IMG/VR virus record: IMGVR_UViG_3300009091_001004
Coordinates: 1-63,815 of that record
Source of the DNA: a virus
Direction: 5' to 3' (one strand)
DNA: 63,815 nt
The number at the start of each line of letters is the position of its first letter. The stretch's first letter is position 1. The notes under the pieces are model-generated. The model ran no database searches. It had not been told where the DNA came from and worked only from the letters and a program-made list of their open reading frames with translations. This document shows positions 1 through 63,815 of this stretch, piece after piece. A program made the translations under genes and the position numbers.

Positions 1-894
1 ATGGGTAAGAAAGAGGTCTGTTCTATGGGTAAGTCCACGGGTAAGTCCGTAAGGAAGTTCCTGTTCCCGGTTCTTATCGTCATCGTATTATTGTCCCTGC
101 TGGCACCGCTTGCTCTGGCTGCGGGCGACCAGGTGGGCGTTGTTTTCCCCTCTCTGGGAAGTAAGCTGGAGTGTGTGTGGGGCTACAATACCACCACGCG
201 CAACTGGCTGCTCTATGAACCGTCTAACCTGAAAGTGAGCGACCTGATGAGTCTCAATGCGGGGAGTGGGTACTGGCTGCAGGTCAACGCGGACTGTGTT
301 CTCTTTTACGGCGTGCATTCTTACAACCTCTACAAGGGGTGGAACCTCATCGGCTGGCTGGGTTCGGGGACAACTCCTACTCCGGGAGCTACTTCTACCC
401 CTACCCCTACTCCCACCCCGGTAGAGGTGATGCAGTGTATTACGGGCGACACTTTTGCCTTGGGGGCTCCGGGATCTCCGAGTGCGGCCTGGTACGGTCA
501 GACATTCCGCTGTCCGGCAGCAGTTACTATTGTGGGAGTTAAGGTAAAACTTACCCGCGCCGGAGACGTCGGGCGTATCCAGTTCTTCATCGCCGATACT
601 GCGAACGGGTTCCCGCGTTTTATTATTTCCTCTACTGTTATTGCTGCCACATCATATACTTCGGGATCCTGGGTAAGTCTTCCTCTTCCGGCTAAACTGC
701 TCGCGGGGAAAGATTACGTTGTGTTCTACCGTATGCTGGATTACCAGGACACGATGGGCACCTCTATCGGGTTCGGGTGGCGTGCGGACAACAGCGACCC
801 GGTATATGCGTCGGGGAATGCAATTAAGTCAGTGGATAATGGGTTGACCTGGACGGCCCTCACCGGAACGGACATGATGTTCCAGGTATATTAA
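1..894 (+). CDS. Secreted surface protein with WNLIGW module and Thr-Pro linker
   Basis: Probably an exported surface or virion protein. A basic N-terminus is followed by a hydrophobic signal segment (about residues 19-40) ending in ALA-A, a typical signal peptidase site. Residues 45-120 form a module with SGYWLQV and KGWNLIGW motifs, a pattern I associate with secreted proteins of Chloroflexota and their phages. A Thr-Pro linker (about 124-141) leads to a C-terminal beta-rich domain (about 145-297). The window starts exactly at this ATG, so its ribosome site is not visible. A second in-frame ATG at 25 has an AAGAGG-like site in front and may be the true start. No enzyme motif is seen. Confidence 0.75.
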   Translation: MGKKEVCSMGKSTGKSVRKFLFPVLIVIVLLSLLAPLALAAGDQVGVVFPSLGSKLECVWGYNTTTRNWLLYEPSNLKVSDLMSLNAGSGYWLQVNADCVLFYGVHSYNLYKGWNLIGWLGSGTTPTPGATSTPTPTPTPVEVMQCITGDTFALGAPGSPSAAWYGQTFRCPAAVTIVGVKVKLTRAGDVGRIQFFIADTANGFPRFIISSTVIAATSYTSGSWVSLPLPAKLLAGKDYVVFYRMLDYQDTMGTSIGFGWRADNSDPVYASGNAIKSVDNGLTWTALTGTDMMFQVY

Positions 895-937
895 GGGGAG
901 TTTTGGTACCGGGGGGTATCAGAAAGGGGAAGCTGTC

Positions 938-1198
938 ATGGCTACACTAGAAAGGGAATCAGGGAAGTCGGGCAAAACAACAGCAGGTAAAGTGGAGGGG
1001 GGTACAGGGAAAATTTGTCCCTTGTGTGGAGGTTCCGGGTACATCTCGGTTATGTTTGCGGACGATACGCAGTTCCGGGATTGCCCGCTGTGTACTAAGA
1101 GTGTAAAGGATCTTCTGGCGGAGAGCGTTCCTCGTAGCGAGTACAGTGCAAAGGTGGACCAGATATGGGCTACCTGGAATGCTAACCAGAGTAAATAA
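938..1198 (+). CDS. Small zinc-ribbon-like protein
   Basis: An 86-residue protein with two CPLC knuckles (C27/C30 and C49/C52) separated by 18 residues, which should bind one zinc. The first 25 residues are Gly/Lys/Thr-rich and probably disordered. A purine-rich GAAAGGGG lies before the ATG. It sits among replication and recombination genes, so a nucleic-acid-binding or adaptor role is plausible but is inference. Confidence 0.75.
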   Translation: MATLERESGKSGKTTAGKVEGGTGKICPLCGGSGYISVMFADDTQFRDCPLCTKSVKDLLAESVPRSEYSAKVDQIWATWNANQSK

Positions 1199-1214
1199 GA
1201 AGGGGGAGTTTCGT

Positions 1215-1859
1215 ATGGTTACAAGGGTCGTGGATAACGCTACGGGTAAAACTAGAGTGTCTCACAGTATGGATGAGCTGGGTCCTGCGTTCTGGCGGGC
1301 ACAAGCCTTGCTGGAAAAGTATCCAGATATCTATTATACCAAGCTTGCTTCGCGGGTCAGGTCTTCTGATCCTAGTATTAAAATTGGTGACCGTACTTTT
1401 GAGCACTGGTCATACTTGCGAAGAAAGGACGAGCCGAATCAGATAAAAGCACTGAGACACTATAGAGGATACTATAAGGACTACCGTTTAGAGATGGGTG
1501 TTCTTCCACCCGGTCTGAGAAAGACTAATCCAGACAAGTCCGATCCGGTCAAGCTTGATTCAGGTCCGGTCAAGCTTAATTCAGGTGAGTCCAATCTGGA
1601 CAAGTCCAATCCAGGAAAGCCTAATCCGGGAGAGGGGGATAAGGTGAAAGGGGAGGCCGTAAAGGGTGCTGTTTCTGTTAGTGATATTATCGGGTCTCTT
1701 TCTGCCCTCTCTGCTGTTGATCTTCTGGAGCTCAATATGGCTCTCAGTGCCGAGATGAGGTCCCGCTTTGATGGGATCGTAGGGACTAAAGAAGAAGAGG
1801 TAGTCAAAAAGGCGCTGGCTGCGCTGGATGGAGTCGGCATAAAAGTGTCGTTAGTGTAA
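1215..1859 (+). CDS. Unknown protein with Pro-Val-Lys repeat linker
   Basis: A 214-residue protein. I chose the ATG at 1215 because AAGAAGGGGGAG sits just before it; the longer open frame from 1146 would run through the previous gene. Residues about 1-95 are a folded basic domain. Residues about 98-145 are a degenerate repeat (PVKLDSG, PVKLNSG, SNLDKSNPG), clearly low complexity. The last 60 residues look helical (LSALSAVDLLELNMAL). No family recognised. Confidence 0.72.
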   Translation: MVTRVVDNATGKTRVSHSMDELGPAFWRAQALLEKYPDIYYTKLASRVRSSDPSIKIGDRTFEHWSYLRRKDEPNQIKALRHYRGYYKDYRLEMGVLPPGLRKTNPDKSDPVKLDSGPVKLNSGESNLDKSNPGKPNPGEGDKVKGEAVKGAVSVSDIIGSLSALSAVDLLELNMALSAEMRSRFDGIVGTKEEEVVKKALAALDGVGIKVSLV

Positions 1860-1886
1860 TAAAGTATCTGGTCTGGGAGGTTTTTT

Positions 1887-2504
1887 GTGGAAGTTCTAGT
1901 TAACGAGCCTATTGACCTGGAGGTGGTGGCGGATCTCTGTGCTGTCGGAATGAAGCGCCATCCGCCGCAGCCGCGGGACGTCTCCCGCTGGCATGTCACG
2001 GATCTGCTCCGTGCCGGGCATTCTATCGTCAAGGGGGATATCCAGTACGGTCCCGATGACGGCTTCCAGGTTAACGGTATCATGTCTATGGGCAAGATCT
2101 GGCAGACCAATGTCGACTGCTATCTCAGCCATTACGCGGTGGAGCGAGGGGGAGTTTACGTTCCCGACGTGGTGAAGGATCAGGATGGCATTCAGGCTAG
2201 CCTGGACGGTGTCCAGTTCATTCCCGAAGTGGGTTGGATGGTGTGCGAAACCAAGCTGCGTTTCTCTCAGAGTGAGGATATTCCCCTGGATCATCTGCAG
2301 CAGGTAAGAGCGTACTGCTACGTGCAGGAGACTGACCTGGTGTGTTATGTGAGCGGTCACCTGTCCAGTTCTCCCCCGGCAGCTCGTGCTCGTATGAAGA
2401 TAATCCGCCTCACACAGCAAAGCATTGAGGAGTGCTGGCAGGGTATCGTGAACACCAGAGATTATCTTGTGTCTCTGGGTATCTCCCCGGCGACACGGAA
2501 TTGA
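1887..2504 (+). CDS. RecB/Cas4-like PD-(D/E)XK nuclease
   Basis: A predicted metal-dependent DNA nuclease of 205 residues. The visible core is an Asp in ASLDGV, the E-x-K pair in VCETKLR, and then the Q-x3-Y motif of RecB-type nucleases in QQVRAYCY. This order (D, ExK, QxxxY) is diagnostic for Cas4/RecB-like exonucleases. I see no four-cysteine iron-sulfur cluster of the Cas4 type. The GTG start at 1887 follows a GGGAGG site. It stands a few genes before a RecA-like ATPase and an XPF-type nuclease, suggesting a recombination or end-processing role. Confidence 0.8.
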   Translation: MEVLVNEPIDLEVVADLCAVGMKRHPPQPRDVSRWHVTDLLRAGHSIVKGDIQYGPDDGFQVNGIMSMGKIWQTNVDCYLSHYAVERGGVYVPDVVKDQDGIQASLDGVQFIPEVGWMVCETKLRFSQSEDIPLDHLQQVRAYCYVQETDLVCYVSGHLSSSPPAARARMKIIRLTQQSIEECWQGIVNTRDYLVSLGISPATRN

Positions 2505-2513
2505 GGTTGATTG

Positions 2514-2945
2514 ATGGATGGTGCAGTAAATAGTGTAGTAAGTAGTGTAGTAGATAGTGTAGTGGATAGTGTAGTAGATAGTGTAGTGAGCAGTGAATAT
2601 GAACTAGCTGGGGTGGTGCTATCCGGACGTCAGAAACAGATGCTGGACCTGGCTATCCAGTGTCTTCCGGACAAAGTTATTGGCAAGCGGCTGGGGATCT
2701 CGCACAATACTGTCAAGAACTATATGCAGGAACTCCGTCGGAAAACGTCATGTGCCAACAGGATAGAACTGTTGAAGAAGTATTCCTGCTCTAATGCTGT
2801 TATCAGGGAGCGTAAGCGGATCGGCTTCGTGCTGGCCTGTCATGTGCTGAGTTGCCGTACGCCAAATAGCCATTCGGATATAACTTATGAGGGTGATTTT
2901 ACGCAGTTTGTCAAAGATCTGCGGCAAGGTAAGGAGGTAACGTAA
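2514..2945 (+). CDS. LuxR/GerE-type helix-turn-helix regulator
   Basis: A 143-residue DNA-binding protein. Residues about 38-90 match the LuxR/GerE HTH: LSGRQKQMLDLAI, then IGKRLGISHNTVKNYMQ as the recognition helix, then a RIELLKKY end. It lacks a receiver or ligand-binding domain. The N-terminus is a short repeat of VVDS units encoded by a 12-nt tandem repeat. About 50 residues follow the HTH without a recognisable family. ATG 2514 is preferred over the TTG directly upstream. A stop/start overlap with the next gene suggests coupled translation. Confidence 0.8.
   Translation: MDGAVNSVVSSVVDSVVDSVVDSVVSSEYELAGVVLSGRQKQMLDLAIQCLPDKVIGKRLGISHNTVKNYMQELRRKTSCANRIELLKKYSCSNAVIRERKRIGFVLACHVLSCRTPNSHSDITYEGDFTQFVKDLRQGKEVT
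2532..2591 (+). repeat. Five 12-nt tandem repeats inside the LuxR-type gene
   Basis: Five near-identical 12-nt units starting at 2532, 2544, 2556, 2568 and 2580, of the form AGTGTAGTAGAT, with a partial sixth. They encode VVDS/VVSS repeats. The length is a multiple of 3, so copy-number change would keep the frame. Confidence 0.9.
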
Positions 2946-3169
2946 TGTATCGTCATACTGTATACCGCCCAGTGGACCTGGTGTTTGAGCCAAAATTAGT
3001 GAAGTGCCCTGTCTGTAAGAAAGAAATGGAAGAGCATATTGTCTGCGAGGGTGCACGCTTTCATGTCCTTTCCTGGGACAACCATGGCAGCTGGTGTAGT
3101 GAACCGAACTGCGAAATTAATCATGAGCGGAGACATCGCCTGGAGCGGGAGGCGAAGAAACATGTCTAG
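2945..3169 (+). CDS. Small Cys-rich zinc-binding protein
   Basis: A 74-residue protein with CPVC at 21-24 and a second Cys pair at about C51 and C56 with His residues nearby, consistent with one zinc site. ATG 2945 overlaps the stop of the LuxR-type gene and follows AAGGAGG. Function unknown. Confidence 0.72.
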   Translation: MYRHTVYRPVDLVFEPKLVKCPVCKKEMEEHIVCEGARFHVLSWDNHGSWCSEPNCEINHERRHRLEREAKKHV

Positions 3170-3359
3170 TTCTGGGATGACAATCTCCGCGTTCTGGGCT
3201 AGGGCGGAAAAGATATTCAAGGAGCATCGTAACCAGGCCGGTCGGTTTATTACCAGTGATTTGACTGGAGAAGAACATTACCAGAACGTTATGGATTTTC
3301 TCAGCGACGTGGACTCTCTTGTGGATGACTGGTATAACCGAGGAGATGAGAAAACATGA
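3162..3359 (+). CDS. Small unknown protein
   Basis: A 65-residue protein. The open frame extends back to 3039, but the ATG at 3162 has GCGGGAGGCG in front and overlaps the previous gene by only 8 bases, so I take that start. It looks helical and mixed-charge. No family recognised. Confidence 0.65.
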   Translation: MSSSGMTISAFWARAEKIFKEHRNQAGRFITSDLTGEEHYQNVMDFLSDVDSLVDDWYNRGDEKT

Positions 3360-3700
3360 GTCCTCATGGTTTTCCGGGGTTAGACGACTTTGGTATTCCG
3401 GATGATCTTCCGGATGATGTTTTTCGCCCGGATGAGCTAGCGACTCTACGTGACGAGGAGAGGGCTCGGAAGGCTATTGCTCGGCTACGAAAGAAGGGTC
3501 TTAACTGGAAAACTTTTGTCTGGATTGATATTCATAGTGTTAAACATAAGCTTAGGGACATCGACGATACTTACCTGAGCAATATTATCCATTATCTGGA
3601 GAGAACTAAGGGTCATACTGGTATGGTATTCACCCGGGAGGAAGTAATCAAATTTTTGAAAGATGAGTCTTATAGGAGGGTATCAAGTGGCCATAACTAA
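3356..3700 (+). CDS. Acidic unknown protein
   Basis: A 114-residue protein with an acidic N-terminus and then a helical basic segment (ERARKAIARLRKKGL) and a C-terminal region like a small helical DNA-binding fold. It starts by ATGA overlap with the gene before and overlaps the start of the ATPase gene after it. Its position just before the RecA-like ATPase suggests it belongs to the same recombination block. Confidence 0.65.
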   Translation: MSPHGFPGLDDFGIPDDLPDDVFRPDELATLRDEERARKAIARLRKKGLNWKTFVWIDIHSVKHKLRDIDDTYLSNIIHYLERTKGHTGMVFTREEVIKFLKDESYRRVSSGHN

Positions 3701-4493
3701 ACGGGATGCAACGACAGATCAGAGGGTGATACAGGACCTTAAGGCATTAGGGTTCAGCGATGATATTCAGGAGCGTCCGAGACGACTGATTGTCTCGCTG
3801 TCCGGCCCGGCTAAGACGGGCAAGACGCACTTCGCTCTTACGGCTCCGAGTCCGATCTTCTTTATCAATATCGATATCGGGACCGAGGGAGTGCTGGATA
3901 AGTTTCAGGCAGAAGGAAAGAAGATATACTGCCTCGACGTCCGTGTTCCGAAAACAACCAAGTCGGAGAAAGACAGATCCGATATCTATGTCCCGATGTG
4001 GGGGAATTTGAAGGTGGTTTTCGCCCGGGTTTACGGGATGGGCTCCGGTACCGTTATCGTGGATACGGACACTGAAGCCTACGAGCTGGCCCGCCTGGCC
4101 AAGTTTGGTAAACTAACGCAGGTCATGCCGCACAACTACCAGGAAGTCAATAACGAGTTCCGCGAGGTGTTGCGCCTGGCCTTCGACAGCCCGATGAATA
4201 CTATCTTCATTCACAAGGTAAAACCGAAGTGGGTTAACAATGCCCGCACCAGCGAGTTTGAAGTCTCCGGTCCGAGTGACATCGAGTACAACGTTCAGGC
4301 CAACTTGGAAACGCGGCGTATGGACACGGAGGATGGAACAGTGTTCTGTGTGTATATCAAGGACTGCCGTCAGAATCCTTCTCTTGCGGGAACGCTTATG
4401 CAGGGACTGCCTTTACAGTCCGGTGAGGCGCGTACCGAGGATCCGCTGTGTAATTTCGAGATGTTGCTCAGTATGGTTCATGTTACACACTAG
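3687..4493 (+). CDS. RecA/Sak4-like P-loop ATPase
   Basis: A predicted ATPase of 268 residues of the phage Sak4/AAA_24 type, which works with single-strand annealing proteins or itself acts as a RecA-like recombinase core. The Walker A is GPAKTGKT (about residues 40-47), followed by a strand ending INIDIG. Walker B is TVIVDTDT. A later strand TIFIHKV fits the third core strand. GTG 3687 has TAGGAGGG at ideal distance; the frame open from 3663 has no such site. The XPF-type nuclease follows 12 bp downstream. Confidence 0.78.
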   Translation: MAITKRDATTDQRVIQDLKALGFSDDIQERPRRLIVSLSGPAKTGKTHFALTAPSPIFFINIDIGTEGVLDKFQAEGKKIYCLDVRVPKTTKSEKDRSDIYVPMWGNLKVVFARVYGMGSGTVIVDTDTEAYELARLAKFGKLTQVMPHNYQEVNNEFREVLRLAFDSPMNTIFIHKVKPKWVNNARTSEFEVSGPSDIEYNVQANLETRRMDTEDGTVFCVYIKDCRQNPSLAGTLMQGLPLQSGEARTEDPLCNFEMLLSMVHVTH

Positions 4494-4505
4494 GAGAGTA
4501 CCGTA

Positions 4506-5249
4506 ATGCCTGATATATTCTGCAGTGACTTGCCCAATGACCAGGACATGATCCATGCCCTGAATACAGATGCGATACCATTGCCCGGTCTCTTTACTGA
4601 CGCCTGTTTCGGGGGAGCCGAGTCCAAGCTCATCGCTGTCGAGCGTAAGAAAGTGGGGGACATGGCGGACGCGATCCTTTCCGGGCGTTTTCTCTACCAG
4701 GCCCAGGTCTGCAAAGAGCAGGGTAGCGACGTGCTGGCTCTTATCGTAGAGGGAGACCGCCGCTCCAACCCCGAAGATGGTATGCTCGAAGTTCCTGTAT
4801 GGAGAATCAACCCGCGCACGATGCGACGCGCCGAGTTCTGGGAACAGGTAAGGCCGGTGATTAGTTATTCCCGCTTCGAACAGTATCTTATCGAGCTGGA
4901 TTACCTGGCGGGGATTATCGTAAAGCGGTCGCGTGATGTCAAGGAAACTGCTGCCATTATCCGGGCACTCAGGGACCAGTTCCAGACGCCGCCGGATGGA
5001 CACAAGTCCCTGCACCAGATCTTCTCTTCGGTGCCCCGGATAGGTGTAGATCTCGTCCGTCCCGGGCTGGTGCGCCGGGTAGCGAAAGAACTTCCCGGCA
5101 TCGGGTATGAGCGTTCCCGGACAGTAGCGGAGCACTTTAAGTCTGTCCGGGAAATGTGCAATGCTGATGCGGAAGAGTGGTCATCTTTGGAAGGAATTGG
5201 ACAAAAGACGGCGGAAAAGGTAATATTAGCCCTAGGAGGTGCACAATGA
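4506..5249 (+). CDS. XPF/ERCC4-family structure-specific nuclease
   Basis: A 247-residue nuclease related to the XPF/Mus81/Hef family, which cuts branched or flap DNA. The hallmark ERKxxxD is present as ERKKVGD (E46, R47, K48, D52). The C-terminus has two helix-hairpin-helix motifs, around ELPGIGYERS (about 197) and LEGIGQKTAEK (about 230), as in XPF-type dimerisation and DNA-binding domains. It is shorter than eukaryotic XPF and has no helicase part. ATG 4506 follows AGGAGAG. It is coupled with the preceding ATPase gene. Confidence 0.88.
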   Translation: MPDIFCSDLPNDQDMIHALNTDAIPLPGLFTDACFGGAESKLIAVERKKVGDMADAILSGRFLYQAQVCKEQGSDVLALIVEGDRRSNPEDGMLEVPVWRINPRTMRRAEFWEQVRPVISYSRFEQYLIELDYLAGIIVKRSRDVKETAAIIRALRDQFQTPPDGHKSLHQIFSSVPRIGVDLVRPGLVRRVAKELPGIGYERSRTVAEHFKSVREMCNADAEEWSSLEGIGQKTAEKVILALGGAQ

Positions 5250-5767
5250 ACCGATGGATATCTGGGATACGTAACCTGTGTTCCAGCTACCGTCTCTTGC
5301 TTCCCGTGACCGTAGCACTGCTGGTTGTCATGCTTATTGGTGGTGCGGTGCTTGCCGTGACATACAGTCTTCACAAGATTGTGCCGGCAATGGTGACTGT
5401 TGTTTCCCCGACACCTTCTCCCACTCCCACACCTACGGAGGAGCCTGCTACGGATGTTACTCTGTATCTCGATGCCGCGTGTACTACTCCCATGCCAGCA
5501 GGCTACGTTATCAACTTCGGTACCTTTACCGCGGAGTCGTTCTCTCCTGTGTCTACTGATCTGTGGTTCAAAGGGACGGAGATTGACTATAGTACTATTG
5601 CCGTTACTGATGACCTTGCAGAGTACGATGTTATACCATTTGTCGGTCTCCCCGATGTCGGGCTCACCGACCATCCGTGCTTGCTGCGCCTCACGTTACC
5701 GCTTGCTATTCCTGTTGGAGTTTACAGTTTCCAGGTTACCGTTACCGGGAGCGGTAGCGGAGGATAG
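5246..5767 (+). CDS. Membrane-anchored secreted protein with Pro-Thr linker
   Basis: A 173-residue protein. After a short basic N-terminus comes one TM or uncleaved signal segment (about residues 17-40), then a PTPSPTPTP linker (about 52-61) and an extracytoplasmic beta-rich domain of about 110 residues. The ATG at 5246 follows CTAGGAGG and overlaps the previous stop. It closes the first transcription block, with a strong terminator 40 bp behind it. The architecture resembles the first gene of the window. No family recognised. Confidence 0.72.
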   Translation: MNRWISGIRNLCSSYRLLLPVTVALLVVMLIGGAVLAVTYSLHKIVPAMVTVVSPTPSPTPTPTEEPATDVTLYLDAACTTPMPAGYVINFGTFTAESFSPVSTDLWFKGTEIDYSTIAVTDDLAEYDVIPFVGLPDVGLTDHPCLLRLTLPLAIPVGVYSFQVTVTGSGSGG

Positions 5768-5806
5768 GTTCCCCCCTATACTCTTCTTTACCCCCCTTTA
5801 CATGTG

Positions 5807-5842
5807 AAGCCCCCTGATTCTGTTACAGATATCGGGGGGCTT
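5807..5842 (+). terminator. Rho-independent terminator
   Basis: A perfect 8-bp stem, AAGCCCCC pairing with GGGGGCTT, around a 20-nt loop, followed by a T-rich tail. It lies 40 bp after the membrane-anchored gene and just before a promoter. Confidence 0.85.
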
Positions 5843-5868
5843 CCTTATATTCTTCTTTGTGCTCCCTA

Positions 5869-5897
5869 TTGACACCCTGTGGATATTGTGGTATATT
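5869..5897 (+). promoter_or_regulatory. Sigma70 promoter, extended -10
   Basis: TTGACA at 5869-5874, a 17-bp spacer, and TATATT at 5892-5897 with TGg directly before the -10. Directly downstream of the terminator, it should drive the block from about 5.9 kb. Confidence 0.88.
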
Positions 5898-5957
5898 ACG
5901 TTATAGAGTGTTACCAAGCAGGGTGATCTGCGTGAACATGCTGCTGCCACTTACGGT

Positions 5958-6185
5958 ATGGGTCACCTGACATTTAACAAGGTGCACCTGGGCAACGATT
6001 TCTTTGATCATGTCAGTCCCCGGGTGACCGGTCTGCTGCTGCATGAGTTTGCCCACAATGTTGTGGGTATAGACTCTACGCACGATCCCCGCTGGTACGC
6101 GGAAGCAGACCGTCTAGCCGGTCTGGCGGTGCATTACGCTGCTGTGAATACCGAGTTTCAGAAGTATCTGGAAGAGGAGGCATAG
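5958..6185 (+). CDS. Metallopeptidase-like fragment (HEFAH motif)
   Basis: A short protein (75 residues from this ATG) containing LLLHEFAHNVVG, the HExxH zinc motif of gluzincin/metzincin-type peptidases. The reading frame is open further back to about 5907, and that upstream part (ending HAAATYG) reads like protein, but contains no ATG, GTG or TTG; a CTG at 5928 behind AGCAGGG would be the only near-cognate start. The protein is too short for a complete peptidase, so it is either a minimal domain, a CTG-started gene, or a remnant. No third zinc ligand is evident. Confidence 0.55.
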   Translation: MGHLTFNKVHLGNDFFDHVSPRVTGLLLHEFAHNVVGIDSTHDPRWYAEADRLAGLAVHYAAVNTEFQKYLEEEA

Positions 6186-6187
6186 CG

Positions 6188-6286
6188 ATGGTTCGGGGAG
6201 CGTACATTAAAACAAAACCTAACCTGCTCAGGATGGCAGTACGTGTTGTCTGGTATAGTCTGATGCAGAGGAGAAAAGCGCAATAA
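6188..6286 (+). CDS. 32-residue basic peptide
   Basis: ATG 6188 follows GAGGAGG embedded in the end of the previous gene. The 32-residue product is basic with one amphipathic helix (MAVRVVWYSLMQRRK). Function unknown. Confidence 0.5.
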   Translation: MVRGAYIKTKPNLLRMAVRVVWYSLMQRRKAQ

Positions 6287-6313
6287 GAACGCTGTGTTGT
6301 CTTTAAGAACCTA

Positions 6314-6342
6314 TTGGTAATATCGCTTAAATGTGTTATATT
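6314..6342 (+). promoter_or_regulatory. Promoter, extended -10
   Basis: TTGGTA at 6314-6319, a 17-bp spacer, and TATATT at 6337-6342 preceded by TGt. It sits 32 bp before the next gene start. Confidence 0.7.
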
Positions 6343-6374
6343 AATGGGCGGATAGGGATAAAGGGGGAAAAGTA

Positions 6375-6737
6375 ATGAATACACTGCATATCTACAGGGA
6401 CGAGGGTCATGGTATAACGCGCACCAGCTTGGCGTTCTGGGATCAGAATAAACACCAGGTTGGCCGGATAATGCGGGTAGTAGTGGCTGATGTTATAGAG
6501 CGTGTCACTTCTCCCGCCGGGTACGCCAGTGAGTACAGTATGATTATTTACGGAAGTACGGGCATGATTATATTATCCGGCTGCAACTGCGGGTATGGTG
6601 GGGAAGGTCCTAATGGGACAGCAAAGATCCTGGTGGAGCTCGGGATGTCCGTGGACGAAGCGCGCAGAATGATGTATGAGAAGAGAATAGATTACCGCCT
6701 AGGGTGTCTCCCCAAACCGGTGGGTGTTCCATGCTAG
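6375..6737 (+). CDS. Unknown 120-residue protein
   Basis: ATG 6375 follows AAGGGGGAAAAG. The product has a beta-rich first half, a Cys-Asn-Cys-Gly-rich turn (CNCGYGGEGP) in the middle, and a helical end. The Cys cluster could hold a metal but only two Cys are close together. It is the first gene after its own promoter. Confidence 0.65.
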   Translation: MNTLHIYRDEGHGITRTSLAFWDQNKHQVGRIMRVVVADVIERVTSPAGYASEYSMIIYGSTGMIILSGCNCGYGGEGPNGTAKILVELGMSVDEARRMMYEKRIDYRLGCLPKPVGVPC

Positions 6738-6767
6738 TCATTGGCTTTATCTATAGGAGAAGAAACC

Positions 6768-7055
6768 GTGAGTGATTCGATAATGGGTGATCCAACAGAA
6801 TCTATCCGCAAGGAATTGATCCATGATATCGAGGGGCAGGTCCGGAGCGCGGACGATGCCGCCGAGCGTGCTCGACTGGTCAGGTTGTGGGGTAAGGTGT
6901 GGAATACGGATGAGCTGCAGGCGGAATTCACGGTACACGGCTTCGGTGCCCCGTTCGTAATTGCTACTCGCATTAGCACCGGGGAGAAGGGTTCTCTTAT
7001 GTTTCAGCATAGCCCCCGGTTTTATTTTGGCTGGGAACCAGCCGGAAAGGATTAA
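6768..7055 (+). CDS. Unknown small protein
   Basis: A 95-residue protein with an acidic helical N-terminal half and a beta-rich C-terminal half. GTG 6768 is chosen because TAGGAG lies 7-8 bases upstream; an ATG at 6783 is the alternative. No family recognised. Confidence 0.62.
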   Translation: MSDSIMGDPTESIRKELIHDIEGQVRSADDAAERARLVRLWGKVWNTDELQAEFTVHGFGAPFVIATRISTGEKGSLMFQHSPRFYFGWEPAGKD

Positions 7056-7070
7056 GAAAGGTAGAGAGGT

Positions 7071-7283
7071 ATGATAACTGATGATACAATGTTGACTGTG
7101 CAACAGCTGGTGGAGCGACTGCAGGTGTCGGATGAAACCATTTATCGTTATATTCGAATTGGTATACTGAAGGCATCTCGTGTTGGTGGCTTGTGGCGCG
7201 TTTCCGAAGAGGCTCTGGAAGATTTTCTGGATAACCGGAGTGGCAGGAGAGCGCGTCAGCATCAGAGCGGCAGTGCGGTTTGA
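7071..7283 (+). CDS. Excisionase/MerR-like helix-turn-helix protein
   Basis: A 70-residue protein that is nearly all one winged HTH of the excisionase (HTH_17) type: LTVQQLVERLQVSDETIYRY, IRIGILKASRVGG, then WRVSEEALEDFL. Such proteins act as recombination directionality factors or small repressors. No integrase is present in this window, so a regulatory role is equally possible. The next gene also carries an HTH-like segment. Confidence 0.82.
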   Translation: MITDDTMLTVQQLVERLQVSDETIYRYIRIGILKASRVGGLWRVSEEALEDFLDNRSGRRARQHQSGSAV

Positions 7284-7298
7284 GGGAGGTCTGGATAA

Positions 7299-8201
7299 AT
7301 GTTCGATATTAAAGTCGCGGTTCCGTTGTGGCAGCTGGTTGCCACCGGAGTATTCGGGGGAGTGGTCGGAGTGCTTTGCATACTGGTTACACTTTCTTTT
7401 TTAGGGAAAAAGGGTAATCGGTCTGCTGCTCCACCCAGCGTCCTGGATGCTCCAGAACCCCGTTCTCGGGAGGCCCCGGTGCGGAGTGCGTCTCCCCATG
7501 CTCCGGTAAGAGAGGAGCCTGCGAGAGCGGCGGTTAGTACAGACAGTACCTGCAAGCTCTCTCTTGAGAATACAGCTGTACTGATGTCCAAGTCAGCGCA
7601 GCGTAAAAACATCCGCGTGGCAGACCTGGCAGCCCTTGCCGGTGTCCCGATAGGGACGGTCAATATGTGGGCTTCTCATAAGTATATTGAGGTCGTGGTA
7701 ATGCCAGACAGGACGCGCTGGGTAGTGGCCTCGTCGGCTTATCGTTTACTGGACCGGATGGGCGCTCTGACCACGGAGGAGCCTCCTGAGGAACCTTCCA
7801 GGAAACTGCTAGCGGATAAAGAGTTTGCTCCGGAAGAGGAGCAGGAGTTCCCTGACGAAGCAGATGTTTCGGAACCCGCTCCCACCCGGGTGCGTCGTGC
7901 GCCTCCTGTCTCCGTGAAGAGTCTGCCTCAGCCAGATCCGGGCGCTGTTGCGGTAAAAGCAGCTCCTGTGGCTCCTGTATCTCCCGCACCCAGTATGCCG
8001 CCGCCGGCACGTCACTGGTACTACGTTGATGGTAAGCCGGAAGCGTATCCTACTCTCAAGCAAGCTTTACAGGTGATGGGGTTCCCGGTTGCAGCAGCCA
8101 GTATATCTTGGAAAGACGTGCCGCTCATGGTCAAGGGGAGAATACAACGTACCGATGTTCTGGATGGGGGGAATGGTCAGGAACACAGTACGGGTTCATA
8201 A
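7299..8201 (+). CDS. Membrane-anchored HTH-like protein with Pro/Ala-rich linker
   Basis: A 300-residue protein. One N-terminal TM helix (about residues 10-32), a Pro/Ala/Arg-rich linker, then an HTH-like segment (VADLAALAGVPIGTVNMWA, about 108-126) with a wing-like continuation, a second long disordered Pro-rich stretch (about 155-240), and a small C-terminal domain (HWYYVDGKPEAYPTLKQAL) that resembles a basic substrate- or DNA-binding motif. Membrane anchoring with an HTH could tether DNA to the membrane; this is inference. Confidence 0.65.
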   Translation: MFDIKVAVPLWQLVATGVFGGVVGVLCILVTLSFLGKKGNRSAAPPSVLDAPEPRSREAPVRSASPHAPVREEPARAAVSTDSTCKLSLENTAVLMSKSAQRKNIRVADLAALAGVPIGTVNMWASHKYIEVVVMPDRTRWVVASSAYRLLDRMGALTTEEPPEEPSRKLLADKEFAPEEEQEFPDEADVSEPAPTRVRRAPPVSVKSLPQPDPGAVAVKAAPVAPVSPAPSMPPPARHWYYVDGKPEAYPTLKQALQVMGFPVAAASISWKDVPLMVKGRIQRTDVLDGGNGQEHSTGS

Positions 8202-8249
8202 TCAGTCGTATTCGTCGTAAATAAAATAAAAGTAAAGGGGATGATTAGA

Positions 8250-8465
8250 ATGGAAACAGAAATGGGGAACGAGGTCCATTACAAGGTAAAGATTTTCCTG
8301 GATGGGAAGTGGTTCAAAAATGCATACGTCTTTCCGTCTCGTGCTGAGGCTACACAGTACGGGGAAAGTATGGAAGTAGAGAAGTACCGCTTGGTAGTCA
8401 CCAGTGAACCGGTGGCGCTTCCTCCTCCCGAGGAGCCATTTGACGCAAGCATAGCGGAAAAGTAA
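8250..8465 (+). CDS. Small protein, F-sr-EA motif family
   Basis: A 71-residue protein. ATG 8250 is preferred over 8241 because GTAAAGGGG then has proper spacing. The pattern HYKVKIFLDGKWF, FPSRAEATQYGESM, YRLVV resembles the N-terminal part of the product at 23375 (SYKVAVKVYGE, FATRGEAEQAGKDL), so the two are probably paralogous domains. Function unknown. Confidence 0.62.
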   Translation: METEMGNEVHYKVKIFLDGKWFKNAYVFPSRAEATQYGESMEVEKYRLVVTSEPVALPPPEEPFDASIAEK

Positions 8466-8470
8466 GACTG

Positions 8471-11200
8471 ATGGCACCACACGACAGCTCTTACTTCCGT
8501 CCTGCTCCTCCACCTCTTCCGGACCCGGCTACACTGCCGTTTCCTGCAAACCTGATACGGCGCTGTAGCGACTGTAGTCTGCGGCAGGGGTGTACTGCTC
8601 CCGTCCCGGGGGAGAACATTGTCTCCGGGGTGGAGATAATGCTCGTCGGGCAGAATCCCGGTACGAATGAAGATTTGTATGGAAAACCTTTCGTAGGGCA
8701 GGCGGGTCGCTATCTTGACTCTCTCCTTTTTAGCGCTGGTATTCCCCGCGAGTCAGTCTGTGTTACCAATATCGTGAAGTGCCTTACACCGCATAACCGT
8801 GCGATTACCCCGGCGGAGATTGCGTCCTGTTCTCCCTGGCTGGATATTGAAGTAAATCTGGTGGCTCCCCGCATCATTGTTGCTATGGGTGCTGCCACGA
8901 TATACCACTTCTTGGGAGCAGGATCCGGAACAGTAGAACATCTGCATGGCAAGCCGATAGAGAAGGATGGGCGCATTATCCTCCCGGCTTACCATCCTGC
9001 TGCTGCTCTGCATAACCCGACACTGCTCCGCCAGTGCTCCGATGATTTCCAGGTGCTGCGTGGACTGGCCAAGGGTGCCAGCTGGCGCGACTACCACGTC
9101 ATGGATGAATATCCTGATCCGTGCTATGAAGTTGCCGACACTCCGGCGAAGATCAAGCAGATGGTCTCCCAGATCAATGATGCCGGAGAGTTTGCGGTAG
9201 ACACGGAAACCTGCCGAGGTCGGCTGTGGAGTGCCCAGTTTTCTGCCTGTCCGGGAACCGCCTGGTTCCTCCCAATCAGCGAGGAGGAGAGCACGTATCG
9301 TGTTGATTTGACTGGCTACCAGGCCACTGCCATCGTGCACTTCTATTTGCATGATGTGCAATATTTGAGAATTGCTGATGATCGCTTCATGGACACGATG
9401 TCCATGTCGTACCATTTAGGGCTTCCGCAGGGTCTTAAAGAGCTCGCCTCCCGTCTCTGCGGAATCCAGATGGTGAACTATAACGAAGTAGTACGTCCTG
9501 TCCAGGAAGAGCTCTCTCTGGAATACCTGTTGAAGGCGGCCTGCAAGGATCTTCCTGCTCCTCCGGAGACTGAGGAAACCAAATGGAACAACAAGAAAGG
9601 GGAGCTGGTTACCCGGAAAAAGAAACCTTGGCATATCTCTCGTAAAATAAAAAGTATCCTGGACGACTACGCGGAAAACCCGCTTACAGATCTCTGGGAT
9701 CGCTGGCGTAGCATACCCGGTATTGAGCGTAGTGCTCTGGACCGCATTATGGGACCGATGCCTCAGGCATCGCTTATGGATATCCCGTTCCCGGATGCGG
9801 TTCGCTACGCGGCTCGAGACGCTGATGCTACCCTGCGAGTGTATTACAAGCTCCTGCAGCTTATCCAGAAGATGGATCTCGATTTTGTCCTGAACATGGA
9901 CTTGAGAGTGCTCCCGATGGCGAGTTCTATGATGCAGAACGGGATGGCGGTGGACCTGGAGCATTACCGCAAGCTCTCCGAGGACTACGATATCCGTATG
10001 AGGGTACAGGCAGCTGAGCTGGCAGGAGAAGTTGGTCACGCTTTCAATCCGGCAAGCAGCGATCAGGTAGCAGCAGTAGTCTATGGCGAGCTGGGTTTCA
10101 AGCCGACAGCATTCACTCCTACCAAGGAAGTGTCCACCGATGATTCGGAGCTCAAGAAAACCAAACATCCGGTAGCCCAGGGGATTATTCAGTATCGTGG
10201 TCTCTTGAAACTGAAGACTACCTACGCTGATAACATGATTCGGTCGGCGCACCCTGATACGGACGGTGTTCCCCGGATACATACTGTGATCAAGACGACG
10301 CGGGTGGAGACCGGACGCTGGAGTTCTGCCAAGAATGATGATGGTGAGGGAGCCAACCTGCAGAATATTCCTACGCGCAATACCGAGTCCAAAGCAATCA
10401 AGAACGGGTTTATCGCTCCGTTGGGGAAAGTGCTAGCTGAGGGAGACTTGGCACAAATAGAAATGGTGTGTCTGGCTCACCTGTCAAATTGCAAGCGCCT
10501 GGTGGAACTTTTCCTGCGCGGTGGGGACCCGCATACCGAGATGGCGGCGACGGTCTTCGGTGTTTCCCTGGAAGAGGCAGCCCAGAGCAAGTACCGCTAC
10601 CCGGTTAAGCGGTTGAATTTCGGTATTGCTTATCTTATTGGTCCGCAGGGTCTGTCCAACCAGATACAGGAGTATATCTCCGATCTGAAGATCGCGGGAG
10701 AGCCTGTTGAAATAGAGCCCTGGGATGTACCAACCTGCGAGAAGTTTATTGCGGAGTGGTACCGGCTGAATCCCGAAGTGAAGGACTTCCAGCTCGAGAT
10801 GGCTGCAATGGCGCGCCGCTACGGTTACGTCAACGATATCTTCGGCCGGATGAGATATATCCCGGAGATAACCTGCCCGATACGTTCTGTTCAGGAAGCA
10901 GGGGCAAGACAGGCGGCCAATCTGCCGGTTACAGCGTCCGCGCAGGGGATTTTGAAAATGGCAATGTGGCGCTTATGGGAGCAGCTACCATACACAGAGT
11001 GGGCAGACCAGGTGAGATTTCTCATGCAGATCCATGATAGCCTGGTCATGGAAATAACAGACAATAAAGATATCTACAAATCATACCTGCGCTGGATGGA
11101 CGATATCGTGCGCAATGTGGTGTATCTGAGAGTCCCGGTAAAAATGGATTACAAGGTAGGGAAACGCTGGGGAGAGTTGGTGAAAGTGAAGCTGTCCTGA
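8471..11200 (+). CDS. Uracil-DNA glycosylase / exonuclease / family A DNA polymerase fusion
   Basis: A 909-residue replicative polymerase. Residues about 25-200 are a family 4-like uracil-DNA glycosylase: GQNPGTNEDLYGKPFVGQAG, LPAYHPAAAL, and four Cys placed for a 4Fe-4S cluster (C32, C35, C103, C120). Residues about 240-440 are a 3'-5' exonuclease-like domain with D244-x-E246 and a YAARDADAT third motif; the second motif is degenerate (LHDVQYL). The polymerase follows: motif A DLAQIEM (D659), motif B R709-x3-K713-x3-F717 with NFG, motif C QIHDSLV (H855, D856, with Ser where E. coli Pol I has Glu). TGRWSS and LQNIPTR are also present. It probably replicates this element and screens for uracil in template DNA. 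Confidence 0.93.
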   Translation: MAPHDSSYFRPAPPPLPDPATLPFPANLIRRCSDCSLRQGCTAPVPGENIVSGVEIMLVGQNPGTNEDLYGKPFVGQAGRYLDSLLFSAGIPRESVCVTNIVKCLTPHNRAITPAEIASCSPWLDIEVNLVAPRIIVAMGAATIYHFLGAGSGTVEHLHGKPIEKDGRIILPAYHPAAALHNPTLLRQCSDDFQVLRGLAKGASWRDYHVMDEYPDPCYEVADTPAKIKQMVSQINDAGEFAVDTETCRGRLWSAQFSACPGTAWFLPISEEESTYRVDLTGYQATAIVHFYLHDVQYLRIADDRFMDTMSMSYHLGLPQGLKELASRLCGIQMVNYNEVVRPVQEELSLEYLLKAACKDLPAPPETEETKWNNKKGELVTRKKKPWHISRKIKSILDDYAENPLTDLWDRWRSIPGIERSALDRIMGPMPQASLMDIPFPDAVRYAARDADATLRVYYKLLQLIQKMDLDFVLNMDLRVLPMASSMMQNGMAVDLEHYRKLSEDYDIRMRVQAAELAGEVGHAFNPASSDQVAAVVYGELGFKPTAFTPTKEVSTDDSELKKTKHPVAQGIIQYRGLLKLKTTYADNMIRSAHPDTDGVPRIHTVIKTTRVETGRWSSAKNDDGEGANLQNIPTRNTESKAIKNGFIAPLGKVLAEGDLAQIEMVCLAHLSNCKRLVELFLRGGDPHTEMAATVFGVSLEEAAQSKYRYPVKRLNFGIAYLIGPQGLSNQIQEYISDLKIAGEPVEIEPWDVPTCEKFIAEWYRLNPEVKDFQLEMAAMARRYGYVNDIFGRMRYIPEITCPIRSVQEAGARQAANLPVTASAQGILKMAMWRLWEQLPYTEWADQVRFLMQIHDSLVMEITDNKDIYKSYLRWMDDIVRNVVYLRVPVKMDYKVGKRWGELVKVKLS

Positions 11201-11216
11201 GGGGGGCTGGAGAGTG

Positions 11217-11321
11217 ATGAGTAAACTACTTGAAGCGTCAAAAATCTGCGAAGCCCTATCCCCCAGGATATTATGGAGGGGCATGAATCTAACCATACTT
11301 TATACCTATTTAAGTTGGTAA
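11217..11321 (+). CDS. 34-residue small protein
   Basis: ATG 11217 follows GAGGGGGGCTGG after the polymerase stop. The peptide (starts MSKLLEASKICEAL) ends in a hydrophobic aromatic segment. Function unknown; it may be a leader for the next genes. Confidence 0.45.
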   Translation: MSKLLEASKICEALSPRILWRGMNLTILYTYLSW

Positions 11322-11335
11322 AGGAGGCATAAGTA

Positions 11336-11521
11336 GTGGTCCGAAGGCTAGTGAGAGGTTGTGGTGTTGCTCTTTTATTCGTTAGTATTGGGTCAGTAAT
11401 ATATTCTGGGCAGTTAGTTAGTGGGAATACACAGACTATCCTTAGATTATCAGGAGGTCTTTTCTCTCTATTTAGTTGTCTAATAATAATCGTGCCCGGT
11501 CTAGGAAAGGAGGCAAAGTGA
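11336..11521 (+). CDS. 61-residue two-TM membrane protein
   Basis: GTG 11336 follows AAAGGAGG. The product has two hydrophobic helices (about residues 8-28 and 36-56) with a short loop. It overlaps the QueC-like start by 4 bases. From here to about 12.5 kb the sequence is visibly AT-richer with different codon choice from the polymerase gene, suggesting separate acquisition. Confidence 0.62.
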   Translation: MVRRLVRGCGVALLFVSIGSVIYSGQLVSGNTQTILRLSGGLFSLFSCLIIIVPGLGKEAK

Positions 11522-12189
11522 AAGTAATATCTTTAGTGTCTGGAGGACTTGATAGTATCCTTGCAACTGATGTTCTTTTATCTCAAGGACATGAAGTTCT
11601 AATGCTATTCGCGGCCTTGAACCAAAATCCTATGGTACAGGAGAGAGATGCTGTGGGGTACTTCTACTCATTTTTCTCTCTTAGATATCCTGACCAGGTT
11701 TCTTTCCTCGAACAGAAATTTGACCTGGGTGGGAAAAAGAAGGTTGAGAGTACTTGGGGAAGAGCAATGATGTTAATTGGCAGTGCTCTCACTTATGATT
11801 ACTGTCAGACAAGTATGTACTATGATGCAATAGCATTAGGTAGTCATAAAGGAGACGTTGGTTTAGATGTTAATCCTGACCGGATGGAAGCCTTTAAGAA
11901 AGTAGTTGAGATAAGTACTAAAGGAACAGTACAACTACTTCTTCCTATAGAGGAAATGACTCAGGAGGTTATAGGCTGGGAGTTCAAGAATAGGAATCTT
12001 CCTTTGGATAAAACTTATAACTGTTACTGGAACATCCCTTGCGGGTATAAAAGTCCCAGAGATACATATAGATGCCAGGGATGCAGAAGAAAAGCAATCG
12101 CTATGAGAGCCGCAGGGTATGATGAAGTAGAATGCGAAATGCCTAATTCCAGGACAAGGAGGACTAAATGCCAAAAGGATGGAAGCTGA
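11518..12189 (+). CDS. queC: QueC-like PP-loop ATPase (7-cyano-7-deazaguanine synthase family)
   Basis: A 223-residue protein with the PP-loop SGGLDS (residues 8-13) that binds ATP, and a Cys-rich C-terminus YNCYWNIPCG followed 10 residues later by CQGC. QueC makes preQ0, the precursor of queuosine and of 7-deazaguanine bases in some phage DNAs. In ordinary QueC the last cysteines read CGxCxxC; here the gap after CG is longer, so the zinc site is altered. QueD, QueE, QueF and DpdA-like genes are not seen. GTG 11518 has AAAGGAGG in front. Confidence 0.78.
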   Translation: MKVISLVSGGLDSILATDVLLSQGHEVLMLFAALNQNPMVQERDAVGYFYSFFSLRYPDQVSFLEQKFDLGGKKKVESTWGRAMMLIGSALTYDYCQTSMYYDAIALGSHKGDVGLDVNPDRMEAFKKVVEISTKGTVQLLLPIEEMTQEVIGWEFKNRNLPLDKTYNCYWNIPCGYKSPRDTYRCQGCRRKAIAMRAAGYDEVECEMPNSRTRRTKCQKDGS

Positions 12190-12245
12190 GGGCAAGCCCA
12201 TTGAGAAAGAGAGATAGGAATGAAAGATTTATGTTTGACAGATGA
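12168..12245 (+). CDS. 25-residue basic peptide
   Basis: ATG 12168 has AAGGAGG immediately upstream, inside the end of the QueC-like gene, and the frame ends inside the MazG-like gene. The peptide is strongly basic (RKRDRNERF). Both flanks overlap, so it could instead be a coupling element. Confidence 0.4.
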   Translation: MPKGWKLRASPLRKRDRNERFMFDR

Positions 12246-12525
12246 AAGTTTTGTTAAGCTAAAATCCCTTATCATGCACGAAAATTTAAGGCAACTCACT
12301 AAATGGGGCATACAAGACCACTCACCCGAAAGCTGGTATATGTTTACGTCTGAGGAATTGGGTGAGTTGGCAAAAGCTATTGGTGAATTTGAGTATCGTG
12401 GTGGATTGGCAGAACCTGTAGTTAAAGAAGCCATCCAGACAGCTACCCTATGCCTCAAAATTGCTGAAATGTTTCAGTCATTATTAGTAACCGAATTGGG
12501 CAAGCCCGCCGAGAAGAAATCTTGA
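12220..12525 (+). CDS. MazG-like nucleotide pyrophosphohydrolase
   Basis: A 101-residue all-helical protein with QLTKWGIQDHSPESW followed by EELGELAKAI (E45, E46, E49), the ExxE-type metal site of small MazG-like NTP pyrophosphohydrolases common in phages. A second acidic motif is less clear (VKEAIQTATLCLKI). Its partner role beside a QueC-like enzyme could be in nucleotide pool control. No dNTP specificity can be read. Confidence 0.8.
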   Translation: MKDLCLTDESFVKLKSLIMHENLRQLTKWGIQDHSPESWYMFTSEELGELAKAIGEFEYRGGLAEPVVKEAIQTATLCLKIAEMFQSLLVTELGKPAEKKS

Positions 12526-12550
12526 TATCTTGTGGATAATATGTTATTAT
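12522..12550 (+). promoter_or_regulatory. Promoter, extended -10
   Basis: TTGATA at 12522-12527, a 17-bp spacer, and TATTAT at 12545-12550 preceded by TGt. It overlaps the last bases of the MazG-like gene and serves the next gene; it also argues against the GTG at 12532 as a start. Confidence 0.7.
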
Positions 12551-12576
12551 TCGGTATGTTAGGGAGTAATGATGGT

Positions 12577-13221
12577 ATGAAAGGTAACATGAAAGGTATC
12601 AGGATTACTAAATCTAATCTTCTCGGTGTCGCGGTCCAGAGCGTCCGGCATGGCAGGGGGCTCGCAGAGTTCCGTACCTACATAACGGAAGCCCGGAAAT
12701 GCGGTCTCATTACTTTCTCTGACAGCGAGATACAGTTTCTGGTTAACTCCAATAAAGATATGATTTTCGGTAAGGGTGCCCGGCTGGTGGAGCAGGACAC
12801 TTTCCTGTCCGACGAGACTGTTATCGGAGATGGGGCTCCCAGCTGGTCAAAAGAGCACCTGCTGGGGTTCCTGGAAGGTATCGAGAGCAAGAAGATCGAT
12901 ATTGCTCCCTTGGAGAAAGAGATCCCCGGGTATAAGGACCTGATTATGCCAAACGGGCCGCAGGTGCTCATTAGAGAGGTTATCCTGCTCGAGCATCTTT
13001 GCAAGGTCGTGGATACTGTTATCCTACAGCCTCTGTTCAAAGTTCTGGTTTATTTTCTTGGGCGTACGCATCCGGCCCAGCTGTATATTATCGGACGGGA
13101 TGCACATACCCGGGACCCGTTCTGCCTGGGTGTTCCCAACGGGTTCGTGGACCAGTCTATTGAGACATGTTTACGTTGGACGATGGATCTCCATAAAGGG
13201 GATACTGTTGAAGAAGTTTGA
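12577..13221 (+). CDS. Unknown 214-residue protein
   Basis: A soluble alpha/beta protein with no motif I recognise. Segments RITKSNLLGVAVQSVRHGRG, VLIREVILLEHL and YIIGRDAHTRDPFCLG stand out. ATG 12577 is chosen because the longer frames (12532, 12556) begin inside the promoter; AGGGAG lies about 10 bases upstream. Confidence 0.65.
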   Translation: MKGNMKGIRITKSNLLGVAVQSVRHGRGLAEFRTYITEARKCGLITFSDSEIQFLVNSNKDMIFGKGARLVEQDTFLSDETVIGDGAPSWSKEHLLGFLEGIESKKIDIAPLEKEIPGYKDLIMPNGPQVLIREVILLEHLCKVVDTVILQPLFKVLVYFLGRTHPAQLYIIGRDAHTRDPFCLGVPNGFVDQSIETCLRWTMDLHKGDTVEEV

Positions 13222-13242
13222 TCGCACCGAAAGGACATATTT

Positions 13243-13443
13243 ATGCAGCTGTTCATAGGTTTTGCTATTTTGTTTGGTATCTGGATTGCGCTAAAGAGAC
13301 TGAGTAAGGGAGACGATGAGAAGGCGCAAGAACAACAAATTATTGAGATATTAGACAGGATAATAGTCATATTGGAGCGGCGGTATGATTGTCCGCCAGT
13401 CGCACAGGAAGGAAAGGGAGAAAGCAATGGCGAGAAAATTTAG
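13243..13443 (+). CDS. Small single-TM protein with charged tail
   Basis: A 66-residue protein with one N-terminal TM (about 2-18), then a charged helical region (KGDDEKAQEQQIIEILDRI) likely to be a short coiled coil. AAAGGA precedes ATG 13243. Confidence 0.62.
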   Translation: MQLFIGFAILFGIWIALKRLSKGDDEKAQEQQIIEILDRIIVILERRYDCPPVAQEGKGESNGEKI

Positions 13444-13747
13444 ACACGGAGATATTGTTTTCACAGAGGTGAAGTCTATTCCCGAGGGCCAAGTAATCAA
13501 AGAGGAAGACAAGCTCGAGATGCATGGTGAGACGGGAAAGATCCACCAGATGCTCGGCGTCAGGGTTGTCACGGTCGCACGTAAGGTTACTACGATCGAG
13601 CGCCCGCAGGTGGACTGGTCCTGGTTGGGCGTTATTGTCCCACCCGGGGGCACCGTGATAACACACCCGGAGCATCCGGACATGCGCATTCCCGAGGGCA
13701 CGTTTAGTGTCTCCCGGGTCCGCTCGGTCACGGCATACATTGACTAG
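13427..13747 (+). CDS. Unknown beta-rich protein
   Basis: A 106-residue protein starting MARKFRHGDIVF, probably an all-beta fold. ATG 13427 has GGAAAGGGAG upstream and overlaps the previous gene; the frame upstream to 13385 lacks such a site. No family recognised. Confidence 0.62.
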   Translation: MARKFRHGDIVFTEVKSIPEGQVIKEEDKLEMHGETGKIHQMLGVRVVTVARKVTTIERPQVDWSWLGVIVPPGGTVITHPEHPDMRIPEGTFSVSRVRSVTAYID

Positions 13748-13750
13748 GTG

Positions 13751-13779
13751 TTGACAATGTGTGGAAGATATGGTATATT
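13751..13779 (+). promoter_or_regulatory. Sigma70 promoter, extended -10
   Basis: TTGACA 13751-13756, 17-bp spacer, TATATT 13774-13779 with TGg before it. Almost the same as the one at 5869. Drives the gene at 13834. Confidence 0.88.
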
Positions 13780-13833
13780 ATTGGTAAATAAGGATTAATG
13801 ATAGGGTGTAATTAAAGAGAAAGGGGAACCAAA

Positions 13834-14178
13834 ATGGCAACCAAGATGACAACAGAACTCATGAAGAAATTGTACGAGACGAAGCAGCAAAAGAGGGCTC
13901 TAGAGGCCCTGGAAGCATCTCTCCTGGACCAGCTCAAGGCACTGGTTGACCCGGTATTTAACAAGAAGAGCGGTCCGATTTCTGCCGGTGGCATCATCCT
14001 TACCCGCGTCCCGGCGCGGAAGTGTACGGTCAGCACAGACAAGCTCCTCGAACGTGGTGTCAGTCCGGAAGTCATTGTCTACGCAACGGAGATTACGGAC
14101 TATTTCCGGTATCTTCTCAAGGAAGACAAGCTGGTTGCGGCAGAAAAGGTCCGGGCGGCAGCTAAGACAGACGACTAG
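13834..14178 (+). CDS. Helical unknown protein
   Basis: A 114-residue protein: an N-terminal coiled coil (LMKKLYETKQQKRALEALEA) of about 45 residues and then a beta-alpha C-terminal part. Similar small coiled-coil proteins occur in phage early regions, but I do not recognise this one. AAAGGGGAACC precedes the start. Confidence 0.65.
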   Translation: MATKMTTELMKKLYETKQQKRALEALEASLLDQLKALVDPVFNKKSGPISAGGIILTRVPARKCTVSTDKLLERGVSPEVIVYATEITDYFRYLLKEDKLVAAEKVRAAAKTDD

Positions 14179-14215
14179 AGTATGTTTGTTTGTAGTTCGT
14201 AGCGGAGGGGGAAAG

Positions 14216-14491
14216 ATGAATAACTTGCTGGTGGTATACCCCTGGATGGATACCTGGCGGTTCTTAGTAATTTTACTAGTAGCTCTCGGTGCATTTGCTG
14301 CTGGAGGGGTAATGGTTGATTCGGATTTGCTAGGAAGTCTACTAATAGGCTGTACAGGTATAGTAGCTTACCTAATAGCAGCCCCGCATATGTCGGAGGT
14401 CCCACCTCTCGAGGTCGTTCCTCCCATGATAGCCTTAGTAGTGCTAATAGTTGTAAGTGGACTCAGGGAGGGTATAAAAAATGAGCAATAA
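14216..14491 (+). CDS. Three-TM membrane protein
   Basis: A 91-residue protein with three hydrophobic helices (about 12-33, 38-58, 66-84). ATG 14216 is set by GCGGAGGGGG just upstream; the longer frame from 13946 is a shadow of the previous gene. It overlaps the next gene's start by 11 bases. Confidence 0.65.
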   Translation: MNNLLVVYPWMDTWRFLVILLVALGAFAAGGVMVDSDLLGSLLIGCTGIVAYLIAAPHMSEVPPLEVVPPMIALVVLIVVSGLREGIKNEQ

Positions 14492-15125
14492 TGATAATAA
14501 TATAGACCAGAAAGATCAGGTAGGTCAGGTAGATCAGTCGGGGCAGGCAGACCGGGAGGCTGGTGCTATTAATGGCGTTCCCACCGACCGAATTGGAGAG
14601 ATAGTCAAGCAAGAGCGGTGGAAAGCATGGAAAATGATCTTGATAATCCTCTGTATTACTTTTGCCCTGCTGATTTCTCTGTTCATAGTCAACCGGATAC
14701 GCATGGAACGCCTATGTATAAAGATTACTCAGCTGGAGGCCGAAGTATCGAAGTATAATAATGAGCTGATCCGGGTGCCTGCAGTTCAAGCTGGACCGAT
14801 AACGGTGACAACGTACTGGGGTGACGGCACTTTCTCCTGGTTAGAAGTTTTTGATTCGGCTGCTGAGGCCGATCATTATTTTACAGTCCTGGCAGAGTCT
14901 CTAGCGTTGTATGGTGCGTCCGTATTCTCTCATACAGACCCCTACGAGCTCTCCGAGGCTTTTCCACTGGTATGGGAGATGTCGGTCACTGTCCCCGCAG
15001 CCAAGCATGAGCTAGAGCAAGGTATCCAGGAAGTGTTACGGGGACTAGGAGCCTGGGATGATATCCGGGATACATCGGAATCATGGGGGCTGCCCCGAGA
15101 CCCAGGTCCTGCGATATTGGGATAG
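14481..15125 (+). CDS. Single-TM protein with extracytoplasmic domain
   Basis: A 214-residue protein: an Asp/Gln-rich cytoplasmic N-terminus (about 1-48), one TM (about 51-71), a short coiled coil, and a C-terminal domain of about 125 residues. No family recognised. A lipoprotein gene follows, so these may form an envelope complex. Confidence 0.66.
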   Translation: MSNNDNNIDQKDQVGQVDQSGQADREAGAINGVPTDRIGEIVKQERWKAWKMILIILCITFALLISLFIVNRIRMERLCIKITQLEAEVSKYNNELIRVPAVQAGPITVTTYWGDGTFSWLEVFDSAAEADHYFTVLAESLALYGASVFSHTDPYELSEAFPLVWEMSVTVPAAKHELEQGIQEVLRGLGAWDDIRDTSESWGLPRDPGPAILG

Positions 15126-15138
15126 GAGGATTAGCAGG

Positions 15139-15345
15139 ATGAAACGGTTGCTGGTTCTGGTTGCAGTGATAGTAGTCTTGTTGTCGGTAGTTGTCGGCTG
15201 CAGGAGAGACAGGGAAGGAACAGTAGTAAGAATGCAGGGGGCTTATCCCCTGGATGTGCACTACTATCACGACGACGATAACAGTGTCGGTATCTGGGTG
15301 TACCGTGATAGTCTCTTTGTTCTCCCGGATGAGGATTACAGGTAG
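15139..15345 (+). CDS. Small lipoprotein
   Basis: A 68-residue protein with a lipoprotein signal: MKRLL, hydrophobic core, then SVVVGC with the lipid-bearing Cys at 21. The mature part is about 48 residues, acidic and aromatic. ATG 15139 is chosen because the signal begins there and TAGGAGG lies before it. Confidence 0.72.
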   Translation: MKRLLVLVAVIVVLLSVVVGCRRDREGTVVRMQGAYPLDVHYYHDDDNSVGIWVYRDSLFVLPDEDYR

Positions 15346-15356
15346 GAGGTAAGTTT

Positions 15357-15680
15357 ATGGATCGTGGTACTGTAGCAACATTTGTTGTCCTGTTTATCGT
15401 GGTCGGCGTAATTCTCATTGTGCACCCGTCCTGGCTAAACCGGATACCCTATCTCGGTGTTATCTTTTCCCGGATGGGTAAACCCCGTATCGACCAAATC
15501 ATGGCGGAAACGGAGCAGGAGAGACGGGAGGCGGTGCGGCTAGAGAAATTACTGCGTGCGGAGCAGGAGCTGTTTAAAGCCCGGTCTAACACGGCCCGTC
15601 TGCGGGAGGAAATCAGGAGTACCCGTTCCAGTAATGGGAGTAATGATACGTTCGATAAGCTATTTCCTCCCCGGAAATAA
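15357..15680 (+). CDS. Single-TM coiled-coil protein
   Basis: A 107-residue protein with one TM near the N-terminus (about 5-24) and a long charged coiled coil (about 45-92: EQERREAVRLEKLLRAEQEL). GGTAGGAGG precedes ATG 15357. The last gene before a promoter, closing the small membrane gene cluster. Confidence 0.66.
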   Translation: MDRGTVATFVVLFIVVGVILIVHPSWLNRIPYLGVIFSRMGKPRIDQIMAETEQERREAVRLEKLLRAEQELFKARSNTARLREEIRSTRSSNGSNDTFDKLFPPRK

Positions 15681-15685
15681 GTCTA

Positions 15686-15715
15686 TTGACAGAATAGTTG
15701 GGTAGGTGGTACACT
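15686..15715 (+). promoter_or_regulatory. Promoter, extended -10
   Basis: TTGACA 15686-15691, 18-bp spacer, TACACT 15710-15715 with TGg before it. The leader to the next ATG is about 70 nt and holds a possible GCGC-based hairpin. Confidence 0.72.
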
Positions 15716-15790
15716 GTATGGGTAGATGGAAGCGCGCCACCTATTTTATTAGGCGGTAGAACAAAGAATAGGGGGTTATTAATCAGAGAA

Positions 15791-16561
15791 ATGAGTACGC
15801 GAGCGATAGTTACGGTAAAGAGTGCAGATGGAACAGAGACCAGGAGACTGTACTGTCACGGTGATGGTTACCCCTCAGAGGTGGGTAAGCTGGTCTATAA
15901 TTTTGCTAAATTCTCTCCCCGGATTGATGGCAATAGTTCTGGTAGTACTATGCAGAAAGTTGCGTTCGGGGACTGGAGCTCTAAGGACCCTGTAAAGCGG
16001 GAAGGGAAGTATCATAAGCTTCCTCCTTTAGGACAAGCCTACTCCACAATGTATAACGTGACTGTTGATCCGGATAAGTTTGTTCCTGCACTGATCTCGT
16101 TCATGATCAACAAAGGATATGGTGGCGTCTATATCACCGACCGGGACCCGGTAAAGGAAGCAGCGGAGAAGGGCCACGGTGATGAGTATGGCACTGACAT
16201 CGAGTGGCACTATGTCGTTACCTTGGGTAAGGAGTATGGCGCTGCCCCCAAAGTGGACGTTTTCGAGTCAATTGCTTATGGTCCGAAAAAGCTGCTTTAC
16301 AGAGATTCGAATGGCAAGGATGTCATGTATGGCTCCCTGCAGAAGTTCGTCAGTCGCGGCTCTGTTCCCCAGGCGATTGCTCTAGAAGAACGGAAGTACC
16401 GAGCACAGCAAGAGAAAGAGGAAGCAGAAAAGAAGCTGAATGAAGAGAAGAGTCTGCTTACTCCACTCACTCCTATAAAGCGTGGTCGCAGGAAGTCTGC
16501 TCTCACCAGCGTCAAGCCACGGTATGCTAATATCAAGAATCAGGTAGGAGGGATGAGATGA
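15791..16561 (+). CDS. Conserved phage-type unknown protein (STRAIV...DGYP)
   Basis: A 256-residue protein. The start MSTRAIVTVKSADG, then YCHGDGYPSEVG, resembles an uncharacterised family common in phages and plasmids. The C-terminal 50 residues are a charged helix and then a basic tail ending NQVGGMR. ATG 15791 is chosen because the longer frame from 15698 lies over the promoter. The Shine-Dalgarno is weak. The end overlaps the next gene by 4 bases. Confidence 0.7.
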   Translation: MSTRAIVTVKSADGTETRRLYCHGDGYPSEVGKLVYNFAKFSPRIDGNSSGSTMQKVAFGDWSSKDPVKREGKYHKLPPLGQAYSTMYNVTVDPDKFVPALISFMINKGYGGVYITDRDPVKEAAEKGHGDEYGTDIEWHYVVTLGKEYGAAPKVDVFESIAYGPKKLLYRDSNGKDVMYGSLQKFVSRGSVPQAIALEERKYRAQQEKEEAEKKLNEEKSLLTPLTPIKRGRRKSALTSVKPRYANIKNQVGGMR

Positions 16562-16848
16562 GAAATACAGGTCTCGGCTACGATGGCTATCGTAACATTG
16601 ATAGTCACCGTTATCCTCCGCGCAGGAATCTCCCTCTCTGCCGCTGCTGTGGTAAACCGGTCTACAGTTTCGACCGCTACCCGATCCATACGAGATGTAT
16701 TGCCAAACACTGGGGGAAGCATGCCCGGGGTATCAATGCCAGCCGCTGCAAGGAATTCAGCCATCTAGCACCCCCGAGACGTTCCCGGAAGTCTTCTGTA
16801 CCAGTTGACTACACTCGGGACTATACGTTAACCCGACCGAGGTATTAG
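16558..16848 (+). CDS. Small Cys-His protein
   Basis: A 96-residue basic protein with C28, C30, C31 followed by a His44-x2-Cys47 pair (PLCRCCGKP and YPIHTRC), probably a zinc site. TAGGAGGG precedes ATG 16558. Function unknown. Confidence 0.65.
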   Translation: MRNTGLGYDGYRNIDSHRYPPRRNLPLCRCCGKPVYSFDRYPIHTRCIAKHWGKHARGINASRCKEFSHLAPPRRSRKSSVPVDYTRDYTLTRPRY

Positions 16849-16894
16849 AAATAGGGGTAGTGGAATAGAAAGAGGTCTGAAAGGAGAGGAAGTA

Positions 16895-17155
16895 ATGCCG
16901 GTAATACGTAAGGAAGATATCGTGAAGCGGGCTATGACCGGACTAATTGGGGACAACCAGAAGACGGTAACCGCAGACAAGCTCTACAAGCGCGTCTGGG
17001 ATCAGTGCAAGCGTCTCGGTCTTTATTATCCTGCCTGGCCCGTCTTCGTGGGAGCGGTTCGTGCTAATGGGGCTACTATTGTTGCCCGTAAGAGGAATGG
17101 TAAGACTGTTTTCATAGTTAATTTGCCCCGGAGGGGGAAGCTGGGAAGGAGATAA
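16895..17155 (+). CDS. Small winged-helix-like protein
   Basis: An 86-residue basic protein. Helices (VKRAMTGLI, ADKLYKRVWDQCKRLGL) and a beta hairpin (ATIVARKRNGKTVFIV) could form a winged helix for DNA binding, but no close family is recognised. AAGGAGAGG precedes the ATG. Confidence 0.62.
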   Translation: MPVIRKEDIVKRAMTGLIGDNQKTVTADKLYKRVWDQCKRLGLYYPAWPVFVGAVRANGATIVARKRNGKTVFIVNLPRRGKLGRR

Positions 17156-17157
17156 CA

Positions 17158-17388
17158 ATGTCAACTATTAATTTGAGGCGGTCCTGTCGTACAACGTCTG
17201 GTTTCTTTCATCGTCTGACCGAACGTGGTGGTCGAGGATACGGTGGTTATACAGTAACCTACCATATAGGATACAACATCTTCGAGTTTGATGAGATCGG
17301 TCTCTGGCTCGCCGAGAGTAAGCTATACCCAAAGAGGTACTACCGGGCACCAACCCGGTTGGCACTCATTAACCTGATTACTGATTAA
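17158..17388 (+). CDS. Small basic unknown protein
   Basis: A 76-residue Gly/Arg/Tyr-rich protein. Its end (AESKLYPKRYYRAPTRLALINL) looks helical. It directly follows the previous gene, sharing AAGGAG near the junction. Nothing else recognised. Confidence 0.6.
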   Translation: MSTINLRRSCRTTSGFFHRLTERGGRGYGGYTVTYHIGYNIFEFDEIGLWLAESKLYPKRYYRAPTRLALINLITD

Positions 17389-17421
17389 ACGTGAGGTGTC
17401 AAAAAGAGGGGGAAAAATTAG

Positions 17422-17652
17422 ATGATTATTAAAACAACTAAAACACGCACTCCTCACCGCTGCAGCTATTGTATGCGCATGATACCTACCGGGTACAATG
17501 CCATGGCGAAGTCTCGCAAGGTAGGCAAGCTGGCATACCCGGAGACGATCTACTTCCATCAGAAGTGCTGGACGGAAAAGCAGCTGACAGGAAAAGACAG
17601 GAAACCCGGGACGTGGTTTGACCGCGCAACAGGTAAGTGGAGGACAGGATAG
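17422..17652 (+). CDS. Small zinc-finger protein (CxxC...HxxC)
   Basis: A 76-residue protein with C14-x2-C17 and H46-x2-C49, a zinc-finger spacing like that of PARP-type or treble-clef fingers. Basic between the pairs. GAGGGGG precedes the ATG at a longer distance. Probably nucleic-acid binding. Confidence 0.68.
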   Translation: MIIKTTKTRTPHRCSYCMRMIPTGYNAMAKSRKVGKLAYPETIYFHQKCWTEKQLTGKDRKPGTWFDRATGKWRTG

Positions 17653-17655
17653 CAG

Positions 17656-17895
17656 ATGGTGACGACAACACCTACTGAAAGAAAGAAGATTTCAGGAGAG
17701 TGGTATTCCTTGATAGCCAGCTTTCCTGCAACACAGAGGGGAAAATCTGATGCGTACGCAGTAGCTCGGGGGTACTCTTCCCCTAAGAGTAAGTTATCTC
17801 GTAGCTACAAGTCCGCTGTCGTTTCTATCCTATATCCGTACCATAGAGTACAAGCCTACGGGGTCTATATTCGAGATATTGGCAGGAGGAAATAG
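17656..17895 (+). CDS. Small basic protein, A-x3-A-x2-LR-like family
   Basis: A 79-residue basic protein. The pattern (SLIASFPATQRGKSDAYAVA, ending AYGVYIRDI) resembles a family of tiny paralogs further along (20467, 22862, 23086, 25657). The end, GGCAGGAGGAAATAG, carries the ribosome site of the next gene. Confidence 0.6.
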   Translation: MVTTTPTERKKISGEWYSLIASFPATQRGKSDAYAVARGYSSPKSKLSRSYKSAVVSILYPYHRVQAYGVYIRDIGRRK

Positions 17896-18444
17896 ATGGT
17901 AGTAAAGAAAGTAGCAAAGAAGACGGTAAAGAAACCGGCTCCTCATACCCAGGTAGAAGTAGCCAGGCTCCCCAAATGTGATTTCTGCGGGGCTCCTGCT
18001 AAATATGATGGTCGCACTGGTCTTGGTCCCTGGGCCAATATGTGTGAGATGTGTTTTCATGAATATGGTACCGGCTTAGGTCTGGGTAAAGGTCAGAAGC
18101 TGGTATTGAAGAAGGCCACTGTGAAGAGGACTGTGAAGAAAGTCGCCGCGAAGCAGGAAGAAGGCTCCGAAAAAGGGGCTGTGGAGAATCCTAATGGACC
18201 TGGGTCATACGATCAGGGATTTGCGCAGGGAGTAGCAGATTACCCGGATTTCAAGCCTCCGAGAGAACTCTCTAATACAGTATATGGACGTGGTTACACT
18301 GATGCTTACGATATGCTCTACTACCCCGAGTTCGAGAAGGAAATAAAAGAGAAGAAAAGAGTCAAAGTGAAGGGAGAGCGGACCAGGAAAGCCGTCCGGC
18401 GTTCTGGTAGCACATCTGGGATAGTAGAGATAAGGAGAAAGTAA
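17896..18444 (+). CDS. Lys-rich zinc-ribbon protein
   Basis: A 182-residue protein. A histone-like Lys/Ala/Val N-terminus (VKKVAKKTVKKPA), a four-Cys zinc ribbon (C28, C31, C50, C53), a second Lys-rich stretch (KKATVKRTVKKVAAK), a domain with GFAQGVADYPDF and YGRGYTDAYDM, and a basic end. Two charged linkers around a ribbon suggest nucleic acid binding or packing. Confidence 0.68.
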   Translation: MVVKKVAKKTVKKPAPHTQVEVARLPKCDFCGAPAKYDGRTGLGPWANMCEMCFHEYGTGLGLGKGQKLVLKKATVKRTVKKVAAKQEEGSEKGAVENPNGPGSYDQGFAQGVADYPDFKPPRELSNTVYGRGYTDAYDMLYYPEFEKEIKEKKRVKVKGERTRKAVRRSGSTSGIVEIRRK

Positions 18445-18445
18445 A

Positions 18446-18961
18446 ATGTCTAAATACGAAGCGGGGAACTGGCCCCCATATAACGTAAAAGCTATTGTGG
18501 GCAATATAGAACAGGTGTTCAAGAAACACGATATCAACAAGCTGAACAAACCAGCCTATCATTTTATTTCCCAGCACATGGGCTTCATTGCACACTACGG
18601 TCTGCACGGATTCCGCTCTACCTACGAGGACCTGGAAGAGTTTGCTAAGAACCTGCAGACCGGGGAGATGAGCGGCCGCGACTATAATTCCAATCTACAC
18701 GAGGCAGACCGCCATGAGAGTGATGCTGATTTCGACAAGTGGTATGGTCCGGCGTACAACAAGAGCATCGCCGAGACTATCCGCGGTATCGTAGCTGTAG
18801 CACGCAAGTACCACGGGCAGGGCACAGCGCCCATGCTCGACCTCGATGAGTCGGACGGTGGATATCTTCCTCTCATGGGGGCAGTAGAGCCAAAACACAA
18901 GAGCCCTGCTCCCCGGAAGGAGAAGGGCGGTGTGGGCAACTATCTGACAAGGATGAGGTGA
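18446..18961 (+). CDS. Helical unknown protein
   Basis: A 171-residue mostly helical protein, first half MSKYEAGNWPPYNVKAIVGN, followed by a loop-rich middle and a final basic tail. No family recognised. It is followed by a 51-nt tandem repeat before the next gene. Confidence 0.64.
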   Translation: MSKYEAGNWPPYNVKAIVGNIEQVFKKHDINKLNKPAYHFISQHMGFIAHYGLHGFRSTYEDLEEFAKNLQTGEMSGRDYNSNLHEADRHESDADFDKWYGPAYNKSIAETIRGIVAVARKYHGQGTAPMLDLDESDGGYLPLMGAVEPKHKSPAPRKEKGGVGNYLTRMR

Positions 18962-19012
18962 GGGTACGAGAGAGGCGAGAGTACGAGAGAGGCGAGAGTA
19001 CGAGAGAGGCAA
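18962..19012 (+). repeat. Three 17-nt tandem repeats between genes
   Basis: Three units of 17 nt at 18962, 18979 and 18996, built on GAGTACGAGAGAGGCGA with one or two changes. They lie directly before ATG 19017 and each carries GAGAGG, so they multiply a Shine-Dalgarno-like signal. Confidence 0.88.
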
Positions 19013-19016
19013 GAAT

Positions 19017-19271
19017 ATGAAATTTGTTATTGGTGATCGGACAGCAGGATATTCTTACTCCTATGGCCCACGGACCTGGCATGGTCTGCAGAAAGATAGT
19101 ACGGGTAAGGGAGAACCTTGGTCGACCCAGGTCTGGCAGAACGGTAAAGTAGTCCGCCGGGATCATCACCGTACAGCAGCAGAGGCGATTAACTACTGCC
19201 ATGGTCGCTACGAGCGATTCTTTGAGACAGGATCCTTGAAAGTGCATATCGGGTTAAGGAAATTAAGATAG
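19017..19271 (+). CDS. Small basic protein with VWQNGK motif
   Basis: An 84-residue protein. TQVWQNGKVVRRDHHRTAAE resembles the start of the product at 20735 (VEVWQNGKMAHRATIRED), so the two probably share a beta-hairpin and helix. It ends in a basic tail, HIGLRKLR. The ribosome site may lie in the preceding repeat. Confidence 0.65.
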   Translation: MKFVIGDRTAGYSYSYGPRTWHGLQKDSTGKGEPWSTQVWQNGKVVRRDHHRTAAEAINYCHGRYERFFETGSLKVHIGLRKLR

Positions 19272-19281
19272 GAGGAAGAGC

Positions 19282-19557
19282 ATGTTAAGAGAACCTGCGG
19301 AAGAAAGAGTATTCACCGAGTTTGATAATGCCTACCGGAGCGATGATAGTGGTGGGTCAAGAGAGCTGGAGAAGCTGTTGTGGCGCTACAGCAACAGTCC
19401 GGAAATACAGAAAGGCGTCGACCAGGCTTTCATCACTGTATGCGGATATTCTCTCAAAACACTGGCGGGGACTAAAAAAGACCCTGATGCAGCCTGGGAT
19501 AAGTTTACTAACGCCTTGCAACAAGAGAGCAAAGGATTACTCTTGTCATGTGCATGA
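19282..19557 (+). CDS. Small helical protein, tail-less paralog of 19822 product
   Basis: A 91-residue protein. Its core (LLWRYSNSPEIQKGVDQAF, then CGYSLKTLA) aligns well with the product at 19822 (VYRGNPELRRGINDAL, CGWSLPTLA), but it lacks the basic tail and FGGLR end of that copy. Just after its stop the +1 frame continues with a Cys/His-containing 26-residue stretch from a GTG at 19550 to 19630, which could be a tiny gene or an old frameshifted end. AGGAGG precedes ATG 19282. Confidence 0.65.
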   Translation: MLREPAEERVFTEFDNAYRSDDSGGSRELEKLLWRYSNSPEIQKGVDQAFITVCGYSLKTLAGTKKDPDAAWDKFTNALQQESKGLLLSCA

Positions 19558-19664
19558 GTGTCGCTACAACATCCACGCTCTGGAACTTCCAGAGTATGCC
19601 TATGATGTTCTAGTTCATGTTGTTGGGTAATGAAACGTGTAACGGGAAAGGATAAAACATAAAC

Positions 19665-19814
19665 ATGAATAATGAAGAAAAGATAGCACAGATAATTTAT
19701 TACGGGTTTCATAATCCTAAAGAATACTCATGGGATAAAGCAACAAAAGAATATAGAGAGAAACACCTTAAAATAGCCAAGAAAATATTCATGTTGTTGG
19801 GAAGATACGGATGA
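19665..19814 (+). CDS. 49-residue helical protein
   Basis: ATG 19665, stop at 19814. The product starts MNNEEKIAQIIYYGF and is rich in Lys/Glu helices (KEYREKHLKIAKKIF). AAAGGAT is the only ribosome-site candidate, at longer distance. AT-rich compared with its neighbours. Unknown function. Confidence 0.5.
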   Translation: MNNEEKIAQIIYYGFHNPKEYSWDKATKEYREKHLKIAKKIFMLLGRYG

Positions 19815-19821
19815 GGGTGAT

Positions 19822-20070
19822 ATGAGTAGCTGGAGATATCTTATCTCCGTATACCGGGGCAACCCTGAGCTCAGGAGAGGGATCAACGACGCCCTTATTG
19901 CTTTATGCGGCTGGTCTCTGCCGACACTGGCGGAGAAAGCAGGAACACGAAAGCTCCCCGAGGAACTTCCGCTGCCGAAAGTGTTGTCTCCTGCGACTAA
20001 GGCTGTCCGGAGTGCTGTAAAGAGACACTCCAGTAAGAAGTCCCCTGCCGGATTCGGGGGATTAAGATAA
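19822..20070 (+). CDS. Small protein with basic tail ending GFGGLR
   Basis: An 82-residue protein. The helical core (about 1-45) is paralogous to the product at 19282. A basic linker (SAVKRHSSKKS) and the C-terminus AGFGGLR follow. Because the next gene (20094) has its own AAGGAG closer to its start, the FGGLR codons are not needed as a ribosome site here. See the finding on shared tails. Confidence 0.68.
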   Translation: MSSWRYLISVYRGNPELRRGINDALIALCGWSLPTLAEKAGTRKLPEELPLPKVLSPATKAVRSAVKRHSSKKSPAGFGGLR

Positions 20071-20093
20071 TAACCAGATAAGGAGAGTTAATT

Positions 20094-20447
20094 GTGGCAA
20101 CAGCAAAGAGAACGGTAAACGAGGGTGCTAAGCCAGTAATAGATACTGTTTCCGCACCCAAGGAAAAAGCACCTGGCATCCGGGAGACCATCATGGATAA
20201 CTATCCCGATAACCAGTTTATCTTCCTGGAAGGACCGGGACTGGACAGTGCTATCCTCGGTGTTTGCAACCTCTTCGGCAAGGACCCTGTGATCGCCTAC
20301 GATGAAGAGAAAGTGATCAAGTCCTTTATGAAGCAGGGTATGACCCGCGATGAGGCGCGGGAGTACTACGAATTCAATACTGCCGGTGCCTACATGGGTG
20401 AGTTGACCCCGGTATTTATCAACCTGATGAAGGACATGATGTACTAG
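20094..20447 (+). CDS. Conserved phage/plasmid unknown protein (FxExNxxGAYxGExTP-type)
   Basis: A 117-residue protein. The second half (GMTRDEAREYYEF, NTAGAYMGELTPVFI) matches a widespread uncharacterised family of phages and plasmids that reads EYFEFN.AGAY.GE.TP. GTG 20094 follows AAGGAGAG. An N-terminal disordered stretch rich in Lys/Ala/Pro precedes the domain. Function unknown. Confidence 0.75.
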   Translation: MATAKRTVNEGAKPVIDTVSAPKEKAPGIRETIMDNYPDNQFIFLEGPGLDSAILGVCNLFGKDPVIAYDEEKVIKSFMKQGMTRDEAREYYEFNTAGAYMGELTPVFINLMKDMMY

Positions 20448-20466
20448 TGAAATAAGGAGGTGGACA

Positions 20467-20652
20467 ATGGCACAGTGGAAAACAGCACAGAAGATATTTG
20501 ACGGTAAACCCTACTTCTTCCATAAGCATTTTATTCTCAAGAGAGATGCGCAGAGTGAGGCGGAGAAGCTCCGCAAACGCGGCCGCCTTGCCCGGATAAC
20601 GTATGAGACGGGGAAGTATGCGCGCTATATGGTCTGGGGGAGAGGGAAGTGA
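20467..20652 (+). CDS. Tiny basic protein of the LRxxGxxAR family
   Basis: A 61-residue protein: KIFDGKPYFFHKHF, then KRDAQSEAEKLRKRGRLARI and a beta strand with MVWGRG. The order (beta hairpin, helix with A-x3-A and LR-x-RG, then AR-beta) is shared by several neighbours. AAGGAGG precedes ATG 20467. Confidence 0.68.
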   Translation: MAQWKTAQKIFDGKPYFFHKHFILKRDAQSEAEKLRKRGRLARITYETGKYARYMVWGRGK

Positions 20653-20677
20653 TAGCACGAGGGCACCACAATACCAC

Positions 20678-20705
20678 TTGACATCCGTGGTAGATATGGT
20701 ATAAT
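20678..20705 (+). promoter_or_regulatory. Sigma70 promoter, extended -10
   Basis: TTGACA 20678-20683, 16-bp spacer, TATAAT 20700-20705 with TGg before it. A second TATATT starts 5 bp later. Confidence 0.88.
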
Positions 20706-20734
20706 GTGGTATATTGTGTTAAAGGAGTGTGGCT

Positions 20735-20965
20735 ATGGAAGATAGATATGTAGAGGTTTGGCAGAACGGGAAGATGGCTCACCGTGCCACAATCCGTGAG
20801 GACTGGAGTGGAGAAGATGCTCGTTCTTTAGCTCGCTTTTTCCCTGGTGGCCGGTTCAAGATCGGGGATAAGCTTAGAGCATTACAGGATATCGGTTACC
20901 TCATGGGTCAGGATGATGATGATAAGATTGCCGAGGGTGAGATTGTTACAGTAGGAGGTAGATAG
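20735..20965 (+). CDS. Small protein with VWQNGK motif
   Basis: A 76-residue acidic protein, first gene behind its promoter. VEVWQNGKMAHRA is shared with the product at 19017; the rest (GGRFKIGDKLRALQDIGYL) is not. AAAGGAG lies 7 bases before ATG 20735. Function unknown. Confidence 0.66.
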   Translation: MEDRYVEVWQNGKMAHRATIREDWSGEDARSLARFFPGGRFKIGDKLRALQDIGYLMGQDDDDKIAEGEIVTVGGR

Positions 20966-21385
20966 ATGTATCAAAAATTAATGACTAAGGAGATCCTGGA
21001 CAAAATCCCCCCGCTCTACGGACAGGAGAAAGTCGCGGATCCCATTGTCTATGTGAAGTTCTTCTGCCCCTGGAACCAGTGGACCTGGTACGCGACCGAG
21101 TACCGTCCTTCCGAGAAGCTCTTCTTCGGCTGGGTAAAAGGACACGAAGAGGAGCTGGGGTATTTCTCCCTGGATGAGCTGGAGTCTGTTAACGGTCCAT
21201 TTGGTCTGAAAATAGAGCGCGATATGCATTTCGATCCCAAGCCGCTCTCCTGGGTGAAATCCGGGAAAGAGTACGGGAAGTGGGGGCCGCTGCATGAGGC
21301 CTTGGCGAAGAAGTCAGTCACGAGAAAACCGCGGCGCAGGACCAGCAGCAGGAAGACTGCGTCCGGGATGAAGGGAATAAGCTAG
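20966..21385 (+). CDS. DUF2958-like protein with basic C-terminal tail
   Basis: A 139-residue protein. Residues 1-108 match DUF2958 as I know it: KIPPLYGQEKVADPIVYVKF, WTWYATEY, FFGWVKGHEEELGYFSLDEL, NGPFGLKIERDMHFDP. This family is common on plasmids and phages, function unknown. A basic tail (RKPRRRTSSRKTASGMKGIS), unusual for the family, follows the domain. GTAGGAGG precedes the ATG. Confidence 0.85.
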   Translation: MYQKLMTKEILDKIPPLYGQEKVADPIVYVKFFCPWNQWTWYATEYRPSEKLFFGWVKGHEEELGYFSLDELESVNGPFGLKIERDMHFDPKPLSWVKSGKEYGKWGPLHEALAKKSVTRKPRRRTSSRKTASGMKGIS

Positions 21386-21400
21386 AGGAGGGGTGTAGTA

Positions 21401-21592
21401 ATGGCTATTCAGGGAATATATTATGATCGATATCCTACTAAGGTGACGGCCAAGAGGGCTGCGAAGGGCCTTCGTAGCGGGAGGATAAGAGTACCCCGCC
21501 CTGTCCTTGCTCCTAAGGGATGCTTAGCTCACGTTGAGCCCGCAGGAGATGGTCACGGCAGCTGGGACGTCTTCTTTATGCCAAAGAGATGA
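21401..21592 (+). CDS. Tiny basic protein
   Basis: A 63-residue protein: YYDRYPTKVTAKRAAKGLRS, then HVEPAGDGHGSWDVFF. It may be a distant member of the local family with a helix (AKRAAKGLR) and a C-terminal strand. GAGGAGG precedes ATG 21401. Confidence 0.6.
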   Translation: MAIQGIYYDRYPTKVTAKRAAKGLRSGRIRVPRPVLAPKGCLAHVEPAGDGHGSWDVFFMPKR

Positions 21593-21611
21593 GTGTAGAA
21601 GGAGTGCGATA

Positions 21612-22106
21612 GTGGTTACAGGATACCGCTGCGGTGCAGTAGGAGACTATTCTGGGGGAGATCCTAAAGAGGCCTCTATCGCCTGGAAAGCGCTCCAGTA
21701 TGAGCATGATGAGCAGGGAAACGACGACACGGAATCCGTAGCGAAGTTTCTCGGCATACTGGCTACTCGCTGGTCTGACGTGCTTACGGAGTTCAAGAGA
21801 AGATATCCAAACACGCAGGGTATCTGGCTTTCCCGTAACAAGAAGGAAGCGGAGCAGTACCGTGAGTTCGGCGATCCAGAGCCAGTTAAATATGATAAGA
21901 AAAATGTCATTATTGACCTTGGTGGAGACGGCATTTTCGTGCTCAATGACCGGTCCCTGGAGGATGACGACCTGGGCTATGTTAACGAACAGGGCCAGTG
22001 GGAGTTCTTCCAGCCGAAGGGCAGCACAAGGTATGACCACACTAAAGGAAAATATGCCAAGAGAAGGCTGTACCCGAACCTGACGAGTATCAAAGAACTA
22101 AAGTAG
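21612..22106 (+). CDS. Unknown protein with IWLSRNKKEAEQY motif
   Basis: A 164-residue protein. GTG 21612 follows AAGGAG; the longer frame from 21534 lies over the previous gene. GIWLSRNKKEAEQYREFGDP resembles a motif in uncharacterised phage proteins that follow a GxWLT...A.Y pattern; an ADP-ribosyltransferase-like fold is possible but not shown. The C-terminus is basic. Confidence 0.65.
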   Translation: MVTGYRCGAVGDYSGGDPKEASIAWKALQYEHDEQGNDDTESVAKFLGILATRWSDVLTEFKRRYPNTQGIWLSRNKKEAEQYREFGDPEPVKYDKKNVIIDLGGDGIFVLNDRSLEDDDLGYVNEQGQWEFFQPKGSTRYDHTKGKYAKRRLYPNLTSIKELK

Positions 22107-22113
22107 CGGGGTA

Positions 22114-22143
22114 TTGTGCAGAACAGTAGGTATATGGTAAGAT
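22114..22143 (+). promoter_or_regulatory. Weaker promoter, extended -10
   Basis: TTGTGC 22114-22119, 18-bp spacer, TAAGAT 22138-22143 with TGg before it. A TATAAT at 22158-22163 lies closer to the gene but has no good -35. Confidence 0.5.
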
Positions 22144-22185
22144 GTATGGGTAGATACTATAATCTGGTTTAGGAGGAATGCGATA

Positions 22186-22431
22186 ATGGTCACTCCTCAG
22201 CAAGAGCTGGAAGTACTGGAGAAATTTAAGGCGCTGCAGGACCGCGAAGATGGTTACCTTTCCTCTGGAATGCTGCTGCCTATCGGGTACGCTAACGACT
22301 GTATTGCTATCTGGCAAGATTGTCAGAAGGAGCTTCGCAGCCTGAAATCTCGGGGAACCGTGAAGCCTCGGGTCTCCCGGGTAGCCGTGAAGAAGAAAGC
22401 ATCTATCAGTGGATTCGGAGGGATAAGATAA
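22186..22431 (+). CDS. Small protein with basic tail ending SGFGGIR
   Basis: An 81-residue helical protein (QELEVLEKFKALQDREDGYL, ANDCIAIWQDCQKELRS) with a basic linker (VSRVAVKKKAS) and the end ISGFGGIR. The codons for GGI contain GGAGGG, which also serves as ribosome site of the next gene, whose ATG starts in this stop codon. AGGAGG precedes ATG 22186. Confidence 0.68.
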   Translation: MVTPQQELEVLEKFKALQDREDGYLSSGMLLPIGYANDCIAIWQDCQKELRSLKSRGTVKPRVSRVAVKKKASISGFGGIR

Positions 22432-22865
22432 TGCCTATCAAAGTCGTTTATGAGAAAAATGGTGAGTTCGACCACAACGAGTGGACTGGAACGGTCACCG
22501 ACCTGGTTAACACAGTAGGAAGCAGTGATGCCCGCTTAGGTCCGGTCACAGATAAAATCAGCGGGGCCAAGATCTGGATGAATATCGATAGTGATCCCGA
22601 CCCGGAATACCGCGGCGTGAAAGAACCCTTCTACATCGAGTCTCCTGACGGGGATAACCTGTACGATGCGCGCAACCGCAGGGAGGCAATCATGATGCTG
22701 CGCAATATACGCCAGGGGAAAAGAGCAGACGGAGTGCAGTATTTCACCGATACGGTACTCAAGCCACGGAAGAAAACGCATTCTGGCAAGAAGAGTAATG
22801 CTCATGTTAAATATACCCAGCAGCAGATAATCGGTCTCGGAGACAAGATGGGGAGGAGAATATGA
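22431..22865 (+). CDS. Unknown protein with basic tail
   Basis: A 144-residue protein: an N-terminal mixed domain (about 1-95), a helix with LRNIRQGKRADG, and a Lys-rich tail (PRKKTHSGKKSNAH) leading to a final helix (QQIIGLGDKMGRRI). ATG 22431 is chosen by the GGAGGG ahead of it; the longer frame is a shadow. Function unknown. Confidence 0.65.
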   Translation: MPIKVVYEKNGEFDHNEWTGTVTDLVNTVGSSDARLGPVTDKISGAKIWMNIDSDPDPEYRGVKEPFYIESPDGDNLYDARNRREAIMMLRNIRQGKRADGVQYFTDTVLKPRKKTHSGKKSNAHVKYTQQQIIGLGDKMGRRI

Positions 22866-23029
22866 GTAATTACGGCAGAAAAGGAGAACAGTTCCTGGTA
22901 CCTGTGAAGACTTTCCGAGATAGAAGCAGTGCGCTCAATTATGCTGCCAAGCTACGTCAACAACGGGGAAGAAGAGCTCGTGTTTTCGGAGGAACAGGGT
23001 TATGGGCTGTTTACTCCAACTGGTATTAA
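22862..23029 (+). CDS. Tiny basic protein of the LRxxGxxAR family
   Basis: A 55-residue protein: VPVKTFRDRSSALNYAAKLR, then QQRGRRARVFGG and a strand (GLWAVYS). Same order as the products at 20467, 23086 and 25657. GGGGAGGAG precedes ATG 22862, in the end of the previous gene. Confidence 0.65.
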   Translation: MSNYGRKGEQFLVPVKTFRDRSSALNYAAKLRQQRGRRARVFGGTGLWAVYSNWY

Positions 23030-23085
23030 CCGAAAAGGGGAAATAGACAATTAATATTGGTAATAAGACGAGGAGGAGAATATAA

Positions 23086-23265
23086 ATGACAGCGCAGCTA
23101 ACTAAGCGATTCAACGGCAAGGTGTATGAGTTGTTATCGGGTAGACCTAAAACCAAATCTGCTGCTGAATTCACTGTGGCCTCCTGGCGCAGTCGTGGAA
23201 GAGATAGGGGCGCGAGGATGGTTAAGGTAAAAGGTGGATATGCTGTCTATGTGCGAGGTGGCTAA
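23086..23265 (+). CDS. Tiny basic protein of the LRxxGxxAR family
   Basis: A 59-residue protein: KRFNGKVYELLSGRPKTKSA, then ASWRSRGRDRGARMV and VKGGYAVYVRGG. It fits the local family pattern. GAGGAGGAG precedes ATG 23086. About 55 bp before it hold no gene. Confidence 0.65.
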   Translation: MTAQLTKRFNGKVYELLSGRPKTKSAAEFTVASWRSRGRDRGARMVKVKGGYAVYVRGG

Positions 23266-23378
23266 TGAGCAAGAATAAAAAGCAGTCCTGGATCTGGATG
23301 CGTAAGGGAGATAACGCCGACTACGAGAAGTATGACGGCTCCTTTGATGCTGACTTCTATGTAGGAGGAATACGATGA
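23265..23378 (+). CDS. 37-residue peptide ending VGGIR
   Basis: ATG 23265 overlaps the previous stop. The peptide starts MSKNKKQSWIWMRKGDN, is mixed charge and ends FYVGGIR, where the codons GGA GGA ATA carry the ribosome site of the gene at 23375. It could be a translated coupler rather than a functional protein. Confidence 0.5.
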   Translation: MSKNKKQSWIWMRKGDNADYEKYDGSFDADFYVGGIR

Positions 23379-23815
23379 AAAGTTATAAAGTAGCAGTCAA
23401 AGTCTACGGTGAACCGAACTGGGCCTATAATGCTCAGCGTTTTGCTACCCGGGGAGAAGCAGAGCAGGCAGGAAAGGATCTCTCCGGGCGCTGGACGTCC
23501 CTGGAGAAATTTGAGGTGCAGGAATCACCTGATCCAGTCAATTACAGGATCGCGAATGGGACAATGGAAGAAGTCGCCAGCCCTGCTCCGCCACCTGCTC
23601 CCAGAGTACCGGCGGCTGTTCCTCCTCCTGTAGCAGTTCCTTCTCCCGTATCTGTGGTGTCCGAAGAGGGGGAAGACATGCTTGAGGAGAAACCTGTCTC
23701 TCGGCGCAGGAAAGCACAGAAAGCACCAAAGAAAAAGCGCAAGGAGAGAAGCTTTGTAGACGGGTCCAGTATGTCGGGGATATTTAATAACACCAAGGAT
23801 CTATTTTCAAAATAA
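23375..23815 (+). CDS. Small F-tr-EA motif protein with Pro-rich linker and basic tail
   Basis: A 146-residue protein. The N-terminal domain (YKVAVKVYGEPNW, RFATRGEAEQAGKDL) resembles the product at 8250. A Pro/Ala/Val-rich linker (about 73-105) and a Lys/Arg-rich stretch (RRRKAQKAPKKKRKERS) follow. The C-terminus VDGSSMSGIF shares the DGSxM element with the GP88-like protein (ADGSPMIDF). Start by ATGA overlap, behind TAGGAGG. Confidence 0.68.
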   Translation: MKSYKVAVKVYGEPNWAYNAQRFATRGEAEQAGKDLSGRWTSLEKFEVQESPDPVNYRIANGTMEEVASPAPPPAPRVPAAVPPPVAVPSPVSVVSEEGEDMLEEKPVSRRRKAQKAPKKKRKERSFVDGSSMSGIFNNTKDLFSK

Positions 23816-23824
23816 GGAGGTAGA

Positions 23825-24277
23825 GTGGTGGACAGACCTGTATCAACTAAGCAGATTGGTGATGGTAAACTACCTAACAAATTCTGGGTATCCATATCCG
23901 AGGATTATTACGTTGTGTCCGAGCCCGGGGTGATGGACTGGGCGAGTGACCAGGGTATTATTAAGAACCCCAGGGGCAAAACGCTGGCCGTATTTTCTAG
24001 CTACAAAGCCGCCCGTAATTTTGTGGACAACGAGTTACCAGAACTCGGTAGGGAATATGACGATGGTATCTCTGTTAACACGATCACCATCGAGGACAGA
24101 ATATCCGGGGAGGTGTTCTGGAGAGGTATCGAGTTCGACCCTCAGCATGGTGACCGTTGGGAGAACGAACGAACGGATCTTGATTTTACGAACAAGACTG
24201 TTGCGGCACGAATAGCCAAGGCCAGGAAGCCGAGGCGCAAGAAATCTGCGCCGTCCGGTCTGGGAGGAATAAGATAG
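23825..24277 (+). CDS. Unknown protein with basic tail ending SGLGGIR
   Basis: A 150-residue protein. The first 125 residues are an alpha/beta domain without a recognised family. A basic segment (ARKPRRKKS) and the end APSGLGGIR follow. The next gene lies 70 bp away with its own AAGGAGG, so the GGIR codons do not serve it. GTG 23825 or 23828, both behind AAGGAGG, can be the start. Confidence 0.68.
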   Translation: MVDRPVSTKQIGDGKLPNKFWVSISEDYYVVSEPGVMDWASDQGIIKNPRGKTLAVFSSYKAARNFVDNELPELGREYDDGISVNTITIEDRISGEVFWRGIEFDPQHGDRWENERTDLDFTNKTVAARIAKARKPRRKKSAPSGLGGIR

Positions 24278-24347
24278 GCATATAGGTAGATATGTCTGCC
24301 GTTTTAGTGTATACTAGTATTATTCAAGGACAAGGAGGTAACCAGCA

Positions 24348-24509
24348 ATGGTAACAGGAATACGGTGTCCGGAAGGACACACCAAGGTTTGGAAAAAAGG
24401 TACCGTCCCGACCCGCAAGGGGCCGAAGATACGCTATGTCTGCTACATCTGCGGACGGTCTTTCTATAAGAAAGCCACGTCACGTAAGCCTAAGGCGAAA
24501 AAGGCATAG
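24348..24509 (+). CDS. InsA-like zinc-ribbon protein
   Basis: A 53-residue protein with RCPEGH (C7, H11) and VCYICGRSFY (C32, C35), the spacing of the IS1 InsA/transposase-type zinc ribbon, and a Lys-rich tail. AAGGAGG precedes ATG 24348. The 70 bp before it hold a possible TATACT -10 without a good -35. A similar ribbon stands at 26524. Confidence 0.7.
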   Translation: MVTGIRCPEGHTKVWKKGTVPTRKGPKIRYVCYICGRSFYKKATSRKPKAKKA

Positions 24510-24535
24510 ATCGTGTCGAGTAAAGGGAAAAGATA

Positions 24536-25315
24536 GTGCCAGCACAACCACGACTCAAATTCAGTGTCGGTAATCTCAAGGTAGGTAAGGATACCATTAT
24601 CCTTAATATCACATCTGCTAGGGACTGCGAATCGTTCAAGCGCGGCCTCTGCCAGGTACCCCCGGGGAAGTGCTATGCCATGCGGGCAGAGACGCAGTAC
24701 CCGGACTGCCTGCCTTACCGGCGTAAGCAGACCCAGATCTGGGACCGGTTGACTGCCGAAGAGATTGCCGACCAGATAAAAGAGACCGTGAACCACAAGC
24801 GGAAGATCCCTATCAAGTTTCTGCGCATGCAAGAAGCGGGAGACTTCCGTAATCAGGCGGACGTTACCAAGACCAGTCACCTGGCGGGCCTGTTGCGAGG
24901 AGTAGTTACTGTCTACACTTACACGGCCCGCCGTGACCTGGACTTTTCCCGCATCAGCAGTAATTTGATTGTTAACGGGTCCGGTTTCATGGTGACCAAT
25001 AATTTCCAGGTAGTCAATGAATTCCGTCCCGGCCCGCAGTGCCGTGGCATCAAGGGCGGCGGCTGTTATGGCTGCAAGCTCTGCAAGTCCCGGGGAGGGA
25101 AAGTGATCCAGGAGCTCCTGCGGGGAGGCAAACTCAAGACCAGCGCCAACTCTGATATCGATACTACAGAGCACGGTGGTGTCCCCGAGATTGATCTCGC
25201 GGGAGGCCTTCTCCAGCCGAAGACCAGTGCTAAGCGTACCAGGAAAACTACTGGTAAGAAGACACGACGGTATGCAGATGGCTCTCCTATGATTGACTTT
25301 GGAGGATTGAAATAA
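24536..25315 (+). CDS. GP88-like phage protein with C-terminal IDFGGLK tail
   Basis: A 259-residue protein that resembles the phage family known as gene product 88: SFKRGLCQVPPGKCYAMRAE, FLRMQEAGDF, TYTARRDLDF and a Cys-rich end (CRGIKGGGCYGCKLC). The Cys pattern suggests a metal or iron-sulfur centre. The family function is unknown. A basic tail (KRTRKTTGKKTRRYADG) and the end SPMIDFGGLK are added beyond the family domain. GTG 24536 follows AAAGGGAAAA. Confidence 0.75.
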   Translation: MPAQPRLKFSVGNLKVGKDTIILNITSARDCESFKRGLCQVPPGKCYAMRAETQYPDCLPYRRKQTQIWDRLTAEEIADQIKETVNHKRKIPIKFLRMQEAGDFRNQADVTKTSHLAGLLRGVVTVYTYTARRDLDFSRISSNLIVNGSGFMVTNNFQVVNEFRPGPQCRGIKGGGCYGCKLCKSRGGKVIQELLRGGKLKTSANSDIDTTEHGGVPEIDLAGGLLQPKTSAKRTRKTTGKKTRRYADGSPMIDFGGLK

Positions 25316-25440
25316 TGAAGGGGACTCCTGTTATTTTTAGAAAGTGGCCAAAATCAGAGGGTGGAGACATCCTTGCTTTATTTCCTACCCTGCCCGGGAC
25401 AAATAACCCATATACCTGTTCTGTCGGAGGAATAAGATGA
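25315..25440 (+). CDS. 41-residue peptide ending VGGIR
   Basis: ATG 25315 overlaps the GP88-like stop and has TTTGGAGG ahead. The peptide (starts MKGTPVIFRKWPKS) ends CSVGGIR, encoded by the Shine-Dalgarno of the following gene, with ATGA overlap. Coding is uncertain. Confidence 0.45.
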   Translation: MKGTPVIFRKWPKSEGGDILALFPTLPGTNNPYTCSVGGIR

Positions 25441-25637
25441 ACCAATCAATCAGGGTTACTGGGAAAACCTACTCTGACTTCCTGCGCCATTTAAAGAGCA
25501 AGGAGATGCACCTGCGCAAAGCGGGAGTGAAGTTCACCGTACAGAAAGGCTACGCCTATACCCCGGTACACAACAAGGAGCGTAAGGTCATTCGGAAAAA
25601 GGACTACGAGACCTTTATTTTTATATTGGATGATTAA
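25437..25637 (+). CDS. Small basic protein
   Basis: A 66-residue basic protein: KTYSDFLRHLKSKEMHLRKA then GVKFTVQKGYAY and a final strand. Beta-alpha-beta order, a possible distant member of the neighbouring tiny-protein family. GGAGGAA precedes ATG 25437. Confidence 0.6.
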   Translation: MNQSIRVTGKTYSDFLRHLKSKEMHLRKAGVKFTVQKGYAYTPVHNKERKVIRKKDYETFIFILDD

Positions 25638-25656
25638 CAGGAAAGGAGATGAGGGC

Positions 25657-25848
25657 ATGAGACAGAATATTTTTCACGGCTACTGGGAGTGGGACGGCAA
25701 GCGCTACACGATCTGCGCTATCCGCAACAAATGGTCGGCAGCCGAGAAGGTTACTGATGGATTGCGTAAAAAGGGCTGGCTGGCGCGGGTACTGCAATAC
25801 GCTCCTGGTGTGGATAAGTGGGGAGTCTATAAAAGGAAGGCGGGATAG
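25657..25848 (+). CDS. Tiny basic protein of the LRxxGxxAR family
   Basis: A 63-residue protein: WDGKRYTICAIRNKWSAAEK, then DGLRKKGWLARVLQYA and KWGVYKR. Clear member of the local family. ATG 25657 is chosen by AAAGGAG; the frame from 25630 has none. Confidence 0.68.
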   Translation: MRQNIFHGYWEWDGKRYTICAIRNKWSAAEKVTDGLRKKGWLARVLQYAPGVDKWGVYKRKAG

Positions 25849-25866
25849 CGCGAAAGGAGTCCTTAC

Positions 25867-26061
25867 GTGAGAACATTAAGTGAGACAGCAGAGATCCTCA
25901 GCGGAGTAGTGCGTCAGACAGAGGTGAACCAGCTGAGACGTGTAGTAGGGACACCTCGTGTCGGCGATGTAATATCAGAAATTACACGCCGACACAGTCT
26001 GCGCAACAGCTTGCAGGTCAGCTCTGCCCTGGTGGAGCTGGCTGTTAAGAAAGGACGTTAG
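25867..26061 (+). CDS. Small helical protein containing a large inverted repeat
   Basis: A 64-residue protein (LSETAEILSGVVRQTEVNQL, then LRNSLQVSSALVELAVKKG). GTG 25867 follows AAAGGAG. The middle of the gene (25958-25995) is a near-perfect inverted repeat, encoding RVGDVISEITRRH; the DNA structure may matter more than the protein here. Not recognised. Confidence 0.55.
   Translation: MRTLSETAEILSGVVRQTEVNQLRRVVGTPRVGDVISEITRRHSLRNSLQVSSALVELAVKKGR
25958..25995. repeat. 15-bp inverted repeat with 7-nt loop
   Basis: Left arm GTGTCGGCGATGTAAT (25958-25973), loop ATCAGAA, right arm ATTACACGCCGACAC (25981-25995). Arms match over 15 bp with one bulged A. No T run follows, so it is not a standard terminator; it may be a protein-binding, recombination or mRNA-folding site. 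Confidence 0.85.
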
Positions 26062-26066
26062 GACAT

Positions 26067-26324
26067 ATGAGTGCAATAATAACCAGCACCCTGCCAACAG
26101 TTATTGGTATGGGGATTGTTGCTGAAACGACAAAGGTAGCGCTTGGCAAGGGAAGGAGGAAATCTAAAATGACCTGTAAAACACGCAGACGAAAAGCGAC
26201 AGGGCGGGTTAAAGCTCCGATCAACCATGTTCGCACCCGCAAGGTTAAGGTACCGATTAAGAGAGTCCGGGTTCCAGTACGCAGAGTACGGACTCCGCTG
26301 GACAAAATAAGGACTCTTATTTAA
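26067..26324 (+). CDS. Highly basic protein with possible dual start
   Basis: An 85-residue protein. Residues 1-25 are hydrophobic (ITSTLPTVIGMGIV) and may be a membrane segment. The remainder is Arg/Lys/Val-rich with repeats such as KVPIKRVRVPVRRVRTP. A strong ribosome site, GGAAGGAGG, sits before an in-frame internal ATG at 26169, which would give a 51-residue purely basic form. Basic repeats suggest nucleic acid compaction. Confidence 0.65.
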   Translation: MSAIITSTLPTVIGMGIVAETTKVALGKGRRKSKMTCKTRRRKATGRVKAPINHVRTRKVKVPIKRVRVPVRRVRTPLDKIRTLI

Positions 26325-26388
26325 TTCCTGGTTTTGGTCCCCAATCCTATAGGCCGGGAATCATTACCCCGGCCAGTCACTACCGTAT

Positions 26389-26436
26389 GCAGGGGAGGTC
26401 TCCTTTCGACAGGTAAGATCTTCCCTGCCTCCCTTT
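26389..26436 (+). terminator. Possible terminator
   Basis: GCAGGG at 26389 can pair with CCCTGC at 26423, followed by CTCCCTTTT. A further hairpin, GGCCGGG with CCCGGCC (26352-26374), lies just upstream. Together they separate the small-gene block from the next promoter. Confidence 0.5.
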
Positions 26437-26452
26437 TCATACCGGAAGACAG

Positions 26453-26481
26453 TTGACAATAATTTAATGTTCTGCTAAGAT
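26453..26481 (+). promoter_or_regulatory. Sigma70 promoter, extended -10
   Basis: TTGACA 26453-26458, 17-bp spacer, TAAGAT 26476-26481 with TGc before it. It should transcribe the zinc-ribbon gene and the giant protein gene. Confidence 0.8.
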
Positions 26482-26523
26482 AGAGAAAATAGGTAGGCGT
26501 GGCTGGATGGGTGGAGAAGTACC

Positions 26524-26697
26524 ATGGTTGCAGGAACTAAAACAAGAGCTAAAAAGCGGGATGTTCTGAGATGCCCGGAGTGCCGTTCTACCCGGCTTAC
26601 CAAAGACGGCACCCAGATCTCCAACCGTTGCCGCGTCCAGCGTTACCTTTGTCATAACTGTTTTCGCAGAACAATTTACCCGAAGAAGGAGTTGTAG
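26524..26697 (+). CDS. InsA-like zinc-ribbon protein
   Basis: A 57-residue basic protein with CPEC (C17, C20) and CHNC (C43, C46), a zinc ribbon of the InsA/transposase type, related in layout to the product at 24348. It stands alone between a promoter and the giant gene, separated from it by 3 bases. Possibly a regulator binding DNA. Confidence 0.7.
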   Translation: MVAGTKTRAKKRDVLRCPECRSTRLTKDGTQISNRCRVQRYLCHNCFRRTIYPKKEL

Positions 26698-26700
26698 GAC

Positions 26701-29700
26701 GTGGCAGTTATACCTGCTCCGGGAACACAGGGAGAAAGCTACATTATAGTACCTGATGCGCCGGCGACTAGTCCGGCTCCTCCTGACGTGTCCCTGTCTA
26801 CAGCATACCAGCCCTCTAATCCGTATCCCGGGAGCCCGTTGCCTGGTATCGGTGATACTCCAGGGTACCCCGCTGATATGTCGGAAGGTTATGTTCCTCC
26901 TCCGATACCCGGCGCACCTGCCCCGACCTCCTTAACAGAGACAGTAAAACCTATTGTTACCCCGTCTGGGATGACAGAACTGATTGATTCTGGTGGTAGT
27001 GAACCTGTTCCCATCCCTCTCCCTGCGCCTCTCTTGCCATCGGTTCCAGTAGAGGAGCCCGTGGCTGTAGACCCATTTGCGGATATAAAGCAGAGATACG
27101 AGGATGCTGGTCTCATTATGCCTCCTACTGGTCCGAGCCCTGTAGTTTCAGAGCCCGCTTCTGCTACTTCACCCGTAGTAATCGGGACAATGCCATCTAC
27201 TGGTGAAGTGCTTGTCAAGGATACTGATGGTAATATGTACTGGAAACCCGGTACAGCAGAACAGATAACCGCTTTTGATCTCCTGATGACCCAGTATCCA
27301 GAAGGTAATTTCACGTCCCCGGTCTATATTCCTCCTACCGGGATAGATACCGCGCAACCGGCAGCCGGGTCCCTGGCGGGAGAAGACCCACTCCGGGCAT
27401 TAGACAACAAGTGGGGCATCCTGATCGTTGAGGATAGTGACGGACAGCTCACTTTCGTGGGAACAGAGGAACAATGGAACCAATATCAGCAGGACGTACA
27501 GGCAGCAGAACTCAGCACCGTATTGGTCTACAACTACCGTGGTAACGTGATAGAAATGCCTTTCAGAGAATTACAGGGCATGAGTGATCTCGTTGGAGAA
27601 GAGCAGTACGCGAAGGCTGTAGAACTGGGAATACTTCCGGAGGGAAAATTTATTCCCGGAGAAACTCCAGACAAGTGGTCCTATGTTCCGCAGTGGCAAG
27701 TTGAAGCACAGAACAATTTTGAAGCGACTCATACAAGAGTCGGGGATAATCAGTGGCTCCCCAATGAAGCACTCGAGGAGATACGGAATAGCTCTCCCGA
27801 GGCCTACAATATCGTTACCACAGAAGGTCTGGCGGCATACCAGTCCTGGTTTGACCAGAACTATTACAAGTTAGCTACCGGGGAGTATGTCAAGCAGGAT
27901 TACTATAATAATGTCCTTAATGCAGATGATAGAGAGAAACTCAATCTGATGGGTATCGACCGTTTCTCCCAGCTCCTAGCCCTCCGCGAGCAGCAATACA
28001 GGACGATGAGCGCCTCCCGGGAAGCGATAAATACTCAGGAAGGTGTTAACGCGGAGATTAATGAGTACGAAGGGATGCAGCGGGCAATAACATTGGGAAG
28101 GGGTATGTATTTCACGGAAGAGCAGCAGAATGTTATTGATGAGCTTGCTGCGTCCGGGTACGGCGTTCCTGTTATTGGTCCTCTTCCGAAAGAGGGACAG
28201 AAGGGTGTCGTCATTTCCTCCGATGGGGGACAGTACTCCGGGTTCAACATTCTGGATGCCTACCAGAGTGGATTTGATGTTGCCAAACTAACAGCCCTGT
28301 TTGGAGCAGAAATTGTCGACCGAGCGATAGCGCAGGATTCTGCTCTCTCCAATCTATCTTCTGTGAACTATCACGAAGTTGTTGACGGCAAGGATCTCTA
28401 CAATATTAACGCTTACTTGTTCGATAACAGGCGGAACCTGGACAGCGCAATAGCTACGCTGAAAACAGCAGGCTTCACGGAGGATGCGATCCGGTCTAGC
28501 ACTTCTTCTGTGGAGCAGTATAATTCCGATGTCAATCAGGTCATAATGCGCATCGATACTGGTCTTGGTTACAATGAAGCAGACTCGTTGAGTGCTACCC
28601 AGCGCTCTATTTTGGATGGCGCAGTGAGAAAAGCAGGATTTGAGTTAACATCTGCAAGTGGGACTGTGTGGTGGAAAACAGCAACCGAGGAAGAGAAGCA
28701 GAAGGTTGCCGAAATAGTGAATGATACATCCTACCAGGGGTTTATGGGACGGGAAAGCCTGCTCAAGAATCTCTGGGATGCCATCCGCCTGGGCAGCGTC
28801 GACATGTACTATGATCTCAAGAACCGTCTTGTCACTATGGTCAGCACCGAGTTCCGCGAGGTCAAAGAAGGAGACCTGCTTCCTCAGTATCGGCGTGATG
28901 CGGAGGCGTTGATGGCTGCGCAGGGCGCAGGGATACGCACAACTTATACTGCGGAAGAGGCTGCCCACGATAATGAGCTTAGTAAACCGATCCTAGAAAA
29001 GTATGACCAGATATATAAGAACACACTCCAGGCGAAAGAAAACTACCTGATAGCGAATCCAGATATTGCTCCAGTCTACGGTGCCGGTTTCCTGGATAGC
29101 GTGAAATCTAACCCGGGAGTGCTCGCGGATCCCACTCTCTGGGCTGAGACCATAGGACAGACTCTACCCTACACACTAGCCACAATAGGAAGCATGGTTG
29201 TCAGCCAACTGGTTACAGGAACACCGATATACGGTACACCGTTCGCTTTCGGTCTGACCTGGGGAGTAGAGGGTCAGGGTATTTATGATGATGCTATCAA
29301 GAACGGAGCCACCAGAGCCCAGGCTGAGTCTCTGGCTGAGCTCTTCGGCACCTTGTCCGCTGTAGTGGAAACTGCAGGAGACGCTGTCTTTGTGGGCGCT
29401 CTGGGAGGTATGACCAGCAAGATTACCAGCTCCCTGGGCAGGAATGTAGCCGATGGTGCTATCCGAACAGCGGCACTGCAAACTGGCTGGAGTAAACTTA
29501 CAGATAGCGCTGTCTTTGAGCTGATGAACCAGGGTGGCCAGGAGTGGCTCGAGCAGGTAATCCACAACGCAGCCATAAAGACAGTGAATGAGAACCGGGA
29601 AATGTTGGAGAATGCTGCTAGCGCTTTCGTCGGTGGAGTTGTCGGATCTCTTCCCTTTACCTTTATCCCGGTGGCAGTTGGGGGGCTACGGACAGCAGTC

Positions 29701-32700
29701 AACGTAGTGGATAAAGGTGTAAAGTCAAAGATGAGTGTCGAAATAGTAGCGGGAGTTACTCCGGCAGAACAGCTTAATGTGCTTAATCAGGCTCTCAAGT
29801 ACTACGCCGATCCCGCACAGGTTCTTGCCTACCGGCATACTCCGATTGGCCCAGACCTTATGCTGGCCCATGAATTGCTCGGAGCAGCTCTTAATGAGTA
29901 TACACACACTTCTCTCGAGTTAAAGCAGGTAGAGAAGGCTATCAGTGATTTCGGTATGGCAACTTCCGGAAACATTATCGTGACTGATTCTACCGGGAGT
30001 TACTCCCTCTCTGCTTATTTGAAGAATAATCCTGACCTGGCTAATTTCTATGAGGAGCAACTTGCTCGTAATGCGGAGCAGCCTGATGAGGCTTACAATA
30101 CTCTCGTTAACAGGCTGCAGGAAGAGAGAAAGGCTACTGTTACCACGACTGGGCAGCTGGGTGAACTGGACCAGCTTACCGCCCGAGAGAAAGGACTCCA
30201 GGGTAAACTGGAACAGCTGAAAGATCCCCTTATAGAAGCCTCGAAGCACGTCTCCGAGCTACTGGCAACAGCGGCTCGATCAGATACCAGTACCGCGGAA
30301 GTGAGGAAGAGTATCGAGGATCAGGCAAAGGACATTGTTCGTACTGCCGACTCTCTGACTACCCAGTTGGTAGGAGGGAGAGATGCTCTCGAGATCTACA
30401 AGGATATTCAGAGCCTTAACACCCAGATTGGTGCTATGGAAGACCAGATCGGTAAGGAGAAAATAGCAGCAGATCCGACGTCTCTGAGCCGGGTAGAAGG
30501 ATACCGGAAGTTGATTGCCAGGCTTAACCTGGACCTTGTTACTCTTAATGCGGAGCTTAGACAGCGTTATATTGACACCGGTGAGCTGGTAATCGTCAAT
30601 GGGAAAAACCTTTCCCTGGAAATTAAGTCGCACCAGTCTCGTCTGATCGCAGCAACCGATGCATTGGAGGGGTTCCGGAAATCCGGCAAGGGAACGGATA
30701 CCGTCAGCCGGGTGGGTAATGAACAAACGCGAGCCCTTGGAGCAGTAGTGGCCAGCGAGGCAGACAAACTGAACACGGTAAGTAATCTTATCCGCATGGC
30801 TGCTGATGTGAAGACCGCTGCGGAAACTGCACTCGCCTCTGCGCGCAACCTCCCCGATAACGTGGAAGCAGCAGTCACGAGAGGACTAGAGAGAGTTGAT
30901 CAGGCCGCTCAGGCTCTGGAGAACGCGATCGAGGAAGCGCCCGGTATCACTAGCCGTAAGGTAATTCAGGCCGCTGCAGCTCTGCGTCATGCTGTCTGGG
31001 ATTTAATCAGACTGCTGCGGAGGCTACCTCTTATTGTAAGTTCTCAGGCGATCGCTGCCGGCTATGCTATCGGAAGATACGCTTATGCCATAGAATTATT
31101 CGCGGAGGGAAGTACACAGCGGGCTGTTGCGGAAGTGGAAACGCTTCTGGGGCAGCTGGATGACGCCCTGAATGCCGCTCCCGGAAAAGTGAGCAAGGAA
31201 GCTCTCGCGTTTCTGACAGATATAAGACAGGCGGCCTATCGTGCCGAACGGGCTGTGCTGTCTCCGTATGATGCTGTCGTTAATGATTTGATCCCGGCAG
31301 TGAATAAACTGCTGGATGATATGGAAACTGCACCGAATGCTGTTTCCCGGAAGATGCTGGAGATGATAGCGGATACGCGGGAGACAATCACACGCGACAT
31401 TCGCAATGCCGGACTTGATGCCTGGTTTGGAGTCACCAATGAGGCCATAAGCCTTTACCAGGTAACAAGAGGAGGCATCCTGAGTTCTATCTCCAGTGTA
31501 CAATACACAGTATCCCAGAGATTGGGACTGGATCTTCCCCTGGCAACCATAAGAGCATACAACAACCTGAATCGCAGTCTCTCTCACCTATCTCGGATCA
31601 TTGAGACATCCCCCAATCTTGCGGGACGTGAGGTGCTCAATGCGTTGCAGTCTGCCCGGAGGAATACTCGTAATACCGCGGTAGATATCAAGGACGCAGT
31701 TGACCGGATTGCCCTGGATATCCACGATGCTGTTAGAAAAGCCCGGGGTGCCATAACCTCAGCTTCGACGCGTGTTAGTGTGGAAGCAATCGCAGCCTAC
31801 AATAACCTCAATAGAGCACTGGATCGCCTCGAGCAGGCCATTGGTTCCGGGGCAAGTATGGCCAGTCTCCAGGTACTGAATGCAATGGCGGATGTACGTG
31901 CTGCTGTAGATCAACTAAATAAGGTGGTTAGCAGTATACCTCTCAAGACACTACGAATGTATACGCATGCTGAAACGAGCATCAGCTCCTCGGTGGACAA
32001 TCTGGAGAACCAGATCAGCAGACTCGTTGATATGGCAGAGTCGGAAGAACTGACCTGGGGCCCGTTCTTTGCGGCTGTATCCTCGGCGCGGCAGGCAGCT
32101 ACCGGACTGGCTACAAGGCTGGGGGACTCTGTTCGCGGTATGCCATCGCGTCTCCGGGGAGACATTTTATATGCACAGGAAACAAACCTGGCTTTCCGTA
32201 CTCTTACTGACATGCAGAAAGAAATCACCCGGATAGACGAGATTGTCTCCCGGGAAACCGTGAGCAAAGCGACACTGCGTAAGGCACTGGAGAATACTGT
32301 TAAGCTGGATAGGAACGCACGCCTTGTTCCTGGGCTGTACGACCAGGTATCGGAATTCTTGACTGCCCTGAGAGCCCAGCTTCAGGGAAAGATTGACAGC
32401 TTTCCTATCGATGAAGCTAAGCTGGAGCGCAAGCGGCAGGGATTTATGCGGGACATGGTGGAAGATCTGCGCGAGAATTCCCGCAGGGTCAAGGATTTCG
32501 ACATAGAGAAGAGCGAACTAGACTTAGGGAACATATTTGATAAACTGAGTCGCAATATCGACTACCTATCGTCTCTGATACTGGGCAATAAGAATGTGGA
32601 AGCAGAATTCAAGAACAATCTGAAGGACCTCGGGCTAAGTGACAGGACAGTGGATAATGTAGCAAATGCTGTGAAAGAGGTCTCCAAGGCAGTCGAGGCG

Positions 32701-34869
32701 AGGAATGCTGAAGCAGTAAAACATGCTGCGGAGAATCTGGAGAATACCATAGGCTCTACCCTGGAGATGGATCCGATGGTGAGAAAGCTCATGCAGGACG
32801 GTGGACGCTATATTCAGACAACTGCTGATGAGCTGATTAACTCGCTCCGGATGTACGACCTGCTCGACATGATGAAAGATAATGATACCTGGGGAGAGGA
32901 AAGAGCCACCCTGGAAGAGATGCGTAGTGTGCTGCAGGACATGAAGAAGGGAGAGGAGTCGCGTAGTGGAATCGGTGAGACTAGCGCTCTCGGAGCGAAA
33001 GAATCTCCCCTGAGAAACATCGACCAGGAATCCAATGCGCGTGCCCGCGAGATGCTCAACTTCTTCACTGAATCTACCTACAAAACCCCTGCACAAGAGT
33101 CAGCGCAGCTGGGGTGGCGAGAAGCTAGAGAGCTCAGTGAGCGGAGTCTACGCGTAGAACGCCTATTACAGCGTGTCGAGCGCGCTATACGAGATAACTT
33201 CTACAAGGATCTCTATCACGGCGGGGATACAGCTAAACAGGCCTGGGCGGAAATGCTGAAATACCTAGAAGAGGTGTATGGCAAAAAGGAACTGGAAGCG
33301 TATCTCGAGACCGGGGAAGGAATCACAGGAGAATACGCCGGCGGTGAGGGCCTCGTGAGTGCCGAAAGCGCCGAGTTTGCCCAGAATCTTGATAGCGCGC
33401 TGGCTGAAGTAGAACGAATTTTGAATGACAATAAAGATACTCCTCCGGATGCTCCTGCTCCTGAGGACCTTCCTTTCGAGACTCCTCCGGAAAGAGGTGG
33501 CAGTGGTGGTGGTACAACTACAGCAGAGCGTACGATGACTGCCACCAAGACAGCTACTGAGGTAGAGACCGATGTAGAACGTGCTGCCCGGGAAGCAATG
33601 GAGGAGTATCAACGCTCTCTCGAGGAAGAAAAAGCAGCAGCAGCAGAGGAAAAGGCGGCACAGGAGAAAGAGATACAGCAGGAAGAAAAGCGAAAACAGC
33701 TGGAGGCTGAGAGACAAGCCGCGGAAATAATAGAAGCGATAAGAAAGAAAAATCTTGGGCAGACGGAGAAGGAAAAGAGTAAGCTGAAGAAACCTGTCCG
33801 TGAGTTGCCTCGAGAAAAACCGGAAGAAATCTCCTGGTTCGCTGGCACAAAGCCCGCTCCTTCTCATGTGCCCATGAGAAAGAAAAAGACGCTGGATGCC
33901 TATTCTCCTTACACGATCCCCGAGCCCGCTCCAGAGGATGCCGCTCCGTCACATCCTGTAATCAAGCCTGGGATACGGCCGGTGACTCCTCCGGAATTTC
34001 AACCGATGACTCAACCTGTTGTCCCTCCAGAGCCTATGCCTCTCCCGAAACCGATTCCGGGCACAACGCCAGTGCCGGAACCCAGGCATACTCCTGAGCC
34101 TGAACCAACTCCCGAGCCGGAGATCCAGCCCGTACCGGAGCCGGAACCGAGACCAGAACCGAGACCAGAACCGTATCAGGAGCCGTATCCTGTCCCAGAA
34201 CCAGAGCCATACCCTGAACCTGAACCGGTTCCTGAGCCGGAGCCAGAGCCTGTCCCGCAACCGGAGCCCAATATGCCTCCTTACCCTCCTCCGGTAAATC
34301 CCCCACCATCTCCTCCGGTGAACCCCCCGGCAGAGATCCTGGTACCCCCTCCTCCGTTCCTTCCCCCTCTCATGGGTGGCGGAGAGGGGAGAAGACCTGT
34401 TGTTCCTCCAGGATCATTAGTGTGGGCAATGGGTAGATTGAAGAGGGGTAGGCGAGGCAGATCCACGCAGTGGTGGTATATTCCTGCTCCCTGGGACCAG
34501 GATGATGCTATACCTTTACAGGATCCTCCTGTGGGGGCGAGAGCAATCGACCGGGCTGTCCCTCGCGAAACTTTGCAGATTATTGGAGAGCCCCAGAGTC
34601 CTGTTCCCCACCTGGTGCGGAAAGACCTGGGATTTATTGATATTGAGATTATTGGTGGCAGGACTATCACATTTAAGTCCGGTGGCCTGAAGACCGATGT
34701 TGGGACACGCGACCCGAGTCCGACCCGTGGTATAACAATAGAGGGAGATGGAGCGATCCTGGATAACCTTCCCAGACACGTAGCCAAGAAGCGGGCGGTG
34801 GGCAAGAGGAAGAAAAAGAAGATAAGTGAATGGGACTATATAACGACACTAAAGGGATATAAGTTTTAG
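26701..34869 (+). CDS. Giant helical protein with Pro-rich ends (2722 residues)
   Basis: The largest product. Residues 1-170 are Pro/Ser/Thr-rich and disordered. About 200-830 are mixed helical. Hydrophobic stretches at about 830-915 and 985-1005 ([18 protein letters not shown]) could insert in a membrane; nearby [15 protein letters not shown] resembles large virion proteins of phages. Residues about 1395-1740 hold five copies of a helical repeat (for example [30 protein letters not shown]). Further coiled coils run to about 2330, then a Pro-Glu-rich low-complexity segment (about 2415-2560) and a small basic C-terminal domain. GTG 26701 follows AAGGAG. Candidates are a virion-internal, tape-measure or adhesion scaffold protein; no enzyme motif was seen. 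Confidence 0.72.
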
Positions 34870-34896
34870 CCAAGTGCGTAAGCGAGGAGGAATAAT

Positions 34897-35355
34897 ATGG
34901 CATATGAACAGGAACCAGCAGAGGACATCATAACAGACGAAAGTGCGGAGGCATACGAGCCAGGAGAGCAAGCCTACATCCCACCCAGGGCACCCGTCTT
35001 CCCCGCAATATCTCCAATAGCGACCCATCAGGCAGGAGCGGTTGCTGGAGGAATGTTATCGGGAATCAGTAACAGGATGGGCCTATCTCCTACCCGGGAA
35101 GCTAACGGGGATGACCTCAGCGATCTCTTCGAGGGAGTCGATGACGAAGATCTTGATGTCAATATCGATGATCTTGTTGATGTCGATGAGGAAGACATCT
35201 TCGGAGAAGGCGGAGAAGACATGTCTGACCTGATAGACGTCTCTTTCGAAGATATTATGGGAGAGCCCCCGAAGCCGCGGATGCAGAGAGTATCTCGCCG
35301 CAACCAGCTGCTGCACCAGTACTCTCCGGGCGGCATGACCGGCGTAGAGATGTAA
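34897..35355 (+). CDS. Acidic protein
   Basis: A 152-residue very acidic protein (DLDVNIDDLVDVDEEDIFGE) with a short basic C-terminus. It might be a DNA mimic, chaperone or scaffold. GAGGAGG precedes the ATG. No family recognised. Confidence 0.66.
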   Translation: MAYEQEPAEDIITDESAEAYEPGEQAYIPPRAPVFPAISPIATHQAGAVAGGMLSGISNRMGLSPTREANGDDLSDLFEGVDDEDLDVNIDDLVDVDEEDIFGEGGEDMSDLIDVSFEDIMGEPPKPRMQRVSRRNQLLHQYSPGGMTGVEM

Positions 35356-35371
35356 TCGAGGAGGGGCGAAG

Positions 35372-35710
35372 ATGAGGGTCTCATTCCAGGCTATCATAAA
35401 AAGGATAGTAGATAGAGCAGCTGAGCTTCCGGCAATGGTGGCCATGTTGCTACTGTGTCTTGGTATTCTGCTGAATAAGATAGTCATCCGGGTTAACGGA
35501 GGAATGCCTGTTGCGGGAATAACTCCAGGACAGGCATACGGACGCTGGATTGTCTTGACGGAGAGCACGCGTCTTAGAGTGCTTGCCGATATCCTGCCGG
35601 GACACTTTTCCATCGGGGATATACTGATACTCGGTGCCGCGACTGCACTTGCTATCCTGTTTATTACCAGCTGTAGACAGGCGATGATTCTGTTGAAAAC
35701 TGCAAGATAA
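35372..35710 (+). CDS. Two-TM membrane protein
   Basis: A 112-residue protein with TM helices at about 20-39 and 84-104 and a loop of about 45 residues likely outside the membrane. GAGGAGGGG precedes ATG 35372. It opens a run of envelope protein genes. Confidence 0.66.
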   Translation: MRVSFQAIIKRIVDRAAELPAMVAMLLLCLGILLNKIVIRVNGGMPVAGITPGQAYGRWIVLTESTRLRVLADILPGHFSIGDILILGAATALAILFITSCRQAMILLKTAR

Positions 35711-35724
35711 GGTGGCTGTAATAT

Positions 35725-38700
35725 ATGAAAATATTCCGGGCAATCTGGTCTATAAAAATACTCAGGGTGGTCTTGTCTGTTATTTTTTCTCTAATCCTGG
35801 CAGCCGGTATACTTACTACATTCCCGGAACCGGGTCCTGCTTATGCTGATGCAGTAGACCTATACTGGATAGGAGGTACTGGTAACTGGTCTGATACTGG
35901 TAACTGGTCTACTTCCTCTGGTGGTGGAGGAGGCCATGCTGTTCCTACCTTAACCAATAACGTCTTCTTTGATGCTAACTCAGTAACAGAAGTAGGACAG
36001 ACGATAACTCTTAACTCGGCTTCGATGAGCTGCGCTAATATGGACATGTCGGCGCTCGGTGCCTGGGGAGTAACTTTTGCAGATAGCGTAGCTACTAATA
36101 TTTTGTATGTCTATGGCTCCTTTACGGGTCCTTCTAACGCAATAACGCAGAACTTCGATGGGGATATTTACTTGAAGTCTACTGCTGTCGGTAAGACTGT
36201 CACCTGGGGAACTTTTGATCCCGGACAGGATGTCTACTTCGATGGGGTGGGTGGAGAGTGGACTTTAGCTGATGCTATGGTTCTGGATGGTTCAGGCTGT
36301 GACGTGCATCTGGTGAACGGCACTCTGGACACAGCGGACCAGACTGTTACTATCCCGGACGACTTCAGTATAGAAGGTGCGGGGACAAAAGTGCTGTCTC
36401 TGGGAGCATCGGTAGTAGACTGTCAGACCTTTGCAATCACGGCTACGGTTGTTGATCTTACGCTGAATGGGGAGACGTCCCACATAAATATTACGGACGG
36501 GTGCTTTGCGAATGACTCCGCTATTCCTGTTACTATATACGATCTACACTTCCCCAGTCCTACTTCTACAACAGTAGGTCTCTATGCTACTACAGGATCC
36601 ACTACTACTCATGCCCACGACGTAACTGCTGATGATACTACTGGTGCTAACTATGACCTTCGCTTGGATGGCCTCCACTGTAATGATTTATCTATAGGGT
36701 ATAGTTCTACCCGTAGAGACTTTTCTGTCATTCTCTACGACAACGTAGAAGTGGATGGAACTTTCACTGTAGCAGGATACTCAGACCATATTCGCTGCAT
36801 GGTGGAATCTAGTACCGCTGCAGCAAGAACTATAACGGCAGCGATTGTCTCTTCCACTTATACTGATTACTACTATATTACCGGTGCTGGAGCAGGAAGC
36901 TGGGATCTCTCTGGAGGAGACGCAATAGATTTCCGGGGGAATACAGGAATCACTTTCCATACTGGAGATGTAGACGAATACTACTGGTACCAGGATTCAG
37001 GAAACTGGACTACTAGCTGGCAGTGGTCTAACACGACCGGAGGGCATGATAATGCCGGTTGCATGAGGCTTCCGGAACCTACTACTGACGACAATGTGCA
37101 TTTTGATGCTAATAGTTTCTCCAGCGCAGGAGAAATTGTCACGGTAACTGAAGACGATAATGTCTACTGTAACGATATGGATTGGACGGGGGCCACTAAC
37201 TCTCCCAGGTTTCAAATGTCTGGTATGGACGCAGGTACGGGTGTTCATGCTTACGGAGATGTCACCTATATTCAGACTATGACCAGCTACGGAGCTGCCG
37301 TCAGCTTCGTGGGAACAGGAACCCAGTTATTCACTCCTAATAATGTTTACTCTCCTAACAGGTCCCAGATTTACATAGACGGTGCTGTGGGAGTAACCTG
37401 GATGAGTGACATGGATAGTGCTCTAGCAGGAGGCGATGCCTGGTACATCACTCATCTGTCTGGAGATCTCAATACTAATGGATATAACCTGGTAATGCAT
37501 TGGCCTAATCAGGATGGTCTTTGTGACTTTACATCATCGGGAGCTCTTTCCAGGACTATAACTCTGGGAGATTCTAATATAGAAGCGTATAGTTGGGTTG
37601 TCTCCGGCTCCAACGTCACCCTGGATGCTGGAATATCCACTATCACTCTGGATGGACCAGTTGATGATTTTGCTGGTTTAGGGTTGACCTACTACAACGT
37701 GGTGTTTACTGCCGGGGCCAATGGCATAACGGGAGCTAACACCTTTGAAGACTTGACGATAGTGGGAGCCGGCACCTATACAGCTTATTGTGACTTTGCG
37801 GCGGACCAGACAGTGAATGATGACCTCACCATTACAGGCAGTTCCCAGATATACAAATTACTGGTTTGTTCGACTGCTACTGATACTCCAAGAACTCTGA
37901 CCTGCAATGGGACTCTGGCAGTACAGGACGCCAATTTTATGGATATCACTGGAGCAGGGTCCTGTGGTTGGAACATAGTATCTTCCCGAGTAGGGAATGT
38001 AGAGGGGAGCAACTCAGAAATCATCTTTCCTTCTCCTAAAGCTTACTACTGGTACGCTGATTCAGGAAGCTGGTCTGATTCCAGCAAGTGGTACACGGAA
38101 AGTCAGGGGGGAGGCACGTCTGGAGTTATTCCCCTCTTTCAGGATGTGGCGATTTTTGATGCTTATTCCTTCTCCATGCCCACCCGTGTTATCACTATAG
38201 ACCAGACCAGGATAGGAAACCTCCGGGCACTAGAGGCAGTCAACTCCCCTACATGGACCGAGAATGAGACTTACGACTATCTTATTATCTACGGGGACAT
38301 AAACTTACCTCCTGATGGAGGTACCTGGGACGTTCTGGTTACCCAGTTTCAGGGTAGAGATGGAACAAACCTGGATACCGGGAACGATATAGACCATGAT
38401 GGGGTAGATTTTACTGGAAGCGTCTTCGTGGATACCCGAGCTGCGTCTCTTACTCTGCAGAGCAACCTGACTGTCTCCGGATATATTCACCTGCAGGGTG
38501 GATTGCTGGACTTCTACAACCATAACGTTACTGCTTCCCGGTTTGACAGCCAGAGTGTAACGACCTATACCCGGTCGCTGAACCTGGGATCAGGCTCCTT
38601 TACTTTGAATAGTACTGTAATAGGTACTTCAGAAGACAAGTGGACTGTGTCTGCTACGAATTTTACCTTACTGGCGAACACATCTACTATTGTCCTTACT

Positions 38701-40680
38701 AACTCCGGGACTAATGAGCAGGACTTTGTCTCTGCAGGGCTGACTAACTACTACAACATTACAGTTACGGGCATAGGGAACTACAGAATGGACTTTGATT
38801 CTCTTACCTGTAATATGTTGCTTATTGACCGGAGTTCGGCAAGTAAGACTATAGGAGGCAACGGGGGAGACGATACTATAACGGCCAATGCGTTCTCTAT
38901 ACCTCTCGCAGGAACCACTACTGTTCAAATAGGAAACACCGGTGCCGCAGAAATGGACTGCGTCCTATCCGGAGCAGGGAAGGTAGTTACCGATTACCTT
39001 GTTGTGAACGGGTCTGATGCTACACCCAATACTCTTACTTTTTACGCAGGATCTCATTCTACTGATACTCTTAGCACCGGATGGATATTCGAAGACTATA
39101 CTCTTCCTCTGGTGTCTACCTTACCCGTTACAGATCTAAATAAGCGTTCTGTTACTCTTAACGGCAGTGTTGACTGGGTAGGTTCAGAGGCTACAGTATA
39201 TTGTTACTTCGAATATGGGTATGACACAGGCTACGGGACAGAGACTGCCGTCCAGTCTTTTAATGCGGAGGACACTTTCTCCCAGTTCGTATCTAATATG
39301 ACCACAGGAGAGACCTACCATTACCGCGCTGTTCTTTATTACGGAGCAGCACCATATACTTATCTCGAAGGAGATGATATAGCCTTTACTATGCACGCTG
39401 AGCCTGTGGGAGTGCCCACTGTTCTCACCGTAGGGTCATCCAGTGTAAGCGGTGTCTCTGCTGATCTTCTGGGGAACCTGACCAGCCTGGGATACTACTC
39501 TACTGTGTACTTATCATTTGAATACGGTACCGACACCAACTACGGGTCTCAGACGACCGAAATACTCACCTCCGCCACTGGAGCCTATGTGACGAACATT
39601 GCGGGGCTAACTCCAGGGTATACTTATCACTTCAGGGCCCTGGTGCGTTACGCTGGTGTGCTATATAACGAGGGCTCGGATAAAGAATTTCTGTCTGAGT
39701 TGTCGGTGCTCCCCATAGTAGTCACCCTTCCGGCGACAGATATTACAGAGGCGACTGCTTCCCTGGCGGGATCGGTGAACACTATGGGTAATGCCATAGT
39801 TCTATTCGTCAGCTTCGAGTATGATATCGATTCGGGTGCACCCTATGGGAGCTCAACTCCGGAGGTGACTGTGAATAATCCCGCAGCGCTCTCACAACCG
39901 CTGGTGGGACTGGGAACGGGAACGACCTATTACTACCGTATCCGGGCACGGTACACTGCCTCCGATTATGTCTATGGGAGTGAGATAAACTTTACGACTT
40001 CTCCTGTCGCTGTTCCAGTAGTAACTACCATGGCAGCTACAGGGATCACGGCTACGTCTGCTGTGCTGCAGGGTGCTCTCGATATCGGAGTGTACACTAC
40101 CGCATACGTGCGCTTTGATTACGGAGTGAATACATCGTATGGTTATACTACGGCCTGGCAGACATTCTCTTCCAATGCTTTCTTTACTGCAGGTACAGGT
40201 ACTCTGGTACCGGGCACAGCGTACCATTTCCGGGCGGAGTGCATGTATGGAGCAGCAGTTTACACGGTCGGATCAGACCTCTCCTTTACCGCAAGCTCTG
40301 TCTCCGGGAGTGATATCGACCAGAGCCAGGACCGGGACCGGGACGTTCTCGATGATGTGGAAACCAGTGACTGGTTCAAAGATCCTGCTATAAGTGGAGC
40401 TCTCAGTACGAATCCTCTCCGTCCCCTGGTGACCATGGTATCGGACAGCACAACACTGAACGAGATACAGGTCTGGCGGCTTTACGCCCTGGCCTTGATA
40501 CTGTTTCTCACCGTACTGTGCGCCGTGAGAATCCCTAATCACCTGCTCCTCGCCGGGGTAGCTGCTGCTGGATCAATCGGACTAGCAGTATACTGGACCA
40601 TCTTCCCGATGTGGGCCCTGGTGTTCGTTCTCGGGGCGATACTTGGCGGGATCGTAGCAGAAAGGACAGGACAACTATGA
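35725..40680 (+). CDS. Giant repeat surface protein with C-terminal membrane anchor (1651 residues)
   Basis: A signal segment (about 10-37, ending AYA-D) is followed by three copies of a Trp-rich beta module (starts near residues 46, 419 and 774) with the pattern YW-x3-GNWSD...NW and DxVxFDANSF. Each copy leads into a long beta-rich stretch, probably a beta-helix or jellyroll. From about 1125 to 1530 there are four fibronectin-like domains (for example SVTLNGSVDWVGSEATVYCY, FEYGTDTNYGSQTTE, TYHYRA). An Asp/Arg-rich linker follows, then two or three TM helices at the C-terminus (about 1583-1651). An adhesin, spike or fibre anchored in a host or virion membrane is likely. The next gene starts by ATGA overlap. 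Confidence 0.75.
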   Translation: MKIFRAIWSIKILRVVLSVIFSLILAAGILTTFPEPGPAYADAVDLYWIGGTGNWSDTGNWSTSSGGGGGHAVPTLTNNVFFDANSVTEVGQTITLNSASMSCANMDMSALGAWGVTFADSVATNILYVYGSFTGPSNAITQNFDGDIYLKSTAVGKTVTWGTFDPGQDVYFDGVGGEWTLADAMVLDGSGCDVHLVNGTLDTADQTVTIPDDFSIEGAGTKVLSLGASVVDCQTFAITATVVDLTLNGETSHINITDGCFANDSAIPVTIYDLHFPSPTSTTVGLYATTGSTTTHAHDVTADDTTGANYDLRLDGLHCNDLSIGYSSTRRDFSVILYDNVEVDGTFTVAGYSDHIRCMVESSTAAARTITAAIVSSTYTDYYYITGAGAGSWDLSGGDAIDFRGNTGITFHTGDVDEYYWYQDSGNWTTSWQWSNTTGGHDNAGCMRLPEPTTDDNVHFDANSFSSAGEIVTVTEDDNVYCNDMDWTGATNSPRFQMSGMDAGTGVHAYGDVTYIQTMTSYGAAVSFVGTGTQLFTPNNVYSPNRSQIYIDGAVGVTWMSDMDSALAGGDAWYITHLSGDLNTNGYNLVMHWPNQDGLCDFTSSGALSRTITLGDSNIEAYSWVVSGSNVTLDAGISTITLDGPVDDFAGLGLTYYNVVFTAGANGITGANTFEDLTIVGAGTYTAYCDFAADQTVNDDLTITGSSQIYKLLVCSTATDTPRTLTCNGTLAVQDANFMDITGAGSCGWNIVSSRVGNVEGSNSEIIFPSPKAYYWYADSGSWSDSSKWYTESQGGGTSGVIPLFQDVAIFDAYSFSMPTRVITIDQTRIGNLRALEAVNSPTWTENETYDYLIIYGDINLPPDGGTWDVLVTQFQGRDGTNLDTGNDIDHDGVDFTGSVFVDTRAASLTLQSNLTVSGYIHLQGGLLDFYNHNVTASRFDSQSVTTYTRSLNLGSGSFTLNSTVIGTSEDKWTVSATNFTLLANTSTIVLTNSGTNEQDFVSAGLTNYYNITVTGIGNYRMDFDSLTCNMLLIDRSSASKTIGGNGGDDTITANAFSIPLAGTTTVQIGNTGAAEMDCVLSGAGKVVTDYLVVNGSDATPNTLTFYAGSHSTDTLSTGWIFEDYTLPLVSTLPVTDLNKRSVTLNGSVDWVGSEATVYCYFEYGYDTGYGTETAVQSFNAEDTFSQFVSNMTTGETYHYRAVLYYGAAPYTYLEGDDIAFTMHAEPVGVPTVLTVGSSSVSGVSADLLGNLTSLGYYSTVYLSFEYGTDTNYGSQTTEILTSATGAYVTNIAGLTPGYTYHFRALVRYAGVLYNEGSDKEFLSELSVLPIVVTLPATDITEATASLAGSVNTMGNAIVLFVSFEYDIDSGAPYGSSTPEVTVNNPAALSQPLVGLGTGTTYYYRIRARYTASDYVYGSEINFTTSPVAVPVVTTMAATGITATSAVLQGALDIGVYTTAYVRFDYGVNTSYGYTTAWQTFSSNAFFTAGTGTLVPGTAYHFRAECMYGAAVYTVGSDLSFTASSVSGSDIDQSQDRDRDVLDDVETSDWFKDPAISGALSTNPLRPLVTMVSDSTTLNEIQVWRLYALALILFLTVLCAVRIPNHLLLAGVAAAGSIGLAVYWTIFPMWALVFVLGAILGGIVAERTGQL

Positions 40681-41942
40681 AAAAACTACGCTTCTTGCGT
40701 ATTACTGCAGCAATAAGTCTTATTATGGTTCTGCTGGTCGTAATCCATCCTCTCCCGGCATACGCTATCGCTAACCCGGACAGTGCAACCACTATTGGAA
40801 CCGTAGAACTGTATGAAGACCTGCTGGAGACCGGAGATCTTGGTGTACTCTTCGACTTCGAGACTTTCTATGCGACACTGCCCACAGAGACAGTAACCGA
40901 GGCATATGTTGCTGCCTTTAATGACACTGACGGGGTAACCCATCTTAAGACCACAGTACCCTATACTCTGCTGAATAAGGGTTATGGTGTAGGGATGGCC
41001 TGGCTCTATTTCAGTGCTGCCGAAGTTACTGCTGGTAGTATTGACGTCGCGGATATTGCTCTTTACCGGGTAGAAGTGTACGGTAATGCGGCCCTGGGAT
41101 GGATTCCCGGGCCAGCTCCCAGCACAGTAGATACGATCGATACCTGGAACACTACGGGGGACTCCCATGTGCTTCTTTCTGTTGACGTAATGACGTATGC
41201 AGATACTCTGGAAGCGGAATGGGAGCTGCATATGGTTAAGGAAACCCCGATAGGAGACAGGCTTACCACGTACGGGGAAACGTATTTCGAGAATGTTATG
41301 AGCGGTGCACGAACTCTGGCTACTGCTGCTTTTTACACGGATGAGTCCGGACCGATACAGGAAGATGAAATAGACAAGGAAATGAGTTTCGGGGCCACTA
41401 TGACAGATGGCACCGGGACCTGTACTGGCTCCCCGATCACTCTCACTTCGGGAGCAAACACGGTAACCGTGACCGTGGCCGGGACGTTCTTGATCGAGCT
41501 CGATTACGGCACTGTGGGAACAGCAGCAAGCGGCACAGGAACCGTGAATGGATCCCCGGTAACTTTACGGGAGGGAGTGAACACAATCACGGTACCGGGA
41601 GGCGGAACAGGAGATATTACGGTTACGGTCCAGCTGCAGAATACGCAGACCAGGATAACGGATACAGTTACCGGGACCGGATTTGACCTGACGGCTCTAG
41701 CTACTCTGTTCGGTATGTCCCGTCTCGCTTTCTCCGGATTCGTCTGGTTGCTGATCTCCATTATAATCTGTGCTGCCAGCTACGACCGGGCGGGAGGAAA
41801 GACCACACTCCTGGTTTTCGATATCTGCATCATTGGGGGAACACTGCTGGGGATGGTCCCGATGCTGGCAGCAGTATTGTTATTTATCGGGTTCGGATTC
41901 TTCTCCGCATATGTGTTCTTCTTTAGAGGTGCGAATGCGTAG
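40677..41942 (+). CDS. Secreted protein with C-terminal TM cluster
   Basis: A 421-residue protein. Signal peptide 1-26 (ending AYA), an extracytoplasmic domain (about 27-335) with Gly/Thr-rich beta repeats (GTGTVNGSPVTLREGVNTI), and three hydrophobic helices at about 340-421. The same plan (exported domain and C-terminal membrane anchors) occurs in the preceding and following gene, so the three may form one complex. Confidence 0.7.
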   Translation: MKKLRFLRITAAISLIMVLLVVIHPLPAYAIANPDSATTIGTVELYEDLLETGDLGVLFDFETFYATLPTETVTEAYVAAFNDTDGVTHLKTTVPYTLLNKGYGVGMAWLYFSAAEVTAGSIDVADIALYRVEVYGNAALGWIPGPAPSTVDTIDTWNTTGDSHVLLSVDVMTYADTLEAEWELHMVKETPIGDRLTTYGETYFENVMSGARTLATAAFYTDESGPIQEDEIDKEMSFGATMTDGTGTCTGSPITLTSGANTVTVTVAGTFLIELDYGTVGTAASGTGTVNGSPVTLREGVNTITVPGGGTGDITVTVQLQNTQTRITDTVTGTGFDLTALATLFGMSRLAFSGFVWLLISIIICAASYDRAGGKTTLLVFDICIIGGTLLGMVPMLAAVLLFIGFGFFSAYVFFFRGANA

Positions 41943-41956
41943 AAAGGTCAGGTTGT

Positions 41957-42508
41957 ATGGGTAAACTGTTTATGTTCATTGCCACCTGCTGGGTGATCGT
42001 AGGACTTGCCGGAGGGGTCGTTGAAGGGAATATCTCCTATGCGACAACAGTGCTTACGGAGAATATTGACAAGGACGATACCTCGCTTCCTGTACGCAGC
42101 ACCAATGGGTTTGCTGAAGACGGTATCGTTGTTATCGGAACAGAGCGTATTGCTTACTCGGATACCAGTGCCACGTCTTTTGACGGATCTATCACGCAAC
42201 CCATGGTCCGCGGCGCACAGAATACCACTGCCCAGGCTCATCTGACGGGAGACCGGGTACGGACTCTGGAATCCGGTATGATGAACCAATCAGCGCAGTA
42301 CAATATCACGGTAATACAGGATACTTCAGGCCCCCAGGCTTTTGTTACTATCCCTCTTGCCGGGCTCCGTCTTATCGGAAGCTACCTTAAGCCGCCCATG
42401 CAGTTCCTGGGGACAGACCTGCAGATACTGGTTTACTTCTGGTGGGCCTTGCTTGCAGGAACAGTTATCGCCATCGGTCTTTATCTTGCTGGGTCCCGGA
42501 GAATATAA
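41957..42508 (+). CDS. Membrane-anchored exported protein with phage fibre-like domain
   Basis: A 183-residue protein. Signal or TM at about 4-24, then a domain with TSLPVRSTNGFAEDGIVVIG, ERIAYSDTSATSF and VRGAQNTTAQAHLTGD, which resembles a small domain in phage tail fibre and baseplate proteins (a GTT-A-H motif after a DEIISYT-like strand). A TM helix lies at about 155-177. AAAGGTCAGG is the ribosome site. Confidence 0.7.
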   Translation: MGKLFMFIATCWVIVGLAGGVVEGNISYATTVLTENIDKDDTSLPVRSTNGFAEDGIVVIGTERIAYSDTSATSFDGSITQPMVRGAQNTTAQAHLTGDRVRTLESGMMNQSAQYNITVIQDTSGPQAFVTIPLAGLRLIGSYLKPPMQFLGTDLQILVYFWWALLAGTVIAIGLYLAGSRRI

Positions 42509-42555
42509 CCGTGAGTTACAGATTATAAAAGCGAAGCGAAAGGGGAGGTGCCACA

Positions 42556-42891
42556 TTGAGCATACTCAGAGAATTCTCCAGGAGAGTTAAAAAGTACCAC
42601 GCAGAATCCAATAAGCGAGCTAAAAGGAGGCTTGCTCGAGCTCGGACGCAGAGTGCCCGCGAGAGAGAACAGTCCCAGATAGAGAAAAATAGGCTGGCTG
42701 ACAGGATAGCTATCGCGGAAGCCAGGACAGCATTAGCTAAAGCGGAGTCAGCACGAAAGAGAGCTGAGCTGGAGGTAAAATCAATAGGCAGAGGAACAGG
42801 AACCAATCTATTTAGCAGCCTGAGTGACCTGTTCACCCCTTCTGCTCCGAAGAGAAGAGTACATCGTAGTAAAAAGCGGATAGCAGCTTAG
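42556..42891 (+). CDS. Basic coiled-coil protein
   Basis: A 111-residue protein. A very basic helical stretch (RRVKKYHAESNKRAKRRLA) leads to a coiled coil with RADRIAIAEA-like heptads, and a basic end (RRVHRSKKRIAA). TTG 42556 is the start, behind GGGGAGG. It could bind DNA or be an internal virion protein. The 104 bp between it and the next promoter hold only small inverted repeats, no gene. Confidence 0.65.
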   Translation: MSILREFSRRVKKYHAESNKRAKRRLARARTQSAREREQSQIEKNRLADRIAIAEARTALAKAESARKRAELEVKSIGRGTGTNLFSSLSDLFTPSAPKRRVHRSKKRIAA

Positions 42892-42995
42892 TACTAAGTA
42901 GTACGGTAGTTTCTCGGTAAGTGAAATGAATACCTACTATTGTACATACATAGACATACTATACGGAGTATATGGGGAGATGCGTAGGTAGACCC

Positions 42996-43024
42996 TTGAC
43001 ACATTAGTACGTATGTGCTATATT
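42996..43024 (+). promoter_or_regulatory. Sigma70 promoter, extended -10
   Basis: TTGACA 42996-43001, 17-bp spacer, TATATT 43019-43024 with TGc before it. It drives the intron-containing membrane protein gene, probably as a single-gene unit. Confidence 0.88.
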
Positions 43025-43069
43025 CGGAAACAAGAGGGCTGTCTGCCCCATAAAGGTAGGTGAGTGCAG

Positions 43070-43555
43070 ATGTCAGTAAGAGGATTAGTAACCGTCGTAA
43101 TCGGCGTCAACTAGGCGCTCTCACTGAGCAATCGGTGAGGACACTTCCTTCAAACTCGGGGAAGACTAAATTCTCTAACTGAATAGAGTAAGTATGCCAA
43201 ACAGAGGCGACATAAGAAAAGCCCAAGACATCGGGTTCTCCGGTAGAGCAGAGAATACTTTATTGATGTCACAGTTAGGGAACACTGTTAATCCCGAACC
43301 AAGCAGAGGAGACAGCTCCTCAGGCGTGTGTAGAGACTTGACGGAGGACACCCCTAGTGGGTGAAGGGAAAGTCCATGCTTATAGGAAACTATAAGAATA
43401 ACAGAGTTGCATTCGTGGTTATCGATAGCCTCATAACTAACATTATCACAGGCACTGATACCGGTAGCGTGATTCTCCAGAACCTGTTACGCGTTATCGT
43501 AGCAGCAGCCATCCTGATCGGTGTTGTTATGAGCATCGGCCGGAAGGGAGCCTAG
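43070..43555 (+). CDS. 62-residue two-TM membrane protein, gene split by a group I intron
   Basis: Exon 1 is 43070-43107 and exon 2 is 43405-43555. Joined, they read as a 62-residue protein starting MSVRGLVTVVIGVVAFVVID, giving one clean TM helix across the splice point (about 5-20), a polar loop with TGTDTGS, and a second TM (about 36-57) ending in GRKGA. Without splicing exon 1 hits a stop (TAG at 43112) right after the intron start. GGTAGGTG lies before the ATG. Own promoter before it and terminator-like sequence after it suggest a strongly expressed protein, perhaps a structural membrane protein, but no family is recognised. Confidence 0.82.
43108..43404 (+). ncRNA. Group I intron (297 nt, no homing endonuclease)
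   Basis: A self-splicing intron. P1: exon end GGCGT (43103-43107) pairs with GCGCT (43114-43118), with the U.G wobble at the splice site. P10: intron start CAACT pairs with the exon 2 start AGTTG. P2-like hairpin CTCAC/GTGAG (43118-43140). Core strands: AATCCCGAACCAAGC, then TAGAGACTTGACGG, which resemble the conserved Q and R segments. P7: GACTT (43335) with AAGTC (43370). P8: CACCC with GGGTG (43349-43363). P9: CTTATAG-GAAA-CTATAAG (43379-43396). The last base is G (43404). No ORF for an endonuclease lies inside; the short ATG frame from 43361 is exon 2 read back into the intron. Confidence 0.9.
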
Positions 43556-43574
43556 TATCGAGACTTCCTTTTTT
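43542..43574 (+). terminator. Probable terminator after intron gene
   Basis: GGAAG at 43542-43546 can pair with CTTCC at 43564-43568, followed by TTTTTTC. The stem is short and starts inside the coding end, so this is moderate evidence. A further AAAGGGCAC/GTGCCCTTT hairpin lies at 43609-43639. Confidence 0.5.
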
Positions 43575-43600
43575 CTATCAAAAAATAAGATACACACGAA

Positions 43601-43629
43601 TTGACTAAAAAGGGCACTATAGCTGATAT
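43601..43629 (+). promoter_or_regulatory. Possible promoter before small membrane peptide
   Basis: TTGACT 43601-43606, 17-bp spacer, TGATAT 43624-43629. It overlaps the hairpin at 43609-43639 and lacks the extended -10 TG of the others, so it is a weak call. A TATAAT at 43645 has no -35. Confidence 0.35.
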
Positions 43630-43703
43630 GGTGCCCTTTGCCCTTATAATACGGAGTGCCGCATTACAGATCTACAGGGTAAAGGAATACAGGAGGGGTA
43701 CAT

Positions 43704-43805
43704 TTGAACGCTACTAACTTCTTCTCTGCCCAGAACATAGTAATCGTTATACTGGTTGTGATTGCATATTTTGCTATTACTGTTCTCAGTAAAAAACGCA
43801 GATAG
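43704..43805 (+). CDS. 33-residue single-TM peptide
   Basis: TTG 43704 lies behind AGGAGGGG. The product has a polar N-terminus (MNATNFFSAQN), a TM helix (IVIVILVVIAYFAITVL), and a basic end (SKKRR). Size and layout resemble small inovirus minor coat proteins such as pVII/pIX, but sequence this short cannot prove homology. Also plausible as a general membrane microprotein. Confidence 0.62.
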   Translation: MNATNFFSAQNIVIVILVVIAYFAITVLSKKRR

Positions 43806-43823
43806 GGGGAGGGTATACTCATT

Positions 43824-44105
43824 ATGTCCAGAGAGGAATATTACTGGTTAACCGCTAAGGACGAGGAAACAGGGAAATCATATCTTATTGCTGGTGGAGT
43901 GAACGAAGAGGAAGCACGTCAGAAGGGCCTGGAGATGCTCTCGGGGCTTGATTTCCGGATACGCAAACTCCCGACCAGGAACCTGCAACGCGCCTCCAGC
44001 CTCTTAAAAGGAAACCGGCTGGAGAAGACACACTCACTGCACAAGGCAGCAGAAAGGCTCGGGCATGAGCGCTCTGTCCGGAGAAGACAACACGCTGTAC
44101 GGTAG
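43824..44105 (+). CDS. Small basic protein
   Basis: A 93-residue protein, acidic at its start (DEETGKSYLIAGGVNEEEA) and strongly basic at its end (ERSVRRRQHAVR). The first half could be a beta-alpha domain. GGGGGAGGG precedes ATG 43824. Unknown. Confidence 0.62.
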   Translation: MSREEYYWLTAKDEETGKSYLIAGGVNEEEARQKGLEMLSGLDFRIRKLPTRNLQRASSLLKGNRLEKTHSLHKAAERLGHERSVRRRQHAVR

Positions 44106-44155
44106 CCTGACGGCAATTGTAGCCTGTTTGTATGTTAAATCGAAAGGAGCAAGGG

Positions 44156-44953
44156 ATGACCGGAACGGAGATTCAGGCAAACTACTTCCAACCATTTCAT
44201 TATGTCCTTTACTTATCGCTAATATTTGCCCTGATGGTGGCATACTACCAGTGGACCTGGACCAAGAAATGCCGTAATTTTGTTAAGGTGCTTGTAGTCA
44301 AACACGACGGAGGAACTACTACCGAGTATGCTCCGAAGACCGGAGGATCTGTTGCTCTGAAAAGCCCGGACAGCAACACGACCCGGATGTGGCCGATAAA
44401 CAAGCTGTCTGCTATTGAGATGGACTACCCGGGAGACGGATTCATTCCCATGTTCCTCCAGAAGAAGATAAAGACTGTTGTTGTAGACGAGGAGGACTGG
44501 GAGCCCCTGCTCAACCGTGGATCGTACACAGAAAGGGTTGCCAGCCCTGATGTCGTTATGCTGCTCCGTGAGATCTCAGAGCATTCGGACGAACAGACTG
44601 CGGCGGAGCTAACTGAACTGGCGGACAGCCTTTCTACTGCCCCGACGAGAGATATGGTTGCCTCCCCGGCAGTACTGGGCAACGTGATGAAAGAAAAGGT
44701 GTCCGAGATGGCAGTAACCATCAGCAAGGACACGTTCGATAAACTGCAGGGTATTCTTAACCGCCTGGATAAATTACCCAACGCACTGATCATCTATGCT
44801 GGACTCGGGATCAATATTATACTCATGGGAGTCCTGCTCTTTCGCTTCCTTCCCGTGTTATCGGGACTGGGCGCGGTAGCCGATCTGTCCACTACCCTTA
44901 CCGATCTTACAACAAAGGTGGGAGCAATCATGAAATCACTGGGTGTATCGTAG
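44156..44953 (+). CDS. Membrane protein with two TM segments and cytoplasmic domain
   Basis: A 265-residue protein. TM at about 14-34, a soluble region of about 170 residues (VKVLVVKHDGGTTTEYAPKTGG and later helices), and a TM at about 208-232. ATG 44156 is picked for AAAGGAG. Located immediately upstream of the ATPase gene pair, so it could be the membrane docking partner of that ATPase. Confidence 0.66.
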   Translation: MTGTEIQANYFQPFHYVLYLSLIFALMVAYYQWTWTKKCRNFVKVLVVKHDGGTTTEYAPKTGGSVALKSPDSNTTRMWPINKLSAIEMDYPGDGFIPMFLQKKIKTVVVDEEDWEPLLNRGSYTERVASPDVVMLLREISEHSDEQTAAELTELADSLSTAPTRDMVASPAVLGNVMKEKVSEMAVTISKDTFDKLQGILNRLDKLPNALIIYAGLGINIILMGVLLFRFLPVLSGLGAVADLSTTLTDLTTKVGAIMKSLGVS

Positions 44954-44971
44954 ATAGGAAGTGTTACTAAG

Positions 44972-45556
44972 ATGGCGAAACCGAATGGGAAACAGGAAGC
45001 AGGTACAACAGGTGCAGCTGCCACAGCTGCCGGAGCGGGCGTGGGAGGAAACGGGGGGAGTGGGAGAAAAATGCTTCCGCCAAGGTCCCCTGCGAGAAGA
45101 GTTGACCCTTCTACTCTGAACCTGCGCCGGTCACGTCCGGACCGGGAAGACGAGATTCCTCCTCCGGAGATTCCCTCCGTATCTGCCGGCCCGATAGACA
45201 AGGTTATTGAGCTCGCTTTTAACCCGTCCCGGGAGAAGATCCGTGAAGTCACAATTATTGACCGGATGCAGGGACGTCTATTCCCCATCATGGATACTAT
45301 GAATACTCTCTATCGCGACTGTATTAAAGTAGCATCATACCGGCAATCCCGACGCGAGTATGCAGCACACTACCACGAGGAAAGACCTGGCCAGATAGAC
45401 ATTATGGACGAGCTGATGTTCCGGACGGCCCAGTGGCAGAAGTCCGTTGCAGGAAGGAACCTGGATAAAGCGACCGATATCGCGTTAGCGGAGACCGAGA
45501 CCAGGAGCGAGGAACCAGATGACACAAGCGGCGCTGGACGCGGCTACGAAGAGTAA
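44972..45556 (+). CDS. Unknown protein with disordered N-terminus
   Basis: A 194-residue protein. The first 65 residues are Gly/Ala/Arg/Pro-rich, then helices (IREVTIIDRMQGRLFPIMDT, FRTAQWQKSVAGRNLDKAT). It overlaps the following ATPase gene by 38 bases, an unusually long overlap, so both probably act together. Confidence 0.63.
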   Translation: MAKPNGKQEAGTTGAAATAAGAGVGGNGGSGRKMLPPRSPARRVDPSTLNLRRSRPDREDEIPPPEIPSVSAGPIDKVIELAFNPSREKIREVTIIDRMQGRLFPIMDTMNTLYRDCIKVASYRQSRREYAAHYHEERPGQIDIMDELMFRTAQWQKSVAGRNLDKATDIALAETETRSEEPDDTSGAGRGYEE

Positions 45557-46682
45557 CCCAGACCAGGAAACACTGCAAGACGATCTATACGATACTAACG
45601 TCGGGTATGACGAGGAAGTCGGTGTTCGTCTTGCGGCTAACCTTTCTCCTGACGATACGCGAAGAGCTACTATCCTCTACAACCTTTTCAACGGACTGTG
45701 GGGACTCTGTATCGTGGTCGGCGACCCCGGTACCGGCAAGGACATGTTTGGCAACTACCTCTGCTTCCGTATAAAACGCTACTTCCCCTGGAAGAGGATC
45801 GTGCGCGACGAACGGCCTCGGATATTGTTTGGTCCTTATGCCGGACTGTTCAATGAAGAGGTTCTCCAGGAAGAGCTGGCGAAGATGAGAGAGATCTCCA
45901 GAGGAGTGAAAGCTCCCCAGATCAGCAGAGTACTGGATAAGGCAGCCGATGACTGGATCTCCAGTAAAGGCGAAGTGCTGCTCAAAAACTCTGTCCTCTA
46001 CCTCACCGAGTTCTGGAAGTACTGCAGTCGCCGGGAGCCGAATGCCCCGATGAACAAAACCATGGGCGGTATCCACAAACAGAAACGACATATTGATTCC
46101 CTGATACTGGGAACAACGCAGATGGTCTCAGACCTGGACCGTAAGACCTGCCTGCCCTGGGTGGACTGGAGAGTAACCTGTACACGGTCCAGTATCAATA
46201 AGACGAAGTTTACGTATTTCATTGAGAAAGTTAAATACGACAAGAGGCTGGATATCCTTGTCGCCACCAGCCGACCCTTCAGTATTTCCGTAGATGCTGG
46301 GAAACCGCGGAGTTACATCGGAGATGGCAAGATAACACTGTCCTGTTCCCCCAGGTGCGCTAACTGGAGAGCCTGCAATATGAAGATATACCCTCCGGAG
46401 GGAGGAAACATACGCTGCGGCCTGCAATATGACTGGTACTACCCGGAAACCGAAGAGGAGCGGATCGTGCTGGATCTCCTGAGAGCCGGGGTCGATACCT
46501 ACGAGGAGCTGGTCGACATACTGGAGACCCAGGGGGATATGTCCGAGTGGGAGATACTGGAAACGATCAAGGTACTTAAATTCCGGAAGACGAAACGGGT
46601 GATTGATTACCCATGCGACTTCAGTATTTACAACTCAAAGAGCTCCCCCAATATGCAGAGCTCAGTGAGAATCAACGAGTAG
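45519..46682 (+). CDS. Divergent P-loop ATPase, Zot/FtsK-like
   Basis: A 387-residue ATPase. The P-loop GDPGTGKD (residues 68-75) is followed by a helix; Asp stands where Ser/Thr is usual. A Walker B-like strand VLYLTEF and a later LGTTQ sensor-like strand follow, the layout of Zot (inovirus pI) and FtsK/HerA packaging ATPases. About 280-320 holds a Cys-rich loop (CSPRCANWRAC), a possible metal site. No membrane segment inside. It may drive DNA or particle export, but a different role is possible because identity to known families is low. Confidence 0.68.
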   Translation: MTQAALDAATKSNPDQETLQDDLYDTNVGYDEEVGVRLAANLSPDDTRRATILYNLFNGLWGLCIVVGDPGTGKDMFGNYLCFRIKRYFPWKRIVRDERPRILFGPYAGLFNEEVLQEELAKMREISRGVKAPQISRVLDKAADDWISSKGEVLLKNSVLYLTEFWKYCSRREPNAPMNKTMGGIHKQKRHIDSLILGTTQMVSDLDRKTCLPWVDWRVTCTRSSINKTKFTYFIEKVKYDKRLDILVATSRPFSISVDAGKPRSYIGDGKITLSCSPRCANWRACNMKIYPPEGGNIRCGLQYDWYYPETEEERIVLDLLRAGVDTYEELVDILETQGDMSEWEILETIKVLKFRKTKRVIDYPCDFSIYNSKSSPNMQSSVRINE

Positions 46683-46710
46683 AAGTTAGCACACAGAGAG
46701 GCAGCAGACC

Positions 46711-46887
46711 ATGAAAATACCCAGGGAGTGTCACCACAGGATTAGAGTATATACCTCGGGAAAGAGAGTGAGACAGGTAGTTACTCCCGGGGGAAGAATA
46801 ATTGAATCGAAAACGATGATAAGCCGGGCAAAGAATACCCGGACAGGACGAAAGCTTGCCCGGAGACGAAGGAGAATAAGAATATGA
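46711..46887 (+). CDS. 58-residue strongly basic protein
   Basis: ATG 46711; the product is rich in Arg (RIRVYTSGKRVRQVV, KLARRRRRIRI) and overlaps the following gene by ATGA. A DNA-condensing core or virion protein is likely from composition alone. The ribosome site is weak (GAGAGGCAGCAG). Confidence 0.6.
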   Translation: MKIPRECHHRIRVYTSGKRVRQVVTPGGRIIESKTMISRAKNTRTGRKLARRRRRIRI

Positions 46888-47444
46888 TTGTAAAGAATAT
46901 AGTTGTTGCTGCTCCCCGAGAAATAACCGGGACAGACATAAAGCTTCTGGCGAAAGCACACTGGGAGAAGTACTTCTTTAACCGGGTATCGCTTCCGGGG
47001 AAGTCGACAATTCTGCTGTGGATTTCCCTGGTCCTGGTACTGGCTATGATTCCCTTCCTGGTTTCCGCAGCACAGAATACCCGGTATAACAGTACATTAA
47101 TAAAACAGTCCCTGACCGCCGTAGTTGTAGAAGGAAACCTGGAAACACTGGCCTTTCGCGACGGGAGCATACGCCTGTTTCAGGATAATGAGGAAGTGGC
47201 AACCGTACGATCGGTCCCGCTTCCAGGCAGTTCCAACGCAATCAATAACGGGAGCGTGGTCATGGTTCTGTTCCTGGTAACTGCAGTCCTTGTTACAATT
47301 GTGCGGTTCTGGTATATTAGTATTAAAAATACCTATATAGAGCGATGTGTAGGTAGATGGGAAGCTGGTTACCGTGAACTCCCCGACGAGAATTCTATAA
47401 TCAGCTACCTGGATGGGATATCCCGAGTGAAAAAAGAATCGTAA
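46884..47444 (+). CDS. Two-TM membrane protein
   Basis: A 186-residue protein with TM helices at about 38-60 (LLWISLVLVLAMIPFLV) and 124-146 and a central extracytoplasmic loop. C-terminal part (YRELPDENSIISYLDG) is cytoplasmic. It is the last gene of the membrane module before the winged-helix gene; its stop overlaps the first operator. Confidence 0.66.
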   Translation: MIVKNIVVAAPREITGTDIKLLAKAHWEKYFFNRVSLPGKSTILLWISLVLVLAMIPFLVSAAQNTRYNSTLIKQSLTAVVVEGNLETLAFRDGSIRLFQDNEEVATVRSVPLPGSSNAINNGSVVMVLFLVTAVLVTIVRFWYISIKNTYIERCVGRWEAGYRELPDENSIISYLDGISRVKKES

Positions 47445-47487
47445 GAGATAATCTTATAATAATAATAATTTATAAGAGATAATTTTA
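47442..47487 (+). promoter_or_regulatory. Two palindromic operator-like repeats
   Basis: TAAGAGATAATCTTA (47442-47456) and TAAGAGATAATTTTA (47473-47487), starts 31 bp apart or about three helix turns. The arms TAAGA/TCTTA are palindromic around GATAA. They sit before the winged-helix gene and are natural binding sites for its product. Confidence 0.65.
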
Positions 47488-47502
47488 AGGGAGGAAAAAA
47501 GT

Positions 47503-47778
47503 ATGGGGATCCTGGACAAAATAAGAGGAGAGGATAAGGGTATCCCGGTCAATGCCTCGTTCCGGATTACCGAGCAGGGTAGAGACAAGCTGCAGGAGTT
47601 CTCCGGGAACGCAACAAGTCGCATACTGGTAGCACTGGAGACAAGGGGAACAAGCACAATCAACGAAATCAGCGCCGCCAGTGGTGTAGGGCGCGGCCAG
47701 GTGGAAAGATTAGTGCCGAAACTGATCACAGCCGGACATGTTCAGTACGCAAGCTCGGTCACGAGTGACGATATATAG
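47503..47778 (+). CDS. Winged-helix regulator
   Basis: A 91-residue DNA-binding protein with ILVALETRGTSTINEISAAS, then GRGQVERLVPKLITAGHVQY, a winged helix of the MarR/ArsR type, preceded by a strand-rich N-terminus. AGGGAGG precedes the ATG. Likely regulates the following surface gene block through the repeats just upstream. Confidence 0.78.
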   Translation: MGILDKIRGEDKGIPVNASFRITEQGRDKLQEFSGNATSRILVALETRGTSTINEISAASGVGRGQVERLVPKLITAGHVQYASSVTSDDI

Positions 47779-47850
47779 ACGCAGGATTATGGGCAAAGAG
47801 GAAATCAGAAGTAGTTAGGAAGTATTAAAAAGAATATGAAGGGGGTTCAG

Positions 47851-48699
47851 ATGAAAGCGCGGATGAGTAGACGTAGTAGGTTACTAGCTTTGGTGACTAG
47901 TATTACAGTAGTGTTGGCTCTTATGCTTAGTATTTCAGTACCAATTGTAACTGCATCTGGTAGTCTTTTGTCTATCGGAGTAAGTACAGATGTACGTAGC
48001 AGGACTATTCCTCCTAGTTGGTGGACAGACTCTAATTTGCATAATGGACTCTGGTACCAGGATTTTTACAACCCTATTTATGTGCAGGATACTCCACAGA
48101 GCCCTATTTATCAAGTTAGCTTTATGAAGATTTATTCTTTAGGTGGAACTTTGAGAGTAATGGAACTTAGTACCTATCCTAGAGCTTATATGGATAAAGA
48201 TCCACACGTCTATACGGTAGACACTCCTTTTGTGGTGACACAGGACGACCTAAATGATTTCTATAACCCTGTGTCTATGACAGTAGGCTCACAGCAAACT
48301 GTAAATCCAGGAGACTTTATCTTCTGCGACACTCATAGAGTAGTTTGGGTAGTTGGAGATACTGCATACCATTATGCGGGAGATATGCTACCTGGGTCTT
48401 TTCCCACTTGGATTGAATCAGAGAGTCTTCCTACTCCGAAATGGGTGGATAATAGAACTACTGTTCTTCCCGCAGTGTTTCAGGCTGTTAAGGGAGAGTT
48501 AGCAACCTATGAGATGTATGAAGCTTATTTTAAGCAGGATACAGATACAGACTGGACTAAGATGCCAGATGCTTATTGGCAGCAGTTAGTTACTGCTTTT
48601 GGGGGAGCAGATACTCAGGTTAAGATAAATGCCAAGATAGGTAGGGATCGCTTAGTAGTTAGACTTCTGTATGACAGAGTAATGGATTTAGGTGGTTAA
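47851..48699 (+). CDS. Secreted unknown protein
   Basis: A 282-residue protein with a basic N-terminus and signal peptide (about 12-36, ending VTASG). The mature part is a beta-rich domain rich in Tyr, Trp and Pro. ATG 47851 is preferred over 47836 because GAAGGGGG lies between them. From here to about 52.4 kb codons are visibly AT-richer than in flanking genes. The gene shares one base with the next start. Confidence 0.68.
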   Translation: MKARMSRRSRLLALVTSITVVLALMLSISVPIVTASGSLLSIGVSTDVRSRTIPPSWWTDSNLHNGLWYQDFYNPIYVQDTPQSPIYQVSFMKIYSLGGTLRVMELSTYPRAYMDKDPHVYTVDTPFVVTQDDLNDFYNPVSMTVGSQQTVNPGDFIFCDTHRVVWVVGDTAYHYAGDMLPGSFPTWIESESLPTPKWVDNRTTVLPAVFQAVKGELATYEMYEAYFKQDTDTDWTKMPDAYWQQLVTAFGGADTQVKINAKIGRDRLVVRLLYDRVMDLGG

Positions 48700-51392
48700 T
48701 GAAGGCTAGACTTTACACAGTTCTATTTTCGGGCTTAGTGGCCTTAGGACTACTAGCGGGGATGGTTGCCCCTGCCAAGGCTGAGTCTCAGGTAATTATT
48801 GGAGGATATTATGATGCCTTGAGTTCCTCTGCTACTGAGTATAATGCTCTTTGCAGTGGATTTACCTGGAATATTACCGCCTGGAATAGATTATCAGTAT
48901 TCCCTACTGCAGGGACGTTAAGCAGGTTTTCTGTAGAGCTATCTACAAATCCTGGAACGGATACGGATGCTTACACTATTACTGTGATGATAAATGGAAG
49001 TCCGTCTTCTCTAACAGTGACTTTTAACGCTGCCGATACTCAGAAGATAGACACGGATCATACGGTGGACATTACTGCTGGAGACACTGTGAGTATTAGG
49101 TCTACTATAACATCCACTCCTGATAATACTCCCACAGCTAGATGGTCTGCTGTTTTTACTGGTAGTACAGCTAAGTCGGTGGGGTACTCCTCTCCTACAG
49201 CAATGAGTGGGTACACTGGACCCACTACAGTACAGCAAACATCATGGGGTTACCAGTATCAATTATCTAATGGCGATATAGTTGAAGTAGGCGATAGCAC
49301 CACTACTGATTTTAAGGCAAAAGTTAAGACTATACGTTATACAGGTGCCTGTTGGTTTTCGTTGGGCTGGAATGCTGGTGTATTCTCTCCCAGTCTTAAT
49401 GGATTAACTATTTCATTTCCTTTTAACAGCAATACTAATGTTAGTGTTTATCCTGTAGAACCTAGTGTAAGGTTACCTGAGGGTGGCATTGAATACGATA
49501 TACAGCTCCTGAAAAAACCTGCACAAAACTACATTACTCTTAATATTGACTGGCAGGGAATTACTTGGCAGAAAATCCTTCCTTTAAATATGGAGTATAG
49601 TGAAGCACGTTGCGAGGATGTATTTGGCTTGCAGGGTGCACCTTATACTATTACAGCAACTTCTATTATAGGCACCGATGGTATCACTTATAAAACAAGA
49701 CCAGAATATGAAGTTAATTCTTATTTAGGTACTGCAGTAGCTCCTACTACCGATACGGATGTAATAGGCTGGAACGAGACTACACAGCAACCCATTACTT
49801 ATTCTAATGTATCAAGAACTTATCTTTACATTCACCGTGGGCAGATGACCGATGCTCTTGGTAACAAGGCGTGGGTCGAAGATATTAACTTTGATGAGGT
49901 AGATAAGACTATTACGTTCACGCTACCTGCTGTTTGGATGCGTAATGCAACTTATCCTGTTAGTCAGGTTTGCGGTGTTGACCCTGCTTATACACAAGAT
50001 TTGGACTATTGGGACAGCACAGATTACGGCGGTTCAGATGGTGTGTGGGGCAACTATGACCTGTACACCAACAAGGGTGTTCCCAAAGGAGCAACAGCAG
50101 AAATTATCGTAGCCAATATTCAGACTGGCGTGGAAAACAGATTAGGAGTCAGGACTGACGGTAGTTCTCTTAACAGACACGTTCAACAACATGAAGCAGA
50201 AGGTGGTGGGGAAACTCACTGCCGTATATTTGCTACCTGTCATGCCACAACGGGGTTGATAGAGTGTTATCACTCTGACGTATCTGATGACGACCTTTTC
50301 TATTTAGTGGGGTATTGGGAGAACGTCACTTTTACCGAGGATTGGAATATTACTTATTCTACTACTGGCGACTGGCAGACTAGGGATATGAGTTCATCTT
50401 ATGCCGATAAAGTTCTCCACTGCTTGCTAGAAAATAGCGAAGCGGATACTGCTAATAGTATGGGAGTTAGGGCAGTTGGTTCGTCTCTAGATAGACAAAT
50501 TTATGTACATGAACCTGAATCTGGAGGCGAGTCGCATCTGGATATGTTTGTTAAAGCAGATTCAAGTGGAGACTTACAGGTTACTAATGATGATACTGGC
50601 GGTAGTAATTATATCCGTATAGCGGGTTACTTTGGTTCAGAGATGGACTTCGTGGAGAAGTGGCAAGCTGTTACCTTTCTGAATGATAGCTGGTATAACG
50701 TTGACCTATCAGCATATATGGATGTTGATGGGAGAATGGTAGATGTTCTCTGTACTAATACCAGTACATCAGCAACTAAAATCTTAGGTGTACGGAATGG
50801 CGACGATACAACATTAGAGAGAAGTCTTACCGAACATGAGGATGAGGGTGATTCTCTTGAATATACAGGTTTTGGTATGTCTGCTCAGTCCAACTCGTCT
50901 GGTATAGTAAAGTTTAAGGGTAATGCTTCATGGGCATACTATTATCATACAGGCTACTTTAAGCCCGCATCTAGTTACAGTATTTCCAATGACCCTTCCA
51001 CTGAAGCACTGGGACTACTTGCAGTTAATACCACATATTATGCTTTCGGTTCTGCGCCAAGTAATCCTGTAGGCGATGCGGAATGTACATTTATTCTTAC
51101 CAACGCTGGTATTCAGTGCGACCTTGATATGCACGTAGATGACTTCACAGGTGGAGTAGGCTGGAATATTGATGCTACTCCTGAGGCAAATGAAGTTAAG
51201 ATTACTGCTTATTATGGAGGACAAAACCCAGCATCTGGACTAGTGCTAACTAATGCCGACCAAGAGTTTTACGACGCATTGGGAGTAGGTGCACATATAC
51301 ATTGGGATTTTGCTTTACTTACAGGTTCCAGTTTTACCGATGGAGTTGCGAAGAGCGCCACTCTGACGATAACGGCAGTTGCCGAAGATTAG
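48699..51392 (+). CDS. Large secreted protein with three repeat domains (897 residues)
   Basis: Signal peptide 1-28 (ending AKA-E). About residues 470-750 hold three related domains of about 100 residues with LGVR-x3-GSSL-x-R and HE-x-E-GGESH motifs (RLGVRTDGSSLNRHV, MGVRAVGSSLDRQI, LGVRNGDDTTLERSL), each ending with a GYF and an aromatic-rich stretch. The C-terminal ~130 residues (FTGGVGWNI, FTDGVAKSATLTIT) match the product at 51799. Function unknown; surface display or fibre likely. Confidence 0.7.
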   Translation: MKARLYTVLFSGLVALGLLAGMVAPAKAESQVIIGGYYDALSSSATEYNALCSGFTWNITAWNRLSVFPTAGTLSRFSVELSTNPGTDTDAYTITVMINGSPSSLTVTFNAADTQKIDTDHTVDITAGDTVSIRSTITSTPDNTPTARWSAVFTGSTAKSVGYSSPTAMSGYTGPTTVQQTSWGYQYQLSNGDIVEVGDSTTTDFKAKVKTIRYTGACWFSLGWNAGVFSPSLNGLTISFPFNSNTNVSVYPVEPSVRLPEGGIEYDIQLLKKPAQNYITLNIDWQGITWQKILPLNMEYSEARCEDVFGLQGAPYTITATSIIGTDGITYKTRPEYEVNSYLGTAVAPTTDTDVIGWNETTQQPITYSNVSRTYLYIHRGQMTDALGNKAWVEDINFDEVDKTITFTLPAVWMRNATYPVSQVCGVDPAYTQDLDYWDSTDYGGSDGVWGNYDLYTNKGVPKGATAEIIVANIQTGVENRLGVRTDGSSLNRHVQQHEAEGGGETHCRIFATCHATTGLIECYHSDVSDDDLFYLVGYWENVTFTEDWNITYSTTGDWQTRDMSSSYADKVLHCLLENSEADTANSMGVRAVGSSLDRQIYVHEPESGGESHLDMFVKADSSGDLQVTNDDTGGSNYIRIAGYFGSEMDFVEKWQAVTFLNDSWYNVDLSAYMDVDGRMVDVLCTNTSTSATKILGVRNGDDTTLERSLTEHEDEGDSLEYTGFGMSAQSNSSGIVKFKGNASWAYYYHTGYFKPASSYSISNDPSTEALGLLAVNTTYYAFGSAPSNPVGDAECTFILTNAGIQCDLDMHVDDFTGGVGWNIDATPEANEVKITAYYGGQNPASGLVLTNADQEFYDALGVGAHIHWDFALLTGSSFTDGVAKSATLTITAVAED

Positions 51393-51402
51393 GAGAAATA
51401 AA

Positions 51403-51774
51403 ATGAAAAAGCAAAACGGGTTTACACTTATTGAACTACTGGTAGTAATTGCAATTCTAGGAATACTTGTGGCTGTTGTGATGCCAAGAATAATCTCTTT
51501 TATTAGCTCTGGAACAGTTGCTGCAGCCAATGTCGAAGCGCACGATGTGCAACTGGCGGTGACTGCTTATATGGCAGACGAAGGGGTTTATGACTTTGAC
51601 GGGGATGTTAGTCCTATATCCACAACAGGCGCAGAGACATTTCTCTCTAACGCTGGTAATCTTCAAGCAATTTACACAATAACGGACGGAGAAATAACTG
51701 GGGCAATGCCTATTGAAGGTGGTAAATATGCTGGGTTGACCTACACTGTAGAGAAAGGATGGTTTAAAACTTAA
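51403..51774 (+). CDS. Type IV pilin-like / pseudopilin protein
   Basis: A 123-residue protein starting MKKQNGFTLIELLVVIAILG, a class III signal peptide cut after Gly6 by prepilin peptidase with Phe as the mature N-terminus and Glu5. The mature C-terminus is short, about 90 residues. ATG 51403 follows AGGAGAAAT. No prepilin peptidase, PilB or PilC is seen here, so host machinery would be needed. It stands between two genes that share a FTGGVGW domain. Confidence 0.85.
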   Translation: MKKQNGFTLIELLVVIAILGILVAVVMPRIISFISSGTVAAANVEAHDVQLAVTAYMADEGVYDFDGDVSPISTTGAETFLSNAGNLQAIYTITDGEITGAMPIEGGKYAGLTYTVEKGWFKT

Positions 51775-51798
51775 ATGAAAGGAGGTGAGAAAACAAGC

Positions 51799-52368
51799 AT
51801 GAAGACAATAAATAGAAGGATACTGAGAATACTAGCTGTATTAGTAGTTCTTAGTATTACCGCTCTGGTTCCACTGACTGCTACGGCAGCCACTACAGCA
51901 GACATTACCATTACTGCTACACCTGAGTATGTTGCTATGACTCTCAGTAATAGTCCTAACACATGGGCAATCGGTGCTATCGCTGAAGCAACAACTGTCT
52001 ACTGGACAGCAGATACTTTAGTGCCAGCAGAACCATTAGTGGATGGCGATATGAAAGAAACCATTACTAATACTGGTAGCGTCACGTCTGATGTGACAAT
52101 TGAGTGCGCTAACTTTACAGGTGGTGTGGGGTGGACATTGTCACCAGACGAAACTCCAGGTTCCAATGAAGTAAACTTGAGGGCAGGAATCACGGGTATG
52201 GCAAACCTGGCAGCCATGATCCAGGTAGAAAATGCTCCTGCGGAACTTATCGACAGCCTTGCTGCATCTGGAACAAAAATGATGTGCCTGATACTGGAAA
52301 CAGGTACATTCACCGACGGAGTAGCAAAATCAGGTACGTCAACACTAACTATTGCTAAACACGTATAA
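51799..52368 (+). CDS. Secreted FTGGVGW-domain protein
   Basis: A 189-residue protein. Signal peptide 1-27 or so (ending ATAA), then ADITITATPEY, then a domain with ECANFTGGVGWTL and FTDGVAKSGTSTLTI that is nearly the same as the C-terminal domain of the 897-residue product. A WxL/TasA-like beta sandwich is a guess. ATG 51799 is set by GGAGGTG; the longer frame from 51775 begins inside that site. Confidence 0.72.
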   Translation: MKTINRRILRILAVLVVLSITALVPLTATAATTADITITATPEYVAMTLSNSPNTWAIGAIAEATTVYWTADTLVPAEPLVDGDMKETITNTGSVTSDVTIECANFTGGVGWTLSPDETPGSNEVNLRAGITGMANLAAMIQVENAPAELIDSLAASGTKMMCLILETGTFTDGVAKSGTSTLTIAKHV

Positions 52369-52463
52369 AGTTAAACAGAGTACAGGTGGAAATCCTGCAA
52401 AAGGTTTTGAGAGCAACAGTTTAAATGATTGCTAGAGCCATAATAAGAAAGGAGAGGATGTAA

Positions 52464-53612
52464 TTGCGAAAGATAAAGGTCATAACACTACTGGTGTCCG
52501 TTTTCGTCGTGCTTAGCGGCTGCGCGGGTACCCCGGTATCCCCAACTACGGAACCAACCGCCACAGTGGAGCCAGCAGCAACGGCAGGAACAGCAGTACC
52601 CACAGCAACGGCAGAGATAGCAGTGCCCATAACAACAGTAGGAACATCAATAGAGATACTAACAAACCCAAATCTGCAATTTATCTGGAATGTCCCTTAT
52701 CGAGATCCTCCGGAGTATAGTCTTAAGCTGGAGGCATCCGTACCGAGCTGTCGCTGGGAGGTCGTCTCCGGATCTCCTCCGACGGGGCTAACCCTCGGGG
52801 TTGACGGGAGAATAACAGGAATTGCGTCCGTCCTGGATGAGACAGGTACCTTTACAGCAAAAGTAACCAAAGGGCGGCAGGTGGGCACCAGGGTCTTCGT
52901 TTACAAGGTTATCGATGTCGTCTGGGTTACTCCCGGTACAGTAAATATAGGAAATTTCAGTCCAGGGTCCCGTGCAGAGTACGCTTTTCGAGTACACAAT
53001 GATTACAGCGTAATGAATGAACAGAAGACCGTTATTACTGACTCTACCGATATCCCGGATAGCCAGGGGTTCATCAGTGTCCCTATTCCGGTATCGCAGA
53101 AGCTGCATAACGGAGAACTGGACAGTGTGCTTTCTGTAGTAAGCAGCGAGCCCGCAGACAAACTAAGCTCAGTCAGCTATGACCCGGAGAAGAACATGGT
53201 TATAGTTTCGGGGTTCCTCCCCCTAACAAAGCGGATCATCAGTATCTCCTATGCCGCCGATTCCCTGTTCGGGGTCACCTACAAGGTTCTTGTCCCTAAC
53301 GGGGAGAGGTACACAGAGCTGATGTCCAAGGTGAAAGAAGGAACGATATCTGCTTTAGAGCAGTCTGAGCTGGATGCAACAAAAGCGTGGGTCGGAATGG
53401 TTACAGAGATGATACAGGTGAAAGAGACTCAGTTCGTTCTGCGCCCTCATGAGACAAAGTCGGTAGAGGTGGCTTTCGAGATGCCGGAGTCGTTCGTACC
53501 AGGAGTTAAACAGTTCAAGTTCCAGACATCCTCTGGGAGAGCCGCGAGAATAGCAAGTGGAGCCCAGTTAAACGTAGCAACAGCGGTGACCTGGATCGTT
53601 ACAATGAAGTAG
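52464..53612 (+). CDS. Lipoprotein with Ig-like domain
   Basis: A 382-residue protein with a lipobox (VVLSGC, Cys at about 19), a Thr/Pro/Ala-rich linker (about 22-55), a putative Ig-like domain (PPTGLTLGVDGRITGIA, about 95-110) and further beta-rich domains to the end. TTG 52464 follows AAAGGAGAGG. Likely a surface-anchored structural protein. The 95 bp before it hold no visible gene. Confidence 0.72.
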   Translation: MRKIKVITLLVSVFVVLSGCAGTPVSPTTEPTATVEPAATAGTAVPTATAEIAVPITTVGTSIEILTNPNLQFIWNVPYRDPPEYSLKLEASVPSCRWEVVSGSPPTGLTLGVDGRITGIASVLDETGTFTAKVTKGRQVGTRVFVYKVIDVVWVTPGTVNIGNFSPGSRAEYAFRVHNDYSVMNEQKTVITDSTDIPDSQGFISVPIPVSQKLHNGELDSVLSVVSSEPADKLSSVSYDPEKNMVIVSGFLPLTKRIISISYAADSLFGVTYKVLVPNGERYTELMSKVKEGTISALEQSELDATKAWVGMVTEMIQVKETQFVLRPHETKSVEVAFEMPESFVPGVKQFKFQTSSGRAARIASGAQLNVATAVTWIVTMK

Positions 53613-53643
53613 ACAAAAAAAAATAGAGGTTTAAGGCGGGAAG

Positions 53644-54546
53644 GTGAAAAAGTGGCTTCGAGTTCTCATAGCAGTAGTGTATGTGGTAGCCGTGTTGGCT
53701 ATCCCTCTAACTGCTCTTGCGTCCGAAGTAGCCGATATCACTATCACAGCTACCCCGATATTCACTGCAGGAATTATCAACTTCCAGGTTACCTATATCA
53801 ACGACCAACGCCTGGATTTCAGCTGGGGATATGGGATAGGCGCAACAAAAATCATGATCCGGGCGAAGTATGGAGACTATCCCAGTGATATACCAGATGA
53901 GAGCACAACACCAACAGACGGATATGAAGTTTATTATGGGAACGGGGTCACTGCAAGCGATACCTCGGTCGATTTTGACCAGAGCCCTGGCCCTATATAC
54001 ATTAAAGCATGGGGCCAGAAGGCAGATGGAACATGGTATACGACTGCTGATACCGGCCAAGAGGAGGGCATGGGGATGACACTACTGGCATTATCGATAC
54101 TGGCACTTGGGCTTACTGCAGCAATGTTTGCTACTAAAAACATGATGCTGGGATTCCCCTGCGTCATCTTCTGGGGAGTAATGGGCGGATATTCCTACAC
54201 CAGATCGAGTACAACCTGGGACTGGCAGTACCTGCTCTTCTTCGCTGCCATGGGAATGGCGATATTCTCTGCTATTGCCATGTATGCACTGCGGAAGAGA
54301 GATCTTGATCCTCCTAAAGGCGACTACCTGGACTCGGGAAGCTTTATAGACGAAGGACCGTCTCGCGGTAAAGGAGGACAGGGGGCTACTCTGGCTGCGG
54401 AGCCAGAAGAGTATGAAGAATATATGAACGATGATATGGATATGGTATACCGCCCGAGTAAACGGACCAAGGAACTGCACGCAAGAGCTGCAGCCCGGCG
54501 CTCCGGACAGGTACACCGAAAAGATTCATGGGGAGAATTTAAATGA
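53644..54546 (+). CDS. Exported protein with ADITITATP module and TM helices
   Basis: A 300-residue protein. Signal peptide about 1-25, then ADITITATPIF, the same strand that opens the product at 51799, followed by a domain to about 135. Then three or four TM helices (about 140-220), and a charged C-terminal cytoplasmic tail (KRTKELHARAAARRSG). GTG 53644 follows GCGGGAAG. It overlaps the next gene by ATGA. Confidence 0.7.
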   Translation: MKKWLRVLIAVVYVVAVLAIPLTALASEVADITITATPIFTAGIINFQVTYINDQRLDFSWGYGIGATKIMIRAKYGDYPSDIPDESTTPTDGYEVYYGNGVTASDTSVDFDQSPGPIYIKAWGQKADGTWYTTADTGQEEGMGMTLLALSILALGLTAAMFATKNMMLGFPCVIFWGVMGGYSYTRSSTTWDWQYLLFFAAMGMAIFSAIAMYALRKRDLDPPKGDYLDSGSFIDEGPSRGKGGQGATLAAEPEEYEEYMNDDMDMVYRPSKRTKELHARAAARRSGQVHRKDSWGEFK

Positions 54547-54866
54547 GAAATATTATAGTTGCCGTAACAGGATACCTTCTTCTGGGAGCTGCTGCTCTGC
54601 TTATATTTGATCGGGCAACCGGGAGAAGGATTACGAACAGGATAGCGGCCGCAACAGGTGAAACACAGGTCAGGATGACGGAAGCAGGGAACCCCATGGG
54701 GGCAAAGTCAGCCCGAGCCTTTTTCCTTATTTATATGTGGCTGCTCTGGCCCCTGGTGTTACTGGGATCATTAATAGGTAGTGGCAAGAAAGGAGATACT
54801 GTTAGTGGGAAGAAAGAAAATGGATCACGTAGCCAGGATACAGGAACAGAACCGGAGAAAAAGTAA
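54543..54866 (+). CDS. Two-TM membrane protein
   Basis: A 107-residue protein with TM at about 3-23 and 58-79 and a Gly/Ser/Lys/Glu-rich C-terminus. It overlaps the next gene by 62 bases, which seems real because both frames look well coded. Confidence 0.62.
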   Translation: MRNIIVAVTGYLLLGAAALLIFDRATGRRITNRIAAATGETQVRMTEAGNPMGAKSARAFFLIYMWLLWPLVLLGSLIGSGKKGDTVSGKKENGSRSQDTGTEPEKK

Positions 54867-55236
54867 GGCACGCAAGCTGCTCCTGGGGAACCCTTTATCA
54901 CGGAAAATAGTCGCAGCCAGAAGTCACGGTGCCGTGGTAAACGAGCTCTCGAATGGCTCTACTGCAGACCAGATTGGGAGACTGGATGAGCTGGTAGGAA
55001 CACACACGGTTTCCGAGAGGAAGATGAAGGAAGCCATCATGAGGAAAGCTCCCGGGGAAATGGACAAAGCAATACGGAAATTCCGTGAAGAAGGACGGAC
55101 CATTAGTGTAGAAACCCTTTGCGCAGAAGCCAAGTCCGATATTGAGTTCCGGAAACTATGCAGCAAAATAGGCCTGGAGTTATCGTGGTTTGAGACCCTG
55201 GCCAGCGAACGCATGAAGGTGCACGGTGTTGTATAA
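54805..55236 (+). CDS. Basic helical unknown protein
   Basis: A 143-residue protein, all helical and basic at its N-terminus (HVARIQEQNRRKSKARKL), without recognised family. GTG 54805 is picked since AAAGGAG lies 9 bases upstream; the GTG at 54781 lies before that site. Confidence 0.6.
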   Translation: MGRKKMDHVARIQEQNRRKSKARKLLLGNPLSRKIVAARSHGAVVNELSNGSTADQIGRLDELVGTHTVSERKMKEAIMRKAPGEMDKAIRKFREEGRTISVETLCAEAKSDIEFRKLCSKIGLELSWFETLASERMKVHGVV

Positions 55237-55263
55237 CGACGTGTCAGAACGGAGATGTGAAGC

Positions 55264-55803
55264 ATGAAGAGCGAATTCAAGGGAAACATTATCTCGGTCC
55301 GAGCAGTAGAGGACAGTATCCGGTCCACCCGGAAATACACCAAGGGAGCATTCAACCGCTCTCCGGAACTAGTTTCCATACAGGGCGGAAATTTCCCCAG
55401 CAAAACGGTAACAGAATACTATGAGGTGTACCCTGAGCTGGAAATCAGCTGGAATATGCTGGCAACAGATGCTTGGGCCCTGATCTGGGGAGACGTTACT
55501 CACATTGATATACGCTTCCAGTATGATTATCGCATTAACAAAGCAAAAATGGTCATTTACGGCGGAGCGGCAGTCATAAAAGAACTCTCTCGGGGAATAC
55601 CCGGCTTCAGCAGCGCTCTTGACGAGATTCTGAGGCTGGAGAGAGAACAGGAAAGACAGGAGAGTAATGGACATATCGCGGGAGACGGCAACGGGCACTC
55701 TACCCGGGAGAACGGCAGCGGAGCTCTTGCAGACGAAGCCATCCCGGGACAGATGGTGGATAATAGCAATCGGGTCAGGACTGGTCTTATCCCCCGTCCA
55801 TAA
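55264..55803 (+). CDS. Unknown protein
   Basis: A 179-residue protein with an alpha/beta domain (about 40-115; YYEVYPELEISWNML, IRFQYDYRINKAKMVIYGG) and a Glu/Gly-rich disordered end. Its last 137 bases overlap the start of the membrane polymerase-like gene. CGGAGATG precedes ATG 55264. Confidence 0.6.
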   Translation: MKSEFKGNIISVRAVEDSIRSTRKYTKGAFNRSPELVSIQGGNFPSKTVTEYYEVYPELEISWNMLATDAWALIWGDVTHIDIRFQYDYRINKAKMVIYGGAAVIKELSRGIPGFSSALDEILRLEREQERQESNGHIAGDGNGHSTRENGSGALADEAIPGQMVDNSNRVRTGLIPRP

Positions 55804-56890
55804 TAAAGCTTTAACAAACCTGACAACGAACAGCAGGGGAGAAGTCGTATTCTTCCTGCCCGCTTTCGCTTTCCTTCTCCTGATCATGGGGACCGGGATG
55901 TTTTTGCTCAATAATTGGGATAGGGTTAAGGTGGTAGGGTGGGGGAGCAGGAACATCACGGTCCCTCTTCTTATTATCGCTACTGCTATCAGTTTATCCG
56001 GAATTACTGCTGGCGGGACCCTGCAGGACAAGATCGCGCCGCTGGGAGCCGGGTTATCTTTCCTGGCACTGTATCTCGCGGCACGGGTGCTGGGCAAGGA
56101 TATATTCCTGCCTGTAGTTATCGGTGTCGTCGTTGCCGCTCTCGGTATCATCGCTTTCCAGATACGCACTCCCGGAGTATTCACTGGAGGGCTCGTATTC
56201 GAGGGGAACTTCGATGTGGCTACCGGGTTCATCCTGCTCGGCGCAGCATTGTTTCTCCATAAATGGCGCTGGGTACTGGTCAGCCTGGCTGTAGTCGCAC
56301 TGCTGGCTTCCGGGGCTCCCGAAGCGGTATTTGCTCTCGGGATGCTGACCCTGGTTGTGTTAGTACGAAGAGACTGGTCCAGGAGAATGCTGGTTTCCGT
56401 AGCAGTTGTGCTTATTGCCGCGATAGCCGGCCTTGTCACCGGATACGGACCAAAGCTGTACTCCTATGTCGCGGACTCCCTCAACTTTACTCCGGTCGCA
56501 CACTACGTTAGCCCGGAGGGGGTACCGACTGACATGTCTACTCTGGAAATCCGCATCCGGGTAATAAAAGACGCGATGAACAATATTAAGCCTCTGGGAG
56601 ACGGATTCAATCTTACTGCATTCCGGATCAGTACTGTTCATAACGTTCCCCTGATAATCGTGCAGCAGCTGGGATACCCGGGAATGATTGCCGGAGCAGC
56701 CTGGCTGTGGATAGCCGTATACTGCCTGGTAAAAACAAGATGGAAGTATGCCTGGTCACTGGTCTTGATACTGTCTGTTTTTGACCACTATATCTGGACC
56801 CAAATCGGCCCCTGGTTCTGGGCCCTGGTTGGAGTTTCTACTGCGGCTGCTGCAGAAATACGTAATGACCTGATTTTCAGGAGAAAGTAG
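55667..56890 (+). CDS. O-antigen polymerase/ligase-like multi-TM protein
   Basis: A 407-residue membrane protein with about ten TM helices and one large periplasmic-type loop (about 260-320) holding STVHNVPLIIVQQLGYPGM, like the HN...G.G loop of O-antigen ligase/polymerase (Wzy/WaaL) proteins. It would join glycan units at the membrane. ATG 55667 has CAGGAGAG in front and overlaps the previous gene by 137 bp; the first 50 residues are weakly conserved-looking, so the start is uncertain. Confidence 0.7.
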   Translation: MDISRETATGTLPGRTAAELLQTKPSRDRWWIIAIGSGLVLSPVHNKALTNLTTNSRGEVVFFLPAFAFLLLIMGTGMFLLNNWDRVKVVGWGSRNITVPLLIIATAISLSGITAGGTLQDKIAPLGAGLSFLALYLAARVLGKDIFLPVVIGVVVAALGIIAFQIRTPGVFTGGLVFEGNFDVATGFILLGAALFLHKWRWVLVSLAVVALLASGAPEAVFALGMLTLVVLVRRDWSRRMLVSVAVVLIAAIAGLVTGYGPKLYSYVADSLNFTPVAHYVSPEGVPTDMSTLEIRIRVIKDAMNNIKPLGDGFNLTAFRISTVHNVPLIIVQQLGYPGMIAGAAWLWIAVYCLVKTRWKYAWSLVLILSVFDHYIWTQIGPWFWALVGVSTAAAAEIRNDLIFRRK

Positions 56891-56895
56891 CAAAT

Positions 56896-57603
56896 ATGAT
56901 AACTGGAAAAGTCGTAGCTGTTATCCCTTGCTACCGCGAAGGTCCCCATATCGCAGACCTGGTAAAAGCAACACAGCCCCAGGTGGACTACGTAATCGTA
57001 GCAGATGATAATAGTGACGACGAGACCGTACTGAATGCTACTATGACTGGAGCCAGGGTAGTCACGCCCTCCCCGCATAATCCCCGCGGTGTAGGGGGAA
57101 ACACCTGGTCCGGCATCTGGTTCGCCTTATGCAGCGGTGCTGATATTATCATCACCATGGACGGTGATGGGCAGCATAACCCCGCGGACATCCCGGTCCT
57201 GGTGGAAGGGATAACAGAAGGAGCTGATATCGTGATCGGGTCAAGATTTCTCGGAGACTCGAGATCAATGCCTGCTCCCAACCGCTTCGCTAACGTTCTC
57301 CTTACCTGGATGGGTAATACGGGTGCGCCGCAGCAGATGAGGATTACGGATAGCCAGTGCGGCTTCCGTGCTTTCCGCAAGGAGGTATTCCGCGATATCC
57401 GCACCTCCGAGAACCGGTTCGGGTTCGTCGTAGAGATGATCATTAAGGCACGCAAGAGCGGGTTGAAGGTAGTAGAGAAACCGGTGACCTGCATCTACCC
57501 GGAAGATCCGTCTTTCGAGTCGTGGAAAAATAACGCCCGCCGTGGCGTCCAGCTCGTTGCACGTACGACACGCTGGAGGCTCTGGGAGAAATTTGGTATG
57601 TAG
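56896..57603 (+). CDS. Family 2 glycosyltransferase (dolichol-P-mannose synthase-like)
   Basis: A 235-residue GT2 enzyme: VIPCYREGPHI near the start, VDYVIVADDNSDDET, a DGDGQHNP metal motif, and DIVIGSRFL, all as in polyprenyl-phosphate sugar transferases. ADSQCGFRAF-like acceptor loop ITDSQCGFRAF is also present. No TM helices at its end, so it may act on a lipid carrier with a partner. Six bases after the polymerase-like gene. Confidence 0.88.
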   Translation: MITGKVVAVIPCYREGPHIADLVKATQPQVDYVIVADDNSDDETVLNATMTGARVVTPSPHNPRGVGGNTWSGIWFALCSGADIIITMDGDGQHNPADIPVLVEGITEGADIVIGSRFLGDSRSMPAPNRFANVLLTWMGNTGAPQQMRITDSQCGFRAFRKEVFRDIRTSENRFGFVVEMIIKARKSGLKVVEKPVTCIYPEDPSFESWKNNARRGVQLVARTTRWRLWEKFGM

Positions 57604-57630
57604 TAGGTAGCTGTTTTAGATGGATAGGTG

Positions 57631-57660
57631 TTGACAAATAAGCAGATATATGCACATAAT
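57631..57660 (+). promoter_or_regulatory. Promoter for leaderless PadR gene
   Basis: TTGACA 57631-57636, 18-bp spacer, CATAAT 57655-57660. The expected start of transcription is about the ATG at 57667, so the mRNA would have no leader. Confidence 0.7.
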
Positions 57661-57666
57661 TTTGGT

Positions 57667-58023
57667 ATGAGACGGAAGCCCGGAACACTTGTCCCGCTAG
57701 AGCATGAAATTCTCAAGGAAGCCATAAGACTGCAACAGCAAGGAGTTGACGAGTTTTATGGCTTTTTGATTAGACGACAAGTAGAAACAGTACGGAAAGC
57801 ACGCTCCCGTGGTCCCTTTCGCACTTTTCGTTCCCTTGTGGGATACGGAACACTCTACCGCGCCCTGGACCGGCTGTGCCGGCTGGGGTTCCTCGACAGG
57901 TACTGGGAGAACCCGGAGACCGCAGCCGCCCGGAGCGGATTACGAAGACGGTATTACCGGCTTACTAATAAAGGAAGCAGGTTCCCCAGCGAAATATCCC
58001 GTGGAGGTAAACAATGTTCTTGA
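57667..58023 (+). CDS. PadR-like winged-helix regulator
   Basis: A 118-residue protein: LEHEILKEAIRLQQQGVDEF, then YGTLYRALDRLCRLGFLDRY and YYRLTNKG, the winged-helix layout of PadR-type transcription factors. The C-terminal dimer helix is short. The frame upstream to 57628 overlaps the promoter, and no ribosome site is seen, so translation is probably leaderless. It sits inside the glycan operon and may control the genes that follow. Confidence 0.8.
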   Translation: MRRKPGTLVPLEHEILKEAIRLQQQGVDEFYGFLIRRQVETVRKARSRGPFRTFRSLVGYGTLYRALDRLCRLGFLDRYWENPETAAARSGLRRRYYRLTNKGSRFPSEISRGGKQCS

Positions 58024-58451
58024 AGGATGGTCTAAAACAGAGACAGATAGGCACCTTCGTCGGACTGCTCAAGATAATCATAGGTGGATTGAGTCCTTAT
58101 ATTAGCTGGCTCTCCTTCGCCCTGGTGGGAGTCATGAGTTTCTACACAACAATTAACCCACTTCTTGCAGCATACGGGATCACCCTGCCCTTCTGGGCAT
58201 TCTGCCTGATTCTTTTCTTGATTATCGCTGCTGCCGGCATGGTGGAATGGGTCTTCATGATGCCGTCCTACTTCAAGGCTAGCAATCACCAGGCATGGGA
58301 CGCTGGCGGCCCTTTACAGGAGAATATCGCACATATGCAGGAAGAACTGGATACAATCAAAGCCCTACTCAAAGCGCAGAACATCAAAGTGCAGAACAAC
58401 GAAGCACAGAACAGCGAAATGCAGAACAAGGAGGGAGAGAAAGATGAGTAG
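58014..58451 (+). CDS. Membrane protein with coiled-coil tail
   Basis: A 145-residue protein with two or three TM helices (about 20-85) and a helical tail ending in a repeat of Q-N-x-E-x-Q-N units (IKVQNNEAQNSEMQNKE, about 123-140). GTGGAGG precedes ATG 58014. Small DMT-like flippase subunit is possible but unproven. Confidence 0.62.
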   Translation: MFLKDGLKQRQIGTFVGLLKIIIGGLSPYISWLSFALVGVMSFYTTINPLLAAYGITLPFWAFCLILFLIIAAAGMVEWVFMMPSYFKASNHQAWDAGGPLQENIAHMQEELDTIKALLKAQNIKVQNNEAQNSEMQNKEGEKDE

Positions 58452-58998
58452 TATTACGCTGGCCCCTTTTGATGAAGGGAAACTGAACACCTACTTGAAG
58501 TGGGTCAACGACCCTGAAATCGGAGCTCTTATCGACCACGTACTCCCTGTGACACGTACCGAGCACAGCCAGTGGCATCTCCGGCTGATTAGTGATGCTG
58601 ATACCGTTGTTTTCAGTATCATGTCAACCTCTCACAAAGACATTACAGAAACCCCGGTCTACATCGGCAATGTCTGGCTCGTGGGCATCAACTGGAGACA
58701 CCGCAACGCCGAGGTAAGAATACTTATCGGAGAAAAGTATATGTGGGGACGGGGATGTGGCACGAAAGCCCTGGATCTGATTACTAGATTCTCTTTCGAC
58801 AGCTTGAACCTGCACAAGGTTTATGCTTATGTTCTCGAGGAGAACGAGCGTGCCGTGAAAGCATTCCGCGCCACGGGCTTTACTCCGGAAGGAGTATTGA
58901 GAGATGACCGCTTCCTGAATGGGAAGTATAAGAATGTTATGCTTATGGCCCAGTTACGAACGACAGAGGAAGCAGAGAGGGAAGTAAAAAGCAGATGA
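58444..58998 (+). CDS. GNAT acetyltransferase (RimJ/RimL-like)
   Basis: A 184-residue N-acetyltransferase. The acetyl-CoA site is seen in EVRILIGEKYMWGRGCGTKA, followed by AYVLEENERAVKAFRATGF, both typical of GNAT enzymes. In this operon it probably acetylates an amino sugar. It overlaps genes on both sides by a few bases, so translation is coupled. Confidence 0.87.
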   Translation: MSSITLAPFDEGKLNTYLKWVNDPEIGALIDHVLPVTRTEHSQWHLRLISDADTVVFSIMSTSHKDITETPVYIGNVWLVGINWRHRNAEVRILIGEKYMWGRGCGTKALDLITRFSFDSLNLHKVYAYVLEENERAVKAFRATGFTPEGVLRDDRFLNGKYKNVMLMAQLRTTEEAEREVKSR

Positions 58999-59930
58999 AC
59001 ACATATACATTCGACCGGCAATCAATCAAAGACGGTACATTACTACACGACTTTCCTGTAAACGTGATCGTGGAAACGAGTGCCTACTGCAATCTTAAAT
59101 GCATTATGTGCCCACATAGTAGCTTGAAGCGTGAGAAGGGGAACATGAATCTCGACGTGTTCCAGAAGATAGTTGATGAGGTAGCGAGCATAAATCCGGA
59201 TACCACTCTCTGGTTAGCTCTCATGGGAGAGCCCCTGATGAACCCGGGACGGCTGACCAGCATGATTATCTACGCCAAGAGACACGGGCTAACAGACGTA
59301 CGGCTAAATACCAACGGGCTGCTGCTGACAACCCTCTATGCAGAGTCTCTGGTAAGTCTTGGACTGGACTATATTTTAGTTAGTGTTGATGCCCACCAAT
59401 CCCGCACCTACGAAAAGATACGTGCCGGTGGGGACCTGCATAAGCTCACAAAGAACATTGAGTGCATTCTTGCCCTCCGAAACCAAAACCAGAGCAAGCT
59501 AAAAATAGTAACCCAGTTTATCATCATGGATGAAAATGAAACGGAAGTAGATGACTTCAAGGAGTACTGGCTGGAGAAAGGCGCTATCGTTAAAATCCGA
59601 CCCAAATTGAGCTGGGGCAACACTGTACCCGCCAGTAATCTAAACCTGACCCAGTGCGACCGGACCTATCCGTGTCCCTGGCTGTTGCGGACAATGTCCA
59701 TCCACTGGACCGGGAAGCTTGCCCAGTGCGACTTTGATTTTGAGGGAGAATACAGCCCGGGAGATATCACTAAGCAAACAATCCGACAGATCTGGCACGG
59801 GGAGATCCGCCGGAGACAATTAAGGCACTTCACGCGCGATTTCACACACCCGCTGTGCCGCACCTGTAAGGACTGGCAGGTCGGGAGATCCCTGTTCTTT
59901 GAAAAGGGAAAGGGAAGTGTAAATGGATAA
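58995..59930 (+). CDS. Radical SAM enzyme with SPASM domain
   Basis: A 311-residue enzyme with CNLKCIMC (CxxxCxxC) that binds the SAM 4Fe-4S cluster, GEPLMNP and NTNGLLL as the SAM-binding parts. The C-terminal region holds further Cys (CPWLL, LAQCDFDFEG, CRTCKDW), a SPASM-like auxiliary cluster domain. In sugar operons such enzymes modify sugars or peptides by radical chemistry; the substrate here cannot be read. Confidence 0.88.
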   Translation: MNTYTFDRQSIKDGTLLHDFPVNVIVETSAYCNLKCIMCPHSSLKREKGNMNLDVFQKIVDEVASINPDTTLWLALMGEPLMNPGRLTSMIIYAKRHGLTDVRLNTNGLLLTTLYAESLVSLGLDYILVSVDAHQSRTYEKIRAGGDLHKLTKNIECILALRNQNQSKLKIVTQFIIMDENETEVDDFKEYWLEKGAIVKIRPKLSWGNTVPASNLNLTQCDRTYPCPWLLRTMSIHWTGKLAQCDFDFEGEYSPGDITKQTIRQIWHGEIRRRQLRHFTRDFTHPLCRTCKDWQVGRSLFFEKGKGSVNG

Positions 59931-60912
59931 TCGACAGATAAATCACTTGCCTGAATTCTATGGATTAAAACGGGGAGCAGAGAAATTCCCTCTCATGGTA
60001 GTCGTTTCTGTTTCCTACGTCTGTAATTCACGCTGCCCGAGCTGTCCTTTCACTCAATCAGATCTGCGGAATAGCTACCGGGATGCCCTGTTTATTGCTC
60101 CGGAGCTGTTCAAGAAGATAGCGCAGCAGTGCGGACAATACGGGGCACTGCTACGGATCACCGGAGGTGGAGAACCATTGCTTCATCCCGAGATGGTAGA
60201 CCTGATCGAGTACGCCGGGAAGGCGGGTGCCCGAGTAGGCCTGATTACCAATGGATCACTGCTCACTCCTGACCGGACGGAACGGCTTCTTAACAGCGGC
60301 ATTGAGGCTGTTGAAATCAGCGCGGATGCTGCAGATGAAAAGACGTACTCTAAAGTGCGAGTAGGACTGGATTTCCCTAAGCTGGTCCAGAATGTACGGT
60401 ATCTCGTCCTCCGGAGAGATAACCTCAAAAGCCGAACGAAAGTGATCGTTAGCATCGTTGACCAGAAAGAGCTATCCGGGAAAATGGAAGCTACAGTAAG
60501 TTTCTGGAAAAAGATTGTAGATAAGGTGCAGGTGCGCAAGTACCTCACCTGGGGCATCGGAGATGCCAGCATGTCGCGGGATCCTACACCGTTCTTTAAG
60601 GACAGGGTCCCCTGCCCGTTACCTTTTGAGCGCATCGTACTGGACAGCAGAGGAAAAGCAGTGCTCTGCAACACAGATATTGCAGGAGAAACTGACTTCG
60701 GCAACGCTAAAGATACCCCGATTGCAGATATCTGGCGGGGGGAAAAATTTGAAGCAGTACGGGAGCTACTGCTCGCGCGCCGGTACGAAGATATTCCTCT
60801 CTGTGCTAAGTGTGCCGACTGGAAGTACCGTTCGTGGAATTACAACTACTGGAAAGTGCTGGGAGATGCCGTAGCAGCGAGAACAGGTGAGGATAAAGGG
60901 AGGCTGGAATGA
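59923..60912 (+). CDS. Second radical SAM enzyme with SPASM domain
   Basis: A 329-residue enzyme with CNSRCPSC (CxxxCxxC), RITGGGEPLLHPE and ITNGSLL, and SPASM cysteines (VPCPLPFE, AVLCNTD, LCAKCADW). It is related to its neighbour but not a simple duplicate. The two start/stop overlaps suggest that both act in one pathway, perhaps in sequence on the same glycan or sugar nucleotide. Confidence 0.88.
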   Translation: MDNRQINHLPEFYGLKRGAEKFPLMVVVSVSYVCNSRCPSCPFTQSDLRNSYRDALFIAPELFKKIAQQCGQYGALLRITGGGEPLLHPEMVDLIEYAGKAGARVGLITNGSLLTPDRTERLLNSGIEAVEISADAADEKTYSKVRVGLDFPKLVQNVRYLVLRRDNLKSRTKVIVSIVDQKELSGKMEATVSFWKKIVDKVQVRKYLTWGIGDASMSRDPTPFFKDRVPCPLPFERIVLDSRGKAVLCNTDIAGETDFGNAKDTPIADIWRGEKFEAVRELLLARRYEDIPLCAKCADWKYRSWNYNYWKVLGDAVAARTGEDKGRLE

Positions 60913-61616
60913 GACTGGCTATTTTGCAGCCGGCATATCTCCCCTGGATTGGGTATTTTGACCAGATAGCCCAGAGCGACGCCTTTGTCTTTTATGATGA
61001 CGTGCAGTTTGATAAGCAGAGCTGGCAGAACCGCAACCAGATCAAGACACCGCAGGGCACTCAGTGGCTCTCTGTTCCCGTCCATACCCGGAACAAGCCG
61101 CAAATAAAGGATATCCTCATCGATAACCATAAGGACTGGCGAAAAGACCATCTGAAGAGTATACAGGTCAACTACTCCCGCGCTCCATTTTTCGAGAAAT
61201 ATATCTGGATTCTTGACGCCATATACTCCATTTCATGGGAGCGGCTAGCAGTCCTGGACACAACCCTCATCGAGCTGATAAACAAATTTCTGGGAATAGA
61301 GACTCCTCTGTTCTTTTCCAGCAAGCTGGATATACCACATACAGGGCAGGTACAGCGCCTGATTGATATCTGCCAGCATTTTGGTGCCAACGAGTTCCTG
61401 GAAGGGAGCGCCGGAAGGAACTACCTCTCCGGGGATGGAGAAAAGCTGTTCCAGCAAAACGGTATCAAGATTACCTACCACGATTACCAACACCCCGTGT
61501 ACTTCCAGCAGCATGGAGAGTTTGTCCCCTACCTGTCTGTAATTGACCTGCTGTTCAACAATGGAACAAAAAGCCTGGAAATACTTACCCATAAAAAGGA
61601 GATGACTACATCATGA
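60909..61616 (+). CDS. WbqC-like protein
   Basis: A 235-residue protein matching the WbqC family: LAILQPAYLPWIGYFDQIAQ, then FVFYDDVQFDKQSWQNRNQI. WbqC-like proteins occur in O-antigen and polysaccharide clusters; the reaction is not firmly known (acyl or amino transfer has been suggested). It overlaps its neighbours by ATGA. Confidence 0.88.
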   Translation: MRLAILQPAYLPWIGYFDQIAQSDAFVFYDDVQFDKQSWQNRNQIKTPQGTQWLSVPVHTRNKPQIKDILIDNHKDWRKDHLKSIQVNYSRAPFFEKYIWILDAIYSISWERLAVLDTTLIELINKFLGIETPLFFSSKLDIPHTGQVQRLIDICQHFGANEFLEGSAGRNYLSGDGEKLFQQNGIKITYHDYQHPVYFQQHGEFVPYLSVIDLLFNNGTKSLEILTHKKEMTTS

Positions 61617-62629
61617 AGACTATCCTGGTTACCGGAGGTGCCGGGTTCATCGCCTCAAATTTTGTGCGCTACCTTCTGCAGGAGCATCCGGACTATCGCA
61701 TAATTATCCTGGACTCACTCACCTACGCCGGGTGTATGGATAATGTTCCCCGGGACGAGAGAGTACAGTTCTGCTTCGGCAATGTGAAAAATGCAGAGCT
61801 GGTAAGTAAGCTGGTTGCGCAGTCAGATATCGTTGCCCATTTCGCGGCAGAAACGCACGTAACCCGCTCCATATTTGATAATCTGCTCTTCTTCGAGACC
61901 GATGTCCTGGGAACACAGGCTGTAGCTAACGCAGTAGTAGAACATAATGGGAAAGTAGAACGCTTTATCCATATCTCTACCTCGGAAGTGTATGGCACAG
62001 CTCTGAGCCGGGTAATGGATGAAGAGCACCCGCTGATGCCTGCCAGCCCTTATGCCAGTGCCAAGGCCGGAGCAGACCGTCTGGTCTACTCGTACTGGAA
62101 GACGTATGACATTCCCGTAGTCATCTTGCGCCCATTTAATAATTTTGGGAAGTTCCAGCACCTGGAAAAAGTGATACCCCGCTTCATCACATCCTGCATA
62201 CTAAATGAACCGATCACCATCCACGGCAACGGTGCTGCCAGCCGGGACTGGGTCTACGTGGAAGACACCTGTAAAGCAATAGATAGAGCCATGCACTGTA
62301 ACATCAACAAAATAAAAGGGGAGGTGATCAATATCGGCTCAGGAGAAAGCACCAGCATACAGGACATTGCCGGAAAGATACTGATGCTGATGGGTGAGAA
62401 CAAACCACAGATAACCTACACCGAAGACCGGCCCGGACAGGTGTTCCGGCACACTTCTTCCACGAAAAAAGCTGCTGACCTGCTGGGATGGAAAGCGGGA
62501 ACCGCGTTTCTCCAGGGGTTAGTACAGACAGTGGACTGGTACCAGGACAACAGGTCGTGGTGGGAGAAACAGGTCTGGATGCGGTCCATAGAGATAACAG
62601 GAAAAGACGGGAAGAAGATTATGCATTAA
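61613..62629 (+). CDS. NAD-dependent sugar-nucleotide dehydratase/epimerase
   Basis: A 338-residue SDR enzyme: TGGAGFIAS nucleotide-binding loop, FAAETHVTRS, STSEVYG, and catalytic YASAK (SPYASAKAGADR). This pattern is closest to dTDP-glucose 4,6-dehydratase (RmlB) and related UDP-sugar dehydratases. It would make a 4-keto-6-deoxy sugar for the aminotransferase that follows. Starts by ATGA overlap. Confidence 0.88.
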   Translation: MKTILVTGGAGFIASNFVRYLLQEHPDYRIIILDSLTYAGCMDNVPRDERVQFCFGNVKNAELVSKLVAQSDIVAHFAAETHVTRSIFDNLLFFETDVLGTQAVANAVVEHNGKVERFIHISTSEVYGTALSRVMDEEHPLMPASPYASAKAGADRLVYSYWKTYDIPVVILRPFNNFGKFQHLEKVIPRFITSCILNEPITIHGNGAASRDWVYVEDTCKAIDRAMHCNINKIKGEVINIGSGESTSIQDIAGKILMLMGENKPQITYTEDRPGQVFRHTSSTKKAADLLGWKAGTAFLQGLVQTVDWYQDNRSWWEKQVWMRSIEITGKDGKKIMH

Positions 62630-62639
62630 GGAGGGTATT

Positions 62640-63815
62640 ATGAAAAGCCAGTCAGTCAGGAAAGAGTTTCTGCCCTTTTGTCGTCCCTCAATGAGCCAGG
62701 AAGAGGAAGATGCAGTAGTGGAAGTGCTCCGGTCTGGATGGCTCACCACAGGAGCGAAAGCATTACAGTTCGAGGAGGATTTCGCACAGTTTAAAGGATG
62801 TAAACACGCTGTAAGCGTCAACTCGTGTACGGCCGCTCTACATCTCGCGCTGGTGGCTCTGGGCATCGGTTCCGGGGACGAAGTTATTACTACACCGATT
62901 ACCTGGCCGTCCACTGTCAATGTGATCATTCACCAGGGAGCGCGGCCCGTGTTTGTTGATGTTGAACCGGGAACACTTAATATCGACCCGGAGAAGATAG
63001 AGGAAAAGATTACCTGGAGGACTAAAGCGATAATCCCGGTACACCTTGCCGGACATGTTTGCGATATGGGACCCATTACGCGGATCGCACACAGGCACAA
63101 CCTCTTCGTCATAGAGGATGCAGCTCATGCACTGGAAGCCGAGTACCTCGGTTATAAGACAGGAACTATTGGAGATGTTGGGTGCTTCTCTTTCTACGTA
63201 ACCAAAAACATCACATCGGGAGAAGGGGGGATACTTACCACCAATGATGACAAACTCGCGGAGCTGGTGAGGATGTACAGTTTCGGAGGCATCGACCGGA
63301 GTGCCTGGAAAAGGTACGGGTCTGCCGGGTACAAGCACTGGGAAGTCATCTATCCCGGGTACAAGTATAATATGCCGGATATCCTGGCCACAATCGGAAT
63401 CTGCCAGCTGAGAAAAGCAGATACTTTCTGGGATACCCGCAGAATACACAGCGAGTCTTATGATGCGGCTTTCCGGGGAATACCGGAGATAATAACCCCT
63501 ACGCGCGAAGCCTATGCCAAGCATTCCTATCATCTTTACATCATTCAGATAGACACAGACAAGCTCACTGCAGACCGGGACGTTATCATGAACGCTATCC
63601 AGGATGAAGGCATCGGAATAGGAATCCACTTCCGCAACCTGCACCTGCAGCAATGCTACCGTGAGAAATACGGGTATAGACGAGGAGATTTCCCGGTAGC
63701 GGAACGGGCTTCAGACCGTATTATCTCTCTGCCTCTCTACCCGCGACTTACTCCTGATGATGTACAGGACGTGGCGAACGCGGTAATAAAGACTGTTAAG
63801 AGATACCGAAAGTGA
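62640..63815 (+). CDS. DegT/DnrJ/EryC1/StrS aminotransferase
   Basis: A 391-residue PLP enzyme. NSCTAALHLAL and TPITWPSTVNVI bind cofactor, IEDAAHAL holds the ring-stacking Asp/Ala, and SFYVTKNITSGEGG has the catalytic Lys. GYKYNMPDI completes the family signature. It likely transfers an amino group to the keto sugar made by the preceding enzyme, and the GNAT enzyme would acetylate the product. Complete to its stop, where the window ends. AAGGAGGG precedes ATG 62640. Confidence 0.92.
   Translation: MKSQSVRKEFLPFCRPSMSQEEEDAVVEVLRSGWLTTGAKALQFEEDFAQFKGCKHAVSVNSCTAALHLALVALGIGSGDEVITTPITWPSTVNVIIHQGARPVFVDVEPGTLNIDPEKIEEKITWRTKAIIPVHLAGHVCDMGPITRIAHRHNLFVIEDAAHALEAEYLGYKTGTIGDVGCFSFYVTKNITSGEGGILTTNDDKLAELVRMYSFGGIDRSAWKRYGSAGYKHWEVIYPGYKYNMPDILATIGICQLRKADTFWDTRRIHSESYDAAFRGIPEIITPTREAYAKHSYHLYIIQIDTDKLTADRDVIMNAIQDEGIGIGIHFRNLHLQQCYREKYGYRRGDFPVAERASDRIISLPLYPRLTPDDVQDVANAVIKTVKRYRK

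Follow-up and report, generated by a model that had tools for sequence, protein, structure and literature searches.

A shared basic C-terminal arm and glycine hook on otherwise unrelated proteins of a virus group, a candidate docking peptide

The cargo-loading (targeting) peptides of Family 1 encapsulins follow the consensus SDGSLGIGSLKRS (PMC8346489). The internal proteins of T4 (IPIII) and DarB of P1 carry capsid targeting sequences, short terminal sequences that are enough to bring accessory proteins into the phage head and on to the next host (PMC9024508), and in bacterial microcompartments short encapsulation peptides, attached through a disordered linker, bring core proteins to the shell (PMC12339742). 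A module that recalls these signals is found at the C-termini of proteins encoded by IMG/VR virus record IMGVR_UViG_3300009091_001004 (positions 1-63,815; this whole 63.8 kb stretch is the window) and by its relatives. The module is very likely real, and it probably acts as a C-terminal docking peptide. The main reading, given a probability of about 0.5, is that this peptide brings accessory and structural proteins together on one viral partner, most likely in the assembling virion.

In addition to a DNA polymerase fusion (Table 1), the window encodes a cluster of membrane proteins, an ATPase (AlphaFold model poor, pLDDT 41) and very long proteins, with sugar-modifying genes at its right end. 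The DNA polymerase as query retrieved records G001, G002, G003 and G004, whose polymerases are 58-66% identical to it, and, as a remote match, G005, which was excluded from the group as an unrelated phage without tails; a conserved membrane protein as query added G007. Because G001 and G002 are near-identical in their common parts, as are G003 and G004, four lineages are counted (the window, G002, G003 and G007). Hyperconserved in this group is a two-helix membrane protein of 61 residues, for which a fold search returned non-significant matches only. Scans with the two-helix protein and a polymerase alignment revealed no further lineages of the group, single-protein queries with the ATPase and with the tailed protein 23825 retrieved no relatives, and ATPase and polymerase alignments, searched against genome contigs for a host, gave no match.

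Six window proteins with differing folded parts, named here by gene start, end in a Lys/Arg/Ser/Pro linker followed by a seven-residue end close to [ST][GS]-Φ-[GRK]-G-Φ-R: 15791 (QVGGMR), 19822 (AGFGGLR), 20966 (SGMKGIS), 22186 (SGFGGIR), 23825 (SGLGGIR) and 24536 (DFGGLK). These ends, the basic linkers before them and a tail-less paralog of 19822 at 19282 had been picked out by the sequence-only reading, and all were borne out. Over the 25 residues preceding the last seven, net charge per residue is +0.28 to +0.36 in the window proteins and +0.24 to +0.40 across the full set of 15 measured proteins, whereas protein bodies have about 0. Pairwise comparison confirms the paralog (46% over 37 aa; E 2e-10). 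The linkers are rich in K, R, S and P and include KKSPKRKP-like stretches, and a DGSxM motif is common to the 23375 and 24536 products.

Table 1. Coordinates in the window of tailed proteins, related proteins and control frames.
Position	Strand	Product and C-terminal end	Remarks
8471-11200		Uracil-DNA-glycosylase/DNA polymerase A fusion	
15791..16561	+	256-aa protein, tail ...KRGRRKSALTSVKPRYANIKNQVGGMR	PHROG matches weak only
17896..18444	+	182-aa protein, looser tail variant ...TRKAVRRSGSTSGIVEIRRK	Top 0.14% of 7-mers; final codons also a ribosome site
19282..19557	+	Tail-less paralog of 19822	
19822..20070	+	82-aa protein, tail ...KRHSSKKSPAGFGGLR	Tail without ribosome site; next gene has its own
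20966..21385	+	DUF2958 domain with ~35-aa basic extension ending SGMKGIS	PF11171, 60.6 bits (above curated cut-off of 21)
22186..22431	+	81-aa protein, tail ...KKKASISGFGGIR	Tail codons contain next gene's ribosome site
22431..22865	+	Homolog (50%) of tailed G003 119-aa protein	Basic linker retained; end diverged (IIGLGDKMGRRI, ribosome site)
23265..23378	+	Tiny frame ending FYVGGIR, no basic linker	Negative control, ribosome site only
23375..23815	+	146-aa protein, basic linker, variant end RSFVDGSSMSGIFNNTKDLFSK	Top 0.05% of 7-mers
23825..24277	+	150-aa protein, tail ...KPRRKKSAPSGLGGIR	Next start 70 nt away
24536..25315	+	GP88-like protein, tail ...KKTRRYADGSPMIDFGGLK	PF17338, 25.8 bits (above curated cut-off of 24.4)
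25315..25440	+	Tiny frame ending SVGGIR, no basic linker	Negative control, ribosome site only
26701..34869	+	2722-aa giant protein: conserved C-terminal domain, basic linker, tail-type end	
34897..35355	+	Acidic protein adjoining the giant, end SPGGMTGVEM	

Like the Family 1 encapsulin peptides, these tails are short, stand at the extreme C-terminus of unrelated proteins and join a hydrophobic/Gly pattern to a basic end, and the end of 24536, DGSPMIDFGGLK, is visibly similar to the encapsulin consensus when the two are compared by eye. The spacing differs, however, being Φ-x-G-Φ-R here and Φ-G-x-Φ-K/R in the encapsulin peptides; in addition, the present linkers are strongly basic, probable structural proteins bear the tags too, and a shell match is lacking. 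Searches for the encapsulin shell (HK97 fold, PF04454) gave no match at E<=1 in the window, G002, G003 and G007, with controls matching. Profiles for HK97 capsid, terminase and portal (PF05065, PF03237 and PF04860) likewise stayed below their cut-offs in all four genomes and matched the control genomes, a result subject to possible gaps in the records and to remote homologs that such profiles may overlook. In G002 a single weak HK97 match (14.3 bits) falls short of the cut-off and sits within a 2428-aa reading frame. The encapsulin link drawn by the sequence-only reading is thus reduced to an analogy. Set beside T4 and P1 capsid targeting, the tails are a signal common to several putatively packaged proteins, though at the C-terminus; the T4 and P1 signals are N-terminal and belong to tailed phages, whereas the present ones are borne by many proteins of a virus group with no terminase, portal or HK97 match over the cut-off. 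Microcompartment encapsulation peptides are likewise short tags joined by a linker, whose disorder is presumed in the viral proteins; unlike the tails they are helical, and the strongest matches listed include no microcompartment shell family. Most likely the tail would work in the manner of encapsulin cargo peptides or T4/P1 targeting sequences while being, on the tests made, a member of neither class.

That the tail behaves as an added module is well supported, since homologs outside the group lack it and since relatives carry it on other proteins. A DUF2958 protein of a Halotia plasmid (99 aa) stops at the end of the domain, where the window protein runs about 35 basic residues further; HGTV-1 gp279, which is related to GP88 (41% over the matched part), stops at its cysteine region without a tail; and the RIYDNGG protein has a CcrBL9 relative that also lacks one. 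Among the relatives, G002 has the ends KKRSRTRKADQTALGGMRR (a 1344-aa giant), RKRSTTSGIGAWFGGIRR (229 aa) and AKRSRNSPSGIQRMR (128 aa). G003 has three tandem genes ending SPTSLRGIRR, LTSVRGIR and TPTSMRGIRR, together with a 430-aa protein ending ETQVRGVRR and a giant ending PTVVRSVRL, and a 166-aa protein of G007 ends KKSSPRLSVRGLR. These proteins are mostly non-homologous to the tailed proteins of the window. This does not hold for the giants or for the G003 119-aa protein; the window homolog of the latter, 22431, retains the linker with another end, an example of how homologs can lose or alter the end.

The giants of the lineages have a C-terminal domain in common, and homologs of the window giant end TTLRGFN.., TALGGMRR and TVVRSVRL. 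Beside them are encoded acidic proteins that end GGMTGVEM in the window and AGMGGMQG, TSMGGTR and SGIAGVQ in homologs. A tail-type end of varying form is therefore present on the giant and the acidic protein in all four lineages, although the resemblance is loose and several of these ends reach only the top 0.3-2% of 7-mers. Both genes adjoin the membrane-protein/ATPase cluster, a position that suggests that the two proteins are structural.

The motif recurs more often than expected by chance. With each lineage in turn left out of the training set, the profile built from the remaining three placed C-termini of the window at ranks 1-3 of 19,740 positions, C-termini of G002 at ranks 1, 2 and 4 of 16,854, one C-terminus of G003 at rank 3 of 21,250 and the G007 tail at rank 2 of 15,128. 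A loose pattern combined with a basic linker, written after all lineages had been seen, occurs in 15 of 363 genes, with a mean of 0.65 and a maximum of 5 (2000 shuffles) when the last 30 residues are shuffled, and in 0 of 378 genes of unrelated phages; all such counts are approximate because the gene sets come from a simple reading-frame caller. The pattern xG[ILMV][RK]R? with a basic linker, derived from the window except for its optional last R, occurs seven times in the three relatives (shuffle mean 0.31; 0 of 5000 shuffles reach 7). Tails are also more alike within genomes than between them (BLOSUM62 mean 15.0 versus 11.4, permutation p 0.004), as expected if they follow one partner. This likeness fits one partner per virus, and duplication of tail-bearing genes, as in the three tandem genes of G003, may add to it.

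An alternative also raised by the sequence-only reading is that the Shine-Dalgarno sequence of the next gene falls in the end of the upstream gene, so that GGIR and IRR would be the spelling of GGAGGAATA and ATAAGGAGA and the peptide would be under no selection. Overlap of this kind is normal in these genomes, where 119 of 366 genes have a Shine-Dalgarno core within their last 18 nt, and 8 of 12 strict tails contain the core, which places their last codons under a second constraint. The two tiny frames ending at 23378 and 25440, which have GGIR and no basic linker, are indeed ribosome sites and nothing else. However, the core is absent from the tails of window 19822, G002 33405 (spelled GGC GGT ATC AGG CGG), G003 56523 and G007 16954, and these four strict tails among genes without the core compare with 0.23 expected (0 of 5000 shuffles). 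Window 23825 had been placed outside the Shine-Dalgarno account; a GGAGG core does occur there, making it one of the eight, yet it cannot serve the next gene because the start codon is 70 nt downstream. The linker and the preceding SGF or TSM residues are unexplained by a ribosome site, and tail-less genes that have one end in all three frames, mostly without basic linkers. The window and G007 giants keep TTLKGY and TTLRGF away from the ribosome site, and giant and acidic homologs retain the motif with and without one, contrary to the expectation that tails would be lost whenever the downstream start moves. As a full explanation the artefact is already contradicted, and that it accounts for the tails is quite unlikely; peptide and ribosome-site constraints coexist, and the ribosome site does not replace the peptide.

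Two further readings accept the peptide and give it another destination. The tails may be arms that bind or condense DNA, like the C-terminal tails of linker histones, with incidental last residues, in which case tailed proteins would ride on DNA to the virion or to the replication site. The composition of the linkers and their KKSPKRKP-like stretches favour this, but it appears unlikely given that the seven-residue end is itself conserved in four lineages at the very C-terminus and that the acidic proteins carry a similar end despite a much weaker basic stretch. Alternatively, the tail may direct proteins to some location within the host cell or to a compartment of viral replication (a membrane, the chromosome or a host protein) instead of the particle. 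Early host-takeover proteins are common in phage accessory regions between replication and structural genes, and it is in such a region that most of the tailed proteins are encoded. This destination is nevertheless considered improbable, as an end of this type is also found on the giant and acidic proteins encoded next to the structural cluster, and it is mainly the adjacency of these two genes to the membrane-protein cluster that leads to virion assembly being preferred over a host target. Mimicry by the tail of MSVRGLV, the N-terminus of the two-helix protein, was considered and rejected: the match is in the top 0.18% of 7-mers, which is not significant for one chosen afterwards from about 55 positions, and the N-terminus is invariant, whereas the tails vary between lineages.

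Under the docking-peptide reading, a basic arm of about 20-30 residues, probably disordered, would end in a short hydrophobic/glycine hook, [ST][GS]-Φ-[GRK]-G-Φ-[RK]. Grafted on many proteins of one virus, the module would bind a common virus-encoded partner and gather the tagged proteins in one place, most likely the assembling virion, where small accessory proteins would be carried within the particle together with the giant and the acidic protein. A further role of the basic arm may be to hold viral DNA, and the packaged proteins would presumably be delivered to the next cell. Packaging into a shell or particle had been proposed at the outset; the encapsulin shell was not found, and the particle remains the best available reading, consistent with tail-type ends on the giant and acidic proteins by the membrane/ATPase cluster. 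Whether the tail directs packaging into the virion is judged about an even chance. The particle itself would be unusual and is apparently tailless. It is a tentative further step to suppose that this group, built around the 61-residue two-helix membrane protein and without recognisable tailed-phage genes, loads varied accessory proteins into its particles by means of a single interchangeable hook at their C-termini, a cargo code resembling that of encapsulins but of independent viral origin.

Even if the packaging reading fails, these genes offer a clear case of one DNA stretch serving as both peptide motif and ribosome site. A literature search turned up no previously described packaging tag at the C-terminus of viral proteins, and we know of no C-terminal cargo code in a virus group without an HK97 capsid; if the packaging reading is true, the present group, with no detectable HK97 capsid, would have such a code. 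Should the tail be a label for packaging, the genes that carry it would be a ready list of the proteins that the group takes along to the next cell, and attaching it could direct other proteins into particles.

Of the 366 genes in the four lineages (the window and its relatives G002, G003 and G007), 119 have a Shine-Dalgarno core within their final 18 nt. The window product of 53644-54546 ends in RKDSWGEFK after a basic stretch, a 2428-aa protein of G002 carries the similar RKPSWDEFK, and G003 37290-37709 has a loose counterpart, RRGEFGF; such ends may represent a second terminal motif.

Both motifs of the acidic protein encoded beside the 2722-aa giant are kept in the four lineages, and DLF stretches resembling its own occur in 42556-42891 (SLSDLF) and in the product of 23375-23815 (TKDLF). 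Within the repeated small-protein family, the 20467-20652 member has a G003 relative by BLAST. The DNA polymerase frame of G007 contains ~300 additional internal residues, which are probably an intein.

Features of the window and of G007
Feature	Coordinates	Remarks
Group I intron (RF00028) with HNH remnant	43098-43396	Interrupts two-helix protein gene
Two-helix hydrophobic protein, 61 aa	43070-43108 + 43406-43555	Gene in two pieces; hyperconserved, MSVRGLVTVVIGVVAFVVIDSLITNIITGTDTGSVILQNLLRVIVAAAILIGVVMSIGRKG
Acidic protein adjoining giant	34897-35355	DDLSDLFEG and DIMGE motifs
Small-protein family, repeated	20467-20652, 22862-23029, 23086-23265, 25630-25848	Pattern A..LR..G..ARV....Y.VY
DNA polymerase frame, 1273 aa	G007 22606-26427 (L035-L036)	

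The RF00028 match has an E of 2e-9, with only this stretch searched, and scores under the gathering score; that in G002 is weaker still. HNH-encoding inserts sit three codons from the window intron position in G002 and G007, and the G003 gene is uninterrupted.

A 43-44 aa stretch of the two-helix protein is identical in the window, G002 and G003, with one change in G007, despite codons that differ among the lineages. Its predicted structure is a helical hairpin, the architecture of spindle-shaped virus capsid proteins (PMC10848311), and it may be a capsid protein of the window's virus group.
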